This document shows positions 1 to 59,277 of a stretch of DNA of 59,277 nt, in pieces. This stretch comes from a virus. Under the pieces are notes generated by a model that ran no database searches, was not told where the DNA came from, and saw only the letters and a program-made list of their open reading frames with translations. Location of the stretch: IMG/VR virus record IMGVR_UViG_3300036901_000095, positions 1 to 59,277 of that record. One strand, given 5' to 3'. Every line of letters begins with the position of its first letter. The stretch's first letter is position 1. A program made the translations under genes and the position numbers.

Positions 1-654
1 AACCTTTGGCGGAAGTTCAAGGCTTGTGAACAAATCGCCGAGTCGCTGCAAACGGCTGAGGCAATCAAGCGTTCCGTACTCAATCTGACCGCAGCCATCG
101 CGATCATCTCGTCGAGATACGAAGTCGCCATCCCAATCGATTCAACGGCCAAGGAACACCAGCGGCGTCTGAATGTTGACGCTGAACTCATCTCCTTCGC
201 CGTCCACGATGCGAACACGGCTGAACTGGCCAAGGACGCCGAAACGAAGTTCGAATTCAGCGTCGAGACCTTGAAGTCGATGAGGCACAAGCTGAATCTC
301 ATCGAGGCCCTGATGGAGGATGCGAACGAGGTCGAAACGGCTGAAATCGAGAAGGCAAAGGTTCCCGACGTGATCTGTCTCGGCGCACCCGAGCCGGAGA
401 CAGTGGACACCGGCACCGAGGAAACTGAAGGCGGTACCGAAGGAACCACCGAGACCACGGGAGCCGAGGAGGACACCGGACCATCCAATGATGATGACAA
501 AGTGACTTGGGACATCCCCTTGGCGGCGTTCACCAATCTCTCCGAGACCACGGTGGAAATCGTGATCCGTGTCCCCCGCCCACTCGCGGACGGCGACCAC
601 ACCATCACGTTCAGCAGCGTTGATGGCGTGATCAGCAACGCGAAACTCAACTGA
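1..654 (+). CDS. Phage protein of unknown function, 5' end outside window
   Basis: The frame is open from the first base, so the start lies upstream of the window. The visible part has a helical N-terminal half, then a linker rich in Thr, Glu and Gly (bases 390-490), then a short beta-rich tail ending with TGA. The acidic Thr/Glu linker suggests two small domains joined by a flexible tether. No family is recognised. A hairpin terminator follows directly, so this is the last gene of a rightward transcript. Confidence 0.7.
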   Translation, partial: NLWRKFKACEQIAESLQTAEAIKRSVLNLTAAIAIISSRYEVAIPIDSTAKEHQRRLNVDAELISFAVHDANTAELAKDAETKFEFSVETLKSMRHKLNLIEALMEDANEVETAEIEKAKVPDVICLGAPEPETVDTGTEETEGGTEGTTETTGAEEDTGPSNDDDKVTWDIPLAAFTNLSETTVEIVIRVPRPLADGDHTITFSSVDGVISNAKLN

Positions 655-680
655 GCCTAACCAGTCGAGGCCGAGGAGAG

Positions 681-706
681 CGGCGGGCCAATCACCCGCC
701 GTTTTC
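681..706 (+). terminator. Rho-independent terminator
   Basis: A perfect 7-bp stem (CGGCGGG paired with CCCGCCG) with a 7-base loop is followed by TTTT. It lies 27 bases after the stop of the rightward gene and overlaps the 3' end of the leftward ATPase gene, so it separates the converging transcripts. Confidence 0.8.
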
Positions 707-2662
707 TATGTGCGCGGTCGCCACAAATGTTTTGGTTCGAGCGTCGGGATCAATTGACTGGATCAGGTTCTGCCGCTCCAGGTGATCGGTCGCATGCCGA
801 TACGCCCTTGGATCAACATCAGGATCAATCGAAACCACCCAGTCAGATTTCATCAATTTGGAAAGCGTGGTCCCAGTGGCTCCGGCCCGAAAAATCCCCT
901 CGAAAACCATGCGCATCGGGTCCTTCAACAATGGACGTGCTTCTTGGCAAATCCGTTCAAATCTAAGAGCCTCGGCGGCGCTTAGGTCTGGAAGCATCTC
1001 CTTCGCTCTCATCCATCGTTCCAGTCCCTGTCCCGTGAAACCATATTGTCCCACCGTTTCGTTGGCACTGGACCTCACCGTTCCAACTTTTTCGAGAATC
1101 TGCAAGCCAAACTGGTTGTCGGTCTCCGCCGCCAATTCTGAAAGTCGAGGATGGACCGGATGCTGATCACCTTTGTACTGATGGCGCTTATCCCAAATGA
1201 TGATGACCTGTTCCTTCGTCAAAGGGGATGGATGGTTTTCCTCAAAAATTTGCAGAACCTGTCGGTGTCGCAGGCTGAATGACTTCTTGGATTTCTTGAC
1301 AGCGGTGCTGAATTTTTCGTTCAACAGATCATGGAACACGTCCTGACTGAGGATGCAGTCGATCTCGGTCAGCAAATTGGCGAAATTCTCGTCATGCGAT
1401 AGATACCGGCCATGCGTGACCTCATGCTTCGCCATCGCCAACATGCGTAGCTGGTCATCGGAATCGTCTGGGTCGATCCACGAGTCAGCGTTCCGGTTAA
1501 GCGGATTGACGCAAAAGATGTTCAACGCGCCTTTACGCCTGGTGATGGCGCGTAAGCTCGCGTCGCCAAAATACCATCCGACACTCCACTCCAGCTTATC
1601 GAGGCCCGAGACCCGCAGCAGGGCCGTGACAGCCGTTTGACAGGCGACGGTCCAGGTGATCATGGCCTTGCGATTGGCGATGCTCCACCGCTCCGGATAA
1701 AATCGCTTCGCCGCCTTCGCCACGTCGGAGTCCTCGTCCGACTCATCGAAAATGTACACGAGCTTATCGACATCGAAATCCATGGGCGGCACGTTCGGGA
1801 TCGAGGTAATGGTCTGCTCGCCGACCAGCACCGGCTCCGTGCGAATGGAATTGCGCCGCAGCGCCGACGAGTTGAGGGTCATCCCCTCAATGAATGCATC
1901 CACCACGGCGCGATAGCCGTGCAGCAGACCATCGCGGTTGCCGGTCAGCACGTCGCGCAGCATCGACGGCTCGATCTCGATCATGACCTGGGTGGTGACA
2001 TGCGACAATTGGTAGAAGGTTTGGACGCCCCGACTGCGAAAAATGACGTGCTTCGCCATGCCCGTGGGCAGCACGTAGACCGAGGCGAACTCAATCCCGT
2101 CCAGATCAAGCTTGCGGACCAACTGCCCGCGCAAGGCCCACTCAGACCACACCACGCCATTGACGATGACCTTGCAGCCTAGCTGGCTCTGCCGCAGGAA
2201 CACCCGTAAGGCCCCCAGGAGGTCGCGTAGCGTGCCGTCGTCAACATCTATGGAGAGGTGGCATCCCCGAACTTCATCGGTCTCCTTGATGCTGTAATTC
2301 GCGCCATCGCCGGTCACGAGATATCGCTGCGTGCGGATCACGTACCGCATCATGGAAAAACAGGTAAGGATGCGCGCCCGCCCAAAGCCGCCCAGCCGGG
2401 TGACGTTCGTCGGGCCGCTCTTGGTCGTCTCCCCAAGCCGGAAATAAACATCTTCCAACGTCTCACGCGTCATGCCGGGACCGTCATCGCAGAAGCGGAC
2501 AGTGACGTAGCCATCCATCTGCTCAAGCTCTATGGTGATGGTGCGCGATCCGGCATCCACCGCGTTCTGGACTAACTCCCGCCAGAACGCCATCGGCCAG
2601 TTGGCGTAGATTTGTTTCCTTTCGTTCTTGAAAAATTCCTTTGGAACCTGAACAACTGGCAT
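692..2662 (-). CDS. GHKL-type (Hsp90/MutL/histidine-kinase-like) ATPase with an HExxH metal-site motif
   Basis: 656 residues. The N-terminal third shows the Bergerat ATP-binding fold: N-box ELVQNAVDAGS (29-39), G1 box DDGPGM (59-64) and G2 box GGFGRA (91-96). Such domains bind ATP and often drive clamp or chaperone movements. Residues 413-417 read HEVTH, followed by H423 and F427 in an HExxH-x5-H-x3-F arrangement like SprT-type metallopeptidases. The rest is unassigned and the C-terminus looks helical, perhaps winged-helix. The ATG is supported by GAGGGA 8 bases upstream. The ATPase call is firm; peptidase activity is inference. It is the last gene of a leftward block with the RHH and vWA genes upstream. 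Confidence 0.8.
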   Translation of the reverse strand: MPVVQVPKEFFKNERKQIYANWPMAFWRELVQNAVDAGSRTITIELEQMDGYVTVRFCDDGPGMTRETLEDVYFRLGETTKSGPTNVTRLGGFGRARILTCFSMMRYVIRTQRYLVTGDGANYSIKETDEVRGCHLSIDVDDGTLRDLLGALRVFLRQSQLGCKVIVNGVVWSEWALRGQLVRKLDLDGIEFASVYVLPTGMAKHVIFRSRGVQTFYQLSHVTTQVMIEIEPSMLRDVLTGNRDGLLHGYRAVVDAFIEGMTLNSSALRRNSIRTEPVLVGEQTITSIPNVPPMDFDVDKLVYIFDESDEDSDVAKAAKRFYPERWSIANRKAMITWTVACQTAVTALLRVSGLDKLEWSVGWYFGDASLRAITRRKGALNIFCVNPLNRNADSWIDPDDSDDQLRMLAMAKHEVTHGRYLSHDENFANLLTEIDCILSQDVFHDLLNEKFSTAVKKSKKSFSLRHRQVLQIFEENHPSPLTKEQVIIIWDKRHQYKGDQHPVHPRLSELAAETDNQFGLQILEKVGTVRSSANETVGQYGFTGQGLERWMRAKEMLPDLSAAEALRFERICQEARPLLKDPMRMVFEGIFRAGATGTTLSKLMKSDWVVSIDPDVDPRAYRHATDHLERQNLIQSIDPDARTKTFVATAHIENGG

Positions 2663-2721
2663 CCAATATCCCTCGGCTGAATCGATTTTAGATTTCTAAA
2701 CGATGTGGGTCGTCAGAGCAA

Positions 2722-2904
2722 TCACCGAAAAGTACCGGGCGGAAAATTGCTGGGAGCGATCTCGTCGCGATGCGGGGTTTCAGCCGGTCGCACCTGATCG
2801 ACGAACCTCCGCAACAATTCGCCCACGGATATCCCAAGACGCGCGGCCTCGGCCTCAAGCCATTCGGATTGCGGCTCGCTGAACGACACTGACATGCGAT
2901 GCAT
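2722..2904 (-). CDS. Ribbon-helix-helix (CopG/Arc-like) DNA-binding protein
   Basis: 60 residues. The N-terminal strand MHRMSVSFSEPQSEWLEAEA is followed by ARLGISVGELLRRFVDQ, the strand-helix-helix pattern of MetJ/Arc-type repressors. The ATG at 2904 is chosen because AGAGGAG lies 5 bases upstream; a longer in-frame extension would run through the promoter. A strong host-type promoter sits directly upstream, so this is probably an early regulator, perhaps autoregulatory. Its targets are unknown. Confidence 0.65.
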   Translation of the reverse strand: MHRMSVSFSEPQSEWLEAEAARLGISVGELLRRFVDQVRPAETPHRDEIAPSNFPPGTFR

Positions 2905-2932
2905 ACGCGCTCCTCTGACGCACCAGAGGGCC

Positions 2933-2960
2933 ACTATACGGTGCGCTGGTAATGTGTCAA
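2933..2960 (-). promoter_or_regulatory. Host sigma-70-type promoter
   Basis: On the minus strand a perfect TTGACA (2955-2960) is followed after 16 bases by TATAGT (2933-2938). Transcription would start near 2926, just upstream of the RHH gene's AGAGGAG site. Confidence 0.7.
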
Positions 2961-3027
2961 GACACCACCATGCACCATATACGCACCGCGCACGCATCAG
3001 ATCGATCAATGTCCTAGAGTAATGTAC

Positions 3028-4056
3028 TCACCGCGCGAACATTGGACAGTACAGAACTACTGTATTTCCAACCAGCTTGCGATTGACCGAGGTCGATTGA
3101 ACATACACATCATAATTCGCCAGGTTGTGTGGGGTCAGTTTGATCGCGCCATAGTGCGGCAACCCCAACAAATCTCTCGCCGATATGCCGGAGTAGATCG
3201 CCCCAGAGGCCCGGTCGCAGATGCAAATCTGTTTCGATTCCTGCACGGTCTCGGTCTTCGACAGCAAATAAAACACCGTGCCGATCTGGAACGGGACATT
3301 CTGCCTCTCGATGAAGCTCCTGATGTCAACACCATGATCAGAATTGGTAACGGAGAATCGTCTCACCTGACCGGAGATGTCATTCAAGGTCTGCTTGATC
3401 TCATTCACGCTGACCTTGGAGAGATCGGCGTAGAATTTCGTGGTGCTGCTCATGCCTTTGGAACGATCAACGAAGTATGATGCCATCGCCGATGCCGTCA
3501 CGGCGCTCGCCACGGCCACGCCCTGAGCCGTTTGATCCCATTCCAAAACATTGCCTGGTGGTATCCCCAACTTCGTCAGCGTATCTCTGCCTCCTCTCGG
3601 GCATCTGAATACGAAGGTCCAACGATCAGAATTCTGGAGTTCCGTGATCTTGGCACCCAGTTTCGTGCGCCACTTTCTGGAGGCATTTTCTTCGCCGTCC
3701 GTAATGGCCATGACCAGGAACGAAACGGTCGGGTCAGAGGCATCAGGGACGCTTGATAAGGTTTCGATCAGGTCGCCAATCGAGTCAAACAACGGTGTGC
3801 CACTGCCGTCAGCGATGTACGCGTTCTCCATGATTGGTTGGACGACATTGACGTTGGAATTGGTGACCTCGCGATCCACTCTGGCCTGAGCACCCACGCC
3901 GCATTTTACGACACTTATGATCGTGTCGATGCTGTTGATCTTGGCCGCTTCCTGGATCGTCCGGATGTTTTCGTTGAAATCGCGAGCGGCTGGTCGCGTG
4001 ATGTTCCACATGGAACGACTATGATCTCTGGAGATACCTACGTATTGCTTGGTCAT
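3028..4056 (-). CDS. von Willebrand factor A (vWA) domain protein
   Basis: 342 residues. The N-terminus has the metal-ion-dependent adhesion site: D11-x-S-x-S (DHSRS) after a hydrophobic strand, and later AITDGEE, matching the DxSxS...T...D pattern of vWA domains, which bind partners through a divalent metal. The domain covers about residues 1-200; the C-terminal 140 residues are unassigned. AAGGG lies upstream of the ATG. In other systems vWA proteins often act with AAA or other ATPases; here the nearest ATPase is the downstream GHKL protein, but a link is only inference. Confidence 0.75.
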   Translation of the reverse strand: MTKQYVGISRDHSRSMWNITRPAARDFNENIRTIQEAAKINSIDTIISVVKCGVGAQARVDREVTNSNVNVVQPIMENAYIADGSGTPLFDSIGDLIETLSSVPDASDPTVSFLVMAITDGEENASRKWRTKLGAKITELQNSDRWTFVFRCPRGGRDTLTKLGIPPGNVLEWDQTAQGVAVASAVTASAMASYFVDRSKGMSSTTKFYADLSKVSVNEIKQTLNDISGQVRRFSVTNSDHGVDIRSFIERQNVPFQIGTVFYLLSKTETVQESKQICICDRASGAIYSGISARDLLGLPHYGAIKLTPHNLANYDVYVQSTSVNRKLVGNTVVLYCPMFAR

Positions 4057-4116
4057 GAACTTTGCCCTTCATTTTGCTATAATTTTGCTAAGACCTACGA
4101 ACTGTAGGACTCAGAT

Positions 4117-4145
4117 AATGTAGCATAAATGATGCAAAATGGCAA
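4117..4145 (-). promoter_or_regulatory. Sigma-70-type promoter for the vWA gene
   Basis: On the minus strand TTGCCA (4140-4145) and TACATT (4117-4122) are 17 bases apart, upstream of the vWA gene. A small inverted repeat (CCTAC/GTAGG, 4093-4107) lies in the leader. Confidence 0.45.
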
Positions 4146-4373
4146 CTAAATTTCAGTCAACATGAAGCATCCGCGCGTCCTGAAATAAGAACTCGCGAAC
4201 CAAGGAACTTTGGTCAACTCGATCATCTGCCAGGTGTCATGGTGCACCTTGACAAGACCGTCATTGGAGGTATCGAGGATTGTATAAGTCTCGCCTTTCT
4301 GAAGGCACAGGAGCCGGTAGCTAAAGAACGTGAAGTTCACATCGCAGACTACGCGGTCACCGAGTTTGAACAT
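4146..4373 (-). CDS. Small protein, SH3/KOW-like N-terminus
   Basis: 75 residues beginning MFKLGDRVVC, the opening of many small beta-barrel (KOW/SH3-like) phage proteins, with further strands such as GETYTILDTSNDGLVKVHHD. The ATG at 4373 is preferred because GGAAG precedes it; an ATG at 4394 is possible. The start overlaps the 3' end of the upstream methylase gene, so the two are co-transcribed. No function can be assigned. Confidence 0.6.
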   Translation of the reverse strand: MFKLGDRVVCDVNFTFFSYRLLCLQKGETYTILDTSNDGLVKVHHDTWQMIELTKVPWFASSYFRTRGCFMLTEI

Positions 4374-4974
4374 GATCTTCCAGACCGAACACATCTGCGT
4401 TGCTTCGTATGACTTGCAGCGGTCCTAGACAGCCCCACTGCACGGCCATCGCCTCAGCGATACCCAGATAGGTGAGACTGCGCATCTTCCATCGATCATC
4501 GGATGGTGGCATACGATGCACTACCGGTTCGCGTCCTTCGACGATGTTCGTTGGTATCAGGTCTGGCAAATTCTTCAGCCATAAGCAGGTTGACTTGGTT
4601 TCTCCATGGCCATACTGCCACGGCTGGATGATCTGGGTTGGCTTCTTGATCCGCGAAGAAATGATCGAGATCGGATTTTCCACGGCGATCCGAGGAATAT
4701 TGGCGTCCATCAGGAGTTGAACAAAATTCAGCGCCTCGATCTGCTCTTGAATTTTGTCTTTGAACCATCTGGCACCACTGACCGCGAGATGCGTGCATGG
4801 CGGATGAGCGACCATCAAATCCCATCCATTATGCAAGATGTCTGTTACGTCGCCCTGATAATGCGGACCAGGAACATCCGTGGGGAGAAGGTCACAACTC
4901 ATGACATCATGGCCAAGTTTTATAAAAGCGTCTCGAACCCGACCGCTGTATTCACAGGCAACTAAAACTCTCAC
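4357..4974 (-). CDS. DNA cytosine C5-methyltransferase-like protein
   Basis: 205 residues. The protein opens with a nucleotide-binding strand, MRVLVACEYSGRVRDAF. It carries HPPCT (57-61; PPC is motif IV with the catalytic Cys of C5-methyltransferases) and VENP (98-101; related to the ENV motif VI). Short proteins of this type are common in phages and are normally annotated as cytosine methylases, though they lack the long target-recognition region of bacterial Dcm enzymes. A leftward late-promoter box lies 28 bases upstream of the start. It may protect phage DNA from host restriction; the sequence specificity is not visible. Confidence 0.7.
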   Translation of the reverse strand: MRVLVACEYSGRVRDAFIKLGHDVMSCDLLPTDVPGPHYQGDVTDILHNGWDLMVAHPPCTHLAVSGARWFKDKIQEQIEALNFVQLLMDANIPRIAVENPISIISSRIKKPTQIIQPWQYGHGETKSTCLWLKNLPDLIPTNIVEGREPVVHRMPPSDDRWKMRSLTYLGIAEAMAVQWGCLGPLQVIRSNADVFGLEDHVQTR

Positions 4975-5001
4975 GATAAAATGCTCTCATTAGATGTCCT
5001 T

Positions 5002-5009
5002 TATTTATG
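5002..5009 (-). promoter_or_regulatory. T4-type late promoter box CATAAATA
   Basis: CATAAATA on the minus strand, 28 bases upstream of the methylase ATG at 4974. Spacing and sequence match the other late boxes in this window. Confidence 0.6.
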
Positions 5010-5014
5010 GTGCG

Positions 5015-5051
5015 AAAATGATGATGTGGACTGAATCACCCAGTCCACATC
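5015..5051 (-). terminator. Leftward terminator hairpin
   Basis: A perfect 11-bp stem (GATGTGGACTG with CAGTCCACATC, 5023-5051) and a 7-base loop lie just after the stop of the leftward gene at 5062. On the minus strand TTTT follows after four bases. It ends the modification-island transcript ahead of the late box at 5002. Confidence 0.7.
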
Positions 5052-5061
5052 GGTCAAATGG

Positions 5062-5799
5062 TCAGGCGGCCTTTCGAACAATGTTCAATTCTTTGAGCAA
5101 CCTCGGCAGGCTGGATAGCTTGTGAACACGAGGGGTCTTGAAGGCTTTGACCAGGTGATCTCTCATTACGAGGTGAAAACCAAATCCAAGGATTTCATCC
5201 ACCTGAGTTTGCACAGGATTGGGTTCATCGGTGACCAAAATGATGAGAGCCTGAAACCGTTTCCTGAGTGGTGAATAAACCTTCTCCATTCTGTGACGTT
5301 CTCGTAATGTGTGCTTCACCGGCAAGAAGGCCGTGGGGTAACCGTCAGCATCAACCGACACCAGATCAATGGTGGCTTCATAGAGTGCTGGCGACGGAGA
5401 AAATACATCGATACCAGGATATAAGCTTAGTTCTGAAGGAATAACCTGCTGATAGAATATTCCGGCATTGGTCTTGCGTCCTTGAGCCTGGTGAAACTCC
5501 AACTTGATGTCTCGATATTGAAGGACCTCAAGCGGATCATCATTGTCATTGAATACGTCGAGCGAAATCTTATTTGCTTGACATTCGGCGCGAAATTCGT
5601 GACGAATACGCGTCACTTCGATCTTATTTTCATGTCGCCGATAAGCCTCTGCCTTCTCAAGCAGAACAGCCATTTTCTGTTCAAGTGTCTTGCCATAACG
5701 ATCAATCGTCGGTGACAGTTCTTCGAGGAGAATTTTGTTGGGCTTGCTCAATGTAGTTCTTTCTGAAATGTGAAACTGAAAAGCTAACTCGTGTTTCAT
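5062..5799 (-). CDS. Unknown protein, possible PD-(D/E)XK nuclease-like fold
   Basis: 245 residues, no family recognised. The first 110 residues look helical and charged. A central stretch around ATIDLVSVDADG, followed shortly by AFLPVKHT, resembles the strand-strand-K core of PD-(D/E)XK nucleases, then comes QALIILVTDEPN. The acidic residue normally before the Lys is not clear, so nuclease activity is speculative. It ends the transcript that encodes two methyltransferases, so a role as a restriction or modification partner is plausible but unproven. Confidence 0.5.
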   Translation of the reverse strand: MKHELAFQFHISERTTLSKPNKILLEELSPTIDRYGKTLEQKMAVLLEKAEAYRRHENKIEVTRIRHEFRAECQANKISLDVFNDNDDPLEVLQYRDIKLEFHQAQGRKTNAGIFYQQVIPSELSLYPGIDVFSPSPALYEATIDLVSVDADGYPTAFLPVKHTLRERHRMEKVYSPLRKRFQALIILVTDEPNPVQTQVDEILGFGFHLVMRDHLVKAFKTPRVHKLSSLPRLLKELNIVRKAA

Positions 5800-5844
5800 A
5801 CCGGAGTCGCATCATCAAAAGCAAGATACGATTGCGTTACGAAC

Positions 5845-6831
5845 TCAAAGAATATCAGCCTGGACACCAAACAGCGTGATACCATCCTGAACTTGACTCA
5901 GACGCCTGAAGGCGATGGCGAAGTGTTCTTCGTTAAGCTCCGCCGCGTAAGGAACGCAGCCGTTCTGGATGGCCGCGACACTGCCGGAGACGAACCCGCC
6001 GAATGGCTCCCAGACGATGTCGCCCTTTTTGCACACCGCGCGAATGATGCGATGCATCAACGCCAATGGCTTCTGGTTCAGATGCAGCGTCTTGGCTCCA
6101 TCCTTGATCCGTTCCTTGCCACGAAGGGCCGGTTCATCCCAGACATTACTTACGCCATACTCAAATTTCCATGTGTACCAAAGTCGTTCCCAGCCACCAT
6201 TGAGCGTAAGCTCTGGTGGGAGTTCGAAATAAGGGCTGCCTTCCGGACGACCATGCGCATTGGCGTAAGACCTCAGACGCTCGAAGACCTCAGCCGGGGG
6301 AAAGTAGAACAGATGATCCCTGGTGAAGTATTTTCGCGTGGCCGCGTTCTTGACACCGCACGCCTCGTTGGTGCGCGTTAATGGCATGCCAGTGCGCAGC
6401 CATTCGACTCGGAGCCAGTCCTGGATCGAGAGATTGTTGATCTTGATGTAATCAGGGTCGCGAACATACTGCACACAGACCTCGGTGACTATCGGGAAGC
6501 CACGCATCGTCTTGCCGTTGCAATTTCCGGCGACGTGACCAATACCCTTGTTCCAGATATTGCAGCCGTGATACTTCCAGCCATGCCGTTCGAGGATCGG
6601 ATGCATGGTCGCCCAGCCCAGTTCGGTGTTCCAGAACCACAATACCGTGGATGACTTCGCGTATTGGCTCCAGGCGGCGATGTGAGGCTCGTAGAGGGCG
6701 GGTAAGTCCTTGACCGTGGTTGGGTCACCGATGAAGCCACCGACGCCGTAGGGGCCGTCTGAGACGATTACCGTGGGGGTCGGCCAGCGCGGATATTGCG
6801 TGAGAGAATCGCCGAGGACGAAATCAAACAT
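5845..6831 (-). CDS. N4-cytosine/N6-adenine DNA methyltransferase (beta-type order)
   Basis: 328 residues. Catalytic motif IV appears as SDGPYG (24-29), and the cofactor-binding motif comes late in the protein as WEPFGG followed by GSVAA and AELNEEH, the beta-class order. NQKPL just before it is a common motif X element. The ATG at 6831 is used; an upstream TTG is less likely. It overlaps the next methyltransferase gene by 8 bases, so the two are translated together. DGPY in place of DPPY is unusual. The modified base cannot be told from the sequence. Confidence 0.75.
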   Translation of the reverse strand: MFDFVLGDSLTQYPRWPTPTVIVSDGPYGVGGFIGDPTTVKDLPALYEPHIAAWSQYAKSSTVLWFWNTELGWATMHPILERHGWKYHGCNIWNKGIGHVAGNCNGKTMRGFPIVTEVCVQYVRDPDYIKINNLSIQDWLRVEWLRTGMPLTRTNEACGVKNAATRKYFTRDHLFYFPPAEVFERLRSYANAHGRPEGSPYFELPPELTLNGGWERLWYTWKFEYGVSNVWDEPALRGKERIKDGAKTLHLNQKPLALMHRIIRAVCKKGDIVWEPFGGFVSGSVAAIQNGCVPYAAELNEEHFAIAFRRLSQVQDGITLFGVQADIL

Positions 6832-7750
6832 CAATTACGTCAGCACCCCCGAGAGGTCGGGTGATTTCCTCGATCTTGTCATCGACTTTCGTGGTAGATA
6901 TGCGGGTTTCTGCTATCGCGGCATAATCTGGATTGAGTTCTATCCCGATGTAATTCCGGTCCAATCTTTTGGCGACGACACCAGTTGTTCCCGATCCACT
7001 GAATGGATCAAGTATAGTATCGTTCAGGGACGAGGACGCGAGAACGCACGGTTCCACAAGCTTTTCTGGATAGGTCGCGAAATGTGCTTCCTTGAAAGGT
7101 TGCACCTGAACTTCCCAAACGTCACGTTTATTGCGTCTGCCGCCTTCCAGACATGTCTTATTATTCTCTAACCCCTTCTCCTGATATTTCTCGATGTTGC
7201 TTTTATTGACGTTAAGTTTTTTCTTTCCCCATGACGTGGCCTTACGGGCATGTTCGTCGGCGTAGATCGCCAGTTCCGAGATCGCCATCCGATCATACTT
7301 ATAGTCATGTTGTTTCGATAGTAAAAAGATGTACTCATGCGCCTTCGTGCAACGATCTGTGATGCTCTCCGGCATTGGATTTGGCTTCGACCAGATGATG
7401 TCCTGGCGTAGATACCATCCGTCGTCTCGGAGGGCGAAGGCTAACATCCAGGGGATGCCAATCAGGTCTTTGGATTTGATTGAGGTACCAGCGAACTTCT
7501 TACTGGAGTAAGTGTCACCGATGTTGATCCACAATGTGCCATCGTCCTTAAGCACCTTGCGCACTAATCTGAACACATCAACCAGCTTCGCGATATACTC
7601 AGCCGGTGATTTCTCGATGCCGATCTGATCTGGACTGTCGTAGTTTCTAAGATTGAAATAAGGAGGACTTGTGATGCATGTCTGAACTGATAATTTCTCC
7701 AATTTTGATAGTTCGATCAAACAATTTCCATGGGTCAATGTAGTTACCAT
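6824..7750 (-). CDS. Site-specific DNA methyltransferase (N4/N6, TSPPY type)
   Basis: 308 residues. The catalytic motif TSPPY is at 27-31 and the SAM-binding motif DPFSGSGTT at 248-256, followed by YIGIELNPDYAAIA, the classic beta-class arrangement with the target-recognition region between. TSPPY is common in N4-cytosine and some N6-adenine enzymes. The gene starts inside the end of the upstream unknown gene (7-base overlap) and ends inside the next methylase gene, forming a tight three-gene unit typical of modification or restriction-modification loci. Confidence 0.85.
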   Translation of the reverse strand: MVTTLTHGNCLIELSKLEKLSVQTCITSPPYFNLRNYDSPDQIGIEKSPAEYIAKLVDVFRLVRKVLKDDGTLWINIGDTYSSKKFAGTSIKSKDLIGIPWMLAFALRDDGWYLRQDIIWSKPNPMPESITDRCTKAHEYIFLLSKQHDYKYDRMAISELAIYADEHARKATSWGKKKLNVNKSNIEKYQEKGLENNKTCLEGGRRNKRDVWEVQVQPFKEAHFATYPEKLVEPCVLASSSLNDTILDPFSGSGTTGVVAKRLDRNYIGIELNPDYAAIAETRISTTKVDDKIEEITRPLGGADVIDV

Positions 7751-8511
7751 TCAAATAAACCTTCTCCTCCCTTGATGTTAGGTCGCACGTTGGATATACC
7801 TCGAATCACGCGTGCCAATACGTCTTTCATGTGATCGCTCACATGTTTTATAGTTCTGTTTGACTGGACGATTCGAGAATTATCATCAGAAATTCTGCAC
7901 ATAACGTCAAGTTTGTGAGAAGATTCCCCGATGGTGAGCAACCGAATCTTCTCACCGTTTATGTAATCACCAGCCCATAGGTTTCCCGTATGAGTTTTTG
8001 AATACCATTCATAAGGTCGAATGAAGAACTTTGCGGGTAATTCGGCAAACAAGTATGTCCGAGGATCACCATACAAGCACAGAAACATTCTCCCAGATTT
8101 GGCTCCGCACCTTCTAAGTTCCTCGTCAATTTGTTTTTGTATCATATCTAAAATATTGTCAACTGATTGCTTGTCCGTTAATCCATCCTTAAGCGTTTTC
8201 AGGTAATCTCCGACCCGCTTGAAAGGAAAACTTACCAAGCGTTCTGCCGGTGATATCCCAATGCTTTTGTTAGCAAGCAAGATTGGAGTCTCACCAATGG
8301 TTAATTCGACATCAAAAAAGTCGGTGGTCTTCAGTGCGGTCTCACAATTTGTTTGCCCGGTGGCTAACTTCGTTGCAAGTTCAAAGACATTGTTCTTGCC
8401 GCAGCAAGAGCCGGACGGAGGTTGATGATAGTGATCTTGATAGAAATCCAAAATTTGTCCTAAATCGGAGATATAAGTTTCATCCAATAATGTCAAGTTT
8501 TTTGTCCTCAT
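7744..8511 (-). CDS. Unknown protein coupled to DNA methyltransferase; candidate restriction partner
   Basis: 255 residues with no recognised domain. It has a GSCCGKNN segment near residue 35 and DFFDVELTIG near residue 66, then mixed alpha/beta sequence. The ATG at 8511 is used; the base triplet before it is TTG. Its stop overlaps the start of the TSPPY methyltransferase, an arrangement often seen for restriction endonuclease plus methylase pairs. The guess that it is an endonuclease rests on context only. Confidence 0.5.
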   Translation of the reverse strand: MRTKNLTLLDETYISDLGQILDFYQDHYHQPPSGSCCGKNNVFELATKLATGQTNCETALKTTDFFDVELTIGETPILLANKSIGISPAERLVSFPFKRVGDYLKTLKDGLTDKQSVDNILDMIQKQIDEELRRCGAKSGRMFLCLYGDPRTYLFAELPAKFFIRPYEWYSKTHTGNLWAGDYINGEKIRLLTIGESSHKLDVMCRISDDNSRIVQSNRTIKHVSDHMKDVLARVIRGISNVRPNIKGGEGLFEW

Positions 8512-8574
8512 CAATCAATCATTGAGTATAGCTTAGCAAGTAGGAATTTTCAACTTAAACGATGCGGATAGGTA

Positions 8575-9591
8575 TCAGCCTAAGCCCGTGTAAATCTCGA
8601 TCAGTCGTCCAGAACTCAACTCTTTCGAATCGATGCTTTCTAAGCCTGAAATAACGATCTGATCCACCGACTTAAATTGCACCTTGGCATCGTCGAAGTC
8701 CTGCTCGCCGTCCAGATGTCCGTTGATCAGTTCGATCTTTCTCAATCCATAATCAGTAATCATCGAGTTCCTTAATTCCTGTGCTTCTTCGTAACGTAAC
8801 GGCAAGTCAATGGTCACCCGCACGGTCATCTTGGATGCCAGCTTCTCAGGCTCTGAGAGCATCTGGGAGAGCGTCATCGTCTGATACAGGGGCTGGTCAG
8901 GCCATGAGCGAAACTCAGGCTCTTTGCCGTACTCAAGCAGCATGATACCACGATTGGAATCGCCAGCGTCACTAAAATCAAACGGGAAGAAGTTGCCGAT
9001 GTAGCAAACGTTCTTCTTGTTCTGCCGTGCGTGGAAATGCCCGGTGAACACATACTCGGGATTTCTGAACGCATCGACTGTCTGACTATGCTCGCCCTCC
9101 GGCATCTGGTGGCCGGTGTTTGATAGAAAGCCGGATAGTTCGAAATGACCGAACAGATATCTCGTTGATGATAAGTCAAGTGTTTTGTGCTCGCCTGGCA
9201 TCAACCATGGTAGGAACGTTATGTCACCGATGGTGAGCGGATCGTTGATCAGGGTGATGTTCGGGATGTAGTTGATGATCTCAACGGAGGTAATGTCCCG
9301 TCGTGTCTTGAAGAACTGATCATGATTGCCGCTGATGAAGAAGGACTGTTTGAAGCCGGTGCTGATCATCTCCAGTCCCTTCAGGGCGAAATGCATGGTT
9401 TCCACACCGACGAGGGACCGGTTGTGGAACCAGTCGCCGAGCATCAGACAGGTCTCAGCGCCCCAGGTTTTCGCCGTTTCGATGGCCCATCGGAGGAAGT
9501 CGATGTTGTCCTGGTTGGCGATGATACTGTTCCCGGAACGACCGAAATGGGCGTCCGAGATGACGAGGGCTTTGTGAAAAAGTGAATTCAT
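8575..9591 (-). CDS. 47: Recombination endonuclease subunit gp47-like (SbcD/Mre11 family)
   Basis: 338 residues, close to T4 gp47 (339). The metallophosphoesterase motifs appear in order: DAHFG, GDWFHNR, GNHD and GHFHARQN. With gp46 (SbcC/Rad50-like, not in this window) this family forms the nuclease that resects DNA ends for recombination-dependent replication. ATG 9591 gives the family length; an ATG at 9603 and an upstream TTG are alternatives. It sits between the two halves of the DNA-modification island and diverges from the next gene. Confidence 0.9.
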   Translation of the reverse strand: MNSLFHKALVISDAHFGRSGNSIIANQDNIDFLRWAIETAKTWGAETCLMLGDWFHNRSLVGVETMHFALKGLEMISTGFKQSFFISGNHDQFFKTRRDITSVEIINYIPNITLINDPLTIGDITFLPWLMPGEHKTLDLSSTRYLFGHFELSGFLSNTGHQMPEGEHSQTVDAFRNPEYVFTGHFHARQNKKNVCYIGNFFPFDFSDAGDSNRGIMLLEYGKEPEFRSWPDQPLYQTMTLSQMLSEPEKLASKMTVRVTIDLPLRYEEAQELRNSMITDYGLRKIELINGHLDGEQDFDDAKVQFKSVDQIVISGLESIDSKELSSGRLIEIYTGLG

Positions 9592-9677
9592 CTGCAAGAT
9601 CATAAGGCTTTGGTGACAAGAATTCAAACGTAAACGAGTTGTTGCTTTTTCGTTACCATATTCATTATGATGGGTTT

Positions 9678-10859
9678 ATGAATGTATTTTACGGTGAAGT
9701 GGTGGAGGAGTCGCAGTCATGGATCGTTCTGCCCAATTCCTTACCACCCGGTTTTACTCAAACCCCCAAAGATGGTTTATATTACAGCCATTCCAGGTAC
9801 TCCACACGCCATGACAGCAGAATTCCTCGTGATATAAATTACCTGCTCGACGGAATATTGGAGCAGGTTAAGGCGGGAAACCATGAACATCAACACCGTA
9901 AGATAGCTTACTCGGTCGGCGTGTTGCTGAATTTCAAGACCTGTGTCAAGGCTGTGGTTTCGTGTTTGGCGACATCCGCTGTCATTAAACTCATTGATCC
10001 TAATCATGATGTGATTTATCATGATCAGATTCGTGGTAAGAACCTCAACTTTGGACTCGCCGAGGGGAGCCATCGCCTCGACACGCGCGGCGCTTATACG
10101 GAACCGGTGGCTGACTGGTTCAGGAAATCCATCGGCAAAGACCTGTCAGTGCCGGAAATTGGTCGTGTCGGCATCAGCCAACCTCATCCGTACGACAGTA
10201 ACTATCCCAATCTCTTCAGGAAAAAGGAAGTGCATGGCATATTTCTGACACTCATAAGAGCCATTCAATATGGCGGTGATTCCGAGCGTCATACCGTGTT
10301 GTTCGAGATGATGAAGAGGTTTCATGAGGATTCACTCAAGGCTGGCCGGAAGATCACGATAAAGAATCGCTCGGTCCTGGATGTCATGACCAAGTTCATT
10401 ATCGATTCTCCATCAATTCGCATGCCATTCGCCGTCCAGGCAATCGTTGCGTCCATATACCCAGCCGAGACGCTCACGCTCAAACGACATACCGCCAATG
10501 ACCATCACGGCGTTGGCGACGTGGAGGTGATGAGAGACGGACGCTACATCAAGGCGTTCGATCCCAAGCTGACCATCGATGAAAGTGGCATCCGCAGAAT
10601 TGATCATAAGATCGCGGAGAATGGTTGCTGTGATGACTTTACCATCATCGTGTTCAAGCAGTACAAGCATCCGTGGCCAGATGGACTGAAATCTGGCGTG
10701 TTGAAACTCATGACCATGCAGCAGTTCCTGAACAATCACCTGGGACCCGGTGGTCTCGTTATCGCTGAAGATGTATTGTCTCGTCTGCAAGCGATTGTTT
10801 CTGATCACGGCGATTTTGAAGATCAAATTCAACTAAAAAATATCCTTGAGAACTGCTAA
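9678..10859 (+). CDS. Candidate type II restriction endonuclease (PD-(D/E)XK fold)
   Basis: 393 residues. Near residue 280 the sequence HHGVGDVEVMRDG is followed by YIKAFDPKLTID, giving a GDVEV strand (Asp about 281) and a D-x-K (about 295-297), the PD-(D/E)XK nuclease core. The preceding segment SIRMPFAVQAIVASIYP resembles some restriction enzymes such as the SacI family, recalled and not confirmed. Its stop abuts the start of a DNA methyltransferase (TAAATG), a typical R-M pair. ATG 9678 is preferred to an upstream TTG at 9639. Restriction activity is inferred from fold and context. Confidence 0.6.
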   Translation: MNVFYGEVVEESQSWIVLPNSLPPGFTQTPKDGLYYSHSRYSTRHDSRIPRDINYLLDGILEQVKAGNHEHQHRKIAYSVGVLLNFKTCVKAVVSCLATSAVIKLIDPNHDVIYHDQIRGKNLNFGLAEGSHRLDTRGAYTEPVADWFRKSIGKDLSVPEIGRVGISQPHPYDSNYPNLFRKKEVHGIFLTLIRAIQYGGDSERHTVLFEMMKRFHEDSLKAGRKITIKNRSVLDVMTKFIIDSPSIRMPFAVQAIVASIYPAETLTLKRHTANDHHGVGDVEVMRDGRYIKAFDPKLTIDESGIRRIDHKIAENGCCDDFTIIVFKQYKHPWPDGLKSGVLKLMTMQQFLNNHLGPGGLVIAEDVLSRLQAIVSDHGDFEDQIQLKNILENC

Positions 10860-11945
10860 ATGACATTTGTGGACGTCGATGACGTGATTTTGGGTGACAG
10901 CTTAGAACTATTGCAAGACATCGAGAGATTCCCCGACGACACCTTTGACGCCGTTATGACCTCTCCGCCTTACTTTCAACAGCGTCATTATAACGATGTT
11001 GGAATGGGGTTCGAGGTCACTCAACAAGAATATCTCGACAAGCTGCTGCGATTGTTCGAGCAATGCATCCGGGTGGTGAAACCGACCGGCTCGATTGTGT
11101 TCAACCTCGGCGACAAATACGTGGGTGGCTCGCTGGCGCTTCTACCTTACAAGTTCGCCATCGCCGCCAGCGAGAGATTTCCGGTCAGCCTCATTAACAC
11201 GGTGACCTGGATCAAGTCCAATCCGACACCGCGCCAGGACCAGAGCAAGCTGATCAACGCCACCGAGCCGTTCTTCGTCTTTACCAAGACGAAGAACTAT
11301 CATTTCAACTCGGATTTGTATCAGACGCATCTGGACAAGACACCAGACAAAGTCGGTGACAATGTTGGCTCCATGTATTTCACCATGATCGACGCCTCGA
11401 CGCTGAGTGAAGATGAGAAGCAAGCCGCCAGGATCGCCCTCACCAGCGCGATCCAAGAGGCCAAGAACGGCCTGATCACCGGCCTGCGGATGAAGATACG
11501 CGGCATCCACGCATTGGCGTACGGTGGCCTTGAGGGTGGCCGCAACAATCAGATCGAAACCAAGGGGTTCACCATCATCAAATTGCGAGGGAAAACCCTG
11601 AAGAAGGACGTTCTTCGAGAAGATGTCATCGAGACCAACGTCGAAACGATCAAAGGCAACAAGCACCCGGCGATTTTTCCTCAGACGATCATCGAGGAAC
11701 TCATCCGGCTGCTCACGCCAGAGAACGGAATAGTGTTTGATCCCTTCAATGGCAGCGCCACTACATCCATCGCCGCCATGAACACGAATCGGCACTATTG
11801 CGGAATCGAGATTGATCCTGCTTATCTGGCCATTGGTCATGATCGAATTGAGAAGTATGAGATGGATTGTAATGCAACCACGTCGAAAGTCAAACCTGTT
11901 GCGTCCATAACAGAACTAGAATGGATCACGATAGGAACTAACTAA
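10860..11945 (+). CDS. DNA methyltransferase (N4/N6, TSPPY type), partner of the upstream nuclease-like gene
   Basis: 361 residues. It begins with a motif-X-like region (DDVILGDSLELLQ), the catalytic TSPPY is at 34-38, and the SAM motif DPFNGSATT is at 294-302 followed by YCGIEIDPAYLAIG, so it is a beta-class enzyme. The ATG shares one base with the stop of the nuclease-like gene, so translation is coupled. It would methylate the site cut by its partner and protect phage DNA. The target sequence is unknown. Confidence 0.85.
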   Translation: MTFVDVDDVILGDSLELLQDIERFPDDTFDAVMTSPPYFQQRHYNDVGMGFEVTQQEYLDKLLRLFEQCIRVVKPTGSIVFNLGDKYVGGSLALLPYKFAIAASERFPVSLINTVTWIKSNPTPRQDQSKLINATEPFFVFTKTKNYHFNSDLYQTHLDKTPDKVGDNVGSMYFTMIDASTLSEDEKQAARIALTSAIQEAKNGLITGLRMKIRGIHALAYGGLEGGRNNQIETKGFTIIKLRGKTLKKDVLREDVIETNVETIKGNKHPAIFPQTIIEELIRLLTPENGIVFDPFNGSATTSIAAMNTNRHYCGIEIDPAYLAIGHDRIEKYEMDCNATTSKVKPVASITELEWITIGTN

Positions 11946-12032
11946 ATTCGAAATGCATCACATTTTCGGTTGCGCGCGACCGCTTCTTTCCGCTAGGTGT
12001 TTGGTTCCACGACATTTGAAAGTCAGTCCGAT

Positions 12033-12644
12033 ATGTCCGAATCACAATCGAAAGTCACCACGGTGGATGTACAAACGATCATCGATGACAAACCAGGATT
12101 GCTCGTTAGCGAATACTCCGAAATGAGCGGTTGGCCGCAACCAGAAATCGAGAACTATCTGGCATCCGAAGAGGGTCAGAAACGCGTTTGTCTTGGTATG
12201 GTGGCGATGCTCGCCGGTACCAAGACTTTTCCGGCGTGGGCGGTCGACTACTCTGGCAACTTCATGACGGAAATTCCAATTCGCAAGGCTCCCAAGGCCG
12301 CTAAAGCACTTGTCACGCTGCCGGACCCTCCGAAGAGCGGTGTCCCCCAATACGATGAAGCGGTGCGGGATAGTCATGAATATGATCGGGCTTTATTGGC
12401 TCGTGTTCCGCAAACCAAGCACAGCATCGCCAGCGTCAATTTGAAAATGTCTGGGAAGATACGGGAATCGGAATTCGTCAAGCACCAGGGTGAGATGGTT
12501 GATTCTTCGAACCGAACCAGTGACGCGCTCGAAACGGCGGTCATGGCTCAGCGAAGTGAGATAGGCTCACTCAAAATGGTGATACAAATGAAGGACCAGG
12601 AAATCGAGACACTCAAGACCGAACTCAGCAAGCGTCATCTGTGA
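12033..12644 (+). CDS. Unknown protein with C-terminal coiled coil
   Basis: 203 residues from ATG 12033; a GTG at 11997 is an alternative. The N-terminal half includes SEMSGWPQPEIENYLASEEG. The last 50 residues (METAVMAQRSEIGSLKMVIQ-like heptads ending in a KTELSK repeat) form a predicted coiled coil. It lies 3 bases before the next gene, so the two probably act together. No family is recognised. Confidence 0.6.
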   Translation: MSESQSKVTTVDVQTIIDDKPGLLVSEYSEMSGWPQPEIENYLASEEGQKRVCLGMVAMLAGTKTFPAWAVDYSGNFMTEIPIRKAPKAAKALVTLPDPPKSGVPQYDEAVRDSHEYDRALLARVPQTKHSIASVNLKMSGKIRESEFVKHQGEMVDSSNRTSDALETAVMAQRSEIGSLKMVIQMKDQEIETLKTELSKRHL

Positions 12645-12647
12645 TCC

Positions 12648-13442
12648 ATGGTCGAAACCACCGTCAAGACCAAGATTGAAAAGAGAGTCACCCCGCTGCT
12701 GAAGTCGCTTCTCAGAGCAGCGGGGTCCGTGTTGGAGGAACTGAAAATCGCCACACAAGAGAACAGCAACGCGCTGGCGCTCATGTGCGCGCTGGTTGGT
12801 CCTGAGAATGTTGACGGCGTGTTCGTGACCCTACAGGAGGAAAAATCCCTCGACGAGATCATCTCTGAAAATAAGGTCAGAAGAGAACTGTTTGATATCC
12901 AGAATAATCCGGAGAAGTATCGGGATCGGGTGAGCGGTCTCGAAACTGATATTGATCGCCTTCAGGCTGAGAACGAGGAACTGCGCAACTCTCGGGTACA
13001 AAGCGCATCCTCGCCACAACTACCTCGCGCGTCGCCAAAAAGCGCCAAAGCCTCGATATCCGTTACCGGACGATTGAACAAAAAAGTCACCCGTCTCCAT
13101 TTGGCGATAATTCGTTTCGTTGGCAAACACGAAGATCAAGGGATCAATGCGACTGAACCTGGGGTTTACGAGGAAGTCATACGTTTCAGGGGTATAGACC
13201 TGGAAGCTGAACACAAGGCCAATCCCAGGTATCGACATCCCGCCGCGCCGCGCATACCAGAACTTTGCACGCCACATGTATATGGTCATACGTTGCTTGA
13301 ACGCGTGAAGATAGATGGAATAATGACATGCAGGCTCACTGAGGTGGGACGAAAGGTCTATGAAGCCAATCGTGAGCCTAGTCAGGCTCATGTTGAAGCT
13401 TTTGATCCACTTCAATCACCTTCACGACGGTCACTGTGCTGA
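12648..13442 (+). CDS. Unknown coiled-coil protein, possible C-terminal DNA-binding domain
   Basis: 264 residues. The N-terminal 75 residues are helical (KSLLRAAGSVLEELKIA). A coiled coil follows around ETDIDRLQAENEELRNS, then a Ser/Ala/Pro linker, then a Lys/Arg-rich folded tail with GLTEVGRKVYE-like sequence resembling the wing of a winged helix. It follows the preceding coiled-coil gene by 3 bases. The last 20 residues overlap a possible leftward small gene. Confidence 0.6.
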   Translation: MVETTVKTKIEKRVTPLLKSLLRAAGSVLEELKIATQENSNALALMCALVGPENVDGVFVTLQEEKSLDEIISENKVRRELFDIQNNPEKYRDRVSGLETDIDRLQAENEELRNSRVQSASSPQLPRASPKSAKASISVTGRLNKKVTRLHLAIIRFVGKHEDQGINATEPGVYEEVIRFRGIDLEAEHKANPRYRHPAAPRIPELCTPHVYGHTLLERVKIDGIMTCRLTEVGRKVYEANREPSQAHVEAFDPLQSPSRRSLC

Positions 13443-13518
13443 TCTGGGTGGCGGCGTCAAACACCACCCAGACCATTAGTTCTTCAAAGAAGAATCGACG
13501 GAAGGAATTGTTCATCAT
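13378..13518 (-). CDS. Possible small protein antisense to the 3' end of the preceding gene
   Basis: 46 residues opening with two Met codons (MMNNSFRRFFFEELMVWVVF) and continuing with a plausible beta-rich tail. It is leftward, in line with the small ORF and sigma-factor gene upstream of it, and overlaps the rightward gene by 65 bases. No convincing ribosome site is seen. The hairpin at 13443-13472 (9-bp stem) lies inside it. Reported with low confidence. Confidence 0.35.
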   Translation of the reverse strand: MMNNSFRRFFFEELMVWVVFDAATQISTVTVVKVIEVDQKLQHEPD

Positions 13519-13524
13519 GGACGG

Positions 13525-13599
13525 TTATCTTCGGAGTGTGATCTTTTTCTCTTTCAGCCGTTTCAGTACGTCTTGATTGTGCGTGACATTACGCATCAT
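13525..13599 (-). CDS. Possible 24-residue basic peptide
   Basis: A short leftward ORF starting with two ATGs 5 bases after the sigma-factor stop and ending in TAA. It reads MMRNVTHNQDVLKRLKEKKI and then ends in a few more basic residues, so it is strongly basic and helical. The ribosome-binding site is weak. It may be a genuine small gene of the sigma-factor transcript or chance. Confidence 0.3.
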   Translation of the reverse strand: MMRNVTHNQDVLKRLKEKKITLRR

Positions 13600-13604
13600 T
13601 CTTA

Positions 13605-15455
13605 CTAAGCTTGCAACTTTGGTTTACGGCCCCTCTTCGCCGGAATCTTCTTGACGGTGTCCTCGGTCTCGGATTTGTTGTTGGCGTCGTCTCGTTGATC
13701 CATTTCGTTATCGACTTGACGTGCGAATGAGGGACTGACCCCAGCCATTATCAACAGGTCATCACGAATGTTCTGATTTCTTTTTTCCAAATTGAGCACA
13801 CGGGTGAAGCAGTGTTTGATTACCTGAGTTAGGAAACTAAACGGATTACTAGACCTAGATTCATCAAATTGTAGACCTACAGCGGCGAGATGTACTAAAG
13901 CGTGGGCTCGCATTTCGTCGACATACGTGTTTCCTGTCAGATAGATGTAGCCGTTTCTTCTGGCCATGAATGAGCCATACTCGGTCTCCGGACACCAAAC
14001 GCGTCCCTGATAGTCAACGGTCGGTACGTTTTGATGGTGTTCTTTTCCTCTACCGCTTCCACTTCTTTTGCCACCGTGGAAGTCGATGTTCTCGACGTTC
14101 GAGCTATTGGTCCGGGAAAAGATGTTCATCTGATAAATCTGGGTCGGCTTGCCAGACGATTCGATGTCTTGCAGCTTAGCGGAGACCCGATATCCGGCTA
14201 ACGTGCAAAGTGCCGCGAAGGCATCGACGTGTCTGATATCCTTTTGGCAGTACCTGCGTGACACTGTTTTGCACTCCTGTATGGTCCGCCAGCCATCGGC
14301 GTCGATCATCGTGTTGATCAGCAACTCTCTTTGGGCTTGTGACAATGAGAGAATGAACGGCATCGACATGATCCTGTCTCCAGCGACCGCCATGATTTGC
14401 TCAGATATCGCTTTCGACAGATTGAAAGCGACTGTCGGTTTACCGTTCTCTCGATTGTCCCTGTGAAACTCGCTGTATTGTACATCCAAGGTATTCAAGC
14501 AGGCCCTAATCCGCTCCGCGTAGTCGCCCTCGTTCTGAAAGATCGTCATGCGGCAATAATTTCGTTCTTCCGAGAAATAGTAATTGCCCTCGGTCACGAT
14601 CCAGCCGATGAGTTCCACGAAGGCATCACTGTACGTAGTGCTACCATCCTCAACATACTCTCCGGTAAGGATGATCTTATCCTTTTCCAGGAGAAGCTCG
14701 ACCTCCTTCAATCCCTTGTCAGTGACGAACTTATGATGCGGTGTCACCAATGCATCCATGCCAACAACGGTCAGATGAAACATCTTGCCATCGTAATCAT
14801 CCCTGAAGATGGATTTGATGCGAGACCATTTCAGTTTGTCATCATCATACGAGAGGATGATATCATCCTCCGTGATGTCATTGATACCAAGCCAGCCGCG
14901 TTGGGTTAGAGCCTCGGTTTCCTGATCGACACAATATCCTCTCCAGTTTCCTCGATGCGAATACTGTTCCGCGAGCAACATGAACATCTGCGCCAGTCGG
15001 TTCGACATCTTCCCATCGACGAGGCTAAATCGACCATTATGCAAGCCATCACGCCAGTGTGAGCGACCCACCTCGACCGGGTAACCATCGACCACGATGT
15101 AGTGACTAAATGGCGGGAAGTTCGGCTTCGTCACCCATTCCCCTCTGCTCGATTTCTTGCGCCGTTTCTCATCCGTTTCATGCGGCAAGTGTGCGTCGGT
15201 CATCACACGAAACACGACACTTTCAGGATTGATCGTCGAAGGATCAACGATGTTGGTCTTGCTCGACAGCTTGGCTGCCTTGATGAGGATGGTCGCCGCT
15301 AGCAGTTCCGGTGTGAGTAGATCGAGCGATGAGATCACGGCGTCGAAACTTGAATACTCAGGTGAAATAAAATAACAGAAACTTGCTTTGCTGCGGCCAA
15401 TCTCGACCAATAGTTCTTTATTCGAAATGTACTTGACTTTAACCGGAGGAATCAT
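13605..15455 (-). CDS. 55: Late-transcription sigma factor gp55-like, interrupted by an in-frame intein
   Basis: 616 residues as translated from ATG 15455 (MIPPVKVKYISNKELL, compare T4 gp55 KYNYVNNKELL). The extein halves match gp55: helices LAQMFMLLAEQYSHRGNWRGY, then TYVDEMRAHALVHL, FDESRSSNPFSFLTQ and FTRVLNLEKRNQNIRDDLL, the sigma-region-2-like core that recognises the late -10 box. A 335-residue intein (bases 13929-14933) splits it between GY and T. After splicing, 281 residues would remain; T4 gp55 has 185, and the extra length lies in the N-terminal part. gp55 directs host RNA polymerase to TATAAATA promoters, which are plentiful here. The protein ends with a basic tail (AKRGRKPKLQA). 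Confidence 0.88.
   Translation of the reverse strand: MIPPVKVKYISNKELLVEIGRSKASFCYFISPEYSSFDAVISSLDLLTPELLAATILIKAAKLSSKTNIVDPSTINPESVVFRVMTDAHLPHETDEKRRKKSSRGEWVTKPNFPPFSHYIVVDGYPVEVGRSHWRDGLHNGRFSLVDGKMSNRLAQMFMLLAEQYSHRGNWRGYCVDQETEALTQRGWLGINDITEDDIILSYDDDKLKWSRIKSIFRDDYDGKMFHLTVVGMDALVTPHHKFVTDKGLKEVELLLEKDKIILTGEYVEDGSTTYSDAFVELIGWIVTEGNYYFSEERNYCRMTIFQNEGDYAERIRACLNTLDVQYSEFHRDNRENGKPTVAFNLSKAISEQIMAVAGDRIMSMPFILSLSQAQRELLINTMIDADGWRTIQECKTVSRRYCQKDIRHVDAFAALCTLAGYRVSAKLQDIESSGKPTQIYQMNIFSRTNSSNVENIDFHGGKRSGSGRGKEHHQNVPTVDYQGRVWCPETEYGSFMARRNGYIYLTGNTYVDEMRAHALVHLAAVGLQFDESRSSNPFSFLTQVIKHCFTRVLNLEKRNQNIRDDLLIMAGVSPSFARQVDNEMDQRDDANNKSETEDTVKKIPAKRGRKPKLQA
13929..14933 (-). other. Intein with two LAGLIDADG homing-endonuclease motifs
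   Basis: Block A is CVDQETEALTQRGWLGI, with the N-terminal nucleophile Cys at residue 175 of the host protein. Block B is ALVTPHHKFVT, a T-x-x-H motif. The two LAGLIDADG motifs read ELIGWIVTEG and LLINTMIDADG. The C-terminal blocks are VWCPETEYGSFMARRNGY and then IYLTGN followed by Thr as the +1 residue. These are all the parts needed for protein splicing. The penultimate residue is Gly rather than the usual His, a tolerated but less common variant. Both endonuclease acidic positions (E, D) are kept, so homing activity is likely intact. Confidence 0.88.
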
Positions 15456-15544
15456 GATTTTCGTTTCTTTTTTATGGTGAACTTCAACATAACAGAAACG
15501 CGCCTGAGAATACAACCCCATGAAATATCTGGCTTTAATTCCAC

Positions 15545-15552
15545 CATAAATA
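15545..15552 (+). promoter_or_regulatory. T4-type late promoter box CATAAATA
   Basis: CATAAATA lies 26 bases before the ATG of the first baseplate gene (15579), in the intergenic space that diverges from the gp55-like gene. Confidence 0.7.
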
Positions 15553-15578
15553 GCAAGATACAATGGGATTAAGAACAG

Positions 15579-16517
15579 ATGAGTGGTTTTCAATCTGACA
15601 GCGCGGCATCAGCGCCATCGACTGGATTTCTTGGCGGCGCGCAATCCGACAGTGCCGCATCGGCTCCGGTCACGCAGGTACCGGTCGCTGGCAACACGGT
15701 GGCGGGCGCGGCGTCGCCCATTGGCAGTGCCACCTCGGGTAATCCCATAACCGGCAGTGCGATCACTGCTTCTCCCGACATGCGCATCAGACTGGCGGCG
15801 TTGAACCCTGCGGCAGTTTATCAGAATTCTCCCATTATGTCAATTTTAAGTCAGACCAATGGCATGTTATTTCCTTACACACCATCGATCACGGTGACGC
15901 AAGGCGTGGATTACGCAGCCATACAATTGGTACACTCTAACACTGATTATCAGGCGTATACCCGTACACCATCGGTAAAAATCTCGATAAATGGCAAATT
16001 CACTGTGCAGAATCAGCGCGAAGGTCAGTACGCGATGGCGGCGATTCATTTTCTCCGAACGGTGTCGAAATCTTACTTCGGTGAGAAGGACGCGATGACG
16101 ACCAATTCAGCGGCGAGTCCTTTGACGAACACCGCCAATACGCCAATCAGCGGTCTCATGTCGCCATCGAGCAATGCTGGCGGAGGCAACGCCGGACTGC
16201 CACCTCCTGTTCTGTTGTTCAGTGGTTACGGAAACTTAATGTTCAATAACTTAAGAGTCATTCTGACTAACCATACATACACCTTCGATGAAACCATGGA
16301 CACGGTTCCGGTGATTATTTCTTCACAGGGTTTCAACAGTCTTGGCGCGCTGCTGGGCGGAGCGACATCGGGAGGGATCGTGCGTCTGCCAGCCATGTTC
16401 ACGCTATCCTGTGAACTGACCGTGATACAGACACCGAAACGCATGAGAAAAGTCTTCAGTTTCGAGGATTTCGCCAACGGAAAACTGATGAACAGCACTG
16501 ACGGAGGATGGATTTAA
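15579..16517 (+). CDS. Baseplate/tail-tube junction protein, gp48-like
   Basis: 312 residues. The first 65 residues are Ser/Ala/Gly/Thr-rich with two copies of QSDSAASAP. The folded part contains PYTPSITVTQGVDYAAIQLV, YQAYTRTPSVKISINGKFT and MAAIHFLRTVSKSYFGEKDA, then PPPVLLFSGYGNLMFNN. In T4-like phages this pattern belongs to the gp48/gp54-type proteins that cap the baseplate and start the tail tube; the assignment is from memory of the pattern. It begins the late baseplate operon and is followed one base later by gp53. Confidence 0.55.
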   Translation: MSGFQSDSAASAPSTGFLGGAQSDSAASAPVTQVPVAGNTVAGAASPIGSATSGNPITGSAITASPDMRIRLAALNPAAVYQNSPIMSILSQTNGMLFPYTPSITVTQGVDYAAIQLVHSNTDYQAYTRTPSVKISINGKFTVQNQREGQYAMAAIHFLRTVSKSYFGEKDAMTTNSAASPLTNTANTPISGLMSPSSNAGGGNAGLPPPVLLFSGYGNLMFNNLRVILTNHTYTFDETMDTVPVIISSQGFNSLGALLGGATSGGIVRLPAMFTLSCELTVIQTPKRMRKVFSFEDFANGKLMNSTDGGWI

Positions 16518-16518
16518 C

Positions 16519-16824
16519 ATGAGTATCATCACCTATCCTCCCAATTCCGCTTATTTCAGCACCACCCAGACCAGTTGGCACATCAATCAGTTCGTGATGC
16601 GAAAGATTCGTCCTAATGCTGGCGACACTCTCATAACATTGACGCAAATGTACCAGTATCGTCCTGATCGTCTGGCTTATGATCTGTATCGTTCATCGTC
16701 ATATTGGTGGATATTCGCGGTACGCAACCCCTTCCTCAGACCGGACCCGATCTGGAATTTCATTGTTGGGGTGACGCTCACCGTGCCGTCCGCGAGTTAT
16801 CTTACCAGCGTGTTGGGAAGCTGA
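16519..16824 (+). CDS. 53: Baseplate wedge protein gp53-like
   Basis: 101 residues with the gp53 signature: YQYRPDRLAYDLYRSSSYWW, then NPFLRPDPIWNFIVGVTLTV, a LysM-like segment used to hold wedges together. GGAGG lies 11 bases before the ATG. T4 gp53 is longer (196), so this is a short version as in many T4-like phages. It sits between the gp48-like and hub-like genes in a rightward late operon. Confidence 0.75.
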   Translation: MSIITYPPNSAYFSTTQTSWHINQFVMRKIRPNAGDTLITLTQMYQYRPDRLAYDLYRSSSYWWIFAVRNPFLRPDPIWNFIVGVTLTVPSASYLTSVLGS

Positions 16825-16828
16825 AATC

Positions 16829-19651
16829 ATGGCCGTCACCAACAATGTTCCGCTCCAGCCTGGTGGTACTCCTGTCGCTCGCGATCCGACAACCGGATAC
16901 CCGTTGGCTCCGCAAAGCATGACCAGCACCACCACCGATTCCAATTTGCCCGCGCCCGTGCCAGCGACATCTGTTCCAAGCGCGGCGCACGATCCTAGTG
17001 ATTCACCGACCTCGGCCCAGACTCCAGGAGCGTTGCCAGATGGGGGAGGAGGCGGTAGCTCGACTCCTACTCCGCCCCCGTCTCAGGTCACCACCCCTCC
17101 CAGCAGCCCAACGGGACCGGCCACGCCCCCGACGACCTCCACCACTCCGATATCTCCCACCAATCCCACGACATCCGACTACGCGTCATTGTCGCAGGCA
17201 TTGCTGGGTGTCACCGAAGCAAATTCGCTGAACGCGTATTACAACCCGACCTATCATTTTCGCCTGTTTGTGGCTGGTGACGCCGACATTATGACGCAGG
17301 CGCAAAACAATATCGCCAACATCACCAGCGGCGCGGTGCCCCAGGTGACCATCGTGGAAAGCGGTGTCACGGGTGCCAGCATCAGGAATGTGGAAATCAA
17401 CACGTTTCTGTCGCACACCGGTCCTGCGAAAGACCAATATCTTCAGGACCTCACGATGACGGTCATCGATCCTCTTGGCATGTCATTTCTCGATGGTCTG
17501 GTCGAGGCCGCAGGAATCATGGGTTCGAGCAACTATACAAAAATGCCGTATTACGTACAGCTTACATTCAAGGCATATGATGAACAGGGCTATCCGATGC
17601 AAGCCGCCAATCTTCCAAATGGCGGTGTCTGGATTTGGGCGGTGCTCATCACCGGCATTGAAGTCAAGATAACCGAAGCTGGTGGAGTATTCGACCTCCA
17701 AATGGTTCCCACCGGAACCGGGGGTTCGCCTGATTGCAACAAAAACGAAGAGCAACGAAATCCCCAGGCACTGGTCGTCTCCGGCAAGACCGTGAGCGAG
17801 ATTTTTCAGGACTTCACCACCCAGATCAATAATTCATGGAAGAACAGCACGGGCGGTCCTCTCGTTCAGATCGCCGTTGTCACGCATCCAATCACGATAG
17901 GGCCAACCAACGCCATCGGGTTGAACCCTGGTAATTTCAAGATGAAATCCACGCTGCCATTCCAAAGCTCGGAACGAACATGGCAATTCTCGGCAACCGC
18001 CGGGGATGATGGCAAGGTAACATGTCATGTGCCGCCCAACGCCTCGGTTAGTGAATTTCTGACGGCGACGATCAAATCCACCGAACAGGCGCAGGCATTG
18101 ATGAAGGATCAACCGATCACCACTCAGACCGATTCATCGACCGCGCAGGTTAACAGTCGAGGCTATCGGGATTCCGTGTTGTTCTCGGTGGAGGTTGATC
18201 CGATGAATGTCAATTTCGACACGAACACCAACAACTACATGAAACAGGTAACGTTTCACGTGGTGGCGCATTCTACCCAAAGTGTGATCCTGGGTCCGGT
18301 TCAACTCGCGCAGGCCACCACACCTCAGATTCAGAACGCGATGCTTCAAAATTTCATCTCAAAAGGGATGATAAAAAAGCGTTACGATTATATCTACACC
18401 GGACTGAATACCGAGGTGCTTGATTTTCAGATCGAATGCAATCTCGCGTTCAGTGTCACCTTGTCGAAATATGCTGGTTCACGCGCCGGATACAACAACA
18501 CGAGTGTCAACAGCGTGCTGAGCGGTGGCAACACGAATCCGCAAGGCACTTTGAATGAGGCGAGCGCCGCGTTGAAGGTTGATCCAGGTAATAATAACAG
18601 CACGGTGCCGGTCGCATCCGGTTCAACACCGACGAATACCGCGTCAGGTGCCACGAATTCGGGCGGTTCGATAGCCACGTCGGGTGCCACGGCCGCCAGC
18701 ATGACCACGCCCGCCGCGAATTCCAATCCGATATCGACGAGCACGCCAGCGGTCAGTGGAATCGCTCCCACCAGTTCGACCTCGGCTCCGGGAGTCGCCG
18801 CCACGTCGCAAGTGACCACCAACAGTACAACACCGTCGCAGATTAGCGCGAGCCAGAACATTTATGTTGAAGACGTATTGGCGAGTCAATTTAGTCAGCA
18901 GCCTAATGTTCCAATTTCGTTCAAATACGGCAACAATGACACCCAGCAGGAATCCGGCAGCCGGGTGAATCCTGGGCAGTTTCACAGGGATCAATCCGTC
19001 ATAGGATCAATTTTCACACAGATGTATCAGGGCACCAATTGCGGCGGTTTAGGTGAAAACAAATTCTTCACCATACACCTGGACATCAGAGGTGATCCAT
19101 ACTGGATCGGTCAGACCAATCTCAACCGGGTCGCGGTGATTCGCGATTTTCAGAACAATACCCCAACGTATGATCCCAAGTCATCGCCTGATTTTATTTC
19201 GTGCAAAGAACTGATTTATCTGCATTTTCGGTATCCGTTGACGGTCGGCGACGATTTCGTGCCGATCCTGACATCCAGTGAGACATTCAACGCCTTGTAT
19301 GAGGTTTATGAGGTCAAGCACAGTTTCTCGGATGGCGTGTTCAAACAAACCCTGACCGCGTTCATCCATCCCCTGATCGCGGATAATATGGGGCAAAACG
19401 CCGCGAGCGCATCTCCGTCCTCGGGTGGACCACCCGCGTCTCCGCAGGCCGGTCCCACGGCTCCCGCCGCCAGCACTGGACCGTCTTCATTTCATGACAA
19501 GGATAGTAGTGAATCACCGAACCTTCCGGCGACACCAACATCGCCAAGCGCGGCGGGTGATCAGTTCCAACCCAATCCGACGAATCCGTTGCCCGCCACG
19601 CCAACCACGGTTCCGCCATCAGAAGTTACCTACGGCACCCCAACACCATGA
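16829..19651 (+). CDS. Large baseplate hub-like structural protein
   Basis: 940 residues in clear segments: a Pro/Thr/Ser-rich disordered N-terminus (1-125), a folded region (about 125-570, including YNPTYHFRLFVAGDADIMTQ and DQYLQDLTMTVIDPLG), a Ser/Thr/Ala linker (about 575-680), a second folded region (about 685-860, with GDPYWIGQTNLNRV and YEVYEVKHSFSDGVFKQTL), and a Pro-rich tail. It lies 6 bases before the gp5-like spike gene, the place of a gp27-type hub that holds the spike. The hub role is inferred from position and repeated tail-protein-like folds. GGGAAG precedes the ATG. Confidence 0.6.
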   Translation: MAVTNNVPLQPGGTPVARDPTTGYPLAPQSMTSTTTDSNLPAPVPATSVPSAAHDPSDSPTSAQTPGALPDGGGGGSSTPTPPPSQVTTPPSSPTGPATPPTTSTTPISPTNPTTSDYASLSQALLGVTEANSLNAYYNPTYHFRLFVAGDADIMTQAQNNIANITSGAVPQVTIVESGVTGASIRNVEINTFLSHTGPAKDQYLQDLTMTVIDPLGMSFLDGLVEAAGIMGSSNYTKMPYYVQLTFKAYDEQGYPMQAANLPNGGVWIWAVLITGIEVKITEAGGVFDLQMVPTGTGGSPDCNKNEEQRNPQALVVSGKTVSEIFQDFTTQINNSWKNSTGGPLVQIAVVTHPITIGPTNAIGLNPGNFKMKSTLPFQSSERTWQFSATAGDDGKVTCHVPPNASVSEFLTATIKSTEQAQALMKDQPITTQTDSSTAQVNSRGYRDSVLFSVEVDPMNVNFDTNTNNYMKQVTFHVVAHSTQSVILGPVQLAQATTPQIQNAMLQNFISKGMIKKRYDYIYTGLNTEVLDFQIECNLAFSVTLSKYAGSRAGYNNTSVNSVLSGGNTNPQGTLNEASAALKVDPGNNNSTVPVASGSTPTNTASGATNSGGSIATSGATAASMTTPAANSNPISTSTPAVSGIAPTSSTSAPGVAATSQVTTNSTTPSQISASQNIYVEDVLASQFSQQPNVPISFKYGNNDTQQESGSRVNPGQFHRDQSVIGSIFTQMYQGTNCGGLGENKFFTIHLDIRGDPYWIGQTNLNRVAVIRDFQNNTPTYDPKSSPDFISCKELIYLHFRYPLTVGDDFVPILTSSETFNALYEVYEVKHSFSDGVFKQTLTAFIHPLIADNMGQNAASASPSSGGPPASPQAGPTAPAASTGPSSFHDKDSSESPNLPATPTSPSAAGDQFQPNPTNPLPATPTTVPPSEVTYGTPTP

Positions 19652-19657
19652 GGCATC

Positions 19658-22141
19658 ATGACTTTAAATAAATCCAATCCGGCATTCACGCCAAAATCAA
19701 ACAGCAGCATCGCGCTGTTGCCCTATCCTTATATTGGTCTCGTAAAGAACAACACCGATTCACAAAACATGGGTCGACTCGGGGTGTGGATTCCCGAGCT
19801 TTGCGGCGATCCGCTGGACCAGGGTTCGTGGATCATTTGTAGTTATTGTTCTCCTTTCGCTGGCGCGACAAACCTCAATGAACTTGAAAACTATCAGGAC
19901 CCGAACACGCAGATCGTCAGCCAGCAATCCTATGGCTGGGTGGGAATCCCGCCTGACCTCAACAACGAGGTCATGGTGGTGTTCGCTTGTGGAGACATCA
20001 ACAAGGCTTATTGGGTTGGTTGCACATATCAACAAAACATGAACCACATGGTGCCGGGTATTTCCGTTGATACCACGTACCCAAATCAACAGGATATCGA
20101 TGGTGCGCCATTACCGACCATTGTTCCGGTCATGGAATATAACAAAGCGGGTGTGACTGGGTCTCCGAACAACGTGAATCGTCCGGTGTTTCAACCGCTG
20201 GCCACCGGTTTGATGCGGGAAGGCTTGTTGAACGATTTGGAACGTGGCGCGGCCTCGACCTCGATGCGTCGTGAAGCACCGCCGCTGATGTCGGGCTGGT
20301 TATCGCCACGCGGGAACACTATCCACATCGATGACAACGCGCAGGATGAATTCATCCGCTTTCGCACTCGTTCCGGTACCCAAATTTTAATCCACGAGAC
20401 AACCGGTTACATCTACATGAATTCGAAGAACGGTAATTCATGGTTCGAGATTTCCGATTCCGGGATCAATGGTTACACATCCGGTCCATTGAGCATGCGC
20501 GCGGTTGGCGACATCAATCTCATAGCCGGTGGCAACATGAATCTGGACGCCGCCAACATCAACATGCGCGCCACCAATCAGATCAACATGGGCGCGGTTA
20601 CCATCCAGATCGGTGCCAGTGGCGCACTGACCATGTCGGCTGGCACCAACATCAATTCAGCGGCGGCGGGCATCTGGGCGCGATCAGGCAGCACCATTCA
20701 GGACAACGCCGGAATCGTCCCGCCCGCGACTCCACCAACCAGCGTCACGGTCTCGGACACGAAGGCGATCAGTCCCACGGGCATCTGGACCTATGGTGCG
20801 ACCACCTTGAATTCCATCGCCAGTGTCATTCCCATGCACGAACCATGGCCGGGGCATCCGAATGCCAATATTCCACCCTTTCCAACAACGATTGTTCCCC
20901 AGCCCAATGTCGGGGGGCAGGGCAACGGCTCAAACGGTGGCGGGACGACCTACGCCCCTAACGCAGGCTCAGCCCCCGGATCATCCGGATCATCCACGCC
21001 ATCTAATGGTGCGATTGCCCCATCGAATCCGGCGACCAATTCATGCACGTTCGGCATCCCGAACACGGCTCCTATTTCCACGGTCAATTTCAACGCGATT
21101 CAGACCGCGTCACAACAGGTCAGCGGACTCCCCGCCAATCCTTTCGCCACCCTGCTGGCGTTCGCCAATATTGAGTCAACCTTTAACTCGTCCGCAGGAC
21201 CGGTATCAGGTCCAGGCGCGAAGGGACTGTTTCAGTTTATCGATGGAACATGGGACTGGATCGTCAGTCAGGCTGGCGCGCAATACGGTGTTCCCACTAC
21301 CAGTGGAGCGGTGTTCAATCCTGGCTATAATGCGCTGATGGGCGCGGCATACATGGTAAGTAACATGAAGGTACTCTCGAATAATGGATTAACCCCGGAT
21401 GCCGGAAATCTGTATCTCCTGCATTTCTTTGGACCGGGCGGCGGACAACTTGGAACCAGGGCCGCTGGAGGAATCACGTTTCTGAAGACTCTTGCCACTC
21501 AACCGTCCGGTATAGCAGCGTCATTATTCCCTAATCAGGCGGCTGGTGCGATCAACCACAATAATTTTTACAATCGCGCCAATAACGCTCCTTACACGAT
21601 GCAACAGGTTCATGACAATCTCAGAACCATCATCAACGACAAAGTCACGGCTTATCAGACGCAGGTAGGTTTGCCCGCGCCATGTGACAGAGTAAAAGGC
21701 AATACCACTGGGGTGTCCAACAAAATCAATCAGTCAAGTCCACAGGCAGCCGTCGCCAGCGCGCAAGGACTGACCGGACGATATTGGGGACGCAATGAGG
21801 AATGCGTTTCGTTGGTTCAATCGCCGATTCTCAATTTACAGAATACCTCGACATGGACCAAGGGTAGTAGTGATTTGGTCGCCAATCCGCCGCCTCCAGG
21901 AACAGCCATCGCGACCTTCGCGCCGAATGGTACATACACCAACCAGTATGGTCTGTCGCACGCGGCGATTTATCTCGGCCCAGCGGACAGCGGTAATGGC
22001 ATCAAAGTACTCGAACAATCCAATGGCCATCCGGCGCATATCAATCAATATCAGGTCGGCAATTCGCCTGGTTACGGCGCATGGGTCAAGGGCGTGGAGC
22101 AAGACGCGCGTAACTATTCCGTCGTCAACTACAACAACTGA
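19658..22141 (+). CDS. 5: gp5-like spike with OB-fold, beta-helix and two cell-wall-cutting domains
   Basis: 827 residues. An OB-fold like T4 gp5 (about 20-125, SYGWVGIPPDLNNEVMVVFA) is followed by a triple-beta-helix needle region (about 210-335, repeats such as GDINLIAGGNMNLDAANINM). A Gly/Ser/Pro linker follows, then a lytic-transglycosylase-like domain (about 480-610, Glu506 in NIESTF, GAKGLFQFIDGTWDW). The C-terminal domain (about 700-815) is CHAP/BPSL0067-like, with Cys716 in EECVSLVQ, TAIATF and His768 in SHAAIYLG. It pierces the outer membrane and opens peptidoglycan during injection. T4 gp5 has one lysozyme domain between the OB-fold and needle; here two different enzymes sit behind the needle. 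Confidence 0.85.
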   Translation: MTLNKSNPAFTPKSNSSIALLPYPYIGLVKNNTDSQNMGRLGVWIPELCGDPLDQGSWIICSYCSPFAGATNLNELENYQDPNTQIVSQQSYGWVGIPPDLNNEVMVVFACGDINKAYWVGCTYQQNMNHMVPGISVDTTYPNQQDIDGAPLPTIVPVMEYNKAGVTGSPNNVNRPVFQPLATGLMREGLLNDLERGAASTSMRREAPPLMSGWLSPRGNTIHIDDNAQDEFIRFRTRSGTQILIHETTGYIYMNSKNGNSWFEISDSGINGYTSGPLSMRAVGDINLIAGGNMNLDAANINMRATNQINMGAVTIQIGASGALTMSAGTNINSAAAGIWARSGSTIQDNAGIVPPATPPTSVTVSDTKAISPTGIWTYGATTLNSIASVIPMHEPWPGHPNANIPPFPTTIVPQPNVGGQGNGSNGGGTTYAPNAGSAPGSSGSSTPSNGAIAPSNPATNSCTFGIPNTAPISTVNFNAIQTASQQVSGLPANPFATLLAFANIESTFNSSAGPVSGPGAKGLFQFIDGTWDWIVSQAGAQYGVPTTSGAVFNPGYNALMGAAYMVSNMKVLSNNGLTPDAGNLYLLHFFGPGGGQLGTRAAGGITFLKTLATQPSGIAASLFPNQAAGAINHNNFYNRANNAPYTMQQVHDNLRTIINDKVTAYQTQVGLPAPCDRVKGNTTGVSNKINQSSPQAAVASAQGLTGRYWGRNEECVSLVQSPILNLQNTSTWTKGSSDLVANPPPPGTAIATFAPNGTYTNQYGLSHAAIYLGPADSGNGIKVLEQSNGHPAHINQYQVGNSPGYGAWVKGVEQDARNYSVVNYNN

Positions 22142-22143
22142 TA

Positions 22144-22151
22144 CATAAATA
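22144..22151 (+). promoter_or_regulatory. T4-type late promoter box CATAAATA
   Basis: The box begins two bases after the spike stop and ends 8 bases before the ATG of the next small gene, so that message would have almost no leader. Confidence 0.6.
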
Positions 22152-22158
22152 ACAAATC

Positions 22159-22287
22159 ATGCCACCACAATTGAAAAATGATGAAGATCAGAAAGACAAG
22201 GTTGGTTTCGCGCTCGATGAGGTCGAGGACGAACCCGAGACGCAACCCGTCGAACAATCACAATATTACTACGATGGATGTTGCTGA
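22159..22287 (+). CDS. Small acidic protein with FALDEVED motif
   Basis: 42 residues: a polar start (MPPQLKNDEDQKDK), then VGFALDEVEDEPETQP, ending in QYYYDGCC. There is no ribosome-binding site, but the ATG lies just after a late box, which fits a leaderless message. Its stop touches the next ATG (TGAATG), and that protein carries a near-identical FALDELED motif. Function unknown. Confidence 0.5.
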   Translation: MPPQLKNDEDQKDKVGFALDEVEDEPETQPVEQSQYYYDGCC

Positions 22288-22440
22288 ATGGCGACCATAC
22301 CCTCACATATCATGACACCAGCCGAAGCCGTCGAACTGATGCGCCAGGCACTCAAACCGAAATCCAAAACTTTTGCTTTGGACGAACTTGAAGACGAAGA
22401 CGATGATCCCATCGTCTTTCCTGATGAGTTTAGTTATTGA
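22288..22440 (+). CDS. Small acidic protein with FALDELED motif
   Basis: 50 residues. A helix (TPAEAVELMRQALKPKSK) is followed by FALDELEDEDDDPIVFP. It starts immediately after the stop of the upstream gene, so translation is probably coupled. The shared F-A-L-D-E-x-E-D-E block in two neighbouring proteins suggests a short binding motif. Function unknown. Confidence 0.5.
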   Translation: MATIPSHIMTPAEAVELMRQALKPKSKTFALDELEDEDDDPIVFPDEFSY

Positions 22441-22484
22441 ACACTGACACCATTCCTTGTATCATCCCCTGATTGGAGAGAACT

Positions 22485-23492
22485 ATGACATTGAAAATTA
22501 GTGAATTAGTCCGTGATGGTTACGAACGAGTGGTTAGTTTTTCCGACGACAGTGGATTTCAGGCGTATATCGCCATTCACAGCACGATTCTGGGACCGGC
22601 CCTCGGTGGCTGTCGCATCAAGTCCTACGCCTCGACCGATGATGCCCTGACCGATGTCCTGCTCTTGTCAAAAGGCATGACTTATAAAAGTAGCATCGCC
22701 GGATTGAACTTCGGTGGCGGCAAATGCGTTGTGATGGCCGAAAAGGCGACCCGCGAGATCATGCTCAAGGTTGGCGAGGCGGTCGAATATTTCAACGGTC
22801 TCTACGTTACCGCCGAGGATGTCGGCACCACTCTGGCGGATATTCAGACCGCCGCTGAAGTCACTGATTATACCGTCCATCTCGATGGTTCCAGCATGAC
22901 CGCCCGAGGCGTGCTGGCCTGCATGAAGACCGCCGTGAAATTTCACGGTGGATGGGGCGAAGAACTGAATGGCCTGCCCATTTGGGTCCAGGGACTGGGC
23001 AAGGTTGGCATGGACTTAGCCGAACGCATTGCCGCGCATATTCCAGATCACCTCAATCTGATGGTGTCTGATTTGCGTCCCGAGGCCGTGACCCAGGCTG
23101 AAGCCATGGGTGCCAGGGAACTCACCGAGGGCGACAAACGCTTCGTCGCCATTTACGCGCCGTGCGCGATGGGTCAGGTGATCAATGCCGACAATGTCAA
23201 CAAGGTGAACTATTCGATCATCTGCGGATCGGCCAACAACCAGTTATTGCATGATGATTACGCCGAGGTTCTGCGTCAGCGGGATGTCCTGTACTGCCCA
23301 GAATTCCTTGTCAATGCCGGTGGCATCATTAACGCGAGTTATGAATTCGAGCGTGACTTCGACCAGCAGAAATGCGAGGAACACACCGATTACCTCAGTG
23401 AGGTATTGCTCAAAGTTCTGACGATGGCGAAGGACGACAACACCACCCCCCTGAAGATCGCCATGCAACTGGCTGAAGCCGGACTGGAATGA
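22485..23492 (+). CDS. Glu/Leu/Phe/Val dehydrogenase family enzyme (leucine/valine dehydrogenase-like)
   Basis: 335 residues. The substrate domain has LGPALGGCRIKSY, the catalytic-Lys region AGLNFGGGKCVVM and TAEDVGTT. The NAD-binding domain has GLGKVGMDLAERIA (G-x-G-x-V-G), and CPEFLVNAGGIINASYE closes the active site. The family reversibly deaminates branched-chain amino acids to keto acids and ammonia with NAD. Bacterial leucine dehydrogenases are usually about 345-370 residues, so this is slightly short but has all key motifs. GGAGAG precedes ATG 22485. It would be a metabolic gene taken from a host, perhaps feeding carbon or nitrogen flow during infection. The exact substrate is not known. 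Confidence 0.85.
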   Translation: MTLKISELVRDGYERVVSFSDDSGFQAYIAIHSTILGPALGGCRIKSYASTDDALTDVLLLSKGMTYKSSIAGLNFGGGKCVVMAEKATREIMLKVGEAVEYFNGLYVTAEDVGTTLADIQTAAEVTDYTVHLDGSSMTARGVLACMKTAVKFHGGWGEELNGLPIWVQGLGKVGMDLAERIAAHIPDHLNLMVSDLRPEAVTQAEAMGARELTEGDKRFVAIYAPCAMGQVINADNVNKVNYSIICGSANNQLLHDDYAEVLRQRDVLYCPEFLVNAGGIINASYEFERDFDQQKCEEHTDYLSEVLLKVLTMAKDDNTTPLKIAMQLAEAGLE

Positions 23493-23493
23493 C

Positions 23494-23823
23494 ATGTTAA
23501 AAACAATTGGATTGATTTTCGCGCTGAGCACGAGTATCGCTTACGCGCAGGACGATGTTTGGTATACGGTCCATCAGGCGGGCTGCGTGTCATTGTCCGA
23601 TGCCTCGAAAGGAATGCCCGACATTCAGGAGCCATGGACCAAGCCATCTGATTTACTGGCCTCGGCGGTCAGTCATGGCATGACCTTGAAAGCGCACATG
23701 GAAAGCGAGGATAACACGTCGGTGATGTATGTATTCACCGGCCATGATGACGCGCCGTTGAACATCGTCATGATCAAAGGTCGCGAGTTGTGTGAAAAGG
23801 CGTTGGAAGCCATCTCCAAGTAA
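23494..23823 (+). CDS. Small exported protein with Sec signal peptide
   Basis: 109 residues. Residues 1-18 (MLKTIGLIFALSTSIAYA) form a typical signal peptide with cleavage after AYA before QDD. The mature part holds two Cys residues (in QAGCVSL and RELCEKA) that could pair in the periplasm. It follows the dehydrogenase gene by one base. Function unknown. Confidence 0.65.
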   Translation: MLKTIGLIFALSTSIAYAQDDVWYTVHQAGCVSLSDASKGMPDIQEPWTKPSDLLASAVSHGMTLKAHMESEDNTSVMYVFTGHDDAPLNIVMIKGRELCEKALEAISK

Positions 23824-23838
23824 CTGGAAGGAACTGTC

Positions 23839-24111
23839 ATGGCGTTCGAACTGGATGATCTCCCGCCGTTCATCGACGTGGTGCGGGCCACCCCTGTGAA
23901 AGTCAATAAGTTCGGACCTGTCTTGCAGATGACGCAGGACATCATGAAATATGATGACCTTGAGATGTCACTCGCTCTCAAGGTTCCCGTGGAGACCTAC
24001 CGGCGATGGAAGGCGTTCGATACGGTGCATTTTCCATTTGCGCGAAACATACTGGATCAACTGCTCGCGGAAACGAAGCCTCACATTGAACATTACGGAG
24101 ACGAAACATGA
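23839..24111 (+). CDS. Unknown small protein, N-terminal FELDD motif
   Basis: 90 residues starting MAFELDDLPPF; the rest looks helical (YRRWKAFDTVHFPFARNILD). Its stop overlaps the next ATG by four bases. It shares the F-x-L-D-D/E start with three neighbours. AAGGAACTG lies just upstream as a ribosome site. Confidence 0.6.
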   Translation: MAFELDDLPPFIDVVRATPVKVNKFGPVLQMTQDIMKYDDLEMSLALKVPVETYRRWKAFDTVHFPFARNILDQLLAETKPHIEHYGDET

Positions 24112-24440
24112 CATTCAGTCTTGATGGCACTCATGATGCGCAACACGATGAGCGAGAGGCTCTCTACAAGGCTCTCAACGAGTTTTTCCTGCCGATGACG
24201 ACGGTTTACATGAAGCGTTACGTCGGACGGCCAATTCGCCCAATCATCGAAGACACCAACGTGCCATTCACACTCGATGACTCGCAAGCCTCGGTCAGCC
24301 TGGTGGGATCGCCACACCCAACCAAATTCGCGAGCCATATCAGCCGAATGATGACCGGATTCCTGAAAGACGAATTGCAGATTGTCCATTGTAGTCATTA
24401 TGCAGCCATCATAGCCAAACCACCAACGGAGATCGTATGA
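24108..24440 (+). CDS. Unknown small protein with FSLDG and FTLDD motifs
   Basis: 110 residues starting MTFSLDGTHDAQHDEREALY, with a second FTLDDS at about residue 54. The start overlaps the upstream stop and the stop overlaps the next start (ATGA), showing coupled translation. No domain is recognised. Confidence 0.6.
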   Translation: MTFSLDGTHDAQHDEREALYKALNEFFLPMTTVYMKRYVGRPIRPIIEDTNVPFTLDDSQASVSLVGSPHPTKFASHISRMMTGFLKDELQIVHCSHYAAIIAKPPTEIV

Positions 24441-24616
24441 CATTCAATCTTGATGACGGTAAACCGGGGAGCAATCCTCTACTTTTCGAACCCAACCTGC
24501 CCCTGCAATTAGGCGGCACATTCCGGATCATCATCCCCTCGTTCCCAGGGGTTTACCTGAGCAGGGATGTCATCATTCCTCCTGGTGGACTGGAAATCAT
24601 AGTCACGGAGTGTTGA
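24437..24616 (+). CDS. Unknown small protein, MTFNLDDG start
   Basis: 59 residues: MTFNLDDGKPGSNPLLFEPN, then a hydrophobic, beta-rich half (FRIIIPSFPGVYLSRDVIIP). Overlapping start and stop codons tie it to its neighbours. It carries the shared F-x-L-D-D motif at its N-terminus. Confidence 0.55.
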   Translation: MTFNLDDGKPGSNPLLFEPNLPLQLGGTFRIIIPSFPGVYLSRDVIIPPGGLEIIVTEC

Positions 24617-24617
24617 C

Positions 24618-24947
24618 ATGTTGAGTCGTCGCACGCTGTTCATTGGCCTGACCGGATTGTTGGTGGCTCCAGCCATCATCAAGGCGTCCTCATTGATGCC
24701 ATTGTCTCAGAAGAGCAATGGTTTGCTTGGCTTCGGTGATCCGCGCTACAATTATGAAGTCTTGTTCGATCACGAGACGGGTGAGAGAATGTCGCGCAGG
24801 ACCGACACTGCGACGCTCTGGCAGCCATCCCCTCGGCGAGACCAATGGTTTGAATTCGGACCTCAGGTTGATGGCTCGAAGGGTTTCACCATCTACAAGG
24901 CGAATCGTGTCCACACGACACAGATGGTCAGCGGTAATTTCGCATGA
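24618..24947 (+). CDS. Exported protein with twin-arginine-like signal
   Basis: 109 residues. The N-terminus MLSRRTLFIGLTGLLVAPAI has the S-R-R-x-L-F core of Tat signals followed by a modest hydrophobic stretch; cleavage is likely near ASS. The mature part includes RYNYEVLFDHETGERMSRRT and WQPSPRRDQWFEFGPQ. A Tat-type signal on a phage protein is unusual. The start lies one base after the upstream stop. Confidence 0.6.
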   Translation: MLSRRTLFIGLTGLLVAPAIIKASSLMPLSQKSNGLLGFGDPRYNYEVLFDHETGERMSRRTDTATLWQPSPRRDQWFEFGPQVDGSKGFTIYKANRVHTTQMVSGNFA

Positions 24948-25114
24948 GCTTCAATCTTGACGAGGGTGAACCGGTCGATATCCATGACCTGATCGTGCTG
25001 GTGGAACCGAGCGAGTCCCTTGCGCGGAAATTCGCTGATATGGAAAACTGGCGGGGAGAAATAGCAACGAGTCTTGGCTGGTTTGTGAAGAATGACGACC
25101 CTCGACCCGTCTGA
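24944..25114 (+). CDS. Unknown small protein, MSFNLDEG start
   Basis: 56 residues beginning MSFNLDEGEPVDIHDLIVLV. It starts inside the stop of the upstream gene and its 3' end overlaps the methionine aminopeptidase start by 23 bases in another frame. It is the fourth protein in a row with the F-x-L-D-x start. Confidence 0.55.
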   Translation: MSFNLDEGEPVDIHDLIVLVEPSESLARKFADMENWRGEIATSLGWFVKNDDPRPV

Positions 25115-25877
25115 CTGGGACGGCATGCGAGCCGCTGGGCAACTGGCGGCGCGAGTCCTCGACATGATCCATCCGCACGTCGTTGAAGGTGTCACCACCG
25201 ATCAACTGAACACGCTCTGCCATGACTTCATCATCGCCCATGACGCGATTCCGGCCCCACTGAATTACAAGGACTTCCCAAAATCCATTTGCACGTCGAT
25301 CAATCACGTCGTCTGCCATGGTATCCCGTCCACCCGAAAACTGCTCGATGGTGACATCCTCAACATCGATGTGACGGTGATCCTTAATGGCTGGCATGGT
25401 GATAGCTCGCGCATGTATAGCGTCGGTGATCTATCCACCAAGGCGCGCAATCTGATGGACATCACCTATGAGGCCATGCTGCTCGGCATCGCGGCGGTCA
25501 GGCCCGGTGCCACTCTGGGCGACGTTGGTTTCGCCATACAGAGCTTCGCGGAAAGTCATCGCTACAGCGTGGTGCGGGATTTCTGCGGGCATGGCATTGG
25601 CCGTTTGTTCCACGAACCTCCGCCGATCCTGCATTACGGCAAGCCGAGTCAGGGGCTCGTTTTGCAGCCTGGCATGTTCTTCACCATTGAGCCGATGCTC
25701 AACATCGGTGGCTGGGAGGTCAAGACCCTGGCCGACAAATGGACTTCCGTCACCAAGGATCGGTCATTGTCCGCTCAGTACGAACACACGGTGGGCGTGA
25801 CCGAGACCGGCCATGAGATATTCACTCTTTCTTTCGCAGGATTGCATAAGACGCATGTACCAATTCAAAAAGGGTGA
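25092..25877 (+). CDS. map: Type I methionine aminopeptidase
   Basis: 261 residues, close to E. coli MetAP (264). All five metal ligands are present: D93 (NIDV), D104 (HGDSS), H167 (GHGIG), E200 (TIEPM) and E231 (YEHTV). The enzyme removes the first Met from new proteins in the cytosol. It lies in a late-looking rightward cluster of small proteins, and its start overlaps the preceding gene. It probably speeds maturation of phage proteins or replaces lost host activity. The family call is very safe. Confidence 0.95.
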   Translation: MTTLDPSDWDGMRAAGQLAARVLDMIHPHVVEGVTTDQLNTLCHDFIIAHDAIPAPLNYKDFPKSICTSINHVVCHGIPSTRKLLDGDILNIDVTVILNGWHGDSSRMYSVGDLSTKARNLMDITYEAMLLGIAAVRPGATLGDVGFAIQSFAESHRYSVVRDFCGHGIGRLFHEPPPILHYGKPSQGLVLQPGMFFTIEPMLNIGGWEVKTLADKWTSVTKDRSLSAQYEHTVGVTETGHEIFTLSFAGLHKTHVPIQKG

Positions 25878-26037
25878 TAAGATCAAGTTCCATGACTCGC
25901 CCACTATTTGGACCATCGACGAAGTACTGCCGAATGATTGTTTCAGTCTGAAAGAACATTGGTGCGCTCACCCGTTTCATGTGTCCATTCTGATTCTGGT
26001 TCAATCAGCGTCGTTTTCCCTCGACGACATCGACTAG
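25855..26037 (+). CDS. Small SH3/KOW-like protein ending in FSLDDID
   Basis: 60 residues from ATG 25855 (MYQFKKGDKIKFHDSPTIWT), a small beta-barrel pattern. It ends LVQSASFSLDDID, so the F-x-L-D-D motif is at the C-terminus here. The start overlaps the aminopeptidase stop by 23 bases; the TAG stop overlaps the stop of a leftward small gene. Confidence 0.55.
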   Translation: MYQFKKGDKIKFHDSPTIWTIDEVLPNDCFSLKEHWCAHPFHVSILILVQSASFSLDDID

Positions 26038-26210
26038 CGTTTCCACCATGCCAGCATGCGATAGGCGGATTGCTGGCAATCACTTCCATCCATCCTCAGT
26101 CCCAGCCAGATCAAGGGGCAGAGGGGCAGGAGAACGATGGTCTTGATGGCCATACGACCGACATTGGTTGGAATCGCGTCGAAAATGCTATTAAGCGTGT
26201 CTCGTGGCAT
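26034..26210 (-). CDS. Small membrane protein
   Basis: 58 residues with one hydrophobic segment (about 20-38, AIKTIVLLPLCPLIWLGL) and charged ends. AAGGAG lies 7 bases before the ATG, a strong ribosome site. It fills the gap between two rightward genes. Function unknown. Confidence 0.6.
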   Translation of the reverse strand: MPRDTLNSIFDAIPTNVGRMAIKTIVLLPLCPLIWLGLRMDGSDCQQSAYRMLAWWKR

Positions 26211-26222
26211 GGCATGAACTCC

Positions 26223-26250
26223 TTGACAAAATCCGAGGCTAGGCTACAAA
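26223..26250 (+). promoter_or_regulatory. Sigma-70-type promoter for the HAD gene
   Basis: TTGACA (26223-26228) and TACAAA (26245-26250) are 16 bases apart. The HAD-gene ATG begins 7 bases after the -10 box, so the message would start at or next to its ATG. Confidence 0.45.
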
Positions 26251-26256
26251 TTCGTC

Positions 26257-26706
26257 ATGATCAAGAGCCTCGATCCATTTGATGCCATCGCTTGGGATTT
26301 CGATGGCACGCTCATCAATCATCCCAAGTCTTCGTTGATGCATCAGTACATCAAGGCTCATCCCCAGAAGAAGCACGTCATCATCACCTTCCGCACGCAT
26401 GGCGCGCAATACCTGATTTTTGAGGAGATGCAGTTTCTTTATCCAGGCTCACCTGGGAAGGATCGTTTTGGTGACGTGATCAACATCAGCAATCTGGCGT
26501 GGCTTAATTTCACGCGGTATGATCGCATGCGTTATCATGGGCGGCTGAAGGGACCACTGACGCCGCACGAGGAATATTACATCAACTGGAAAGGCTCGAT
26601 CTGCAAGCAGCATGGTTTGTCGGTGCTGGTGGATGATCGTACCGACCATGTGGCGTCCGGTTGTGAGAAACACGGCATCGTGTTCATTCATCCCGACGAT
26701 TTGTAA
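26257..26706 (+). CDS. HAD-superfamily phosphatase-like protein
   Basis: 149 residues. Motif I is AWDFDGTLIN (Asp14 and Asp16), motif II is IITFRTHG, and motif IV is VLVDDRTDHV. These place it in the HAD fold, whose members remove phosphate from small molecules or nucleic acids. The length and minimal cap resemble phage HAD proteins of nucleotide or polynucleotide metabolism. Its substrate is unknown. No ribosome site is visible, in keeping with a leaderless message. Confidence 0.75.
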   Translation: MIKSLDPFDAIAWDFDGTLINHPKSSLMHQYIKAHPQKKHVIITFRTHGAQYLIFEEMQFLYPGSPGKDRFGDVINISNLAWLNFTRYDRMRYHGRLKGPLTPHEEYYINWKGSICKQHGLSVLVDDRTDHVASGCEKHGIVFIHPDDL

Positions 26707-26708
26707 AG

Positions 26709-26716
26709 TATAAATA
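26709..26716 (+). promoter_or_regulatory. T4-type late promoter box TATAAATA
   Basis: A perfect TATAAATA directly follows the HAD stop. No rightward gene follows for about 2 kb, so it points to the structured non-coding stretch at 26717-26870. Confidence 0.65.
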
Positions 26717-26870
26717 GAATTGTCGATGAAGACGACCTGATAAAGATCGTAATCCGCCCCTTGTGGGCGTTGTTGCCCTAAGGGGAAATCTTCAAAGACA
26801 CGGACTAAAACTTAGCTACGGCTTCCATCATCTTCGGAGGGTAAAGATTCATGTGTCTTTGCCAAGTTAA
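26717..26870 (+). ncRNA. Candidate structured non-coding RNA
   Basis: About 150 bases without a gene fold into clear helices. A nested hairpin pairs CCCCTT (26757-26762) with AAGGGG (26780-26785) around GGGC/GCCC, and AAGAT (26743-26747) can close it with ATCTT (26788-26792). A second domain is closed by AAAGACAC (26794-26801) with GTGTCTTT (26853-26860) and holds CTTCC/GGAGG (26822-26826 with 26836-26840). It follows a perfect late promoter box. It resembles no RNA family I recognise. It could also be a leader or an antisense transcript to the leftward genes beyond. Confidence 0.45.
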
Positions 26871-26874
26871 ATCT

Positions 26875-27183
26875 TTATGTCCGCCCCATGCGGGATAATT
26901 GCATGGCGTCGCGCACCGCGAGGGCGAGGGCCATCATCTCAGTCAGTTCATTTCTGGCTTCCATGTAGGCTCGCGCGCTCTTGGCCGTCTCGGGAAACCG
27001 GTCTTCAAGAATCTTCAGACGTGCTTGGTGTTGCGCTTTCAGATCATCATGGAATTGCATGACATTCGTATATTCCACGGCCTCCGCAATGGTCGCATTC
27101 CAGTCATGATGATCGATCCGCTCCAGATGCCAGATGATGGCATCCTCGCCGCCGATGGGTTCACCTGGAAAATCAGAGATCAT
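26875..27183 (-). CDS. Unknown helical protein
   Basis: 102 residues, mostly helical (IAEAVEYTNVMQFHDDLKAQ and further long helices). The start overlaps the stop of the upstream gene, so it belongs to the leftward small-gene operon. No family is recognised. Confidence 0.6.
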   Translation of the reverse strand: MISDFPGEPIGGEDAIIWHLERIDHHDWNATIAEAVEYTNVMQFHDDLKAQHQARLKILEDRFPETAKSARAYMEARNELTEMMALALAVRDAMQLSRMGRT

Positions 27184-27442
27184 CGATCACACGCACTTCA
27201 TCCATGTTGATGGGAATGCCCTGTCTCTCGCAAGCGTCTGAAAGAAACTGCGTGGCTTGTTTCCTTCCCATCTTATTTCGTAATTTGGTGAGGCGAATAT
27301 CGGTATAGCCTGCTTGTTTCAGATAAGTCGATGCCTTGTCGGATTTTCCCGTGGTGATGAAGATCGGCACGATTTTGCGGCTCTCGGTTTCAATCGCGTG
27401 ACCGACCATGGTCACGTGGATTCCGGTATGCGATATTGACAT
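27173..27442 (-). CDS. Unknown protein with basic C-terminal half
   Basis: 89 residues from ATG 27442, supported by GAGGGAG upstream. MSISHTGIHVTMVGHAIETE is followed by an alpha/beta part with KLRNKMGRKQATQFLSDACE. It overlaps both neighbours. Function unknown. Confidence 0.6.
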   Translation of the reverse strand: MSISHTGIHVTMVGHAIETESRKIVPIFITTGKSDKASTYLKQAGYTDIRLTKLRNKMGRKQATQFLSDACERQGIPINMDEVRVIDDL

Positions 27443-27657
27443 TTTTGACTCCCTCGCAGCGGATGATTCCACGCGTAATAGCTCAATTCATCGAACAATT
27501 GCTTGAGGCTATGACTGATGATGATGAGCGGAAAGATCATGAGGAACATCTGAGCCGCCATGAAACAAAAACGATGCGTGAGAATGTCGACCACCATCCA
27601 GCCTGCGACGGCGCAGGATATGAACAGCTTGATGATGGCGACACCCAACCAAATCAT
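27412..27657 (-). CDS. Membrane protein, two transmembrane segments
   Basis: 81 residues with hydrophobic segments at about 1-25 (MIWLGVAIIKLFISCAVAGW) and 33-50 (MAAQMFLMIFPLIIISHSL), then a polar tail. It is the size of a small holin-like or superinfection protein, but nothing shows a lysis role. It overlaps the next gene by 31 bases. Confidence 0.6.
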   Translation of the reverse strand: MIWLGVAIIKLFISCAVAGWMVVDILTHRFCFMAAQMFLMIFPLIIISHSLKQLFDELSYYAWNHPLRGSQKCQYRIPEST

Positions 27658-27672
27658 GCGTCTTGATCCACC

Positions 27673-28080
27673 TCAGTCGATCTTGTAGTCGCCGGTCCAA
27701 GTCCCCGTGGAACCGGTCGGGGTCTGTTTGTCGGTGAACGTCCCTCCACCGGAGAGATTCTCGAACATACCGGTGCCCCCGATGAATTGCCACTTGCCTT
27801 CCATGATCAACTCTTCTCCCCTCAACCTCACGGTGGCCTCGCTCGTTCCGTAGCTGGTATCACCGGTCGGATGGGTATTTCTGAAGTAGCCTCGCATCGT
27901 GCCATTGCCGCCCACGGTATCAATGATTCCCCACAAGGTCAGTATCGATCCTTCGAACTCCGGCTCGGTCGTTTCCTGCGGGCCGCGCGCCATCATCAAT
28001 CCGATCTGATGATCGGCTGGACCGTTTATCATGGTTTGTGTTTCGATTGTCACCGTGTAGCCGCCATTGAATTTTGGCAT
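27673..28080 (-). CDS. Beta-barrel protein, possibly allene-oxide-cyclase/DUF3224-like
   Basis: 135 residues from ATG 28080, which has GAAGGGG 8 bases upstream; an ATG at 28161 would add 27 residues. The sequence is beta-rich, with WQFIGGTGMFENLSGGGTFT near the C-terminus, a pattern seen in small lipocalin-like barrels (allene oxide cyclase-like, DUF3224). The match is from memory. Function in a phage is unknown. Confidence 0.55.
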   Translation of the reverse strand: MPKFNGGYTVTIETQTMINGPADHQIGLMMARGPQETTEPEFEGSILTLWGIIDTVGGNGTMRGYFRNTHPTGDTSYGTSEATVRLRGEELIMEGKWQFIGGTGMFENLSGGGTFTDKQTPTGSTGTWTGDYKID

Positions 28081-28176
28081 TGTCGGACCCCTTCGTTCAT
28101 GGATGCGGAGAGCGGCGGCAAACTCTCCGATTTCCCACAGATCGTCAACAGATATTCCCATGAGCGAACTCTAAAT

Positions 28177-28689
28177 TTATTCTCGCATCCTGAGACGCAG
28201 GCGTGTCAGATCATCGGGCAGCAATTTCTCGCCATTCCATTCGGCGACGGCGTGTCCGACAGGGATATCCCCGACAGCGTTGATCAGGCTCTCGGCCAGT
28301 TCCAACGCGCCATGATGATAGGGACGCTCGGCGGGGGTTATGACATGCACCAAGCGTTGCCGTACATAGAAACCGAGCCACCCAGACGAGTCAACGATCA
28401 CCAGACCATCATGCGCCTCGGTCCAGTCATGATTGATCTCCTTGGCATCGACCACGGGCGTCCCTGCGGGCATCTCTGAGGCGGTGACGCCTTCGCCGCT
28501 ATCCCAACGCGGCTTCATCCCTGGATGGCCCTGTACGGCCCGCAGGGAGTTGACACAGAGGTATTTGGGACTGAATTTGGCGACGCCTTCGATGCGTTCG
28601 AAATGTTTCCAGCGGATTTCCTCTCCCACCGGTTCGACGACAACGACGCGCTGGCCGATAGTGGCCTCGCTCAACTTGAAAGTTTTCAT
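28177..28689 (-). CDS. Unknown protein
   Basis: 170 residues from ATG 28689 (MKTFKLSEATIGQRVVVVEP), whose start overlaps the upstream stop as ATGA. It is beta-rich in the first half and ends with a basic helix (DDLTRLRLRMRE). No domain is recognised. Confidence 0.6.
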   Translation of the reverse strand: MKTFKLSEATIGQRVVVVEPVGEEIRWKHFERIEGVAKFSPKYLCVNSLRAVQGHPGMKPRWDSGEGVTASEMPAGTPVVDAKEINHDWTEAHDGLVIVDSSGWLGFYVRQRLVHVITPAERPYHHGALELAESLINAVGDIPVGHAVAEWNGEKLLPDDLTRLRLRMRE

Positions 28690-28874
28690 TTTAATGCCGT
28701 TTTCAATGCCTCGCGAACGGAGGCGAACATGATGGGTGGTTTGCGTTTGGCCTTGTCCTGGTCGGCCAGCCGATTGGCGTCGAACGCGGTCATGAATTTG
28801 GACTTCGGAGACGGTCCACTGATGCCGCACCGGCCATGCTTTCGACTGCCAATGCCTCTTGTCTTGAGTTGCAT
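28686..28874 (-). CDS. Small basic protein
   Basis: 62 residues from ATG 28874: MQLKTRGIGSRKHGRCGISG, then a charged helix ending in SVREALKTALK. GGAGG touches the ATG, closer than normal, so the start is uncertain. It is the first gene of a leftward operon with a host-type promoter just upstream. Confidence 0.5.
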   Translation of the reverse strand: MQLKTRGIGSRKHGRCGISGPSPKSKFMTAFDANRLADQDKAKRKPPIMFASVREALKTALK

Positions 28875-28882
28875 CCTCCAGT

Positions 28883-28910
28883 AGTATTCTCCATCAGGTG
28901 AATTTGTCAA
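28883..28910 (-). promoter_or_regulatory. Sigma-70-type promoter of the leftward small-gene operon
   Basis: Perfect TTGACA (28905-28910) and AATACT (28883-28888) are 16 bases apart on the minus strand. The predicted start is next to the ATG at 28874. Confidence 0.5.
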
Positions 28911-28926
28911 TCTTTGGTGACATCTA

Positions 28927-29202
28927 ATGGTCAGAAGCACTCCGATACCGGCGACCCGCGGCCCATGCGGCGTGAACCTGAACATGGCGACCGGCCTGGG
29001 TGGTGCCACGCCAAGTCCTGGCGATTGCACCATCTGTATTACCTGCGACACCATCCTGCTGTTCGACGACAATCTGCTCCTGCATCGAGCGTCGAAGGAA
29101 GAAATCGAAACAATTCCTGATGAGATCAAGGCGTGTTACGCCAAGTACATAGCGTTCAAGAAAACCCATCCATTACCTAACACACGGACGATGAAACATT
29201 AA
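28927..29202 (+). CDS. Small protein with Cys-rich (zinc-ribbon-like) motif
   Basis: 91 residues. GDCTICITCDTILLFDDNLL has Cys pairs (CxxCxxC) followed by a strand and LHRASKEEIETIPDEI, a pattern repeated in small phage proteins. Zinc binding is likely but only two or three Cys are visible. It diverges from the leftward operon. Confidence 0.55.
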   Translation: MVRSTPIPATRGPCGVNLNMATGLGGATPSPGDCTICITCDTILLFDDNLLLHRASKEEIETIPDEIKACYAKYIAFKKTHPLPNTRTMKH

Positions 29203-29390
29203 TTGGCTGGTGGTTCAATCTTGTTCCGTTTTTCCCGGAACATACGGCCCATGACATGAAAAACCTGGTTCCAGATACCGAACAATTTCAGCACACGATC
29301 CAATACGAATAGGCCGCCTTCCAGCAACCCCCACATGGCTGCCGCACAGAACGTCATGAGACCCAGCCACCAGAGCGCGATGTTGATCAT
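29199..29390 (-). CDS. Small membrane protein
   Basis: 63 residues with a long hydrophobic segment (MINIALWWLGLMTFCAAAMW and on to GLFVLDRVL) and a basic tail (MFREKRNKIEPPAN). The start touches the stop of the upstream gene. Function unknown. Confidence 0.6.
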   Translation of the reverse strand: MINIALWWLGLMTFCAAAMWGLLEGGLFVLDRVLKLFGIWNQVFHVMGRMFREKRNKIEPPAN

Positions 29391-29618
29391 CTAGTGTCTC
29401 GTGGTAGTACGTTTCAGTTCATCAAAGATCGTTCTGGTGTTCCCAATTTTGGTTCGGTTCCTCTCATCAAGTGTGATCTCACCATCGGTCGAGAGCGCCT
29501 TGAGGATTTCCTCCTCGGTTTCGAGCAGGCATCCTTCGAGGCTATAATGTCTGATGCCATTCATCAACGCGGCGCGCACGGACGCGACCAGGAGCAGCCC
29601 TTGTTCGAAAGTATCCAT
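29391..29618 (-). CDS. Unknown small helical protein
   Basis: 75 residues (MDTFEQGLLLVASVRAALMN, then an acidic helix and a basic end). AGGAGTGG lies just before the ATG. It ends with TAG next to the membrane-protein start. Function unknown. Confidence 0.6.
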   Translation of the reverse strand: MDTFEQGLLLVASVRAALMNGIRHYSLEGCLLETEEEILKALSTDGEITLDERNRTKIGNTRTIFDELKRTTTRH

Positions 29619-29632
29619 AATCCACTCCTATG

Positions 29633-29665
29633 AAAAGGGCGGCGAATCCTCCGACCTCGCCGCCC
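29633..29665 (-). terminator. Leftward rho-independent terminator
   Basis: On the minus strand GGGCGGCG (29658-29665) pairs perfectly with CGCCGCCC (29637-29644), and TTTT follows. It ends the transcript of the leftward genes at 29.8-31.1 kb. The remaining 140 bases up to 29805 hold only short inverted repeats and no gene. Confidence 0.75.
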
Positions 29666-29805
29666 AGTTCATTGTTGAATTCACATCAGATTAGGTGGCC
29701 ACTTCGGTGCCACTTGTAGGCTTCATGCCATGCCGAAGTCATGGCCCGCATGCGTGACGGTCACTGTAATCAAGTATCTCGAAAGGTCAATGGTCAGCCA
29801 TCGGA

Positions 29806-30015
29806 TCAAATCTTCGGCAGCTTTTCGGGGACGTTTATTCCGATATGCGTCGGAAGCTCACCATTCAGGTGGTTGATGTGAACACCTACGTTCCGATGGC
29901 CGAAAACAACTTCGACGATGCTCTGGCCATCAACACTAACATAAACTCCGCTGTCGCCTTGCGTCTGGGCGACACGAACATCCATATCGTGCGATCTGAA
30001 ACTAAAATTCGACAT
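29806..30015 (-). CDS. Small beta-rich protein
   Basis: 69 residues (MSNFSFRSHDMDVRVAQTQG and further strands). AAGGAG lies 7 bases before the ATG, an excellent ribosome site. It is last in its operon, followed by a terminator after about 140 bases. Function unknown. Confidence 0.65.
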   Translation of the reverse strand: MSNFSFRSHDMDVRVAQTQGDSGVYVSVDGQSIVEVVFGHRNVGVHINHLNGELPTHIGINVPEKLPKI

Positions 30016-30029
30016 TTCTTATCTCCTTA

Positions 30030-30247
30030 TCACCAGATGGCGGGGTCGGTTCCTTCGATTTCCTCGATCAGTGGCGTCAGTCGGGCGATCAGATCGCGCG
30101 CCTCGACCGTGGTCAGCGCGAACGCGACGACCGCTTCGTTCGTCCACTTGAATTCCAACCAGCCATCACTGGTGATACAGACTTCCAGCAGACCATCGTC
30201 GGTTTCTATCAGATTGTCGGCGGGTTCAGCGTAACCAAATTAAACAT
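30030..30247 (-). pseudogene. Small gene with an apparent frameshift near its start
   Basis: ATG 30247 has GGAGA 7 bases upstream, but its frame stops after 12 codons. From about codon 4 a neighbouring frame reads on to TGA at 30030 as protein-like sequence (AEPADNLIETDDGLLEV...). That frame has no start codon of its own. One extra T in the run at 30233-30244 would join them into a 72-residue protein. It is a frameshift mutation, a sequencing error in a short homopolymer, or recoding; error or mutation is most likely. Confidence 0.6.
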
Positions 30248-30250
30248 GAA

Positions 30251-30475
30251 TTATTCTCCAGTGTGATTGTCGGGTATTTCGAAAAATATCTTCGGCTGTG
30301 GCATCGATTCATTTTGAAAGTCACCATTTTCATCGAAGTACCATGTCATGCCGTCGCTTTTGTCGGTTTCATCGGGCATGATCGGAGCGTCATAGATCAC
30401 CACTGGTGGAGCGGCGGGAATTTCCGTTGGTGATACCGACGCCAGCAGGCCCATCAGCAATATGATGCCGCTCAT
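30251..30475 (-). CDS. Small exported or membrane-anchored protein
   Basis: 74 residues with a hydrophobic start (MSGIILLMGLLASVSPTEIP) that may be a signal peptide, then an acidic, Pro-rich part. Its start overlaps the stop of the upstream Tat-signal protein. Function unknown. Confidence 0.55.
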   Translation of the reverse strand: MSGIILLMGLLASVSPTEIPAAPPVVIYDAPIMPDETDKSDGMTWYFDENGDFQNESMPQPKIFFEIPDNHTGE

Positions 30476-31083
30476 CAGCCGACCGTCTTGACGCCGAGCA
30501 CGACTCTCGCCTTGTCCGACGACATGAGCGGGACCCGCGTCGCCAGTACCGAGGCCGGAACCGGTTTGAAATTCAGCTTGTGCACTGATTTGGTGACCGG
30601 TGCCTTCAGAAGTTGCGTGACCAGCGCCTCGATGGCCGGTGCCAGCGAGATGGCGGCTTCCACCACCGCGACAATCGCCAGCGAACCTGGCACTGTCGCC
30701 GCCACGACACCGGCAATCGCGGCCACGACATTCAATACCAGATTGATGTCCTGTTCAGCGGAAGCCAGATTGGTGATGGCGACCGGCGTGGTGCTGACGA
30801 GGCCGATGAGCAACTTGATCGCGATGTCCAACCAGCCAGTACCCGCCGCGTTGGTGAGGTCGGAGACCGGCACCACGTTGGCCGCGCCGTTCAGTGTGAG
30901 GATGTTGGGGAACAATGTCGCGATGGCGGCGGCGTCGGTCTTCAATGAGGTGGCGATGCCCAGCGCGTCGGCGATGGCCTGACTGATGGTCAGCGGCGCG
31001 GTGGTAGAACAGGCGGTCAACGCGGTGACCGCGACGATACTGGCGGTGGATGACAGGAATAATGCCCGGCGTGATAGCTGCAT
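30475..31083 (-). CDS. Putative exported lipoprotein with Tat-like signal
   Basis: 202 residues. MQLSRRALFLSSTASIVAVT has the S-R-R-x-L-F core of Tat signals and is followed by ALTAC, a lipobox, so the protein may be exported folded and lipid-anchored. The mature part is Ala/Val/Leu-rich and helical (NVVAAIAGVVAATVPGSLAI). AAGGAC precedes ATG 31083, and a leftward late box lies 25 bases further up. Bacterial proteins with this kind of sequence sit in the periplasm; the role here is unknown. Confidence 0.65.
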   Translation of the reverse strand: MQLSRRALFLSSTASIVAVTALTACSTTAPLTISQAIADALGIATSLKTDAAAIATLFPNILTLNGAANVVPVSDLTNAAGTGWLDIAIKLLIGLVSTTPVAITNLASAEQDINLVLNVVAAIAGVVAATVPGSLAIVAVVEAAISLAPAIEALVTQLLKAPVTKSVHKLNFKPVPASVLATRVPLMSSDKARVVLGVKTVG

Positions 31084-31107
31084 GATATGTCCTTCAGGAA
31101 TATCCAA

Positions 31108-31115
31108 TATTTATA
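31108..31115 (-). promoter_or_regulatory. T4-type late promoter box TATAAATA
   Basis: Perfect TATAAATA on the minus strand, 25 bases before the lipoprotein ATG at 31083. It diverges from a second late box at 31167. Confidence 0.7.
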
Positions 31116-31166
31116 CCCGCTAACGTTGGGCTAAAGCAACGTTATAAACCATGGATTTAAATCAGC

Positions 31167-31174
31167 CATAAATA
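31167..31174 (+). promoter_or_regulatory. T4-type late promoter box CATAAATA
   Basis: It ends 5 bases before the gp25 ATG (31180), so the transcript would begin at the start codon. Confidence 0.7.
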
Positions 31175-31179
31175 CTGGT

Positions 31180-31608
31180 ATGCCAGTCATTCCGCCTCCC
31201 AAACGATACTTCGTTGGTTTCAGTACCCAGAATTCCGCGAAAACTCATGTCACCACGTTGTATGACATCGACCTGATCAACGTCGATTTGATGACCGCTT
31301 TTCAGACACGGGTTGGCGAGCGCCTCATGCGGCCGGATTACGGCTGTCTGTTGTGGAATTATCTGATGGAGCCATGGACCACTGAATTATCCAACGACAT
31401 CATCGCCGAAGTGAACCGCATCTGCGGCCTGGACAGTCGGGTGGTGATCGTGACCTCCCAGGTGTATCAGCAGAATTTTGGTTTCCAGATCAACATGACA
31501 CTGCAATATTTGCCGTGGCTGGTCATCCAGTCGTTCACCGTCAACTTTGAAAATAATGAAACCATCTATTTTGATTCCACGCCAAATACAACTAATTTGA
31601 TAGGATAA
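31180..31608 (+). CDS. 25: Baseplate wedge protein gp25-like
   Basis: 142 residues. It carries LYDIDLINVDLMTAFQTRVG, ERLMRPDYGCLLWNYLMEPW and the following strands of the gp25/lysozyme-like baseplate fold, which locks sheath to wedge. T4 gp25 has 132 residues. The start is well placed for the family, yet there is no ribosome site and the late box lies 5 bases upstream, so the message looks leaderless. It starts the second baseplate operon. Confidence 0.85.
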   Translation: MPVIPPPKRYFVGFSTQNSAKTHVTTLYDIDLINVDLMTAFQTRVGERLMRPDYGCLLWNYLMEPWTTELSNDIIAEVNRICGLDSRVVIVTSQVYQQNFGFQINMTLQYLPWLVIQSFTVNFENNETIYFDSTPNTTNLIG

Positions 31609-31613
31609 CGAAA

Positions 31614-32090
31614 ATGTCGTGTGTCGTTTGCAGATTGACCGGTCAGTTCATCGTGAATTTTCTCAACCTCGCGGATCACGCGCTCAATTTTCTGTTGCTG
31701 GGCGATTCCGACGAAACCGTGTCGGCGCGCACCGCCCGCGCCCGCAACGCCGGACAGAAATGGGCGGCATGGGCGTGTGCTACGCTGACCTTTCTGGCAA
31801 AACTCACAACTTTTGGAAAGTCCACCCAGGATCATTGTGATTATGCTCTCGACAAGTCGATTCGTCCCAACAGCGGGGAAATCTGGAACTGGTCGCTCAA
31901 CGAAATCAACATCATCCCGATCAGTGAGGTGATTGTCATAGATAACGGATCGGTGGCGACATCGTCTGATGGCGCACGTGCGCTGGCTCAGGCTAGCGGA
32001 CAGATGCTGCTCATAAAACTACGAAATCCATCCGATCAGCAATTTCTCCGGCCCACGTCCACCTACATCATACGAGAAAACGTTAAATAG
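31614..32090 (+). CDS. Unknown protein of the baseplate operon
   Basis: 158 residues. An N-terminal part (LADHALNFLLLGDSDETVSA, RTARARNAGQKWAAWAC) with Cys residues resembles short conserved phage proteins often found beside lysis or tail genes. The C-terminal half is beta-rich (INIIPISEVIVIDNGSVATS). The two halves may be separate domains. Role unknown; co-transcribed with gp25 and gp6. Confidence 0.6.
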   Translation: MSCVVCRLTGQFIVNFLNLADHALNFLLLGDSDETVSARTARARNAGQKWAAWACATLTFLAKLTTFGKSTQDHCDYALDKSIRPNSGEIWNWSLNEINIIPISEVIVIDNGSVATSSDGARALAQASGQMLLIKLRNPSDQQFLRPTSTYIIRENVK

Positions 32091-32108
32091 GCACCAGAGG
32101 TATCATTC

Positions 32109-32570
32109 ATGTCCGCGCTTTTATTCACTCCCTACATATCCACCGTTCTGACATTTGGCACCGCGTTGACTGGTGTCACGTCTGGTAGCTACTCGGTTCC
32201 GAGTGCGCTCTATGACAATTCTCCCACCGGTCAGCAAATGCGCGCCAACGCCACGCTGCTGTTGACCTTCGGCACGCCATTGACCGCTGGTTCCGGATCA
32301 CCCTATGTCGGGCTTTATCCCATGTCATTACCCGATGGCACGACGTATCCAAATCCTCCCGGCAACGCCGCAGCCGCCCCCTCGCCGAACGCCTACGAGG
32401 TGGTCGTGCAGGTTGTCGCCTCGGCCAATTACTCAGCGTTGATATTCCCCAACATTCAGCTTCTGCCAACCAAATTCGCCTTCAGTCTGTATAACAACTC
32501 GGGCGTCAACTGGTCGGGTGGCGGCACCATCACGGCGACGCTGTTCACCTATTCTCCGGATTACTATTGA
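32109..32570 (+). CDS. Probable virion structural protein
   Basis: 153 residues, Ser/Thr/Pro/Asn-rich and beta-rich, few charges (LLFTPYISTVLTFGTALTGV...). This composition and the place between gp25 and gp6 suggest a baseplate-associated or tail-decorating protein. No family is recognised. Its stop overlaps the next start (TGATG). Confidence 0.5.
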   Translation: MSALLFTPYISTVLTFGTALTGVTSGSYSVPSALYDNSPTGQQMRANATLLLTFGTPLTAGSGSPYVGLYPMSLPDGTTYPNPPGNAAAAPSPNAYEVVVQVVASANYSALIFPNIQLLPTKFAFSLYNNSGVNWSGGGTITATLFTYSPDYY

Positions 32571-33199
32571 TGCTGGATCGTGCCGACCCACTCAATGTCG
32601 GATTGCAGGCATGGTGGCCGCTCGGTGGCAATGGCAACGAAACGACCAGTCGTTATCCCGCCGTAGCTAATGGCAACACGACATCGCCTTCGATGTTTGG
32701 TCCAACCTACTACTTCGATGGGTCATCGAAATATCTTACCGTCTCGACATTTCCCGTTCTCTCGACACCGCTGACCGTCAGCGTGTGGGTCTATCCGACC
32801 AGTCTGTCACAAAGCTCGAATGGTGGTGGATCAGGTGGCACGATCCTGACATCCAACACCACTGGCAACACCAGTGGCTGGTCGTTTGGTCTGGAATACA
32901 CCTACAAGATGTGGTTCTGGCCAGCCGGGGGCGCTGATCAGCGCAGCACCAGTCTGGTCAGCCTGAATACCTGGAACCATGTCGCGGTCACCGTGGGAAG
33001 CGGCTCGGTCAGTTTTTATCTGAACGGCGTGTTCAGCAACACCACGACGATGACCGCGCCCCAAGTCCCGACCTTCCTTGAGATCGGTACCGTAAGCTGG
33101 ATCACCGGCTACATGGAAGGCCAGATGGCGCATTTGCGTTTGCATAACCGAGCGCTGACCTGGGCGGAAATCCAACGACTTTATTTCCTCGAAGGTTGA
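32570..33199 (+). CDS. LamG/concanavalin-A-like domain protein
   Basis: 209 residues with the laminin-G-like jelly-roll pattern: GLQAWWPLGGNGNETTS, YYFDGSSKYLTVS, LTVSVWVYPTS, TWNHVAVTVGSGSVSFYLNG and GQMAHLRLHNRALTWAEIQ. Such domains bind sugars and in phages often form tail fibre or adhesion parts. ATG 32570 overlaps the upstream stop. It is probably a virion protein that contacts the host surface, inferred from fold and place. Confidence 0.75.
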   Translation: MLDRADPLNVGLQAWWPLGGNGNETTSRYPAVANGNTTSPSMFGPTYYFDGSSKYLTVSTFPVLSTPLTVSVWVYPTSLSQSSNGGGSGGTILTSNTTGNTSGWSFGLEYTYKMWFWPAGGADQRSTSLVSLNTWNHVAVTVGSGSVSFYLNGVFSNTTTMTAPQVPTFLEIGTVSWITGYMEGQMAHLRLHNRALTWAEIQRLYFLEG

Positions 33200-33232
33200 A
33201 TTATAGCACGCCTTAATCAGTCCATAAATAGA

Positions 33233-33240
33233 CTGTATTT
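33233..33240 (+). promoter_or_regulatory. T4-type late promoter box CATAAATA
   Basis: CATAAATA lies 15 bases before the gp6 ATG, with AGAGGA as ribosome site between them. Confidence 0.7.
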
Positions 33241-33255
33241 AAAGAGGATAACAAT

Positions 33256-36200
33256 ATGTCAGCAACTGAACGCCAAACCGATCTATTCGCTGGCGAGTTA
33301 TGGACGGTTCTGTATCAGGCGTTCCCCAGCATAAATTTCAACGCGAGCGATCCGGTATCGATAAATCAGGCTCTGCAAAATTATCTGCAAATAAATTATC
33401 CAGAGAACTTTAACGATTGGATTATTAGTTCTGAATTCGTCGCCATCATCGATCTGTTGTCGTGGCTGGCCGGAACGCTGGCGTTCAAAACCGACATCGC
33501 CGCGCGAGAGAATTTTCTCGACACTGCGGAAGCCAAGGAAAGTGTCCTGCGGCTCGCTCGCTTCCTGTCCTACAATCCCAGCCGCTGCCAGACTGCCTCT
33601 GGCATCCTCAAGATCACCGCCGTCAGCACCAACAATGATGTCTACGACAGTTTTGGCAATGACCTCATCAATACCACGATCAACTGGAATGATCCCAACA
33701 ACGCCAACTGGTTTGAACAATTCACTTACGTGATGAACGACGCCTTCGTCACCACCAATCCGTTCGGCGTGCCGTTGAGTCAGGGCACCGTCTCCAGCAT
33801 CGCCACCCAACTGTATCGCGTCAACGGTCTGACCAGCAATGATACTCTGGGATTTTCCTCGACCGTCAGTGGCGTCGCCATGGACTTCGAGGTCTGTGAC
33901 GGTGATTTCCTCAGTGGGGGAACTCTGTTCGAACGTGATCCAAATCCAAACGTCAACGCGTTTCAGTTATATTATCTCAACGACAACAACGGATATTCGA
34001 GCAGCAGAACGGGTTTCTTCCTGCTGTTCAAACAAGGCTCGACACAAAGTCAGACCTTCAATATCTCGATTCCGATTGAAAATCAGTTGCTCAGCATCGC
34101 CGTGCAGAACATCAATCAGACCGATGTCTGGGTGGACACCGTGGATGACAGTGGCAACGTGCTGATCGACTGGACCATGGTTCCGGCGATCTTCAATTCG
34201 AACGTGACCTACAACAGCATTCCGATCAATCAACGAAATATCTTCTCGGTGATCACCGGCACCAATGATCAGATCACCGTCCGGTTCTCCGATGGCCGGT
34301 TCGGCAACGCGCCGTCCGGCAATGTCAAGGTCGCCTACCGAGTATCGAATGGCCTATCCTATCAGATCAAGGCTCAGGAAATCAACAACGTACAATTACC
34401 GGTGCAGTACATCAACAGTGTCACGGGCGCGACCCAGACCTTGACCATCACCTTCGGCTTGTTCGAGGCGGTGTCGAATTCGGCGGCGTCCGAGACCATT
34501 GAATCGATCAGACAACGGGCTCCAAGGGTTTACGGCACGCAGGGTCGCATGGTGTCCGGCGAGGATTACAACGCCTTCCCGCTGTCCACCAATCTGGCGG
34601 TCAAGATCAACGCCGTGAACCGGGTCTATTCCGGCCAGTCGCGCTACATCGATCTGCATGACCCGACCGGCACCTATCAGGATTTGTCGATCTTCGCGGA
34701 AGATGGCATTCTGTTTCGCGAGGCGCGGGACAGTTATTTTGAAATCCCCAGCAGTCTCAATCAGACGAATTCCCAGATCATCTCCGGCTACATTCAACCG
34801 GTCATCACGCAGTATACCATCTCCAATGTGATCCGCGACGTTTTGTTGCAGAACACCAACTATGTGACAAGTACGTTTCCAACCCTTCAATGGTCGGGCG
34901 GCATGATCGATGTGTCCCCGCAAGGACTGATCTGGACCACGTCGAACGCCAATCTGTTTCAGACCACCGGTTGGTTCTCGCAGACGCAGAATCTCATCCA
35001 ACCCGGCAGCATCGTGCAATTCAACATCGCTGGCGTGCCGACCTGGGTGGCCGTCATCGACATCCAGCCGCCGATCAACACGGTGCCGCTCACCGACGCG
35101 GCGGGACCGGTCACCCTCGGCCAGGAGGTTCCCAGTGGTTCGTTGGTGCTGGCCATTCTGCCATCCGCCACGGTGCAACCATCCGCCGTGCTCACCACCG
35201 TGCTGACGCAAATGAACCTGAAGTTATCATATTCATTGTGGTATGATTACTCGAATGGCAACTCGACGAACGGCCCGGTATGGGTGATGAATGCTCCGGC
35301 CAGTGACTTTGGCACGCCGGAGCCCGCCTTGGTCGGCACGCAACTGCAAATCATGAACGTGAATTACATTGGCGGCATCTGGCGCATCACCGCGCAGGGC
35401 CTGAATTACGTGTTCGAGAGCGTTTCTGATGTGGAATGGTTCTTCAATGGCAATACGGCACTGGCTGCGGCCACCGGAGAAGCCGATCTCGATCTCATCC
35501 GGGTGATGCGGATCAATCGCAATTTGAATGACGTTCGGGGCTACGCGTTCAGCAAGGACTACTATTTCACGCAGGATCGGATGTGGTCCTACCCGGATGG
35601 CACCGAGGAAGCACGCCGTTGCGTCGTGCTGTTGAATGACAGCACCGGAGACGGCTATCCGGACGCGCCCGACACCTTGTACGCCGTCATGTCGAGCATC
35701 GAACAGAACAATTATCTGTTCTGGTCGAACGCGGCGAATCCACCCTATGATCTGCCGCTCTACACCGTGGTCATTTACGACACCAACACCTTGTTGCAGG
35801 CGGACAGCACTCAGGTGATTGGCACCGTTGGCTTTCAGGTGACCTCCACCGAGACCTTTCTGAGCGATGAAACATTTTGGGTCTACAATGGCACGATATG
35901 GCAACAGGATTTGAACGCGGTCTACCGCATGGAGCGTGGTCGAGGCCCCAATGTCGGTGCGTCCTGGGTGACCAGAGACGGCGTATTGGTGCCAAGCGGT
36001 GACGAACTTGTTTTCCAATGGAAACATTACGCCGAATCCGATCATCGCATCGATCCGTGTACCACCAACATCATTGATATTTTCGTACTGACCTATTCCT
36101 ATGATAGCGCGATCCGGCAATGGATCACCGCTGGCGCGGTGGTCGCCAACATGCCGACAGCGCCATCGGAGCTTGATCTGAGCATCGCGTTTTCGGCGCT

Positions 36201-36639
36201 CAGCCAGTATCAGATGTTCTCGGACACCATCATCTGGCGACCTGTTAGTTATAAACTCTTGTTCGGCAACGGGGCTGATCCGGAACTGATGGCGCAATTC
36301 AAGGTCGTTCGTCTGGTCAACGCCACGATTTCAGATGGCCAGATTCAGAGCGGCGTGATCACCGCCATCAATACGTTTTTCGCGGTCTCCAACTGGGATT
36401 TTGGCGAGACCTTCTATTACACCGAACTCGCGGCCTATATTCATCAGCAGATGGTTGGCATGATCAGTTCGGTGGTGTTGGTGCCCTTGGCGGCGGACTC
36501 GGCGTTCGGCAATAACTTCGAGACTTCCTGTGATCCGGATGAGATTTTCATTTCGACGGCGACGGTTTCCAATGTGACGATCATCACCTCGAACACGGCG
36601 ACCAATCTGCGGATCAACGCCTCGCCTTTGGGTTCCTGA
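33256..36639 (+). CDS. 6: Baseplate wedge protein gp6-like, very large
   Basis: 1127 residues against 660 in T4. The N-terminus is typical of the family: VSINQALQNYLQINYPENFN, then SSEFVAIIDLLSWLAGTLAF and KTDIAARENFLDTAEAKESV, then RLARFLSYNPSRCQTASGIL. gp6 forms the ring that holds wedges together and drives sheath contraction. The middle (about 480-1000) is a large extra beta-rich part. Late box and ribosome site are clear. The 3' end overlaps the next, leftward gene by 26 bases. Confidence 0.85.
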   Translation: MSATERQTDLFAGELWTVLYQAFPSINFNASDPVSINQALQNYLQINYPENFNDWIISSEFVAIIDLLSWLAGTLAFKTDIAARENFLDTAEAKESVLRLARFLSYNPSRCQTASGILKITAVSTNNDVYDSFGNDLINTTINWNDPNNANWFEQFTYVMNDAFVTTNPFGVPLSQGTVSSIATQLYRVNGLTSNDTLGFSSTVSGVAMDFEVCDGDFLSGGTLFERDPNPNVNAFQLYYLNDNNGYSSSRTGFFLLFKQGSTQSQTFNISIPIENQLLSIAVQNINQTDVWVDTVDDSGNVLIDWTMVPAIFNSNVTYNSIPINQRNIFSVITGTNDQITVRFSDGRFGNAPSGNVKVAYRVSNGLSYQIKAQEINNVQLPVQYINSVTGATQTLTITFGLFEAVSNSAASETIESIRQRAPRVYGTQGRMVSGEDYNAFPLSTNLAVKINAVNRVYSGQSRYIDLHDPTGTYQDLSIFAEDGILFREARDSYFEIPSSLNQTNSQIISGYIQPVITQYTISNVIRDVLLQNTNYVTSTFPTLQWSGGMIDVSPQGLIWTTSNANLFQTTGWFSQTQNLIQPGSIVQFNIAGVPTWVAVIDIQPPINTVPLTDAAGPVTLGQEVPSGSLVLAILPSATVQPSAVLTTVLTQMNLKLSYSLWYDYSNGNSTNGPVWVMNAPASDFGTPEPALVGTQLQIMNVNYIGGIWRITAQGLNYVFESVSDVEWFFNGNTALAAATGEADLDLIRVMRINRNLNDVRGYAFSKDYYFTQDRMWSYPDGTEEARRCVVLLNDSTGDGYPDAPDTLYAVMSSIEQNNYLFWSNAANPPYDLPLYTVVIYDTNTLLQADSTQVIGTVGFQVTSTETFLSDETFWVYNGTIWQQDLNAVYRMERGRGPNVGASWVTRDGVLVPSGDELVFQWKHYAESDHRIDPCTTNIIDIFVLTYSYDSAIRQWITAGAVVANMPTAPSELDLSIAFSALSQYQMFSDTIIWRPVSYKLLFGNGADPELMAQFKVVRLVNATISDGQIQSGVITAINTFFAVSNWDFGETFYYTELAAYIHQQMVGMISSVVLVPLAADSAFGNNFETSCDPDEIFISTATVSNVTIITSNTATNLRINASPLGS

Positions 36640-37111
36640 CTTTTATCTTTTGAATTGACAGGATGGAGGCGGGATTCCAGATGCATCCGCTGGCGCAGTC
36701 CCATGTGAAGTGCCAGGTGAGCAGATTGATCGGACTATCGGTGTATTTTTCCCATGGCGTGATGATCAAACCATCATAGCGTTTGGCTACGTCAACCCAT
36801 GGAAATGGGTGGAACGCCACGTCTTGCAGATTGTCTAGCGTGGTTCCCAGAAATTCGCATACGAATGTCTCGATTTCTTTCACGGTACGCATGATCAACA
36901 CATTGTGACTACGAAACAGACGAATCTCGTAGGCGTGCTTGAATGAGAAATTGGACATCCATCGCAGACTGGTCCCCTTCACATAGTCGGGCCAGGTCAT
37001 GTCCATACTGTCATCGGATACCCACAATCCCCTTGGCTTGTGTTGCCATGGCTGTTGCTCGATCTCGATGATGGGAGGCAGTGGATCGCCCGTGTAGTGG
37101 ACCAGTTTCAT
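36614..37111 (-). CDS. Conserved-looking phage protein, weak ADP-ribosyltransferase-like pattern
   Basis: 165 residues from ATG 37111. It opens MKLVHYTGDPLPPIIEIEQQ, then has KPRGLWVSDDSMDMTWPDYV, YEIRLFRSHNVLIM, YDGLIITPW and ends WDCASGCIWNP. The HYTG...GLWVS layout recalls the H-Y and G-L-Y/W blocks of ADP-ribosyltransferases, but catalytic residues are not certain. Last gene of a long leftward operon, overlapping the upstream stop as ATGA. Confidence 0.55.
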   Translation of the reverse strand: MKLVHYTGDPLPPIIEIEQQPWQHKPRGLWVSDDSMDMTWPDYVKGTSLRWMSNFSFKHAYEIRLFRSHNVLIMRTVKEIETFVCEFLGTTLDNLQDVAFHPFPWVDVAKRYDGLIITPWEKYTDSPINLLTWHFTWDCASGCIWNPASILSIQKIKVRNPKARR

Positions 37112-37461
37112 AGAACGCGGTGGTTCCAATCCTCGGAGGTCATGCTCGGAAGACCAAGAAATCCTTTCACCCCAATGCCTTCGACGAACTTTCCATCGCG
37201 AATCAGACGGGCGATCCGCGCGTGATCGGTCATGGCGTCGGCTTCCGAGGTATGCGGGGCATGATAGCGACCCTCGGTGCCGATCTCTCGAAACACCATG
37301 ACTTCGTAAGGCCATGGGGACGTGTCGGCGAAATCGGAATCCTTGATCAGGCTACCAAGCGGTTGATAATCACTGCCGCCACCGGAGAGGGTGCGGATGG
37401 TGCTGATGTTCCAGGTGCCTTGCGGGCCGGTCACGGTCTCATATTTTAGTTGATCACTCAT
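37108..37461 (-). CDS. Unknown protein
   Basis: 117 residues from ATG 37461 with GGAGA 8 bases upstream. The sequence is mixed alpha/beta (MSDQLKYETVTGPQGTWNIS ... DGKFVEGIGVKGFLGLPSMT). No family is recognised. It is coupled to its downstream neighbour by overlapping codons. Confidence 0.6.
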   Translation of the reverse strand: MSDQLKYETVTGPQGTWNISTIRTLSGGGSDYQPLGSLIKDSDFADTSPWPYEVMVFREIGTEGRYHAPHTSEADAMTDHARIARLIRDGKFVEGIGVKGFLGLPSMTSEDWNHRVL

Positions 37462-37508
37462 GTTCACATTCTCCGTGAGCGGCAGACTATCTTATCTGTT
37501 GGTCGGCA

Positions 37509-38168
37509 TCAACGCGACAGGGCTTCCGCCGCGTTTTTCATCAGCATCCCACGACCGCCCAAGGTCGCCATGATGGCCTGGTCATGGCTGTCATCATCGA
37601 AATCGAGCGTCATCCTCGCCCAGTCCATGAAATCATCGATCTTGCCATTGGCGGCGTCCTGCAACACGCGCCGGTCGTCCGGACTGCGCGACAGCAAGAG
37701 GAACACGGACTTGAGATCATACGCCTGTTGCTTATTGAGAACGTCCTGGGCGGGTGCCTCAGGCTCGTCATCCGGTATCTCGAAGATCGCGTAGTCTTCG
37801 GGCGTCAGGCTCCTGGCGTAGGCCACCAGCTTGTTCACGGCAGTGCCTTCGATGTCATCGTGCTCGCCGATCATGACCAGGCGGATTTCGTTGGTGATTC
37901 CGTAAATGACGATTGCTTTGCCATGGATCAGATGGACCCTGCGCAGGTTCAGGCGGCTGTCGCGCCAGATATTTCCGGCCAGCTTGGCGTCCTTGTTGCC
38001 GTACGGTTCTTCCACACGGGCGGTCTCACGGAACAACAAGAAATCCTTCAGGTTATTCTTGAAGGACGTGTACTTTTTGGCGAATTTGGGATATTCTTTG
38101 AAAAAGCGTTGGGTGGCGACGACAAGGCGTTTCTGTCCGTCTTCCTCGAATAATTCACTCAGGTTCAT
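37509..38168 (-). CDS. RelE/ParE-superfamily toxin-like protein with Alt-like N-terminus
   Basis: 219 residues. The start MNLSELFEEDG resembles T4 Alt (MELITELFDED), whose N-terminus targets it into the prohead and is removed by the head protease. Residues about 12-115 follow the RelE/ParE pattern: helices RLVVATQRFFKEYPKFAKKY, then RRVHLIHGKAIVIYG and RLVMIGEHDDIEG, the fold of mRNA interferases. A helical C-terminal part follows. It lies downstream of a HigA-like antitoxin in the same operon. Toxin activity and packaging are both inference. Confidence 0.55.
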   Translation of the reverse strand: MNLSELFEEDGQKRLVVATQRFFKEYPKFAKKYTSFKNNLKDFLLFRETARVEEPYGNKDAKLAGNIWRDSRLNLRRVHLIHGKAIVIYGITNEIRLVMIGEHDDIEGTAVNKLVAYARSLTPEDYAIFEIPDDEPEAPAQDVLNKQQAYDLKSVFLLLSRSPDDRRVLQDAANGKIDDFMDWARMTLDFDDDSHDQAIMATLGGRGMLMKNAAEALSR

Positions 38169-38328
38169 CGGGCAGGGAATCCAACTTGCGCATGAAGGAT
38201 TCCACGGTGAACTTTTGCTCAGTACCCTCGGTGAGGGTCTCCTGCGCCGCCTCGCGAGCGAGCTTCTGTTCATTGACCTTGCGGCGAATGTCCATGAAGC
38301 GTGCGACGGTGAATCTCCTAAGTGCCAT
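38155..38328 (-). CDS. Unknown small basic protein
   Basis: 57 residues, MALRRFTVARFMDIRRKVNE followed by a charged helix and an acidic end (SLPDEPE). It overlaps the start of the RelE-like gene by 14 bases and the stop of the upstream gene, so it is clearly part of the operon. Function unknown; it could bind the neighbour. Confidence 0.6.
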   Translation of the reverse strand: MALRRFTVARFMDIRRKVNEQKLAREAAQETLTEGTEQKFTVESFMRKLDSLPDEPE

Positions 38329-38608
38329 GTGAAATGCCTTTCTGATATTTAGTTGCTTCGTGCAGCTTGATCGCCATTTTGAGGGTGACTGGAATCTCGG
38401 CCTTCATGTTTCCGTGGAACGCCCGGATCGCTGTGCCGAGGTCGTCCAGCTTATTCCTGAAATGCGCCCGCAGCAGCCAGACATTCTCCCTGCCGTCGAT
38501 GGTCGACGTTTCCTGTGGGTCGGTCAGACCGAGACGCTTGGCGAGCGTGAATTGAACCTCCGGGGCCAGTCGTCTGAATTGCGCGCCGAGGGCGGCGTGA
38601 TTACTCAT
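38318..38608 (-). CDS. Unknown protein next to the HigA-like gene
   Basis: 96 residues from ATG 38608, overlapping the HigA stop. Helical and basic (AALGAQFRRLAPEVQFTLAK; NVWLLRAHFRNKLDDLGTAI). No toxin family is recognised, though this is the usual place of a toxin or antitoxin partner. Confidence 0.6.
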   Translation of the reverse strand: MSNHAALGAQFRRLAPEVQFTLAKRLGLTDPQETSTIDGRENVWLLRAHFRNKLDDLGTAIRAFHGNMKAEIPVTLKMAIKLHEATKYQKGISHGT

Positions 38609-38907
38609 TCGGTTTTCGGCTTGACGAGAACGCGGATCGGCGAACCAAACTCGATGCCTCGATACGCGTCCCACAGGTCGTACTGACGTTGCAGATTGAG
38701 CCAGAATTCCGCCGATGAACTCAATGCCTTGGCGAGACGCAACGCCATGTCCGTGGTGATGTTGCGCTTGGCATTGACGATCTGATTGACCGAATAGCGC
38801 GACACGTTGAGGGCGTCGGCCAGCGTCTCCTGCGTGATATCGTTATCCGTCAGCGCCTTCCGCAGCACCTCGCCGGGATGGATTGGTGGGGGCGCGATCT
38901 TATTCAT
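38605..38907 (-). CDS. higA: HigA-family HTH antitoxin-like regulator
   Basis: 100 residues with the HigA/XRE signature: IHPGEVLRKAL, DITQETLADALNVSRYSVNQ (recognition helix), AKRNITTDMALRLAKAL and SSAEFWLNLQRQYDLWDAYR. HigA proteins bind their own operator and neutralise RelE-like HigB toxins. Here a RelE-like protein is encoded two genes downstream. It might also shield the phage from a host HigB toxin. The family call is firm, the role is inferred. Confidence 0.85.
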   Translation of the reverse strand: MNKIAPPPIHPGEVLRKALTDNDITQETLADALNVSRYSVNQIVNAKRNITTDMALRLAKALSSSAEFWLNLQRQYDLWDAYRGIEFGSPIRVLVKPKTE

Positions 38908-39155
38908 ATCACCGGCCCATCAGTGAATCCCTCGGCCTGTCCATTGACCGTGACCATGTGGGTATCCCAGCCGATCCGGTCATCGCGACCATAGGGCTCG
39001 ACCTTGACCGTCTCCGGCGTCACCGTGCCGTCCAGCGTCGGCCAGTGCGACCGGCTCTCGCGGATGACTTCCAGCAGATGGGCGAAATCACGGACTTCTT
39101 TGACCGTGGCCATGGAGTCCGCGAGCGTGCCCTTATGTTCGCGATACAGCATCAT
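38904..39155 (-). CDS. Unknown protein
   Basis: 83 residues from ATG 39155 with AGAGGAA as ribosome site (MMLYREHKGTLADSMATVKE ... QAEGFTDGPVI). Its stop overlaps the HigA start. No family is recognised. Confidence 0.6.
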   Translation of the reverse strand: MMLYREHKGTLADSMATVKEVRDFAHLLEVIRESRSHWPTLDGTVTPETVKVEPYGRDDRIGWDTHMVTVNGQAEGFTDGPVI

Positions 39156-39322
39156 TTCCTCTTGGCATCGACGATGGCTTGCTCATACATTCCCTGTTTC
39201 ATGATGGCGGGCATGTTCGCCTTCACGTCCTCGGGGATTTCCAACGCGTCTCGCGGAACACCGGCTTGGACGGCTTCCCAGTACCATTCCGCGTATTTTT
39301 TCGTGGTGAGGTCCCATGCTTC
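39152..39322 (-). pseudogene. In-frame continuation after an amber codon, no own start
   Basis: Directly after the TAG at 39323 the same frame continues for 56 codons (EAWDLTTKKYAEWYWEAVQA ...) to a TGA that overlaps the next ATG. It reads as real protein but its first ATG comes only 36 codons in. Together with the upstream 39 residues it would make a 96-residue protein if TAG were read through. Either a recent nonsense mutation or readthrough. Confidence 0.5.
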
Positions 39323-39442
39323 CTAGCGCACCTTGGCACCGAACCGGTGACCGCCCAGATGCGCATCAGCGGCAGCGGCGAGCAGGCCAGCCAAGAGAGA
39401 CAGGACGGCGTATTCCTCGGTCATCTCTCGGTCTTCTGGCAT
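39323..39442 (-). CDS. Short protein ending at amber codon, probably truncated
   Basis: 39 residues: MPEDREMTEEYAVLSLLAGL, then LAAAADAHLGGHRFGAKVR and TAG. The Ala/Leu stretch is helical. The coding signal continues past the stop in the same frame, so the gene was probably longer. GGGGAG lies 12 bases before the ATG. Confidence 0.5.
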   Translation of the reverse strand: MPEDREMTEEYAVLSLLAGLLAAAADAHLGGHRFGAKVR

Positions 39443-39451
39443 TGCGTGTCG

Positions 39452-39997
39452 TTACTCCCCTGATTTGGCGTGGTGATCGAGCCGCATAGTCGTCCACATT
39501 TCCGCGAAGAATGCCTCCATCTGTCGAACGCTTTCCCCATGCGACACCATCTCGACGTTGAACGTCAAGTCGCCGCGTTTCAACTGAACCAATGGCGCGA
39601 ACAAATCCAGCGTCCCATATTCGCCATGCAGCGGTCGAGGCGGAATGACCGAGTGCGTGATGGTGATGAAGTAGCGGATTCCGTCATCATCGGCGAGTCG
39701 CTTCTGATAGGACCCACGATACCAATCGCCCATCCGGCTCGCCGCGTGCGGATCGCTAATTTGCTTATAACGGGCGGCGAGCAGCGTTTCAACGCTCATC
39801 GGTTCCGGCTTCGCGGCCACCTCATATTCCGCGAGGACTTTCTCCGCGCAATGATCCTCCCAAGTCTTGACATCGAACGCAGTCATGCTCGCCAACGCGT
39901 CGTCTTGCAGAACGACCGTCTTGGCGAACCGCTCATTCAGGATCGCGAGGTCACGAACGCTGTAGCCCTCGGTATTGTCCTTGGTGAAGCGTGTCAT
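39452..39997 (-). CDS. Unknown protein
   Basis: 181 residues from ATG 39997, which has AAGGAGGG 5 bases upstream. Alpha/beta mix: LAILNERFAKTVVLQDDALA near the start, a beta region (GIRYFITITHSVIPPRPLHG) and ESVRQMEAFFAEMWTTMRLD at the end. No family is recognised. Confidence 0.65.
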   Translation of the reverse strand: MTRFTKDNTEGYSVRDLAILNERFAKTVVLQDDALASMTAFDVKTWEDHCAEKVLAEYEVAAKPEPMSVETLLAARYKQISDPHAASRMGDWYRGSYQKRLADDDGIRYFITITHSVIPPRPLHGEYGTLDLFAPLVQLKRGDLTFNVEMVSHGESVRQMEAFFAEMWTTMRLDHHAKSGE

Positions 39998-40353
39998 CAA
40001 CCCTCCTTGAAATTCTTCCGCCAGTCCTGGCTGACCCACTCCATCCGGTTGAGCCACCCGGTCTCCACTTCGATGTCCCGGTAGCGGCACTCGGTGACGG
40101 GACCGTGCTTGGAGAAGGTGGCGACGATGCTGTCCAGATATTCCTCGCGGATCGCTTCCATTCCGGTGATGGTAAAGTGATACATCATCGTCGAGCCGCC
40201 GTGCATGTTCGGCAAATAGTATTTCTCGCCCCACGCCATCTTCAGGCCCAGACTTGGCGCGTGCAATCCGCCGATGACCCGCTGAAGCTCATCATTGCCA
40301 TTGAGATCGAACGGCAGGCTGCCTTTGACGAAAACTTCCTTCACATTGCTCAT
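39997..40353 (-). CDS. Unknown protein
   Basis: 118 residues from ATG 40353 with GAGGG 7 bases upstream. MSNVKEVFVKGSLPFDLNGN is followed by beta strands and TGWLNRMEWVSQDWRKNFKE. The stop overlaps the next start. No family is recognised. Confidence 0.65.
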   Translation of the reverse strand: MSNVKEVFVKGSLPFDLNGNDELQRVIGGLHAPSLGLKMAWGEKYYLPNMHGGSTMMYHFTITGMEAIREEYLDSIVATFSKHGPVTECRYRDIEVETGWLNRMEWVSQDWRKNFKEG

Positions 40354-40529
40354 GCGCCAGCCCTCAGACGCCGCATAGTCGTCCGCGCTCTCTTGCTGGC
40401 TTTCGACGGCAGCTTGAGCCAAGAATTGTGCGTCGCGTTTCCCGAATACAGGAACCATCCACGTCCGGACGGAACGTCGGCGACTGGCAGCCACGCGGCC
40501 AACAGGCCAGGGAAGCGAACGGATTTCAT
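40350..40529 (-). CDS. Small basic protein, first gene of the early leftward operon
   Basis: 59 residues from ATG 40529, with AAGGA 7 bases upstream. MKSVRFPGLLAAWLPVADVP is followed by a very basic tail (KLPSKASKRARTTMRRLRAG). It may bind nucleic acid. A host-type promoter lies directly upstream. Confidence 0.55.
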   Translation of the reverse strand: MKSVRFPGLLAAWLPVADVPSGRGWFLYSGNATHNSWLKLPSKASKRARTTMRRLRAGA

Positions 40530-40558
40530 AACCATGTCCTTACGCGATTGCATGACAC

Positions 40559-40587
40559 AGGAATACCATGGAATCGGGTTTTGTCAA
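40559..40587 (-). promoter_or_regulatory. Sigma-70-type promoter of the leftward operon 40.5-36.6 kb
   Basis: Perfect TTGACA (40582-40587) and TATTCC (40559-40564) 17 bases apart on the minus strand. The -10 box is weak, the -35 is ideal. Confidence 0.5.
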
Positions 40588-40626
40588 GATTCTCAGGGAG
40601 AGAAATGTTTGAATAGATGGATGGCC

Positions 40627-40634
40627 GATAAATA
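40627..40634 (+). promoter_or_regulatory. T4-type late promoter box GATAAATA
   Basis: GATAAATA lies 27 bases before ATG 40662 of a rightward gene with a prohead-type N-terminus. It diverges from the early promoter of the leftward operon. Confidence 0.6.
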
Positions 40635-40661
40635 AGCCAATGAATGAACCGAGGTCGTCCA

Positions 40662-41438
40662 ATGGACTTTAAACAGTATATCACGGAATCGCAAAAGCAG
40701 TATCATCTTCGTCTTAAAACCATTGTTCCATTGGACGATGAGGCGATGGACAAGATCGAAATGATGGTCGCCAAATATCAGCCCATCACGATCTCCCGGC
40801 CAAAGAAGACGATGATGCAACGCCAGCCGCTGGATTTCCCCAACGTGGATCATGCCGAGGTCTACATCCTCGACATGACCTTCGCGCTACCCATCGCGCC
40901 ACATATCCTGCGCGCCGACATGCGCAAGGTGCTCGACGCCCCGGAGAATTACGTGTTCGTCCGTACCCGCAGTGAGCCAGGTGAAATCCAGACCCAAATC
41001 CTCAACGCCATCAGCGACATCACCGCCGAAGCCGAGACCAAGGGCTTCACTGTCGTGGCCATGCTCGATGACCCTGACTACAATGAAGGTCTGACGTTTC
41101 CCAATATGTATGGCACGGACTACAATGAATCCCTGTTGGGATATCTTGGTCAGGTCGAGCAGGATCGCAAGGACGCCATCGCGCGCATTCCGACGAGTTA
41201 TTTCAACTGGCTCGATCTGCCGGATCGCAAGGATCAGGAGCCGGTGCAAGATGACGCGAATTATAATGCCGACATCGAGGGCGCTCCCTACAATGGGAAG
41301 TCATCGCCCAAGAAACTGGAAGTTGACTTCAGTATATTTGGCAATTTCGATCCGGAGAGCGGAGAAATTCGTCGGACGTACAAGGACAAAAGTGGTAAGA
41401 AGGTCGTATTGACCCGCAAGTTGAAGGACGCAGAATAA
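40662..41438 (+). CDS. Phage protein with prohead-targeting-like N-terminus
   Basis: 258 residues. MDFKQYITESQKQYHLRLKT resembles the peptide MKTYQEFI(T/A)E that sends T4 internal proteins into the prohead; ITE fits the head-protease rule (I/L-x-E). The folded part has PLDFPNVDHAEVYILDMTFA and PHILRADMRKVLDAPENYVF. GAGGT precedes the ATG. It opens a late operon with two more proteins of this kind. An internal head or capsid-associated role is inferred. Confidence 0.55.
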   Translation: MDFKQYITESQKQYHLRLKTIVPLDDEAMDKIEMMVAKYQPITISRPKKTMMQRQPLDFPNVDHAEVYILDMTFALPIAPHILRADMRKVLDAPENYVFVRTRSEPGEIQTQILNAISDITAEAETKGFTVVAMLDDPDYNEGLTFPNMYGTDYNESLLGYLGQVEQDRKDAIARIPTSYFNWLDLPDRKDQEPVQDDANYNADIEGAPYNGKSSPKKLEVDFSIFGNFDPESGEIRRTYKDKSGKKVVLTRKLKDAE

Positions 41439-42508
41439 TGTCAGAAGCCAAGATTTTACAGTTTCCAAAAACCATGAGAACGTACATGACGCTCCTGGAA
41501 CAAGCCGACGCCGATGACATGTATGGTGATTCCCGGATGACGAGCATTGGTCCGAAGCATGGCGAGGCGTTCACCGATCATGGCAGGGCGGATACCAAAT
41601 CGCGTCCCAACGATCCGCGTTTCGCCGACAATCCGATGACGATTGATGAATTCGCCGAATCAGAAATCGCCCCGGAATTGGATCGCATTCATCAAGCATT
41701 GAACAAGGCGGGCTATTCCGATCTCGAAATCCGCCAGGGCGTGGAACTGACGCATGAGGGCAAGACGAAGATCGCCGCCGCTCTCGGCATCTCCACCGAG
41801 GAAGTCGATCTTTACGTCAATTCCCTGATCCAGAATCTCGAAGACGAGAGCAACACCGACACCGACGCGTTGTTGAGTGATTACTACGGTGGCATGTCGG
41901 AAGGCGCGGATGCGCCGATCTGGGCGGGACCGATCCGGCCAATCGTCAGCCCAATCGTTGAAAAGAAAAACTGGGCGTTCGATGATGATGACGAGCAAGA
42001 GGACAAGAAATCCGCCAAGGCGCGCGATAAGCAAAAGAAAGATGCCCGTCGCGAGAAGGATTCAAAAAAAAAATCAGTGACTGAGAGATTCTCCGCCGAG
42101 CCCGACAGTCTTGGCAATGTCACGATCAGGGATCAACAGACCGGCAAGGAAAAATTCATTCAGGGGTCTCAGGCATCCGAAATTCTCGACAAACTCGATG
42201 GTGGTGATCCGGATCAGGTGTTGGCTCCGCTGATGGAATACGCCAACCTGAATGCCGAGGACGATGAACCCGATTCATCTGGTTTCGCCGATGAGATAAA
42301 CGCCGAGGCCGGTTCGTACAATTTCCCGTGGGACTACGCGACGAAGCATGGCACCGGAACCGTGTTTTATTCGCTGAAGAACAAGCGTCCCGATTTCAAG
42401 ATGGTCAGTGTCAGGACCGATGCCGGTGATGACATTCTCGACACGCTTGACAGTGGAGAATATAAGAATATTCTCGGTCAGGCGAAAAAGTTCATCGAGC
42501 AAGCCTGA
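41438..42508 (+). CDS. Charged phage protein, possible head core component
   Basis: 356 residues, rich in Asp, Glu and Lys. Residues 13-25 (MRTYMTLLEQADA) look like a prohead-targeting peptide with an L-L-E cleavage site. A very charged middle (about 185-215, KARDKQKKDARREKDSKKK) is encoded partly by a run of ten A at 42064-42073. The acidic, helical composition fits a scaffold or internal protein. It overlaps both neighbours by one to four bases. Confidence 0.55.
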   Translation: MSEAKILQFPKTMRTYMTLLEQADADDMYGDSRMTSIGPKHGEAFTDHGRADTKSRPNDPRFADNPMTIDEFAESEIAPELDRIHQALNKAGYSDLEIRQGVELTHEGKTKIAAALGISTEEVDLYVNSLIQNLEDESNTDTDALLSDYYGGMSEGADAPIWAGPIRPIVSPIVEKKNWAFDDDDEQEDKKSAKARDKQKKDARREKDSKKKSVTERFSAEPDSLGNVTIRDQQTGKEKFIQGSQASEILDKLDGGDPDQVLAPLMEYANLNAEDDEPDSSGFADEINAEAGSYNFPWDYATKHGTGTVFYSLKNKRPDFKMVSVRTDAGDDILDTLDSGEYKNILGQAKKFIEQA

Positions 42509-42987
42509 TGGAAATTAGTGAGTTGTTTGAGAGCGACGAGGAGCACTTTGCAGCATTATCTCGTACGGGGTTCTTTGGAAAACGAGGCGCTGGTTGCATC
42601 ATTTTCGCTGAGGACACCAAACGATTTCTGCTCGCGCATCGATCAGAAGCCGTGGAGCAATCTGGCACCTGGGGAACCTTTGGTGGCGCGATAGATGCCA
42701 AAGAAAATCCCCAGGAGGCGGCGAAGCGCGAGGTTCATGAAGAAGCCGGTTACGCCGGTCCATTGAGACTTGTACCGTTATTCGTCTTCAAATCCAATAC
42801 ATTCAGATATTTCAACTTTCTGGCTATCGTCCAGACGGAATTCACGCCACGTCTGAACTGGGAATCCCAGGGCTTCGAATGGTGTGAGTTCGGCAAATGG
42901 CCTTCACCATTGCACTTTGGGGTAAAATCTGTGCTGAGTGATCCTGTCAGTGTACGCACGATGACGGAACTTTCACGACCGGAGTGA
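42508..42987 (+). CDS. NUDIX hydrolase with Alt-like N-terminus
   Basis: 159 residues. A complete Nudix box, GAIDAKENPQEAAKREVHEE then AGY (60-82), fits GX5EX7REUXEEXGU. The family cleaves nucleoside diphosphates linked to another group, such as NAD, nucleotide sugars or capped RNA. The N-terminus MEISELFESDEE resembles T4 Alt and the RelE-like protein at 37.5 kb. If cleaved and packaged it would be injected with the DNA. The enzyme call is firm; substrate and packaging are inference. Confidence 0.85.
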   Translation: MEISELFESDEEHFAALSRTGFFGKRGAGCIIFAEDTKRFLLAHRSEAVEQSGTWGTFGGAIDAKENPQEAAKREVHEEAGYAGPLRLVPLFVFKSNTFRYFNFLAIVQTEFTPRLNWESQGFEWCEFGKWPSPLHFGVKSVLSDPVSVRTMTELSRPE

Positions 42988-42991
42988 AATC

Positions 42992-43273
42992 ATGTCCGAG
43001 CCACCGACCAATATTTTACGCGCGGCCCGTTTCGCGGATATCGAGCACAGATTGCTCGAACTTGGTATCATGCCATCCCATCTGGTTGAGTACGTTCGGT
43101 TGGCGGAATACACGAAGCTGGCTGGCGACGATTCAAACGCGTCCGTGCTCATCGCAGATCGCCGCATGCGCGTTGCCCAGGCCGTGCTGAACGGAGAGAT
43201 CGATGAATGCCTGCCGATGATGATCAGGTTCCTCGATATCAACCTCCTCTATCCCGATGATAGCAAGGCATGA
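42992..43273 (+). CDS. Unknown helical protein
   Basis: 93 residues, all-helical pattern (ARFADIEHRLLELGIMPSHL, VEYVRLAEYTKL). It starts 4 bases after the NUDIX stop and its stop overlaps the next ATG. No family is recognised. Confidence 0.6.
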   Translation: MSEPPTNILRAARFADIEHRLLELGIMPSHLVEYVRLAEYTKLAGDDSNASVLIADRRMRVAQAVLNGEIDECLPMMIRFLDINLLYPDDSKA

Positions 43274-43458
43274 ACCCGCTCAAGGGCACCGTTGAATCCC
43301 ATTTCGCTCAGATCGAGCAGGCCGCTTTGGCGTGCATGGCGAAGGTTTCATTCACGCCCGCCGAGCTTCTCGGTCTGATCGGCATGGCGCTGGTCGCCGG
43401 GATCGTGATCGGTGCTTTTGGAGCGATGCTATGGGGACGGCGTCAGTCGAGAAATTGA
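43270..43458 (+). CDS. Small membrane protein
   Basis: 62 residues; a hydrophobic segment at about 33-54 (ELLGLIGMALVAGIVIGAFG) is followed by a basic end (WGRRQSRN), so the C-terminus is likely in the cytoplasm. It is the last gene of the rightward late operon. Function unknown; size fits a holin- or spanin-like helper. Confidence 0.6.
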   Translation: MNPLKGTVESHFAQIEQAALACMAKVSFTPAELLGLIGMALVAGIVIGAFGAMLWGRRQSRN

Positions 43459-43462
43459 CAAT

Positions 43463-43861
43463 TCATGCGTCGCGGATGCCAAAAAATCTCCAAGGTTTCG
43501 GTTCATCCTTGCCGACGAAGCATGCGACGGCTCCTTCGTAATGCCGTCCCTTGGTATCATACGCCTTATTGCAAATTCGAAACGATGGATAGACGGATTT
43601 GTACCATGCGATGACTTCAGCCTGTGAATAACGCATGCCGTAAACTTCATATCCACGATCCGAGACGTTCGTGAAAAACTCTTCACCTTCTCGTAAATCC
43701 GGATGGGGAACCTTGTCTTCCTCTGGTTCCAACCTGAAAAGTTTCTCCATTCGATCTGTGTGAAAGACGTGAATGCGTGAAAAAAAGGACGCCACCGTGT
43801 GGTGCCCCTCAAGAGCCTCGCTATGCTGGTCTGGATCAAAAGGATCAAAAGCGTCTGTCAT
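43463..43861 (-). CDS. Unknown protein
   Basis: 132 residues from ATG 43861 (MTDAFDPFDPDQHSEALEGH), which shares one base with the upstream stop. The C-terminal half is alpha/beta with GYEVYGMRYSQAEVIAWYKS and KDEPKPWRFFGIRDA. No family is recognised. Confidence 0.6.
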   Translation of the reverse strand: MTDAFDPFDPDQHSEALEGHHTVASFFSRIHVFHTDRMEKLFRLEPEEDKVPHPDLREGEEFFTNVSDRGYEVYGMRYSQAEVIAWYKSVYPSFRICNKAYDTKGRHYEGAVACFVGKDEPKPWRFFGIRDA

Positions 43862-43953
43862 CAGATGACGCCCGCGCCATAAAGCCATGCGATACCGAAC
43901 GCCGACCCGAACACGATCACGATGGTCCATTCCCTTCGTCCAAATCGCATCAT
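43861..43953 (-). CDS. Thirty-residue membrane peptide
   Basis: MMRFGRREWTIVIVFGSAFG followed by IAWLYGAGVI: a basic start and one transmembrane helix. AAGGAG lies 4 to 7 bases before the two ATGs, so translation is very likely. It overlaps the next gene at TGATG. Function unknown. Confidence 0.6.
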   Translation of the reverse strand: MMRFGRREWTIVIVFGSAFGIAWLYGAGVI

Positions 43954-44026
43954 GGTTCTCCTTGTGGCGACGGCCAGAGTGGGTGCTCTGGCACGGCCCG
44001 ACCCACGAGCCTCGCCGCCACACTCT

Positions 44027-44054
44027 CAGATATCATCGTTCCGATTTTTGTCAA
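44027..44054 (-). promoter_or_regulatory. Sigma-70-type promoter
   Basis: Perfect TTGACA (44049-44054) and TATCTG (44027-44032), 16 bases apart on the minus strand, upstream of the two small leftward genes. Confidence 0.5.
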
Positions 44055-44066
44055 GTTCTGGGCGGT

Positions 44067-44867
44067 TTAATCGCTCAACAATGGCAACAACGCCGACACG
44101 ATGCTGACATAGAGCCGGTCCTTGGTCTTTTCCAACAGTGGCAATTCGGCGAATGGAATCATGGCCGGATGAGTTTTCAAGAGCGAATCCTTGGCACTGC
44201 CGTATCGCCATCCGGCCCGATGCATGGTCAGCATCCAATCGGTGTGGATTTCCTCATCGGTTCGTTTTGGATTGGCGATGTGCAACCGGACGCCTTCCTC
44301 GAACAGCAGCCGGTCATCGGCGGACACGTCCTCCCACGGTCGCGCGATGGAGCCGGTGAGGAGATCGAGCCGCATATTGGCCTCGTAGGCGATCCTGGTG
44401 ATGTCTTCGGTGCTCAGTCGCGCCGTGGTGGCCTCGCCACGCAAGGCGTCCATCATCGCTTCTGGGGTGATCCCAAGGCAGGGGAACCGCATCTCGAAGC
44501 GAATGACATCGGCGGGACGTTTCAACAGGATGCCGAAATGACTGCCATCCTCCGGGACCGGCAACTGTGGTCGGTCGGTATGCACGTTGCCATTGCCGAC
44601 CCACGACCATTTGCCAATCGTGATCCGTTCATTGTACAGCCATTCGACGATCTCGGTCTCGAATTCCAGTGCCGATGCCCACGGTTGTTTACCAGGCGTC
44701 ATGTCGGCGCGCAGCGCGTACCAGCCATCGCGGAAGCCGAGAAATTCAAACTGGAACGCGGGTTTCTCCTCGACGATGACGGTTGCTCTGACCCGTCTGC
44801 GCGTGACGGTTCTTGGAGCTTTCCTCGCCGCTTTCTTTCGCGACGCTCGTTTGACCGGAGGTCTCAT
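44067..44867 (-). CDS. RyR-domain protein
   Basis: 266 residues. A basic N-terminus (KRASRKKAARKAPRTVTRRR) is followed by an unassigned region. Residues about 205-262 carry the RyR motif: IHTDWMLTMHRAGWRYGSAK, KTHPAMIPFAELPLLEKTKD and R. The RyR domain, first named in ryanodine receptors, is common in phage proteins of unknown role, sometimes in ligand sensing. The start overlaps the stop of the HD gene. Confidence 0.75.
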   Translation of the reverse strand: MRPPVKRASRKKAARKAPRTVTRRRVRATVIVEEKPAFQFEFLGFRDGWYALRADMTPGKQPWASALEFETEIVEWLYNERITIGKWSWVGNGNVHTDRPQLPVPEDGSHFGILLKRPADVIRFEMRFPCLGITPEAMMDALRGEATTARLSTEDITRIAYEANMRLDLLTGSIARPWEDVSADDRLLFEEGVRLHIANPKRTDEEIHTDWMLTMHRAGWRYGSAKDSLLKTHPAMIPFAELPLLEKTKDRLYVSIVSALLPLLSD

Positions 44868-45610
44868 CCAGCGACTCGTTTGAGATTGGCTCGCGCCGAA
44901 TCCTCGAAGATTCTGTGCAGCGCCGGATGCCGATAGATCACCGGGCTCTGGTCCAACTTGGCAAGGAACGCCTTACGACCCGTGTCCCATTCTTCATGGG
45001 TCAGATGCGAATATTCGGCGCGCAGCATGTAGCCGCCCTGGTCGAACAGATAGTCTGGCGCGGCCAGCGGGATCAGATCGAGGCCGAGAAACCAGTGCAT
45101 GAGAATTTCGTTCGGCAGCAGCATGCGCGGATCAGCGCCGAGATGATCTGCGGTCGCCGTGATGAAACTACCGACATGCGCGATGTGGTTCGCATTCAGT
45201 CCATGCACGAGCAAGTCAGACTGTAGGTCACCAGAATATCGCTCGACATGCAGGTACCACCACTCAGCCGATTGCTGTTCGCTCCAACCATGCGATAGCT
45301 GCGATTGCGTGGGGTCGTAAATCACGTCATGGCAGGCAATCGCGTTCGCCATCATCTTATGAACATGCAACGCATCCCAGCCCATCGAGCCATCAGGGTC
45401 TTTCAGAAGATCATCTTTGAGCGCGACATGGCAATGCCACAGAAACGCGAGGTGGTTGATGCCATGATACGTGCGATTGTTCATGTAATGATCGCGAAGC
45501 TCGATTTTTGATTCCGACGACAGTTGAGTGAATGACATGAGTTCATCGAAATACCTGAACGCGTCACCGGGTTGTGAGCAAAAATTGACGTATGTTTCTG
45601 GGTCTTCCAT
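44864..45610 (-). CDS. HD-domain metal-dependent phosphohydrolase-like protein (COG4339-like)
   Basis: 248 residues. The HD metal site is seen as YHGINH (48-53) and ACHDVIYDP (92-100), with TATADH later and DLDLIPLAAPDY-type sequence, then RAEYSHLTHEEWDTGRKAFL. This order matches the family of predicted metal-dependent HD hydrolases. Such enzymes cleave phosphate bonds in nucleotides; the true substrate is unknown. A host-type promoter lies 22 bases upstream, so it is probably early. Confidence 0.75.
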   Translation of the reverse strand: MEDPETYVNFCSQPGDAFRYFDELMSFTQLSSESKIELRDHYMNNRTYHGINHLAFLWHCHVALKDDLLKDPDGSMGWDALHVHKMMANAIACHDVIYDPTQSQLSHGWSEQQSAEWWYLHVERYSGDLQSDLLVHGLNANHIAHVGSFITATADHLGADPRMLLPNEILMHWFLGLDLIPLAAPDYLFDQGGYMLRAEYSHLTHEEWDTGRKAFLAKLDQSPVIYRHPALHRIFEDSARANLKRVAG

Positions 45611-45631
45611 GGAAATGTTCTCCTACGGAAC

Positions 45632-45659
45632 ATACTATACCAAAACTGATAGTAGTCAA
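45632..45659 (-). promoter_or_regulatory. Sigma-70-type promoter of the HD gene
   Basis: TTGACT (45654-45659) and TAGTAT (45632-45637), 16 bases apart, on the minus strand. Confidence 0.5.
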
Positions 45660-45720
45660 GCCATTCGGGCGTCAGGTGTCTTCTAAGGAACCACGAGCCA
45701 GCCATGCCGAGATAACAAAT

Positions 45721-45728
45721 CATAAATA
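45721..45728 (+). promoter_or_regulatory. T4-type late promoter box CATAAATA
   Basis: CATAAATA lies 32 bases before the ATG of the HNH gene, with CGGAGAA as ribosome site between. Confidence 0.6.
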
Positions 45729-45760
45729 GATTAGAAAATATATTTCTAATCGGAGAATTT

Positions 45761-46174
45761 ATGATTTGTTCATCATGTGAAAAAGACCTAAACGAAACTG
45801 AGTTCTACATAAAAAAGGAAAAAGGAAAGGAAAAAATTGGACACCAAAGCTATTGTAAAAAATGCTTTAATAAATTCTGTGTAGAGAGATGGGTAAAAAG
45901 AAAAAAGGATGCCATTGAGTATAAAGGCGGAAAGTGCGAATTATGCGGGTACAAAAAGTACTATGGTGCATTGGTTTTTCACCATGTTGATCCGATGCAA
46001 AAAGATTTTGAATGGACTCATCTTCGGAAAAAAAGCTGGGATAAAATAAAAGCAGAATTGGATAAATGTATGATGCTATGTTCCAATTGTCACTCAGAAA
46101 TACACGCCAAGGACGCGACAGGTTTCGACATCGAGGCGGGTATGGCGTTGCCGACAGGTCTCGAACCTGCATAA
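45761..46174 (+). CDS. HNH homing-type endonuclease with zinc-finger N-terminus
   Basis: 137 residues. Cys pairs (CSSCEKDLNETEFY, YCKKCFNKFC, CELCGYKK) form zinc sites, and ALVFHHVDP with CMMLCSNCHSEIHA gives the HNH nuclease core. The gene is much richer in A and T than its surroundings, a sign of recent transfer. Its last 32 bases run antisense into the tRNA-Arg gene. Freestanding enzymes of this sort cut DNA to spread themselves. Confidence 0.8.
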   Translation: MICSSCEKDLNETEFYIKKEKGKEKIGHQSYCKKCFNKFCVERWVKRKKDAIEYKGGKCELCGYKKYYGALVFHHVDPMQKDFEWTHLRKKSWDKIKAELDKCMMLCSNCHSEIHAKDATGFDIEAGMALPTGLEPA

Positions 46175-46221
46175 AAAGCCGGATTAGAACTCCGGTGCCT
46201 CTCCAATTAGGCTACGGCAAC
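46143..46221 (-). tRNA. tRNA-Arg (anticodon TCT)
   Basis: The acceptor stem GTTGCCG/CGGCAAC is perfect. The D-arm is GCCT/AGGC, the anticodon stem CCGGA/TCCGG has loop GTTCTAA (anticodon TCT), and the T-arm has GGTTCGAGACC. CCA is encoded. The variable loop is 8 bases, slightly longer than usual. It would read AGA/AGG codons, which are often rare in bacterial hosts. Confidence 0.9.
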
Positions 46222-46229
46222 ACAACTTC

Positions 46230-46258
46230 AACCTACGTCATTTCACAAGAACTGTCAA
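46230..46258 (-). promoter_or_regulatory. Sigma-70-type promoter of tRNA-Arg(TCT)
   Basis: Perfect TTGACA (46253-46258) and TAGGTT (46230-46235), 17 bases apart, just upstream of the tRNA on the minus strand. Confidence 0.5.
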
Positions 46259-46333
46259 CATCCGAGAGGCTAAATAAACGGGTAAATTTTCGCCAACTTC
46301 TGTATAGTGATCAAAACATAGTGAGAAGTTCAT

Positions 46334-46888
46334 ATGATCGAGAACGAAGAAAAAATCGTCCTGAGATACTCGCCTGAACTCGAACACGACCTGATAACCA
46401 AATATGGTTGGCATGACATCAGGCAAGGCTACTTCAACAGCAATAACCGAATTCGCGAGATCACCCATCAGTCTGGTCGTATGAACCATGTTTTCTCATT
46501 CAAGCAGCGGCTGCCAAACGGGCATAACATCGAGATCGAATCAGATGAGATCACCAAACAGGACTTTGACCATATCTGGCAGTTTACCGAGAACCGGCTG
46601 ATCAAGCGGCGGGTCACATGCTTCATCACCATCGACGATCCGAAAAATCATGAGGGACATTCGGCGATCCGGTGGGACATTGACTTTCCACAATGGGAGA
46701 GCGGCGTAAAGCATTTCGGCATGGCGGAGGTGGAAATGCCGGTCTACATGGAGAAGCCGCCATTCATTCTCGCGGATATCGCGCCTCACGTAGTCTATGA
46801 AGTGCCGCGATCCGACAACCGATTCTCAGCCAAGAAGCTCAGTGACGAAAAACATGCCAGGAAAATGGCGAAAGAGCTTAGCTTATGA
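46334..46888 (+). CDS. CYTH-domain (triphosphate tunnel) protein
   Basis: 184 residues. NEEKIVLRY near the start (E-x-K pattern), FSFKQRLPNGHNIEIE, KRRVTCF, RWDIDFPQWESGVKHFGMAE and VEMP follow the strand order of CYTH domains, which bind or cleave triphosphates inside a beta tunnel. It is probably a phage triphosphatase. It lies beside the tRNA genes but has its own start and converges on the next leftward gene. Confidence 0.65.
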   Translation: MIENEEKIVLRYSPELEHDLITKYGWHDIRQGYFNSNNRIREITHQSGRMNHVFSFKQRLPNGHNIEIESDEITKQDFDHIWQFTENRLIKRRVTCFITIDDPKNHEGHSAIRWDIDFPQWESGVKHFGMAEVEMPVYMEKPPFILADIAPHVVYEVPRSDNRFSAKKLSDEKHARKMAKELSL

Positions 46889-47383
46889 TGGCCCTTCCTC
46901 ATCGTCATATTCTTCATCCGCCGAATAATGTTCTTCTTCTTCGAGATCGGCTTCGGTCAGGGTGCGCACGTAGCGAAAATCCTGCCCGAGCGTTAGATGA
47001 GTTCGAGTCGTCAGCAATACATGGCTGTCGGCGCTCACCGCGTCTCGATCCATGATCTGATTGTCCTCCACCAGCACATCGGTATCGAGGCAGTTTATCT
47101 CGATGACATAGGCCAGTGCCGCACGGCCATAATCATGCACCAGTTGGGTGAACCAGAACTCCACGTCTCCGGTCACATGCAGGCCATAGACGCCAACGAC
47201 ATTTGGGCCGAGGCCGACCTGATCGAGTTCGCCGGTCTCGATCACGTTTTCTTTCTCCCAGACCACCCGTTCACAGGTGCCCAGATCGGTATAAATGTCG
47301 GTTGCTCGATCATCCGCCACGTCGATGGGCAGAATGGGTCGTTCGCTCTCACATAAGCGCATCCAACGTCGGAGTTCATGCAT
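46883..47383 (-). CDS. Unknown protein with acidic C-terminus
   Basis: 166 residues. A beta-rich body (NVVGVYGLHVTGDVEFWFTQ, YVIEINCLDTDVLVEDNQIM) is followed by an acidic tail (EADLEEEEHYSADEEYDDEE). Such tails often mimic DNA charge or bind basic partners. No family is recognised. Confidence 0.6.
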   Translation of the reverse strand: MHELRRWMRLCESERPILPIDVADDRATDIYTDLGTCERVVWEKENVIETGELDQVGLGPNVVGVYGLHVTGDVEFWFTQLVHDYGRAALAYVIEINCLDTDVLVEDNQIMDRDAVSADSHVLLTTRTHLTLGQDFRYVRTLTEADLEEEEHYSADEEYDDEEGPS

Positions 47384-47427
47384 CCATTATTTACTTTTTC
47401 ATGGAACTATCGCGAAAAAATCCCTGA

Positions 47428-47456
47428 TTGACCTGAAATTATCAGTGGATTAGACT
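47428..47456 (+). promoter_or_regulatory. Sigma-70-type promoter
   Basis: TTGACC (47428-47433) and TAGACT (47451-47456), 17 bases apart, upstream of the gene at 47485. Confidence 0.5.
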
Positions 47457-47484
47457 GATCGTCTGAACTCAGGAGGACGGTGTC

Positions 47485-47688
47485 ATGAAAGTCCTAGAAA
47501 CAGGTGACGGCGACGTGAGTGATAAGGCGATACCGAAAACCACCCCACGATATTTTGTTCCGCTAACCTCTGCTGGCACCATTTTTTCTTCCTCCATCGT
47601 TGACGACAACGATTACCCCAATCCAAGCGTTCCAGGCGGTCTCAGAACTTTCCTGCTTGGCGATGTGCCCGATGATCCCGCCACCTAA
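47485..47688 (+). CDS. Unknown small protein
   Basis: 67 residues (MKVLETGDGDVSDKAIPKTT, then YFVPLTSAGTIFSSSIVDDN). AGGAGG lies 8 bases before the ATG. It overlaps the next gene. Function unknown. Confidence 0.6.
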   Translation: MKVLETGDGDVSDKAIPKTTPRYFVPLTSAGTIFSSSIVDDNDYPNPSVPGGLRTFLLGDVPDDPAT

Positions 47689-48142
47689 GCTGCGGGTCCC
47701 CTACGAGGATGGCAGTGGGTATCTTGAGATCAATCCATTCGACATCGATTATAGCGAGCAGATATTCACGCACATCAACCACGATGATGGCGTGCAACGT
47801 CATTACTACATCAACAAGTTGTATGAGATGGCCGTCGCTGATCCGGTGGGGTTCCCGCTGCAAAACATAGAACTGGAGGCGTCGGTCGCCTCTCACATTT
47901 CGCGCACCAAGGGTATCGACAGAAAACATGTCAAGAACATGTCGCCAAAACGAGCCATGGAACCTGGTCTGATATTGCTGTTTGATGAACAGTTGCTCAC
48001 CGTCATCGACGGCAACCATCGCTATCTGAAACGACTGAGCATGGGACGCACCCACATGCGTTTCTACGTGTTCACCGAGGCGGAAGCCAGACCGGCGAAA
48101 CTGATCCTGCCGGATGCGTTTGGAAGACATATAGTCAAATAA
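47672..48142 (+). CDS. ParB/sulfiredoxin-like domain protein
   Basis: 156 residues from ATG 47672 (an ATG at 47663 is equally possible). Near the end VIDGNHRYLKRLSMG matches the ParB N-terminal box (D-G-N-H-R-Y), a fold that binds or hydrolyses nucleotides. The first part includes YEDGSGYLEINPFDIDYSEQ. The gene ends 3 bases before the tRNA-Arg(CCG). Function is unknown; in phages such proteins are often modification or partition factors. Confidence 0.6.
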   Translation: MIPPPKLRVPYEDGSGYLEINPFDIDYSEQIFTHINHDDGVQRHYYINKLYEMAVADPVGFPLQNIELEASVASHISRTKGIDRKHVKNMSPKRAMEPGLILLFDEQLLTVIDGNHRYLKRLSMGRTHMRFYVFTEAEARPAKLILPDAFGRHIVK

Positions 48143-48145
48143 ATT

Positions 48146-48236
48146 TGGCGCAACCGGTGGGACTCGAACCCACAACGGCCTTTCGGCACCCTCCAGCTTC
48201 GGAGGCTGGCGCTCTGTCCATTTGAGCTACGGCTAC
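48146..48236 (-). tRNA. tRNA-Arg (anticodon CCG) with a long variable arm
   Basis: The acceptor stem is GTAGCCG/CGGTTGC, with two G-U pairs. The D-arm is GCTC/GAGC, the anticodon stem CCAGC/GCTGG has loop CTCCGAA (anticodon CCG), and the T-arm is GTGGG-TTCGAGT-CCCAC. CCA is encoded. The variable region is about 19 bases with its own GCC-GAAA-GGC hairpin, a class II form normally found in Leu, Ser and Tyr tRNAs. It would read CGG. Confidence 0.85.
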
Positions 48237-48613
48237 GTCATCAAACCTCTGGCGATGGCGGCATGTCTGGCGATGGTCAGTTCAAGATCACCTTCGTGGC
48301 TCAGCGGCATTCCACTTTTATAGGCGTCCGGACGGTCACTCCATCGTGCGAGAACGGTGGAACCAACGCCACCTCGCGGACAGTAGTAGAGGTCAAAATT
48401 GTCGTGGTGACCGAGGAACACGCATTGTGGGCAATCGTTGGCGTACCGTGGTGAAATCATCACCTTCTCCATGGCGACTTTCATATCATTCAAGACCGCC
48501 CGCATGTCATCGTCAAGTTTCTGCCGGTCGGATCGCGGATCGAGAGGCGGACTGACCGGAAACCAGTTGAACGCCTGCGCCGCGCCTCTGAGGAAATCTC
48601 GCCATTTGGTCAT
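48233..48613 (-). CDS. Unknown protein with Cys pair
   Basis: 126 residues (MTKWRDFLRGAAQAFNWFPV). A central CPQCVFLGHHDNFDLYYCPR segment suggests a small zinc site. Its stop overlaps the tRNA-Arg(CCG) 5' end by 4 bases and its start lies just after the tRNA-Thr, so it is transcribed with the tRNAs. Function unknown. Confidence 0.6.
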   Translation of the reverse strand: MTKWRDFLRGAAQAFNWFPVSPPLDPRSDRQKLDDDMRAVLNDMKVAMEKVMISPRYANDCPQCVFLGHHDNFDLYYCPRGGVGSTVLARWSDRPDAYKSGMPLSHEGDLELTIARHAAIARGLMT

Positions 48614-48617
48614 TGGT

Positions 48618-48693
48618 TGGTGCCAGTTGCAGGGATCGAACCCACGACATCCCCATTACGGGTGGGGTGCTCTACCAACTGAGCTAAACTGGC
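48618..48693 (-). tRNA. tRNA-Thr (anticodon CGT)
   Basis: 76 bases. The acceptor stem GCCAGTT/AACTGGC is perfect, the D-arm is GCTC/GAGC, the anticodon stem CCCCA/TGGGG has loop CCCGTAA (anticodon CGT), the T-arm has GGGTTCGATCCC, and CCA is encoded. It reads ACG. Confidence 0.92.
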
Positions 48694-48745
48694 CATGAAC
48701 CCAAAATTGTTCGATGATTTAAGTTGAAAAGGGATGGATACGATT

Positions 48746-48822
48746 TGGGGTCCTCGGAGAGATTTGAACTCCCAGCCTTGGCGTCCGTAGCGCCACGCTC
48801 TGTCCAGTTGAGCTACGAGGAC
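48746..48822 (-). tRNA. tRNA-Arg (anticodon ACG)
   Basis: 77 bases. The acceptor stem GTCCTCG/CGAGGAC is perfect, the D-arm is GCTC/GAGC, the anticodon stem TGGCG/CGCCA has loop CTACGGA (anticodon ACG), the T-arm has GGAGTTCAAATCTCT, and CCA is encoded after a C discriminator. It reads CGT, and CGC/CGA if A34 is deaminated. Confidence 0.92.
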
Positions 48823-48944
48823 ATGCCAGAAACGGCGATTCCTCACAGATGAGAATGCCCCTTAAAGCGTGATTCTCCTCGACCGTCGTCGGATGACGAC
48901 AGGAACGATGGGACCAAATGAGGAAGCAGACATAGACATGATCG

Positions 48945-48975
48945 TATTTATAAGACAAGGGCCGGAGAGTGTCAA
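48945..48975 (-). promoter_or_regulatory. Strong sigma-70 promoter of the tRNA cluster, overlapping a late box
   Basis: Perfect TTGACA (48970-48975) and TATAAA (48947-48952) 17 bases apart, reading towards the tRNAs. TATAAATA (48945-48952) overlaps the -10, so both host polymerase and the late sigma factor could use it. The 120 bases down to the first tRNA hold no gene. Confidence 0.75.
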
Positions 48976-48978
48976 GCA

Positions 48979-49200
48979 TCAAACGAAAAAATCCTCCAGG
49001 GCGAGGCCAGCCGCCTTGAGCAGTCCTGACCTGGCCATCTCCTGATTGGGAAAGTGTCCGACCATCTCGCCGGTCGGGATGGTCTGGATGAAGGCGGCAC
49101 AGGTATCTTGGCCTTCCTCGAACGGGTAAAGCGGAACGATTTTCCCAATGTAGATTTTGTTGAGATAGAGCGAGTTCGCTTTCCAAACATAATGCATCAT
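48979..49200 (-). CDS. Unknown small protein
   Basis: 73 residues (MMHYVWKANSLYLNKIYIGK ... MARSGLLKAAGLALEDFFV). GGAGG lies 8 bases before the ATG. Beta-rich start and helical end. It ends just before the tRNA promoter. Function unknown. Confidence 0.65.
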   Translation of the reverse strand: MMHYVWKANSLYLNKIYIGKIVPLYPFEEGQDTCAAFIQTIPTGEMVGHFPNQEMARSGLLKAAGLALEDFFV

Positions 49201-49275
49201 GAATTTTTCCTCCGATTTGAAGTTTACATTGCTTAAAAGCGTGGTTCAAGGCTATATAGAGGCATGACGTAACTT

Positions 49276-49341
49276 CTCCACTTAGCACAAATCCAATCAC
49301 GGATTTGGCACTCGCCTGAACATCAGGCGGGAATAGTGGAG
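49276..49341 (+). promoter_or_regulatory. Three-way-junction RNA leader covering a ribosome-binding site
   Basis: P1 pairs CTCCACT (49276-49282) with AGTGGAG (49335-49341). P2 is CAAATCC/GGATTTG (49288-49294 with 49301-49307). P3 is CGCCTGA/TCAGGCG (49313-49319 with 49323-49329) with a 3-base loop. All stems are perfect and the three joining strands are five bases each. The 3' strand of P1 contains GGAG, the ribosome site of the gene at 49352. The layout is that of a riboswitch, RNA thermometer or protein-binding leader; no known class is recognised. Confidence 0.6.
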
Positions 49342-49351
49342 TCTTAACATC

Positions 49352-49531
49352 ATGCAATCAGATTATCGCTCGATCAAAGAGCATCTCGCCAAGCGCCTGT
49401 TCACCAACAAGAAGCCATACCGTACCGCCGCCCAGAAGGCGGAGGCGCGGTGTCTGGCGCGTGTGGTGGATGGTCACTGGGTGTCGTCCGCTGCGGTTTC
49501 CTTTCATAACGAAAGGAGACCGCGCGATTGA
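49352..49531 (+). CDS. Small basic protein under a structured leader
   Basis: 59 residues, MQSDYRSIKEHLAKRLFTNK and then a basic run with SSAAVSFHNERRPRD. GGAG is 10 bases before the ATG and would be hidden in P1 of the leader. A TTGCTT/TATATA promoter-like pair lies about 100 bases upstream. Likely a DNA- or RNA-binding small protein; function unknown. Confidence 0.6.
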   Translation: MQSDYRSIKEHLAKRLFTNKKPYRTAAQKAEARCLARVVDGHWVSSAAVSFHNERRPRD

Positions 49532-49533
49532 GG

Positions 49534-51375
49534 TCAATTGCCGCCGAAGGCACCGATATTCCAGCCGCTGCCGGTTGAGTTCGGTTCGCTGGTACCATAG
49601 AAATCGAGCACGGGGTTGATGGTCGTCACGCTGAGCGAGGAAGGCGCAACGCCGACACCGAGCAATGGCGATCCACCTCCCAGTGCGTAGCCGGAAGGCA
49701 ATGTCTGATTACCGGTGGCGTTCCAGGACACCGTGCCAGCGGGCACGGTTCCCACGAAGCCAGGATTGCTTGTCGTGCCTCCAGTTTCTGCTGTTCGGGT
49801 TTCCCATTGCGCCAATGAGCCACTGGGCGCGGAAGCCGAGCCACAGTTCGGATCGACTCTGACGGTGGTGCCCCCATTGATCGCGAAATAGCTGTTGTTG
49901 CGCCACGTTCCAACCGGAGTCAGCGCCGGGTTACAGGTGACCGCGTAATTTCCCGAGGTGTAGGCGAAGATATTGTCGGCGATGACCGATCCGGCACCGA
50001 TGCCATTGGAGCCGTTCTGAGTCGCGAGCACGAGCGCGCCACGTCCAGCAAGGCTTGAGTTCTGGTAAATGGTATTGCCATAGGCATAGACGACGCAGGC
50101 AGTGCAACCCGTGTTATTGAATGACATTCCACCGAAAAACTCTTGCGGATTATCCTCAACGATGTAGGCGTCATTTTCACTGATGTTGCCGCGATAGGTG
50201 TTGTTGGTCCAGTCACTGGTGACGACTCCCATCCAGCCATAAAGTCCTGCTCCGGCGTTGTTATGGGTGTAATTGTACTCCACCACGCTGTTCGTGGTTG
50301 ATCCATCGAGATCAATTCCGTCGCCGTCACAACCGGTGGTCATGTTGATCGCTGTATTATAAACTTCGTTGCTGGAAATCGTGACATTTGAAACATCCTG
50401 GGTTTCTATTCCCGATGTGCCGCCGCATTGCGTGGTCTGATTGTATCCGCTGTCATGCACGATGTTGTTCGTGATCAGTATCGTGCCACTGTGAGAATGG
50501 ACTATGTTCATGCCTTCACCGCCGAACACATTCAGAAACGATGGCCGACCGCCGAAATTCGAAAGCACGTTGCCAGAGACAATAATGTTTCCGGTTGATC
50601 CGTTGATCTGCACACCGTCATCATCTAGCGCCGCTGTCGTCAGTCCATGCAGCACGTTGTCGGCGATGACGACATTGCCGCTCGAATCAGTGCGGGTGGC
50701 CGAGGTGATGTCTCCGCCGCCAATCGTCTCACCGTTGGCGACGAAAAATCCACCGATGTCATTCCCGTTCACCGATCCGGTCGACGCACCGGTCACATAG
50801 ACGCCAGCGGTGGTGCAGTTAGCGCCAGCGCCACTTGGACAGGTGCCTGATATGCCAGAGCGGATGGTGAGATTCTGAACGACGAAACCGTTGACCGAAT
50901 TCACCAGGACAGTGGAACTGATGTCTCCCCCGGTGTTGGACTGAAGAATCGCGTTGCCTGTGCCATAGGATTGCACGACTATTGGATTGTTTGGCGAGGC
51001 ACCAGTAACATTCACGGTCGATGGAGTCGGGGAGCAAATCGAACACGAATTGACTGTGCTTAAGACGAGATTTCCGGAGAAAGTCTGCCCACCATTGAAG
51101 TTAATGCATTGACCAGCCGTGAAACTGGAGAAACTGCTGACATGCGCGATGGTTTGCCATGCGGTCGCGGGGGACAGTCCGTTCGCTGAATCGGAACCAG
51201 AATTTGACACATAGTATTGCGTACCCACGCAAGTGGAGGTTGGCGGGACGCTCATTTGCGCGGCAAAACCCGCTGGCAGTCCGATTTGCGCGCTTGCTCT
51301 CTCGACGGGCAGTACCGATAATGATAATGATGCCGTAATCATCACAATCGCGATGACGGCCAATTTCCTAAACAT
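49534..51375 (-). CDS. Secreted right-handed beta-helix protein (pectate-lyase-like)
   Basis: 613 residues. A Sec signal peptide (MFRKLAVIAIVMITASLSLS, cleavage near ASA) is followed by TQYYVSNSGSDSANGLSPAT, the usual opening of parallel-beta-helix proteins, then many coils such as GNVVIADNVLHGL, GNIIVSGNVLSNF and SNVTISSNEVYNT. The family includes polysaccharide lyases and carbohydrate-binding proteins. Catalytic residues cannot be named. A leftward late box lies 26 bases upstream. Phage depolymerases are normally virion spikes without a signal peptide, so export from the infected cell is unusual. Confidence 0.75.
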   Translation of the reverse strand: MFRKLAVIAIVMITASLSLSVLPVERASAQIGLPAGFAAQMSVPPTSTCVGTQYYVSNSGSDSANGLSPATAWQTIAHVSSFSSFTAGQCINFNGGQTFSGNLVLSTVNSCSICSPTPSTVNVTGASPNNPIVVQSYGTGNAILQSNTGGDISSTVLVNSVNGFVVQNLTIRSGISGTCPSGAGANCTTAGVYVTGASTGSVNGNDIGGFFVANGETIGGGDITSATRTDSSGNVVIADNVLHGLTTAALDDDGVQINGSTGNIIVSGNVLSNFGGRPSFLNVFGGEGMNIVHSHSGTILITNNIVHDSGYNQTTQCGGTSGIETQDVSNVTISSNEVYNTAINMTTGCDGDGIDLDGSTTNSVVEYNYTHNNAGAGLYGWMGVVTSDWTNNTYRGNISENDAYIVEDNPQEFFGGMSFNNTGCTACVVYAYGNTIYQNSSLAGRGALVLATQNGSNGIGAGSVIADNIFAYTSGNYAVTCNPALTPVGTWRNNSYFAINGGTTVRVDPNCGSASAPSGSLAQWETRTAETGGTTSNPGFVGTVPAGTVSWNATGNQTLPSGYALGGGSPLLGVGVAPSSLSVTTINPVLDFYGTSEPNSTGSGWNIGAFGGN

Positions 51376-51400
51376 CAGTTCTTAGTCCTGTTTTCTCCTC

Positions 51401-51408
51401 TATTTATT
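51401..51408 (-). promoter_or_regulatory. T4-type late promoter box AATAAATA
   Basis: AATAAATA on the minus strand, 26 bases before ATG 51375 of the beta-helix gene; the same spacing as the leftward boxes at 5002 and 31108. Confidence 0.6.
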
Positions 51409-51418
51409 TTGGAGAAAA

Positions 51419-51916
51419 CTATCGCAGTTTATTTTGCTTACATTTTCCGAAATGAAGCCGAGCCATCATGGCTTTTTGCCCGATCTTACCACAATGCGGG
51501 CAAGTCGTTTTTGCAGCAAAAGGATGTGTTCCATTTTCGATGCAGCGACGCTGTATTTCTCCACCCAATAAATGGTGCGTCCCATCTGCTAATCGACGCT
51601 GAGTCTGTATCCGTGATATTTGACCCCCTAAGAAATTATGAGTGCCGTTTTCTATCTGTTGTCGAGCGGTTTTTCTTGCTAAATCACTTATAACTTCTGG
51701 ACTTGATTTCAATCGGAACGTCATTATCAAACAAGCTTTCCAATCATCTTGAGCGTAATGAATATCGTAATGCTCTTGTACGGTGATAGCTTTTAAGTTT
51801 GAAGGATCGTGATTTTTGTGATTTCCGTCTACGTGATGAATATCGTAGGATTTTCCATCTGGCTCTCTCGGTATTGGGCCATAATGTTGCTCATATATTT
51901 TACGGTATTTTGACAT
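51419..51916 (-). CDS. HNH homing endonuclease with NUMOD-like repeats
   Basis: 165 residues from ATG 51916. IHHVDGNHKNHDPSNLKAIT and YDIHYA form the HNH core. Three repeats of x-x-GTH-x-x-LGG type (ENGTHNFLGG, ADGTHHLLGG, ENGTHPFAAK) are DNA-binding modules of intron-type endonucleases, and CPHCGKIGQKAMMARLHFGKC is a zinc finger. The longer frame upstream of 51916 lies inside the RNase P RNA and is rejected. A GATAAATA box ends 4 bases before the ATG. It sits directly behind rnpB. Confidence 0.82.
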   Translation of the reverse strand: MSKYRKIYEQHYGPIPREPDGKSYDIHHVDGNHKNHDPSNLKAITVQEHYDIHYAQDDWKACLIMTFRLKSSPEVISDLARKTARQQIENGTHNFLGGQISRIQTQRRLADGTHHLLGGEIQRRCIENGTHPFAAKTTCPHCGKIGQKAMMARLHFGKCKQNKLR

Positions 51917-51920
51917 ACCG

Positions 51921-51928
51921 TATTTATC
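51921..51928 (-). promoter_or_regulatory. T4-type late promoter box GATAAATA
   Basis: GATAAATA on the minus strand, ending 4 bases before the HNH ATG, so a message from it would be leaderless. It lies between the RNase P RNA 3' end and the HNH gene. Confidence 0.55.
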
Positions 51929-51941
51929 AAAAGGAGAGAGT

Positions 51942-52378
51942 GGATCACTGTTTCTATAAGCTGGGTTCTGTCCAGAATCTTTCGATTCCTGTACTGTCAT
52001 TCCTCTTGCCTAAACCGTCGCCGGTCAGGTCTTTGCCCTCAACCCGGAACCATCCCCTGACGATGGGTAGCAAGTTCCCTATTTGAGGTTGCACCCTCTA
52101 TCCTGTCGCCAGCGTTTCACCCCATCTCCTGTGATCAGGCAGTTGGCCGGATTACCTCTAAGTCTTTCGACCTGGCGTTCTCCAGTTTCCTGTCCATGAC
52201 ATGGCGAATATTATCTCCCGAAGGAGTTTCATCCCTTCCTCAGGCGGGTCTCGTCTCTGTGGCCGTGTCTCACCTCTCGGTGGGCAGGTGTTACCTGCTA
52301 AAGTTCGTCAGCGGTGCCCAGACTTTCCTCTCTACCATCATTGCTGATGGCACGAGCGACAATCCAAAACAGTGATCC
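51942..52378 (-). ncRNA. rnpB: RNase P RNA (type A)
   Basis: 437 bases. A perfect 12-bp P1 helix pairs GGATCACTGTTT (52378-52367) with AAACAGTGATCC (51953-51942). The universal P4 element AGAGGAAAGTC is at 52331-52321, followed by GCAGGTAACACCTGC and CACAGAGACGAGACCCGCC. The 3' part has CAAATAGGGAAC, AGGAATGACAG and GACAGAACCCAGCTTATAG. These match E. coli rnpB in order and spacing. RNase P RNA is the catalytic part of the enzyme that trims the 5' ends of tRNAs. E. coli rnpB has 377 bases, so this one carries extra loops. No protein subunit gene (rnpA) is seen here. Confidence 0.93.
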
Positions 52379-52385
52379 AAGGAAA

Positions 52386-52414
52386 CACATAGATGATTTT
52401 TTCTTTATAGACAA
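52386..52414 (-). promoter_or_regulatory. Sigma-70-type promoter of rnpB
   Basis: TTGTCT (52409-52414) and TATGTG (52386-52391), 17 bases apart on the minus strand; the expected start falls at the 5' end of the P1 helix. Confidence 0.5.
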
Positions 52415-52461
52415 GGAAGAAGCGACATCTTAGATGAACGAACACAAAAGGTGATCCCACG

Positions 52462-53319
52462 GTGCTTGCCAATGTTCACGTCCACGGCAATTTAACTGAA
52501 CCAGGTTCCTTCGCTGAAGCCGACAGGCGGATACTGTCCACACCACGCCATCTGCGGGCGTTCCAGAGGGCCTTCGGACGGCTCCCGGTCAACCTGGAAG
52601 TTCACTTCGTTCATCTCGATAGGGACCTCTCTCAACCGGGATGGTCATATTACCATGAGGACGGAACAAAACGGCTGAGACACCTGGTGGGTACTGATAT
52701 CGGGTTTCTGACACCCGAGCACATCACCAGGGTCTATGGCGTCGAGATACGGGAAAGTTCCTCGGCGCTAACGGCTGTCTTCGTCGAGAATTTCGGCGGC
52801 AGGCAGCCGCTTCCGTTCACGACATGGATGGTCATGCATCGCCTGGGTCACTTGTTGTTCCAGCGCAATCCGGACCCGAATTTAAATCTGATCTGGGATG
52901 ATTTCATCAACACCATGAGAGGTATTGGGGGGCTCTATTGGTGCGATGTTCTCAACCATACATCCTTGGAGCTTACCTACTCACCCCGTGAAATCCAGGT
53001 CCAGATGTCCGCCATCGACGTTTCACTCGATTGCTACTTTGGCACGTCTCACGCGGCGCGGAATGGAACATGCATCAATGAAACGGAGTGGTTCTTTGAT
53101 TGTTTCGCGCAACTCTACATGACTGGCGCGATTTCATTCCGACGAGCGCAGCGACAGTTGATCTCATTGCACGGATCGCGACCCAATGTGCTCTTCGTCC
53201 TGGCTCCCACCATCGACTCAGCGGTGATCGATGAGAAACTCACCGGTCTGGCCACGCGCCTCAAACAGACGTTCGACGGCCTTCTGACGCGGAACGTAGG
53301 CCGGATCGGGGTGCTCTGA
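52462..53319 (+). CDS. Phage protein with HRLGH motif
   Basis: 285 residues from a GTG start with AAAGGTGAT upstream. TTWMVMHRLGHLLFQ has the H-x-x-x-H spacing of metallopeptidases but Arg replaces the catalytic Glu. Other segments are NLEVHFVHLDRDLSQPGWSY and TEWFFDCFAQLYMTGAISFR. Proteins of this type occur in several large phages with no known role. It reads away from rnpB. Confidence 0.6.
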   Translation: MLANVHVHGNLTEPGSFAEADRRILSTPRHLRAFQRAFGRLPVNLEVHFVHLDRDLSQPGWSYYHEDGTKRLRHLVGTDIGFLTPEHITRVYGVEIRESSSALTAVFVENFGGRQPLPFTTWMVMHRLGHLLFQRNPDPNLNLIWDDFINTMRGIGGLYWCDVLNHTSLELTYSPREIQVQMSAIDVSLDCYFGTSHAARNGTCINETEWFFDCFAQLYMTGAISFRRAQRQLISLHGSRPNVLFVLAPTIDSAVIDEKLTGLATRLKQTFDGLLTRNVGRIGVL

Positions 53320-53326
53320 CTCGATA

Positions 53327-53461
53327 CTATTTGAGCAGTAGGATGATCAAGCTTGTCACGAACACGGCCACCATAAGGATTCTGACCGTTATTACCAGCC
53401 TATCGACTGGCCTCGACTGCCTCGACCGGTTGGCACCGTAGGCTCCTGTTTCGTCGTACAT
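53327..53461 (-). CDS. Small membrane protein
   Basis: 44 residues: a polar, basic first half (MYDETGAYGANRSRQSRPVD) and a transmembrane helix (RLVITVRILMVAVFVTSLII). GGGAAG lies just before the ATG. It fills the gap between two larger genes. Function unknown. Confidence 0.6.
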   Translation of the reverse strand: MYDETGAYGANRSRQSRPVDRLVITVRILMVAVFVTSLIILLLK

Positions 53462-53506
53462 CTTCGCTTCCCACACGTCGTTTCACATCGTATACTAACT
53501 TATCGT

Positions 53507-53914
53507 CTAGTGCAAAGTTGTCGAGGGCGTTGGTTTCGGATTATTCGCCGCGTATATGGCGAGACCTTCGTACAATAGTCTGACTTCGGCATCGAGCGGA
53601 GTCTGATCCTCCGGCAAGGCAATCGGACGTTCCCTCCCACGAGTGGTGCCGATCACTTCCGCGCCCCAACACCGGCCATTCCACGGCAGCGGCATGTTGG
53701 CGAGATAGACCCGCACTTTCTCATCAGAACTGTTGTCGTCCAGCAGCTTACGATTATCGTCTTCAGTGACCGGCACGCACCAGACGCCTTCACTCCTGGG
53801 CCAACCTTCGTGACGAACCAGATTGATTTTTTTAACGCCGAATTTCTCCCCCAGGCTCTGCGCCAGAGAAATCCGTTGGTTGGCGAATTCAAGGGCCTCT
53901 TCGCTGTCTGCCAT
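53507..53914 (-). CDS. Unknown protein
   Basis: 135 residues from ATG 53914, which overlaps the upstream stop. Contains EEALEFANQRISLAQSLGEK, GVWCVPVTEDDNRKLLDDNS and EVRLLYEGLAIYAANN. The alternation of strands and helices suggests a small folded domain. No family is recognised. Confidence 0.6.
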   Translation of the reverse strand: MADSEEALEFANQRISLAQSLGEKFGVKKINLVRHEGWPRSEGVWCVPVTEDDNRKLLDDNSSDEKVRVYLANMPLPWNGRCWGAEVIGTTRGRERPIALPEDQTPLDAEVRLLYEGLAIYAANNPKPTPSTTLH

Positions 53915-54345
53915 CAATCGATTCCCATTTTGGCTGCGCATTCTGGCCCAATGCCTCGGTCGATGCTCTCCGGCACGGTCAACAGCCTGCCGCACTTGCC
54001 GCACTTCCCCTCGTGCCGGACTTCAAGATGAACCGTCTCCGGTTTTTTCTTCTGAGTCAACACCTTCTCGCACATGAAATTGAGCGCGAGGATTGGCTTG
54101 GAATTGGACAGCAATTTGCTTCCACGGGTGAGCCGAAACTCGCTGTCTTTCAACTCACCGATGTAGATGTAATCCGACGTGTTATCTCGACCATACAAGA
54201 CCTCAACGAAAATCTGACCCGTTTTTTTCTTCAGACGGGCGCGATAGGTGTAATGTGCTCCGGTCTTGATGGATGACAGCGTGAACGTGGCGTTGCCAGC
54301 ATTCACGAATCGCTCGATATCCACTGGATCATGCATGATGGACAT
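53914..54345 (-). CDS. Zinc-finger protein (DUF6011-like)
   Basis: 143 residues. A beta-rich body (FTLSSIKTGAHYTYRARLKK) is followed by a C-terminal zinc site, KCGKCGRLLTVPESIDRGIG and PECA. This C-terminal box is common in phage proteins beside the DnaJ-zinc-like protein encoded next to it. The start overlaps the upstream stop at TGATG, so the two are translated together. Role unknown. Confidence 0.65.
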   Translation of the reverse strand: MSIMHDPVDIERFVNAGNATFTLSSIKTGAHYTYRARLKKKTGQIFVEVLYGRDNTSDYIYIGELKDSEFRLTRGSKLLSNSKPILALNFMCEKVLTQKKKPETVHLEVRHEGKCGKCGRLLTVPESIDRGIGPECAAKMGID

Positions 54346-55196
54346 CAGGCTGTCGCCTTCTGCGTTGTCTTGACTGCCTTGGCTGTCTTGATTCTCACAT
54401 AGTTGAGAACCGTTTGCGCCTCATTGTTGAATTCGGAATGCTCTTTCACGATACCACTAATCGTCAAGGTGTCACCGACCGGAACGCGAAAGGAAGTAGA
54501 TTTCACCACGATGGCCGCGCCGTCCGCCGTCCGCATGGTGGTGACGTAAACCGTCTCGCTATTGTCGTGATAGAAGCTCTTGAAAAACGCCTGTTTCACA
54601 TATGTCGACTCACGTTCCGCAGTCACCACAAGCTCAAGCTTGTCACCAACGTTGCCGATATGACGCGACGCGGCGCGAACCACCGCGCGAGCCTGATCCT
54701 TTTCGAACGACGCATAAACCGCCAACTCCTGCGCTGGTGTCCAATGCGCCTTTTTATTCGCGTGACGCAGCATGTCACCCAGGAAACCATCCCGATACGG
54801 AACGTCTTCACCGTCAAACGCACGACCAGAGTCGCGGCCCGCGACTTCAAGCCAGGCGAGCACTTCTTTGTGTTCAGCGAGAAACGCGCCGCGCCGCGCG
54901 GAAATCTCGGCTTGTGCCGTGGCGTACGCACGGTCGTTCTTGGCTTTCTCGGCGGCTGCCTTCTTGTCGCGTGCCGCATTCAGTTTGGCCAGCTTCTCGC
55001 CCGTGTAAATGGGAACCGACTTGGGGGTGCCACGGCAACTGCCTCGGCATTGGAAGCAGATACCGCCTTCAACGTGCCGGTAGCCCTCGATCCATCCCGC
55101 TCCACCGCAACGACCACAGACCGGAACGATGATGGTGTGACCGTCCGCCTTGTCGGCACTTGAACCTTTGAAAACCGAGCCGTCGCGAAAGAACAT
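54345..55196 (-). CDS. DnaJ-type zinc-finger protein
   Basis: 283 residues from ATG 55196 (GTG 55205 is an alternative). CGRCGGAGWIEGYRHVEGG with CFQCRGSCRG is a DnaJ-like CxxCxGxG zinc domain (about 27-57). A charged helix (GEKLAKLNAARDKKAAAEKA) follows, then a beta domain (about 200-270, GDKLELVVTAERE, VGDTLTISGIVKE). It is a common phage protein with no J-domain, so it probably binds nucleic acid or protein through the zinc site. Confidence 0.7.
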   Translation of the reverse strand: MFFRDGSVFKGSSADKADGHTIIVPVCGRCGGAGWIEGYRHVEGGICFQCRGSCRGTPKSVPIYTGEKLAKLNAARDKKAAAEKAKNDRAYATAQAEISARRGAFLAEHKEVLAWLEVAGRDSGRAFDGEDVPYRDGFLGDMLRHANKKAHWTPAQELAVYASFEKDQARAVVRAASRHIGNVGDKLELVVTAERESTYVKQAFFKSFYHDNSETVYVTTMRTADGAAIVVKSTSFRVPVGDTLTISGIVKEHSEFNNEAQTVLNYVRIKTAKAVKTTQKATA

Positions 55197-55383
55197 CTCG
55201 ACCACAATACGTCTCCAACCCGTCTTGATATCCAGAGGTTACCACGGTTTTTCAATCTGTCAAGAAAGTTCGGTGAGAAAAAACCGCCATTTATCCATCT
55301 TTCGTCATAACAAAAAGCTGTCGGGAACCGGCACACGCGATGGTCTAAATATCAGTCATAGAAGGACCCTTTATGACTGTGTC

Positions 55384-55617
55384 ATGACCATCATCCGATT
55401 TCCTGGTAGTCCCGAAATCTGCGGTACTACCGACCCTGATCCAAATCACCGATTAGCGGTCGGCCAGGTCTCGTTCACATGCACATCCTGCGACAATACC
55501 ACCAGCGTCGATTTCCATAACATGATCTTTCGCAGTCTTGAGTTCTATTGCGGCACCTGTGGAAATCCTTACAGAATCGTAAATCCGGCCTTCGTCAACA
55601 TCACCAAATTAAAATAA
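55384..55617 (+). CDS. Zinc-ribbon small protein
   Basis: 77 residues. FTCTSCDNTTSVDF and LEFYCGTCGNPYRI give two CxxC pairs about 28 residues apart, a zinc ribbon. ATG 55384 is used. A weak TCTAAATA late-type box lies about 35 bases upstream. Function unknown; such ribbons often touch nucleic acid. Confidence 0.65.
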   Translation: MTIIRFPGSPEICGTTDPDPNHRLAVGQVSFTCTSCDNTTSVDFHNMIFRSLEFYCGTCGNPYRIVNPAFVNITKLK

Positions 55618-55622
55618 CGTGC

Positions 55623-55652
55623 TGGACATTATCACGATAGCTTAACTATACT
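55623..55652 (+). promoter_or_regulatory. Sigma-70-type promoter of the MazG-like gene
   Basis: TGGACA (55623-55628) and TATACT (55647-55652), 18 bases apart, 25 bases before ATG 55677. Confidence 0.5.
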
Positions 55653-55676
55653 GGCTTTTTGCAGAGAAAGTTCATT

Positions 55677-56249
55677 ATGTTTCAACGTGTAAATGAGTTC
55701 CATCGTATTTTCGGTCAGCACATCGCCGATGCCCCCGCCCTTCCCGACATGCGCGAACGCGCGCTACGCATGAGCCTGCTTCTGGAGGAAGTGGATGAGT
55801 TCTGTGTCGCGTACTTTGATGATGATCTGGTGGAAATGGCCGATGGCCTGGCTGACATGTGCTACATCATCGCCGGAACCTGTGTCAGCTATGGTATCTG
55901 TCCGGAGGGCAGCTTCGAATCGCCCTATGAGGACGTGCTTGGTCAGATGACCATGTTCTACAATCTAAAACTCGATGAGATCGTGCGCGAGGATTTCGCC
56001 AAATACGTCTGGGCGGAAACCGACAACGATCTGCCGCGCATCAAGGACACGCTCATGCAACTGATGACTTCGATCTTCGGCATCAGCCTGCATCTCGGCA
56101 TCCCGTTGAACCAGGTATTCGCCGAAGTGCATCGCAGCAACCTTGCGAAGGCTCCTGATGGTGTCGTACAGTACAGAGAGGACGGCAAAGTTCAAAAACC
56201 GAGCGGATGGACGCCGCCTGACATCAAATCCATTCTTGGTGTCGAATAA
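55677..56249 (+). CDS. MazG/HisE-like nucleotide pyrophosphohydrolase
   Basis: 190 residues. RALRMSLLLEEVDEFCVAYF and EMADGLADMCYIIAGTCVSY show the E-x-x-E and D-x-x-D metal residues of all-alpha NTP pyrophosphohydrolases. The end (VFAEVHRSNLAKAPDGVVQY, KVQKPSGWTPPDI) is typical of the phage phosphoribosyl-ATP-pyrophosphatase-like group. These enzymes remove pyrophosphate from nucleotides; in phages they may clear unwanted dNTPs or alter stress nucleotides. Confidence 0.82.
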   Translation: MFQRVNEFHRIFGQHIADAPALPDMRERALRMSLLLEEVDEFCVAYFDDDLVEMADGLADMCYIIAGTCVSYGICPEGSFESPYEDVLGQMTMFYNLKLDEIVREDFAKYVWAETDNDLPRIKDTLMQLMTSIFGISLHLGIPLNQVFAEVHRSNLAKAPDGVVQYREDGKVQKPSGWTPPDIKSILGVE

Positions 56250-56252
56250 ATA
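56245..56252 (+). promoter_or_regulatory. T4-type late promoter box AATAAATA
   Basis: AATAAATA includes the TAA stop of the MazG-like gene and ends 4 bases before ATG 56257, so the message would be leaderless. Confidence 0.55.
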
Positions 56253-56256
56253 CCTC

Positions 56257-56607
56257 ATGTTCTTCGACCCAAAGACCTTCACCAATGACCAGTTGTTTGA
56301 AAAACAACTGGAATTGGTGCGCAAGAAAATCATGTCCGCCCGGTTCGGCAACGTCGACACGACCACGCAGATTCAGAACATGATCGACGCGATAGACAAT
56401 GAACGACGGGAGCGGATGTTCACCGACATCATTGGGTCGTACATGAAATCATCCCCAGCCGTCACCATCGAAACCGATCCTTTCCTGAAGGAACATGATG
56501 CCGCTGAAGCAGAAATCGAACTTGAAAAGCACCCCAAGCCGGTGGTGAGCAAACCGGTGAGACGACCAGTGAGAACCTTACGACCTGTGAATTTGAAGGA
56601 TGGGTGA
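56257..56607 (+). CDS. Unknown helical protein, late gene
   Basis: 116 residues from ATG 56257 (MFFDPKTFTNDQLFEKQLEL), with long helices and a Pro/Arg-rich basic end (PKPVVSKPVRRPVRTLRPVN). There is no ribosome site, but a late box lies 4 bases upstream. Helical adapters near head genes look like this, but no family is recognised. Confidence 0.55.
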   Translation: MFFDPKTFTNDQLFEKQLELVRKKIMSARFGNVDTTTQIQNMIDAIDNERRERMFTDIIGSYMKSSPAVTIETDPFLKEHDAAEAEIELEKHPKPVVSKPVRRPVRTLRPVNLKDG

Positions 56608-56608
56608 C

Positions 56609-57316
56609 ATGAACGAAGAAAGCGCCTTGGACAGCAGCATTAATGTTGTCATAGACTACAATCAGAGAGTGACGTTGATCCGATTCATGGGCAACCATCT
56701 GCTTCCGGCCTACATGTCGATTCGGGCGGAAGTGATTCCATCGGAATACACGAAGGAGGTGGATTTCGATGTCACGTTCGCCAAGATCAAGTTCTGGTTC
56801 GATACCATCGTGGCCAGATCAGTCGTGTTCTGCCGCACCAACAAAGCGGCCATCGACATGATCATGAAGGAGAATGAGCAGCCCAATATCGCCAACCACA
56901 TCATGATCACGCCTTTTGAACCAAACGATGAACATCTGGCGTCGTTGTTCCAGAGCAAAATGACCGCTCTGTCCGGTGGCACGATCAATTTCGGTTGTGT
57001 TCGTATCAAAACAGAATCAAATGGTCTCGTGTTCACCTATGTCGGCGACTGGGAAGAAGATTTGCCGAAGATGGAAGAATGGTTCAATACCAAGCCGTAC
57101 TATTTCGACACCCCGTGGTGGACCCGCGATGACGTGTCGACCTTGGACATGACGGTTGGCGAGATCGACCCAACGGTCACTCCGGCCTGGGCGTTCAATC
57201 TGAATTTCATCGAGGAATCGATCAGACCGAAACGGGATGACAAGGAAGATGAGGAGAGCGTTGTGATAAAAGGCACCTTTCAGCCCAAGATTATCGATGG
57301 TGGCCAGGACGAGTGA
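56609..57316 (+). CDS. Unknown protein
   Basis: 235 residues from ATG 56609, overlapping the upstream gene end region by spacing of one base. Alpha/beta mix (INVVIDYNQRVTLIRFMGNH, VTFAKIKFWFDTIVARSVVF), ending acidic then GTFQPKIIDGGQDE. No family is recognised. Its stop overlaps the GTG start of the next gene. Confidence 0.6.
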   Translation: MNEESALDSSINVVIDYNQRVTLIRFMGNHLLPAYMSIRAEVIPSEYTKEVDFDVTFAKIKFWFDTIVARSVVFCRTNKAAIDMIMKENEQPNIANHIMITPFEPNDEHLASLFQSKMTALSGGTINFGCVRIKTESNGLVFTYVGDWEEDLPKMEEWFNTKPYYFDTPWWTRDDVSTLDMTVGEIDPTVTPAWAFNLNFIEESIRPKRDDKEDEESVVIKGTFQPKIIDGGQDE

Positions 57317-57834
57317 ATCGTCAGGTCGACGAATGGGGCAGGGTATTGTTCAATGGCGAGGACGCGATTGAATTGCTGTTCCAGGGCCATGACATAACCG
57401 AACTTTTCGTTCTGTCATCGCCGGAAATCATCGAGTATAACGCCGCCTGCGTCATTCACGACAAGCTCGACCATGTGATTGAACCGGTGACCGAGCCATC
57501 CCTCACGCCGCGCGAGGACGCCAGCCAACGCCAGGAGACCTGGTGGATGCCGGAAGCATACAAGGAACTCGACGTTCGGGGCAGGCTTCTGCGGCTGTGT
57601 CGGAACCAGCAAGACGAAGATCGCGTGACCATGGAGATGGCAATGTTCGAATCGCGCGGGCTGCTGATGGTGTTGCGCCTGATGTGTTTCCTGGTGGATC
57701 ACTGGCGCGAGACTGGTATAGTTTGGGGCGTGGGTCGTGGTAGTTCGGTGGCGAGCCATTGTCTGTTCCTGATTGGAGTTCACCACATCGACTCACTCAA
57801 ATACGATCTCGATATCACGGAGTTTCTGAAATGA
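57313..57834 (+). CDS. DNA polymerase III alpha-like fragment (active-site loop region)
   Basis: 173 residues from a GTG start. The C-terminus VDHWRETGIVWGVGRGSSVA and on to LIGVHHIDSLKYDLDITEFL matches the DnaE palm entry, where bacterial enzymes read VGPGRGSAAGS...ITDIDPL-YDLLFERFL. Only this segment is present; the PHP domain and the catalytic Asp residues are absent, so it cannot be a polymerase alone. It may be a relic or a small protein that mimics or binds the host polymerase. Overlaps both neighbours by four bases. Confidence 0.6.
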   Translation: MNRQVDEWGRVLFNGEDAIELLFQGHDITELFVLSSPEIIEYNAACVIHDKLDHVIEPVTEPSLTPREDASQRQETWWMPEAYKELDVRGRLLRLCRNQQDEDRVTMEMAMFESRGLLMVLRLMCFLVDHWRETGIVWGVGRGSSVASHCLFLIGVHHIDSLKYDLDITEFLK

Positions 57835-58049
57835 GCGACGCCAAGCTGCTGGACCGGGTTCAAGGATCACTGACCATCCTCGCTCACGCGCCGCGCGTCG
57901 AAGGCCGCGCCGCGTGGTTGTGTCGCTGCGAGTGCGGGAACGAACTTGTCATCACTCAGCAACGTCTGACCAGTGGCGCGAAGAATTGTGGTCTTGCTCG
58001 GCATCCGCGACAGTGTGAGGCCAAACGCGGTCCCACCAAACGGTTTTAA
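57831..58049 (+). CDS. Small Cys-rich protein
   Basis: 72 residues from ATG 57831. WLCRCECGNELVITQQRLTS followed by GAKNCG is the Cys-rich block seen at the N-terminus of many HNH/AP2-type phage endonucleases, here standing alone and without a nuclease part. The stop overlaps the stop of a leftward gene. Confidence 0.55.
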   Translation: MSDAKLLDRVQGSLTILAHAPRVEGRAAWLCRCECGNELVITQQRLTSGAKNCGLARHPRQCEAKRGPTKRF

Positions 58050-58414
58050 TCCTCGAACACCTGTGGCACCAGATTGATGTAGGTCGGCCACACCGGTTCC
58101 CATCCCTTCTCCTTGAGAACATTCAAGGAATGGAACGGTTTGCGATTATGCGTCTCCCGATCCACCGACCAAGTGATATGGTAGGTATAGCCGTCTGGCC
58201 GATTGATCGCGCCATCGATTTGCACGACCAGCGCCTGAACACCGTTGCCGTCATCGACGATGCCCACGATCACGCCCTCGGTTGGTTCGGGAACTTCGTT
58301 CGCGCCCATTCTGAGGGTGACATGATGAGCGATGACATCATGATAAGTGGGTGGGAAGAGCCGCAAGAGTTTGTCTCTGTCCGCTTCTGGTAACAACCAT
58401 CCCGTGTAACTCAT
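58046..58414 (-). CDS. 2H-phosphoesterase-like protein
   Basis: 122 residues. Two H-x-T motifs, AHHVTLRMG (about 29-37) and TYHITWSVD (about 77-85), sit about 48 residues apart as in the 2H phosphoesterase fold (LigT, cyclic phosphodiesterases). These enzymes open cyclic or 2'-5' phosphodiester bonds; T4 uses one (Acb1) to destroy CBASS signal nucleotides. TGWLLPEADRDKLLRLFPP precedes the first motif. The fold is likely; substrate is inference. Confidence 0.6.
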   Translation of the reverse strand: MSYTGWLLPEADRDKLLRLFPPTYHDVIAHHVTLRMGANEVPEPTEGVIVGIVDDGNGVQALVVQIDGAINRPDGYTYHITWSVDRETHNRKPFHSLNVLKEKGWEPVWPTYINLVPQVFED

Positions 58415-58453
58415 GTTCCTGCTCCGAAATTAAGCGTCACCTTAATTTGTCCT

Positions 58454-58461
58454 GATAAATA
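58454..58461 (+). promoter_or_regulatory. T4-type late promoter box GATAAATA
   Basis: GATAAATA lies 33 bases before ATG 58495. Confidence 0.6.
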
Positions 58462-58494
58462 TGTCAGAATATATTTACCAAAGGTAATAGAAAA

Positions 58495-58824
58495 ATGCAA
58501 TCCGTCACCATGCGTGGGAAAATGCTCGACATGGGCAAGCTCATCGCCCAGAACTCACATAAGAAAGCCCTTGGCAACGCCAAGATGAACGCCAGGGGCG
58601 ACATCATCGATCCGTATGGCAAGGTGCTGGTCGCGCGAGAAGCCGTGGCGCGTGAGTATCATAAGACAAATCCAAAGGCGATCAAGCAAGTTCCCTTGCG
58701 GAACATCAATCAGGAAGTCGTCACCTTCGATACTCCGGCGCAGGCGGTCATGAAGCAAAAGGAACTCTTGGCTTCGCAGCAGGCGTCCCAACAGGTGAAG
58801 CCGAAGCGCAAAATCAGCGATTGA
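58495..58824 (+). CDS. Small basic late protein
   Basis: 109 residues (MQSVTMRGKMLDMGKLIAQN, GDIIDPYGKVLVAREAVARE), Lys/Gln-rich with a basic tail (QQVKPKRKISD). A late box precedes it, so it is probably a virion or assembly protein. No family is recognised. Confidence 0.6.
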   Translation: MQSVTMRGKMLDMGKLIAQNSHKKALGNAKMNARGDIIDPYGKVLVAREAVAREYHKTNPKAIKQVPLRNINQEVVTFDTPAQAVMKQKELLASQQASQQVKPKRKISD

Positions 58825-58850
58825 TCGCGCGAGCGGCTTTGTTCTATAAT
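58821..58850 (+). promoter_or_regulatory. Sigma-70-type promoter of the PTH2 gene
   Basis: TTGATC (58821-58826) and a perfect TATAAT (58845-58850), 18 bases apart. The ATG follows 5 bases after the -10, so the message would be leaderless. Confidence 0.6.
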
Positions 58851-58855
58851 GAAGC

Positions 58856-59277
58856 ATGCCAACCATTGATTCTCGTCGACAAGTCCCCCAGGTTCTCGAT
58901 GATGTGCGTCTTTATGTCCTGATACGAACTGACCTCAATAGCATGAATCGTGGCAAGGCTTGTGCTCAGGCCACGCACGCCGCGAACAAATGCGTCTACG
59001 ACATTCGCCAGTCCGGCGATGAATGGCTACACGAGCTACTCCGGTCCTGGGAAGGTAACCGGGGATTTGGCACCGCCGTGATTTTGGATGGCGGGTCTGG
59101 CAACATGATGACGAAGATTTATTGGAATTTGAAGGACGCTGGACATCACGCGGCCATCGTTCATGATTCCGGCTATCCGTTGTCGGACGGCAAATTCACC
59201 CATCAAATCCCTGTTGATACCTGCGTCTATGTCTTTGGTGAGAAGAGTCGGCTCGAATCTTTCCTGGGCAATCTGCA
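58856..59277 (+). CDS. Peptidyl-tRNA hydrolase 2-like protein (3' end outside window)
   Basis: The 140 visible residues include LYVLIRTDLNSMNRGKACAQ and ATHAANKC, the G-K-x-x-A-Q-x-x-H-A core of PTH2, then FGTAVILDGG and PVDTCVYVFGEK. PTH2 enzymes free tRNA from stalled peptidyl-tRNA. This type is usual in archaea and eukaryotes and is seen in some phages, whereas bacteria rely on the unrelated Pth1. The gene runs off the right edge. Confidence 0.8.
   Translation, partial: MPTIDSRRQVPQVLDDVRLYVLIRTDLNSMNRGKACAQATHAANKCVYDIRQSGDEWLHELLRSWEGNRGFGTAVILDGGSGNMMTKIYWNLKDAGHHAAIVHDSGYPLSDGKFTHQIPVDTCVYVFGEKSRLESFLGNL

What the first reader, a model, noticed from the sequence alone, without database searches (positions are those of the whole stretch)
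51942..52378. Phage-encoded RNase P RNA (rnpB)
The leftward strand carries a complete type A RNase P RNA: perfect 12-bp P1, the P4 element AGAGGAAAGTC, the CAAATAGGG segment and the AGAACCCAGCTTATAG 3' element, in the order known from E. coli. Phages normally rely on the host's enzyme. With four tRNA genes nearby it suggests the phage processes its own tRNA precursors or replaces a host RNA it destroys.
Basis: partly seen in the sequence, partly recalled or inferred. Interest (0 to 1): 0.93.

Follow-up and report, generated by a model that had tools for sequence, protein, structure and literature searches.

The report
Phage-encoded RNase P catalytic RNA
A large bacterial virus carries its own copy of the RNA enzyme that cells use to trim transfer RNAs, but not the enzyme's protein partner. 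This suggests that the virus supplies the catalytic RNA, borrows the host's protein, and so helps mature the transfer RNAs it brings along.

Summary
The minus strand at 51941-52375 is a full-length class A RNase P RNA (Rfam RF00010, 144 bits, E 2e-44). It has a perfect 12-bp P1, an intact P4 with its bulged U, the P2 and P6 pairings, and the GGU that binds tRNA CCA ends. P13/P14 are missing and P12 is enlarged. Covariation across 18 viral RNAs strongly supports the fold.

The contig is a fragment of a T4-like jumbo myovirus, related to Sinorhizobium phage Phosso and Agrobacterium phage Atu_ph07. The gene lies between phage genes, so bacterial contamination is unlikely. The six named relatives tested lack the RNA.

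The finding is not isolated: 54 other IMG/VR contigs score at least 100 bits, 26 of them 90 kb or longer. In several, rnpB sits 1-13 nt from tRNA genes inside dense tRNA arrays. None of the 39 viral records tested for it, this window included, encodes the protein subunit RnpA. In a limited tree the window's RNA groups with viral rather than bacterial sequences.

Best explanation: an active ribozyme that joins host RnpA to increase maturation of phage tRNAs. Activity is untested. I found no published report of phage-encoded RNase P RNA in the library searched.

The parts
51941..52375 (-). RNase P RNA gene (rnpB), class A; P1 extends to 51942-52378
   Evidence: RF00010, 144.2 bits, E 2.2e-44, full length; covariation
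52367..52378 (-). P1 5' strand (pairs with 51942-51953), 12 perfect pairs
51942..51953 (-). P1 3' strand
   Evidence: P1 sequence differs among the relatives but still pairs
52317..52325 (-). P4 5' strand AAG[U]CUGGG with the bulged U
   Evidence: P4 cells 99.3% paired, 5 of 8 pairs with two-sided changes
51958..51965 (-). P4 3' strand CCCAGCUU
52306..52311 (-). P6 5' strand CUGACG (pairs with CGUCAG 52057-52062 in L17)
   Evidence: sequence; covariation of P6 not established
52057..52062 (-). P6 3' strand CGUCAG in L17
52116..52250 (-). P11/P12 region with enlarged P12 (about 100 nt more than the consensus); P13/P14 absent just 3' of it (approximate limits)
   Evidence: alignment; 129-nt gap between core motifs, 124 nt in the nearest relative L308
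52037..52088 (-). P15-P16-P17 with the L15 GGU motif that binds tRNA CCA ends
51419..51916 (-). HNH endonuclease gene (165 aa, homing-type), starts 24 nt after the rnpB match ends; GC3 0.33 against 0.62-0.71 in the other genes checked
   Evidence: PF13392 E 1e-9; phrog_12324 intron-like DNA endonuclease E 2e-35; codon GC
52402..52409 (-). TATAAAGA, 7 of 8 match to the T4 late promoter TATAAATA, upstream of rnpB (weak evidence)
   Evidence: position; three exact TATAAATA in the window against 0.23 expected
48746..48822 (-). tRNA-Arg (ACG), CCA encoded
48618..48693 (-). tRNA-Thr (CGT), CCA encoded
48146..48236 (-). tRNA-Arg (CCG), CCA encoded
46143..46221 (-). tRNA-Arg (TCT)

Best explanation
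The element is a working phage copy of class A RNase P RNA. It is transcribed during infection, folds into the usual P4-centred catalytic core, and assembles with the host's RnpA (C5) protein into a hybrid RNase P. This raises 5'-end processing capacity for the phage's own pre-tRNAs while the phage sustains translation. The phage provides the RNA only; the protein comes from the host. Shown here: a complete class A fold under covariation, retained core and CCA-binding motifs, location inside a phage genome, recurrence in other viral contigs often inside tRNA arrays, and no RnpA gene found. Inferred: expression, binding to host RnpA, catalysis, and benefit to the phage.
For: Full-length RF00010 match at 144 bits. 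Covariation over 18 viral RNAs: 79.1% of cells paired against 57.9% shuffled and 36-42% when slid; score 0.499 against 0.167; P4 99.3%, P2 98.9%, P5 97.2%, P7 95.6%, P8 95.4% paired. Invariant core positions across the set. Window tRNAs with encoded CCA, matching the retained L15 GGU. In L460, L466, L471, L481 and L494 rnpB lies 1-13 nt from tRNA genes, with tmRNA nearby in L460 and L481. All 42 records tested carry tRNA genes, 3-69 each, against 20 of 47 records without an RF00010 match; tRNA density is higher also among records of 300 kb or more (medians 14.0 against 8.0 per 100 kb, p 1e-4). No PF00825 RnpA in 39 viral records, including contigs of 369-463 kb, while 10 control bacteria give it. 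Phage genes on both sides. Other translation-related genes in the window: methionyl aminopeptidase and PTH2 peptidyl-tRNA hydrolase.
Against: No expression or activity data. In this window the gene is 3.1 kb from the nearest tRNA, and there are only four tRNAs. Tested jumbo relatives with 5-57 tRNAs (Phosso, Atu_ph07, XbC2, RaK2, 121Q, GAP32) lack the RNA, so it is not needed for phage tRNA use in general. The RNA has lost P13/P14 and has an enlarged P12. Many records are fragments, and a divergent RnpA outside PF00825 would be missed.
Confidence: 0.7

Rival explanations
1. Replacement: the phage shuts off, degrades or outlives the host RNase P RNA, and its own copy keeps tRNA processing going. 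Same molecule, different selective reason.
For: Phage-only RNA with no RnpA is what one would expect if the RNA is the labile part and host protein persists; T4-like gene set.
Against: No candidate nuclease or inhibitor aimed at host rnpB was identified; not distinguishable from supplementation by sequence.
Confidence: 0.15
2. Hitch-hiker: rnpB is neutral or weakly useful cargo spread and kept by the neighbouring HNH homing endonuclease.
For: An HNH gene starts 24 nt past the window's rnpB match and has foreign codon composition; an HNH gene also flanks rnpB in L308 (PF01844), and an HNH-like ORF (no Pfam match) starts about 20 nt after rnpB in L480.
Against: Strong covariation shows long-term selection on RNA structure. 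Many viral rnpB copies are in tRNA arrays. Homing endonucleases usually sit beside conserved functional genes, so adjacency is not evidence of uselessness.
Confidence: 0.07
3. Decoy or modulator: the RNA titrates host RnpA or redirects RNase P specificity rather than adding ordinary activity.
For: No RnpA partner is encoded; altered architecture (no P13/P14, large P12).
Against: Catalytic P4 with bulged U and the L15 GGU substrate contact are kept; a decoy would not need them. tRNA-array context in relatives favours processing.
Confidence: 0.06
4. Bacterial contamination or chimeric assembly.
For: The contig has no close relatives among isolated phages; some IMG/VR contigs with rnpB near an end look like bacterial chromosome (scores around 334 bits).
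Against: Phage genes on both sides: T4-like baseplate and late sigma factor on one, phage DNA polymerase segment and phage-family proteins on the other. No close match among 385 genomes of one bacterial class (best 39 bits). In a limited tree it groups with viral RNAs.
Confidence: 0.02

Closest known systems
Bacterial class A RNase P RNA (M1 RNA, rnpB; Rfam RF00010)
   Same: Full-length model match, P1-P9, P15-P18 and the P4 core with bulged U, conserved ACAGA, GGGUGAAA, GCAA and AGAACCC-GCUUA motifs, L15 GGU
   Different: Encoded by a phage without a detected RnpA; P13/P14 absent; P12 enlarged by about 100 nt; extra hairpin before the P4 3' strand (labelled P19 here)
RNase P RNAs of bacteria lacking P13/P14 (many CPR species, PMC8172020)
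   Same: P13/P14 missing, as reported for various bacteria; the ACAGAGACGA..GGTGAAACG core arrangement is also found in Burkholderiales, Omnitrophota and CPR genomes
   Different: Window RNA keeps P12, P16, P17, P18 and the GGU motif; primary sequence closer to viral RNAs
RNase P RNA of IMGVR_UViG_2623620416_000002 (L062/L308), 146.7 kb viral contig
   Same: Nearest relative by nhmmer (56.5 bits), P13/P14-less, similarly enlarged P12 (124 against 129 nt), HNH gene adjacent
   Different: Only part of the sequence aligns well; HNH lies upstream instead of downstream; 26 tRNA genes on the contig
Phage tRNA and tmRNA arrays of jumbo phages
   Same: Phage-encoded translation RNAs; window carries four tRNAs
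   Different: RNase P RNA is a processing ribozyme, not a translation substrate; no paper found reports one in a phage

Membership tests
Bacterial RNase P RNA, class A (RF00010) | Covariance model score above the curated cut-off over the full length | tested here: met
   144.2 bits against 100, positions 1-367
Bacterial RNase P RNA, class A (RF00010) | P4 long-range helix with bulged U next to GAGGAAAGUC and AGAACCC-GCUUA | tested here: met
   P4 99.3% paired in 18 viral RNAs, 5 of 8 pairs with two-sided changes
Bacterial RNase P RNA, class A (RF00010) | P1, P2 and P5/P7 closing the catalytic core | tested here: met
   12-bp P1; P2 98.9%, P5 97.2%, P7 95.6% paired
Bacterial RNase P RNA, class A (RF00010) | P6 pseudoknot with P16/P17 (separates class A from class B) | tested here: inconclusive
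   Window has a perfect 6-bp CUGACG/CGUCAG plus P16 and P17, but P6 and P17 columns align poorly across the set (about 37% and 26-44% paired)
Bacterial RNase P RNA, class A (RF00010) | L15 GGU motif that binds the CCA end | tested here: met
   CCGGGUUG in P15/P16
Bacterial RNase P RNA, class A (RF00010) | P13/P14 (common in class A, but reported missing in various bacteria, so not defining) | tested here: not met
   2 nt in place of 43 model positions; loss in bacteria described in PMC8172020
Bacterial RNase P holoenzyme | RnpA protein subunit encoded by the same genome | tested here: not met
   No PF00825 in the window or 38 other viral records; window is a fragment
Bacterial RNase P holoenzyme | 5' cleavage of pre-tRNA | not testable with these tools
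   Needs in vitro assay
T4-like jumbo myovirus (relatives of Phosso, Atu_ph07, RaK2) | T4-like baseplate, late sigma factor and virion genes | tested here: met
   phrog_10646 baseplate wedge E 4e-301, late sigma, hub lysozyme; 41% identity to Phosso

The most novel reading that the evidence does not exclude
RNase P RNA is a recurring, phage-adapted translation module of large tailed phages. Phages have taken it up several times; one group (this window's) is a phage-only lineage without P13/P14. It works as a hybrid ribozyme with the host's RnpA, is often built into tRNA arrays so that the enzyme's own transcript is released by tRNA processing, and is targeted or spread by adjacent homing endonucleases.
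Probability: 0.45. Interest if true: 0.88.

Novelty: new variant of a known kind. Interest (0 to 1): 0.78.

Why it matters
RNase P RNA is one of the oldest known ribozymes and is regarded as a cellular gene. Phages are known to carry tRNAs, tmRNA, tRNA ligases and CCA-adding enzymes, but I found no report of a phage carrying the tRNA-processing ribozyme itself. If active, it shows phages extending translation takeover to tRNA maturation, and it gives natural RNA-only variants that must work with a foreign protein. That makes the limits of RNA-protein compatibility in RNase P directly testable.

Tried and rejected
Contamination: rejected because of phage genes on both sides.

Recent capture from an alphaproteobacterial host: a blastn search of 385 genomes in the class of G169 (a Hyphomicrobiales genome) gave only short core matches of at most 39 bits. 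Only that class was sampled this way, so a donor elsewhere is not excluded.

Phage-encoded RnpA: none found.

Isolated phage records with the RNA: a blastn search of INPHARED with the window RNA gave nothing. A query joining five other viral rnpB sequences gave only a Salmonella chromosome and two Acinetobacter records; in the one inspected the matched stretch lies next to bacterial housekeeping genes such as coaD, as expected for host DNA.

Named jumbo relatives: six tested, none has RF00010.

Sigma-70 promoters or intrinsic terminators around the gene: none by consensus scan.

P6 covariation: not established because J5/7 and L17 align poorly.

Pfam terminase models as a general phage marker for the other contigs: hit only 7 of 39 and 5 of 42, so viral status of many contigs rests on IMG/VR's own classification plus size and gene context.

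Literature: no held paper reports phage RNase P RNA. Sinorhizobium phage AP-J-162 has one unspecified 'misc RNA' (PMC11242549) that I could not identify.

Full report
OBSERVATION. A scan of the whole window against all Rfam families gives five matches: four tRNAs and one RNase P RNA, RF00010, at 51941-52375 on the minus strand, 144.2 bits against a gathering score of 100, E 2.2e-44, over model positions 1-367. The structure differs from E. coli in two respects: P13/P14 are missing (2 nt replace 43 model positions), and P12 is enlarged, with 129 nt between the flanking core motifs. Free folding scores z = -3.6. The tRNAs are at 46143-48822, on the same strand, 3.1 kb or more away; the three read have encoded CCA ends.

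STRUCTURE TEST. I aligned the window RNA with 17 RNase P RNAs from other viral contigs and counted pairs for named helices P1-P9 and P15-P19 taken from the window. Cells paired: 79.1%, against 57.9% in shuffles and 36-42% when partners are slid. Covariation score: 0.499 against 0.167 and 0.10-0.16. P4, the catalytic helix, is 99.3% paired with two-sided changes in 5 of 8 pairs. P2, P5, P7 and P8 are 95-99% paired. P1 varies widely in sequence among the relatives and still pairs, 6-15 bp. P6 and P17 could not be judged across the set, because those loops align poorly; in the window itself CUGACG/CGUCAG is a perfect 6-bp P6. Because the structure came from the window, the percentage paired is biased upward, but two-sided changes are not easily explained by that.

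WHERE IT LIES. The record is a 59,277-base virus fragment. It encodes a T4-like baseplate wedge protein (phrog_10646, E 4e-301), hub lysozyme, late sigma factor and virion proteins. On the far side of rnpB it encodes phage-family proteins, a phage DNA polymerase segment (phrog_11127) and PTH2. Nearest named relatives of the wedge protein are Sinorhizobium phage Phosso (41% identity, 469 kb) and Agrobacterium phage Atu_ph07 (40%, 490 kb), then RaK2/121Q-type phages. So this is probably a piece of a several-hundred-kilobase myovirus; the host is unknown. None of six such named phages has an RF00010 match.

RECURRENCE. Scanning the records with RF00010 gave 17, 23 and 9 contigs at or above the cut-off, and five more came from a motif shared with the window: 54 besides the window. 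Some, especially small contigs with 334-bit matches near an end, are probably bacterial DNA. But 26 are 90 kb or longer, and terminase models match in several rnpB-bearing contigs, including the 369-kb and 378-kb ones. I did not verify each contig as viral beyond IMG/VR's classification.

LINK TO tRNA. In L460, L466, L471, L481 and L494 the rnpB match lies 1-13 nt from tRNA genes inside dense arrays, with tmRNA nearby in L460 and L481. All 42 records tested have tRNA genes, against 20 of 47 records without an RF00010 match. A few of the 42 have RNase P matches under the curated cut-off. Density remains higher when only records of at least 300 kb are compared (7 against 10 records; medians 14.0 and 8.0 per 100 kb; p 1e-4). 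The comparison set was recruited by the baseplate gene or by chance motif hits, so it is a convenience sample, and tRNA-rich relatives without rnpB exist.

NO PROTEIN PARTNER. RnpA (PF00825) was absent from the window and 38 other viral records, nearly all with an RNase P RNA match, up to 463 kb, while ten control bacteria gave it. A partner from the host is therefore the simplest assumption.

RELATIVES. The nearest RNA found is that of L062/L308, a 146.7-kb viral contig (56.5 bits by nhmmer, against 27 bits for the best bacterial locus then held). It shares the P13/P14-less form and a similarly large P12. In a 250-column tree of 26 viral and 50 bacterial RNAs, the window groups with L337, L485 and L308 (support 93) inside a clade of 13 viral RNAs only (support 87); other viral RNAs fall elsewhere. 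The bacterial set was selected for a core motif similar to the window's, so it is a hard test in that respect but not a balanced sample. The tree suggests a viral lineage plus separate acquisitions; it does not prove it. A search of 385 genomes of one class (that of a Hyphomicrobiales genome) found no close donor.

HNH GENE. A 165-aa HNH endonuclease gene, 51419-51916, starts 24 nt after the rnpB match ends. Its third-position GC is 0.33, where the other genes checked have 0.62-0.71, so it probably arrived recently. An HNH gene also flanks rnpB in L308. An HNH-like reading frame follows it in L480, but Pfam does not recognise that one.

MECHANISM. Shown: a complete class A fold under long-term structural constraint, in a phage genome, without a detected RnpA. 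Inferred: the RNA is transcribed, binds host RnpA and processes pre-tRNAs. I place 0.70 on that reading, 0.15 on replacement of a lost host RNA, 0.07 on a homing-driven passenger, 0.06 on a decoy and 0.02 on contamination. A TATAAAGA upstream (52402-52409) resembles a T4 late promoter but is weak evidence.

NOVELTY. Ten full-text searches of the open-access library found no paper describing a phage RNase P RNA. The huge-phage paper PMC7162821 has no mention of RNase P, and the jumbo-phage overview PMC7824862 has no mention of ribonuclease P or tRNA processing while covering tRNA ligases and CCA-adding enzymes. Subscription journals and preprints are largely missing from that library, so prior reports cannot be excluded. 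The molecule is a known kind; a phage-encoded, protein-less, P13/P14-less form is a new variant.

Noticed in passing
13605-15593 (-): Late sigma factor-like protein split by what looks like an intein: sigma matches at 105-225 and 555-647, intein N-terminal model at 221-291, below its cut-off.
   Followed up: partly
38605-38907 (-): HigA-family antitoxin (TIGR02607, 99 bits); no HigB toxin recognised in the neighbouring ORF tested.
   Followed up: partly
5845-6834 (-), 6824-7750 (-), 10860-11945 (+): Three N6/N4 DNA methylase genes in one fragment.
   Followed up: no
25092-25877 (+) and 58856-59275 (+): Type I methionyl aminopeptidase (TIGR00500, 304 bits) and PTH2-type peptidyl-tRNA hydrolase, the second cut by the contig end: other translation-related genes.
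   Followed up: no
26709-26716 (+), 31108-31115 (-), 48945-48952 (-): Three exact TATAAATA sites, the T4 late promoter motif, against 0.23 expected; one lies about 120 nt upstream of the tRNA-Arg(ACG) gene.
   Followed up: partly
49534-51375 (-): 613-aa protein with a signal-peptide-like start and a weak beta-helix match, no PHROG.
   Followed up: no
26900-29800 and 36600-40600: Stretches where the few ORFs tested have almost no family matches; possibly non-coding or unusual sequence.
   Followed up: no
L460 1605-1878 and flanks: rnpB abuts tRNA genes on both sides (one overlaps by a base, the other is 1 nt away), in an array with a tmRNA; its ends may be made by tRNA processing itself.
   Followed up: partly
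L489 4001-4338, L494 2520-2856: More divergent viral RNase P RNAs (94 and 91 bits, under the cut-off) inside arrays of many tRNAs.
   Followed up: no
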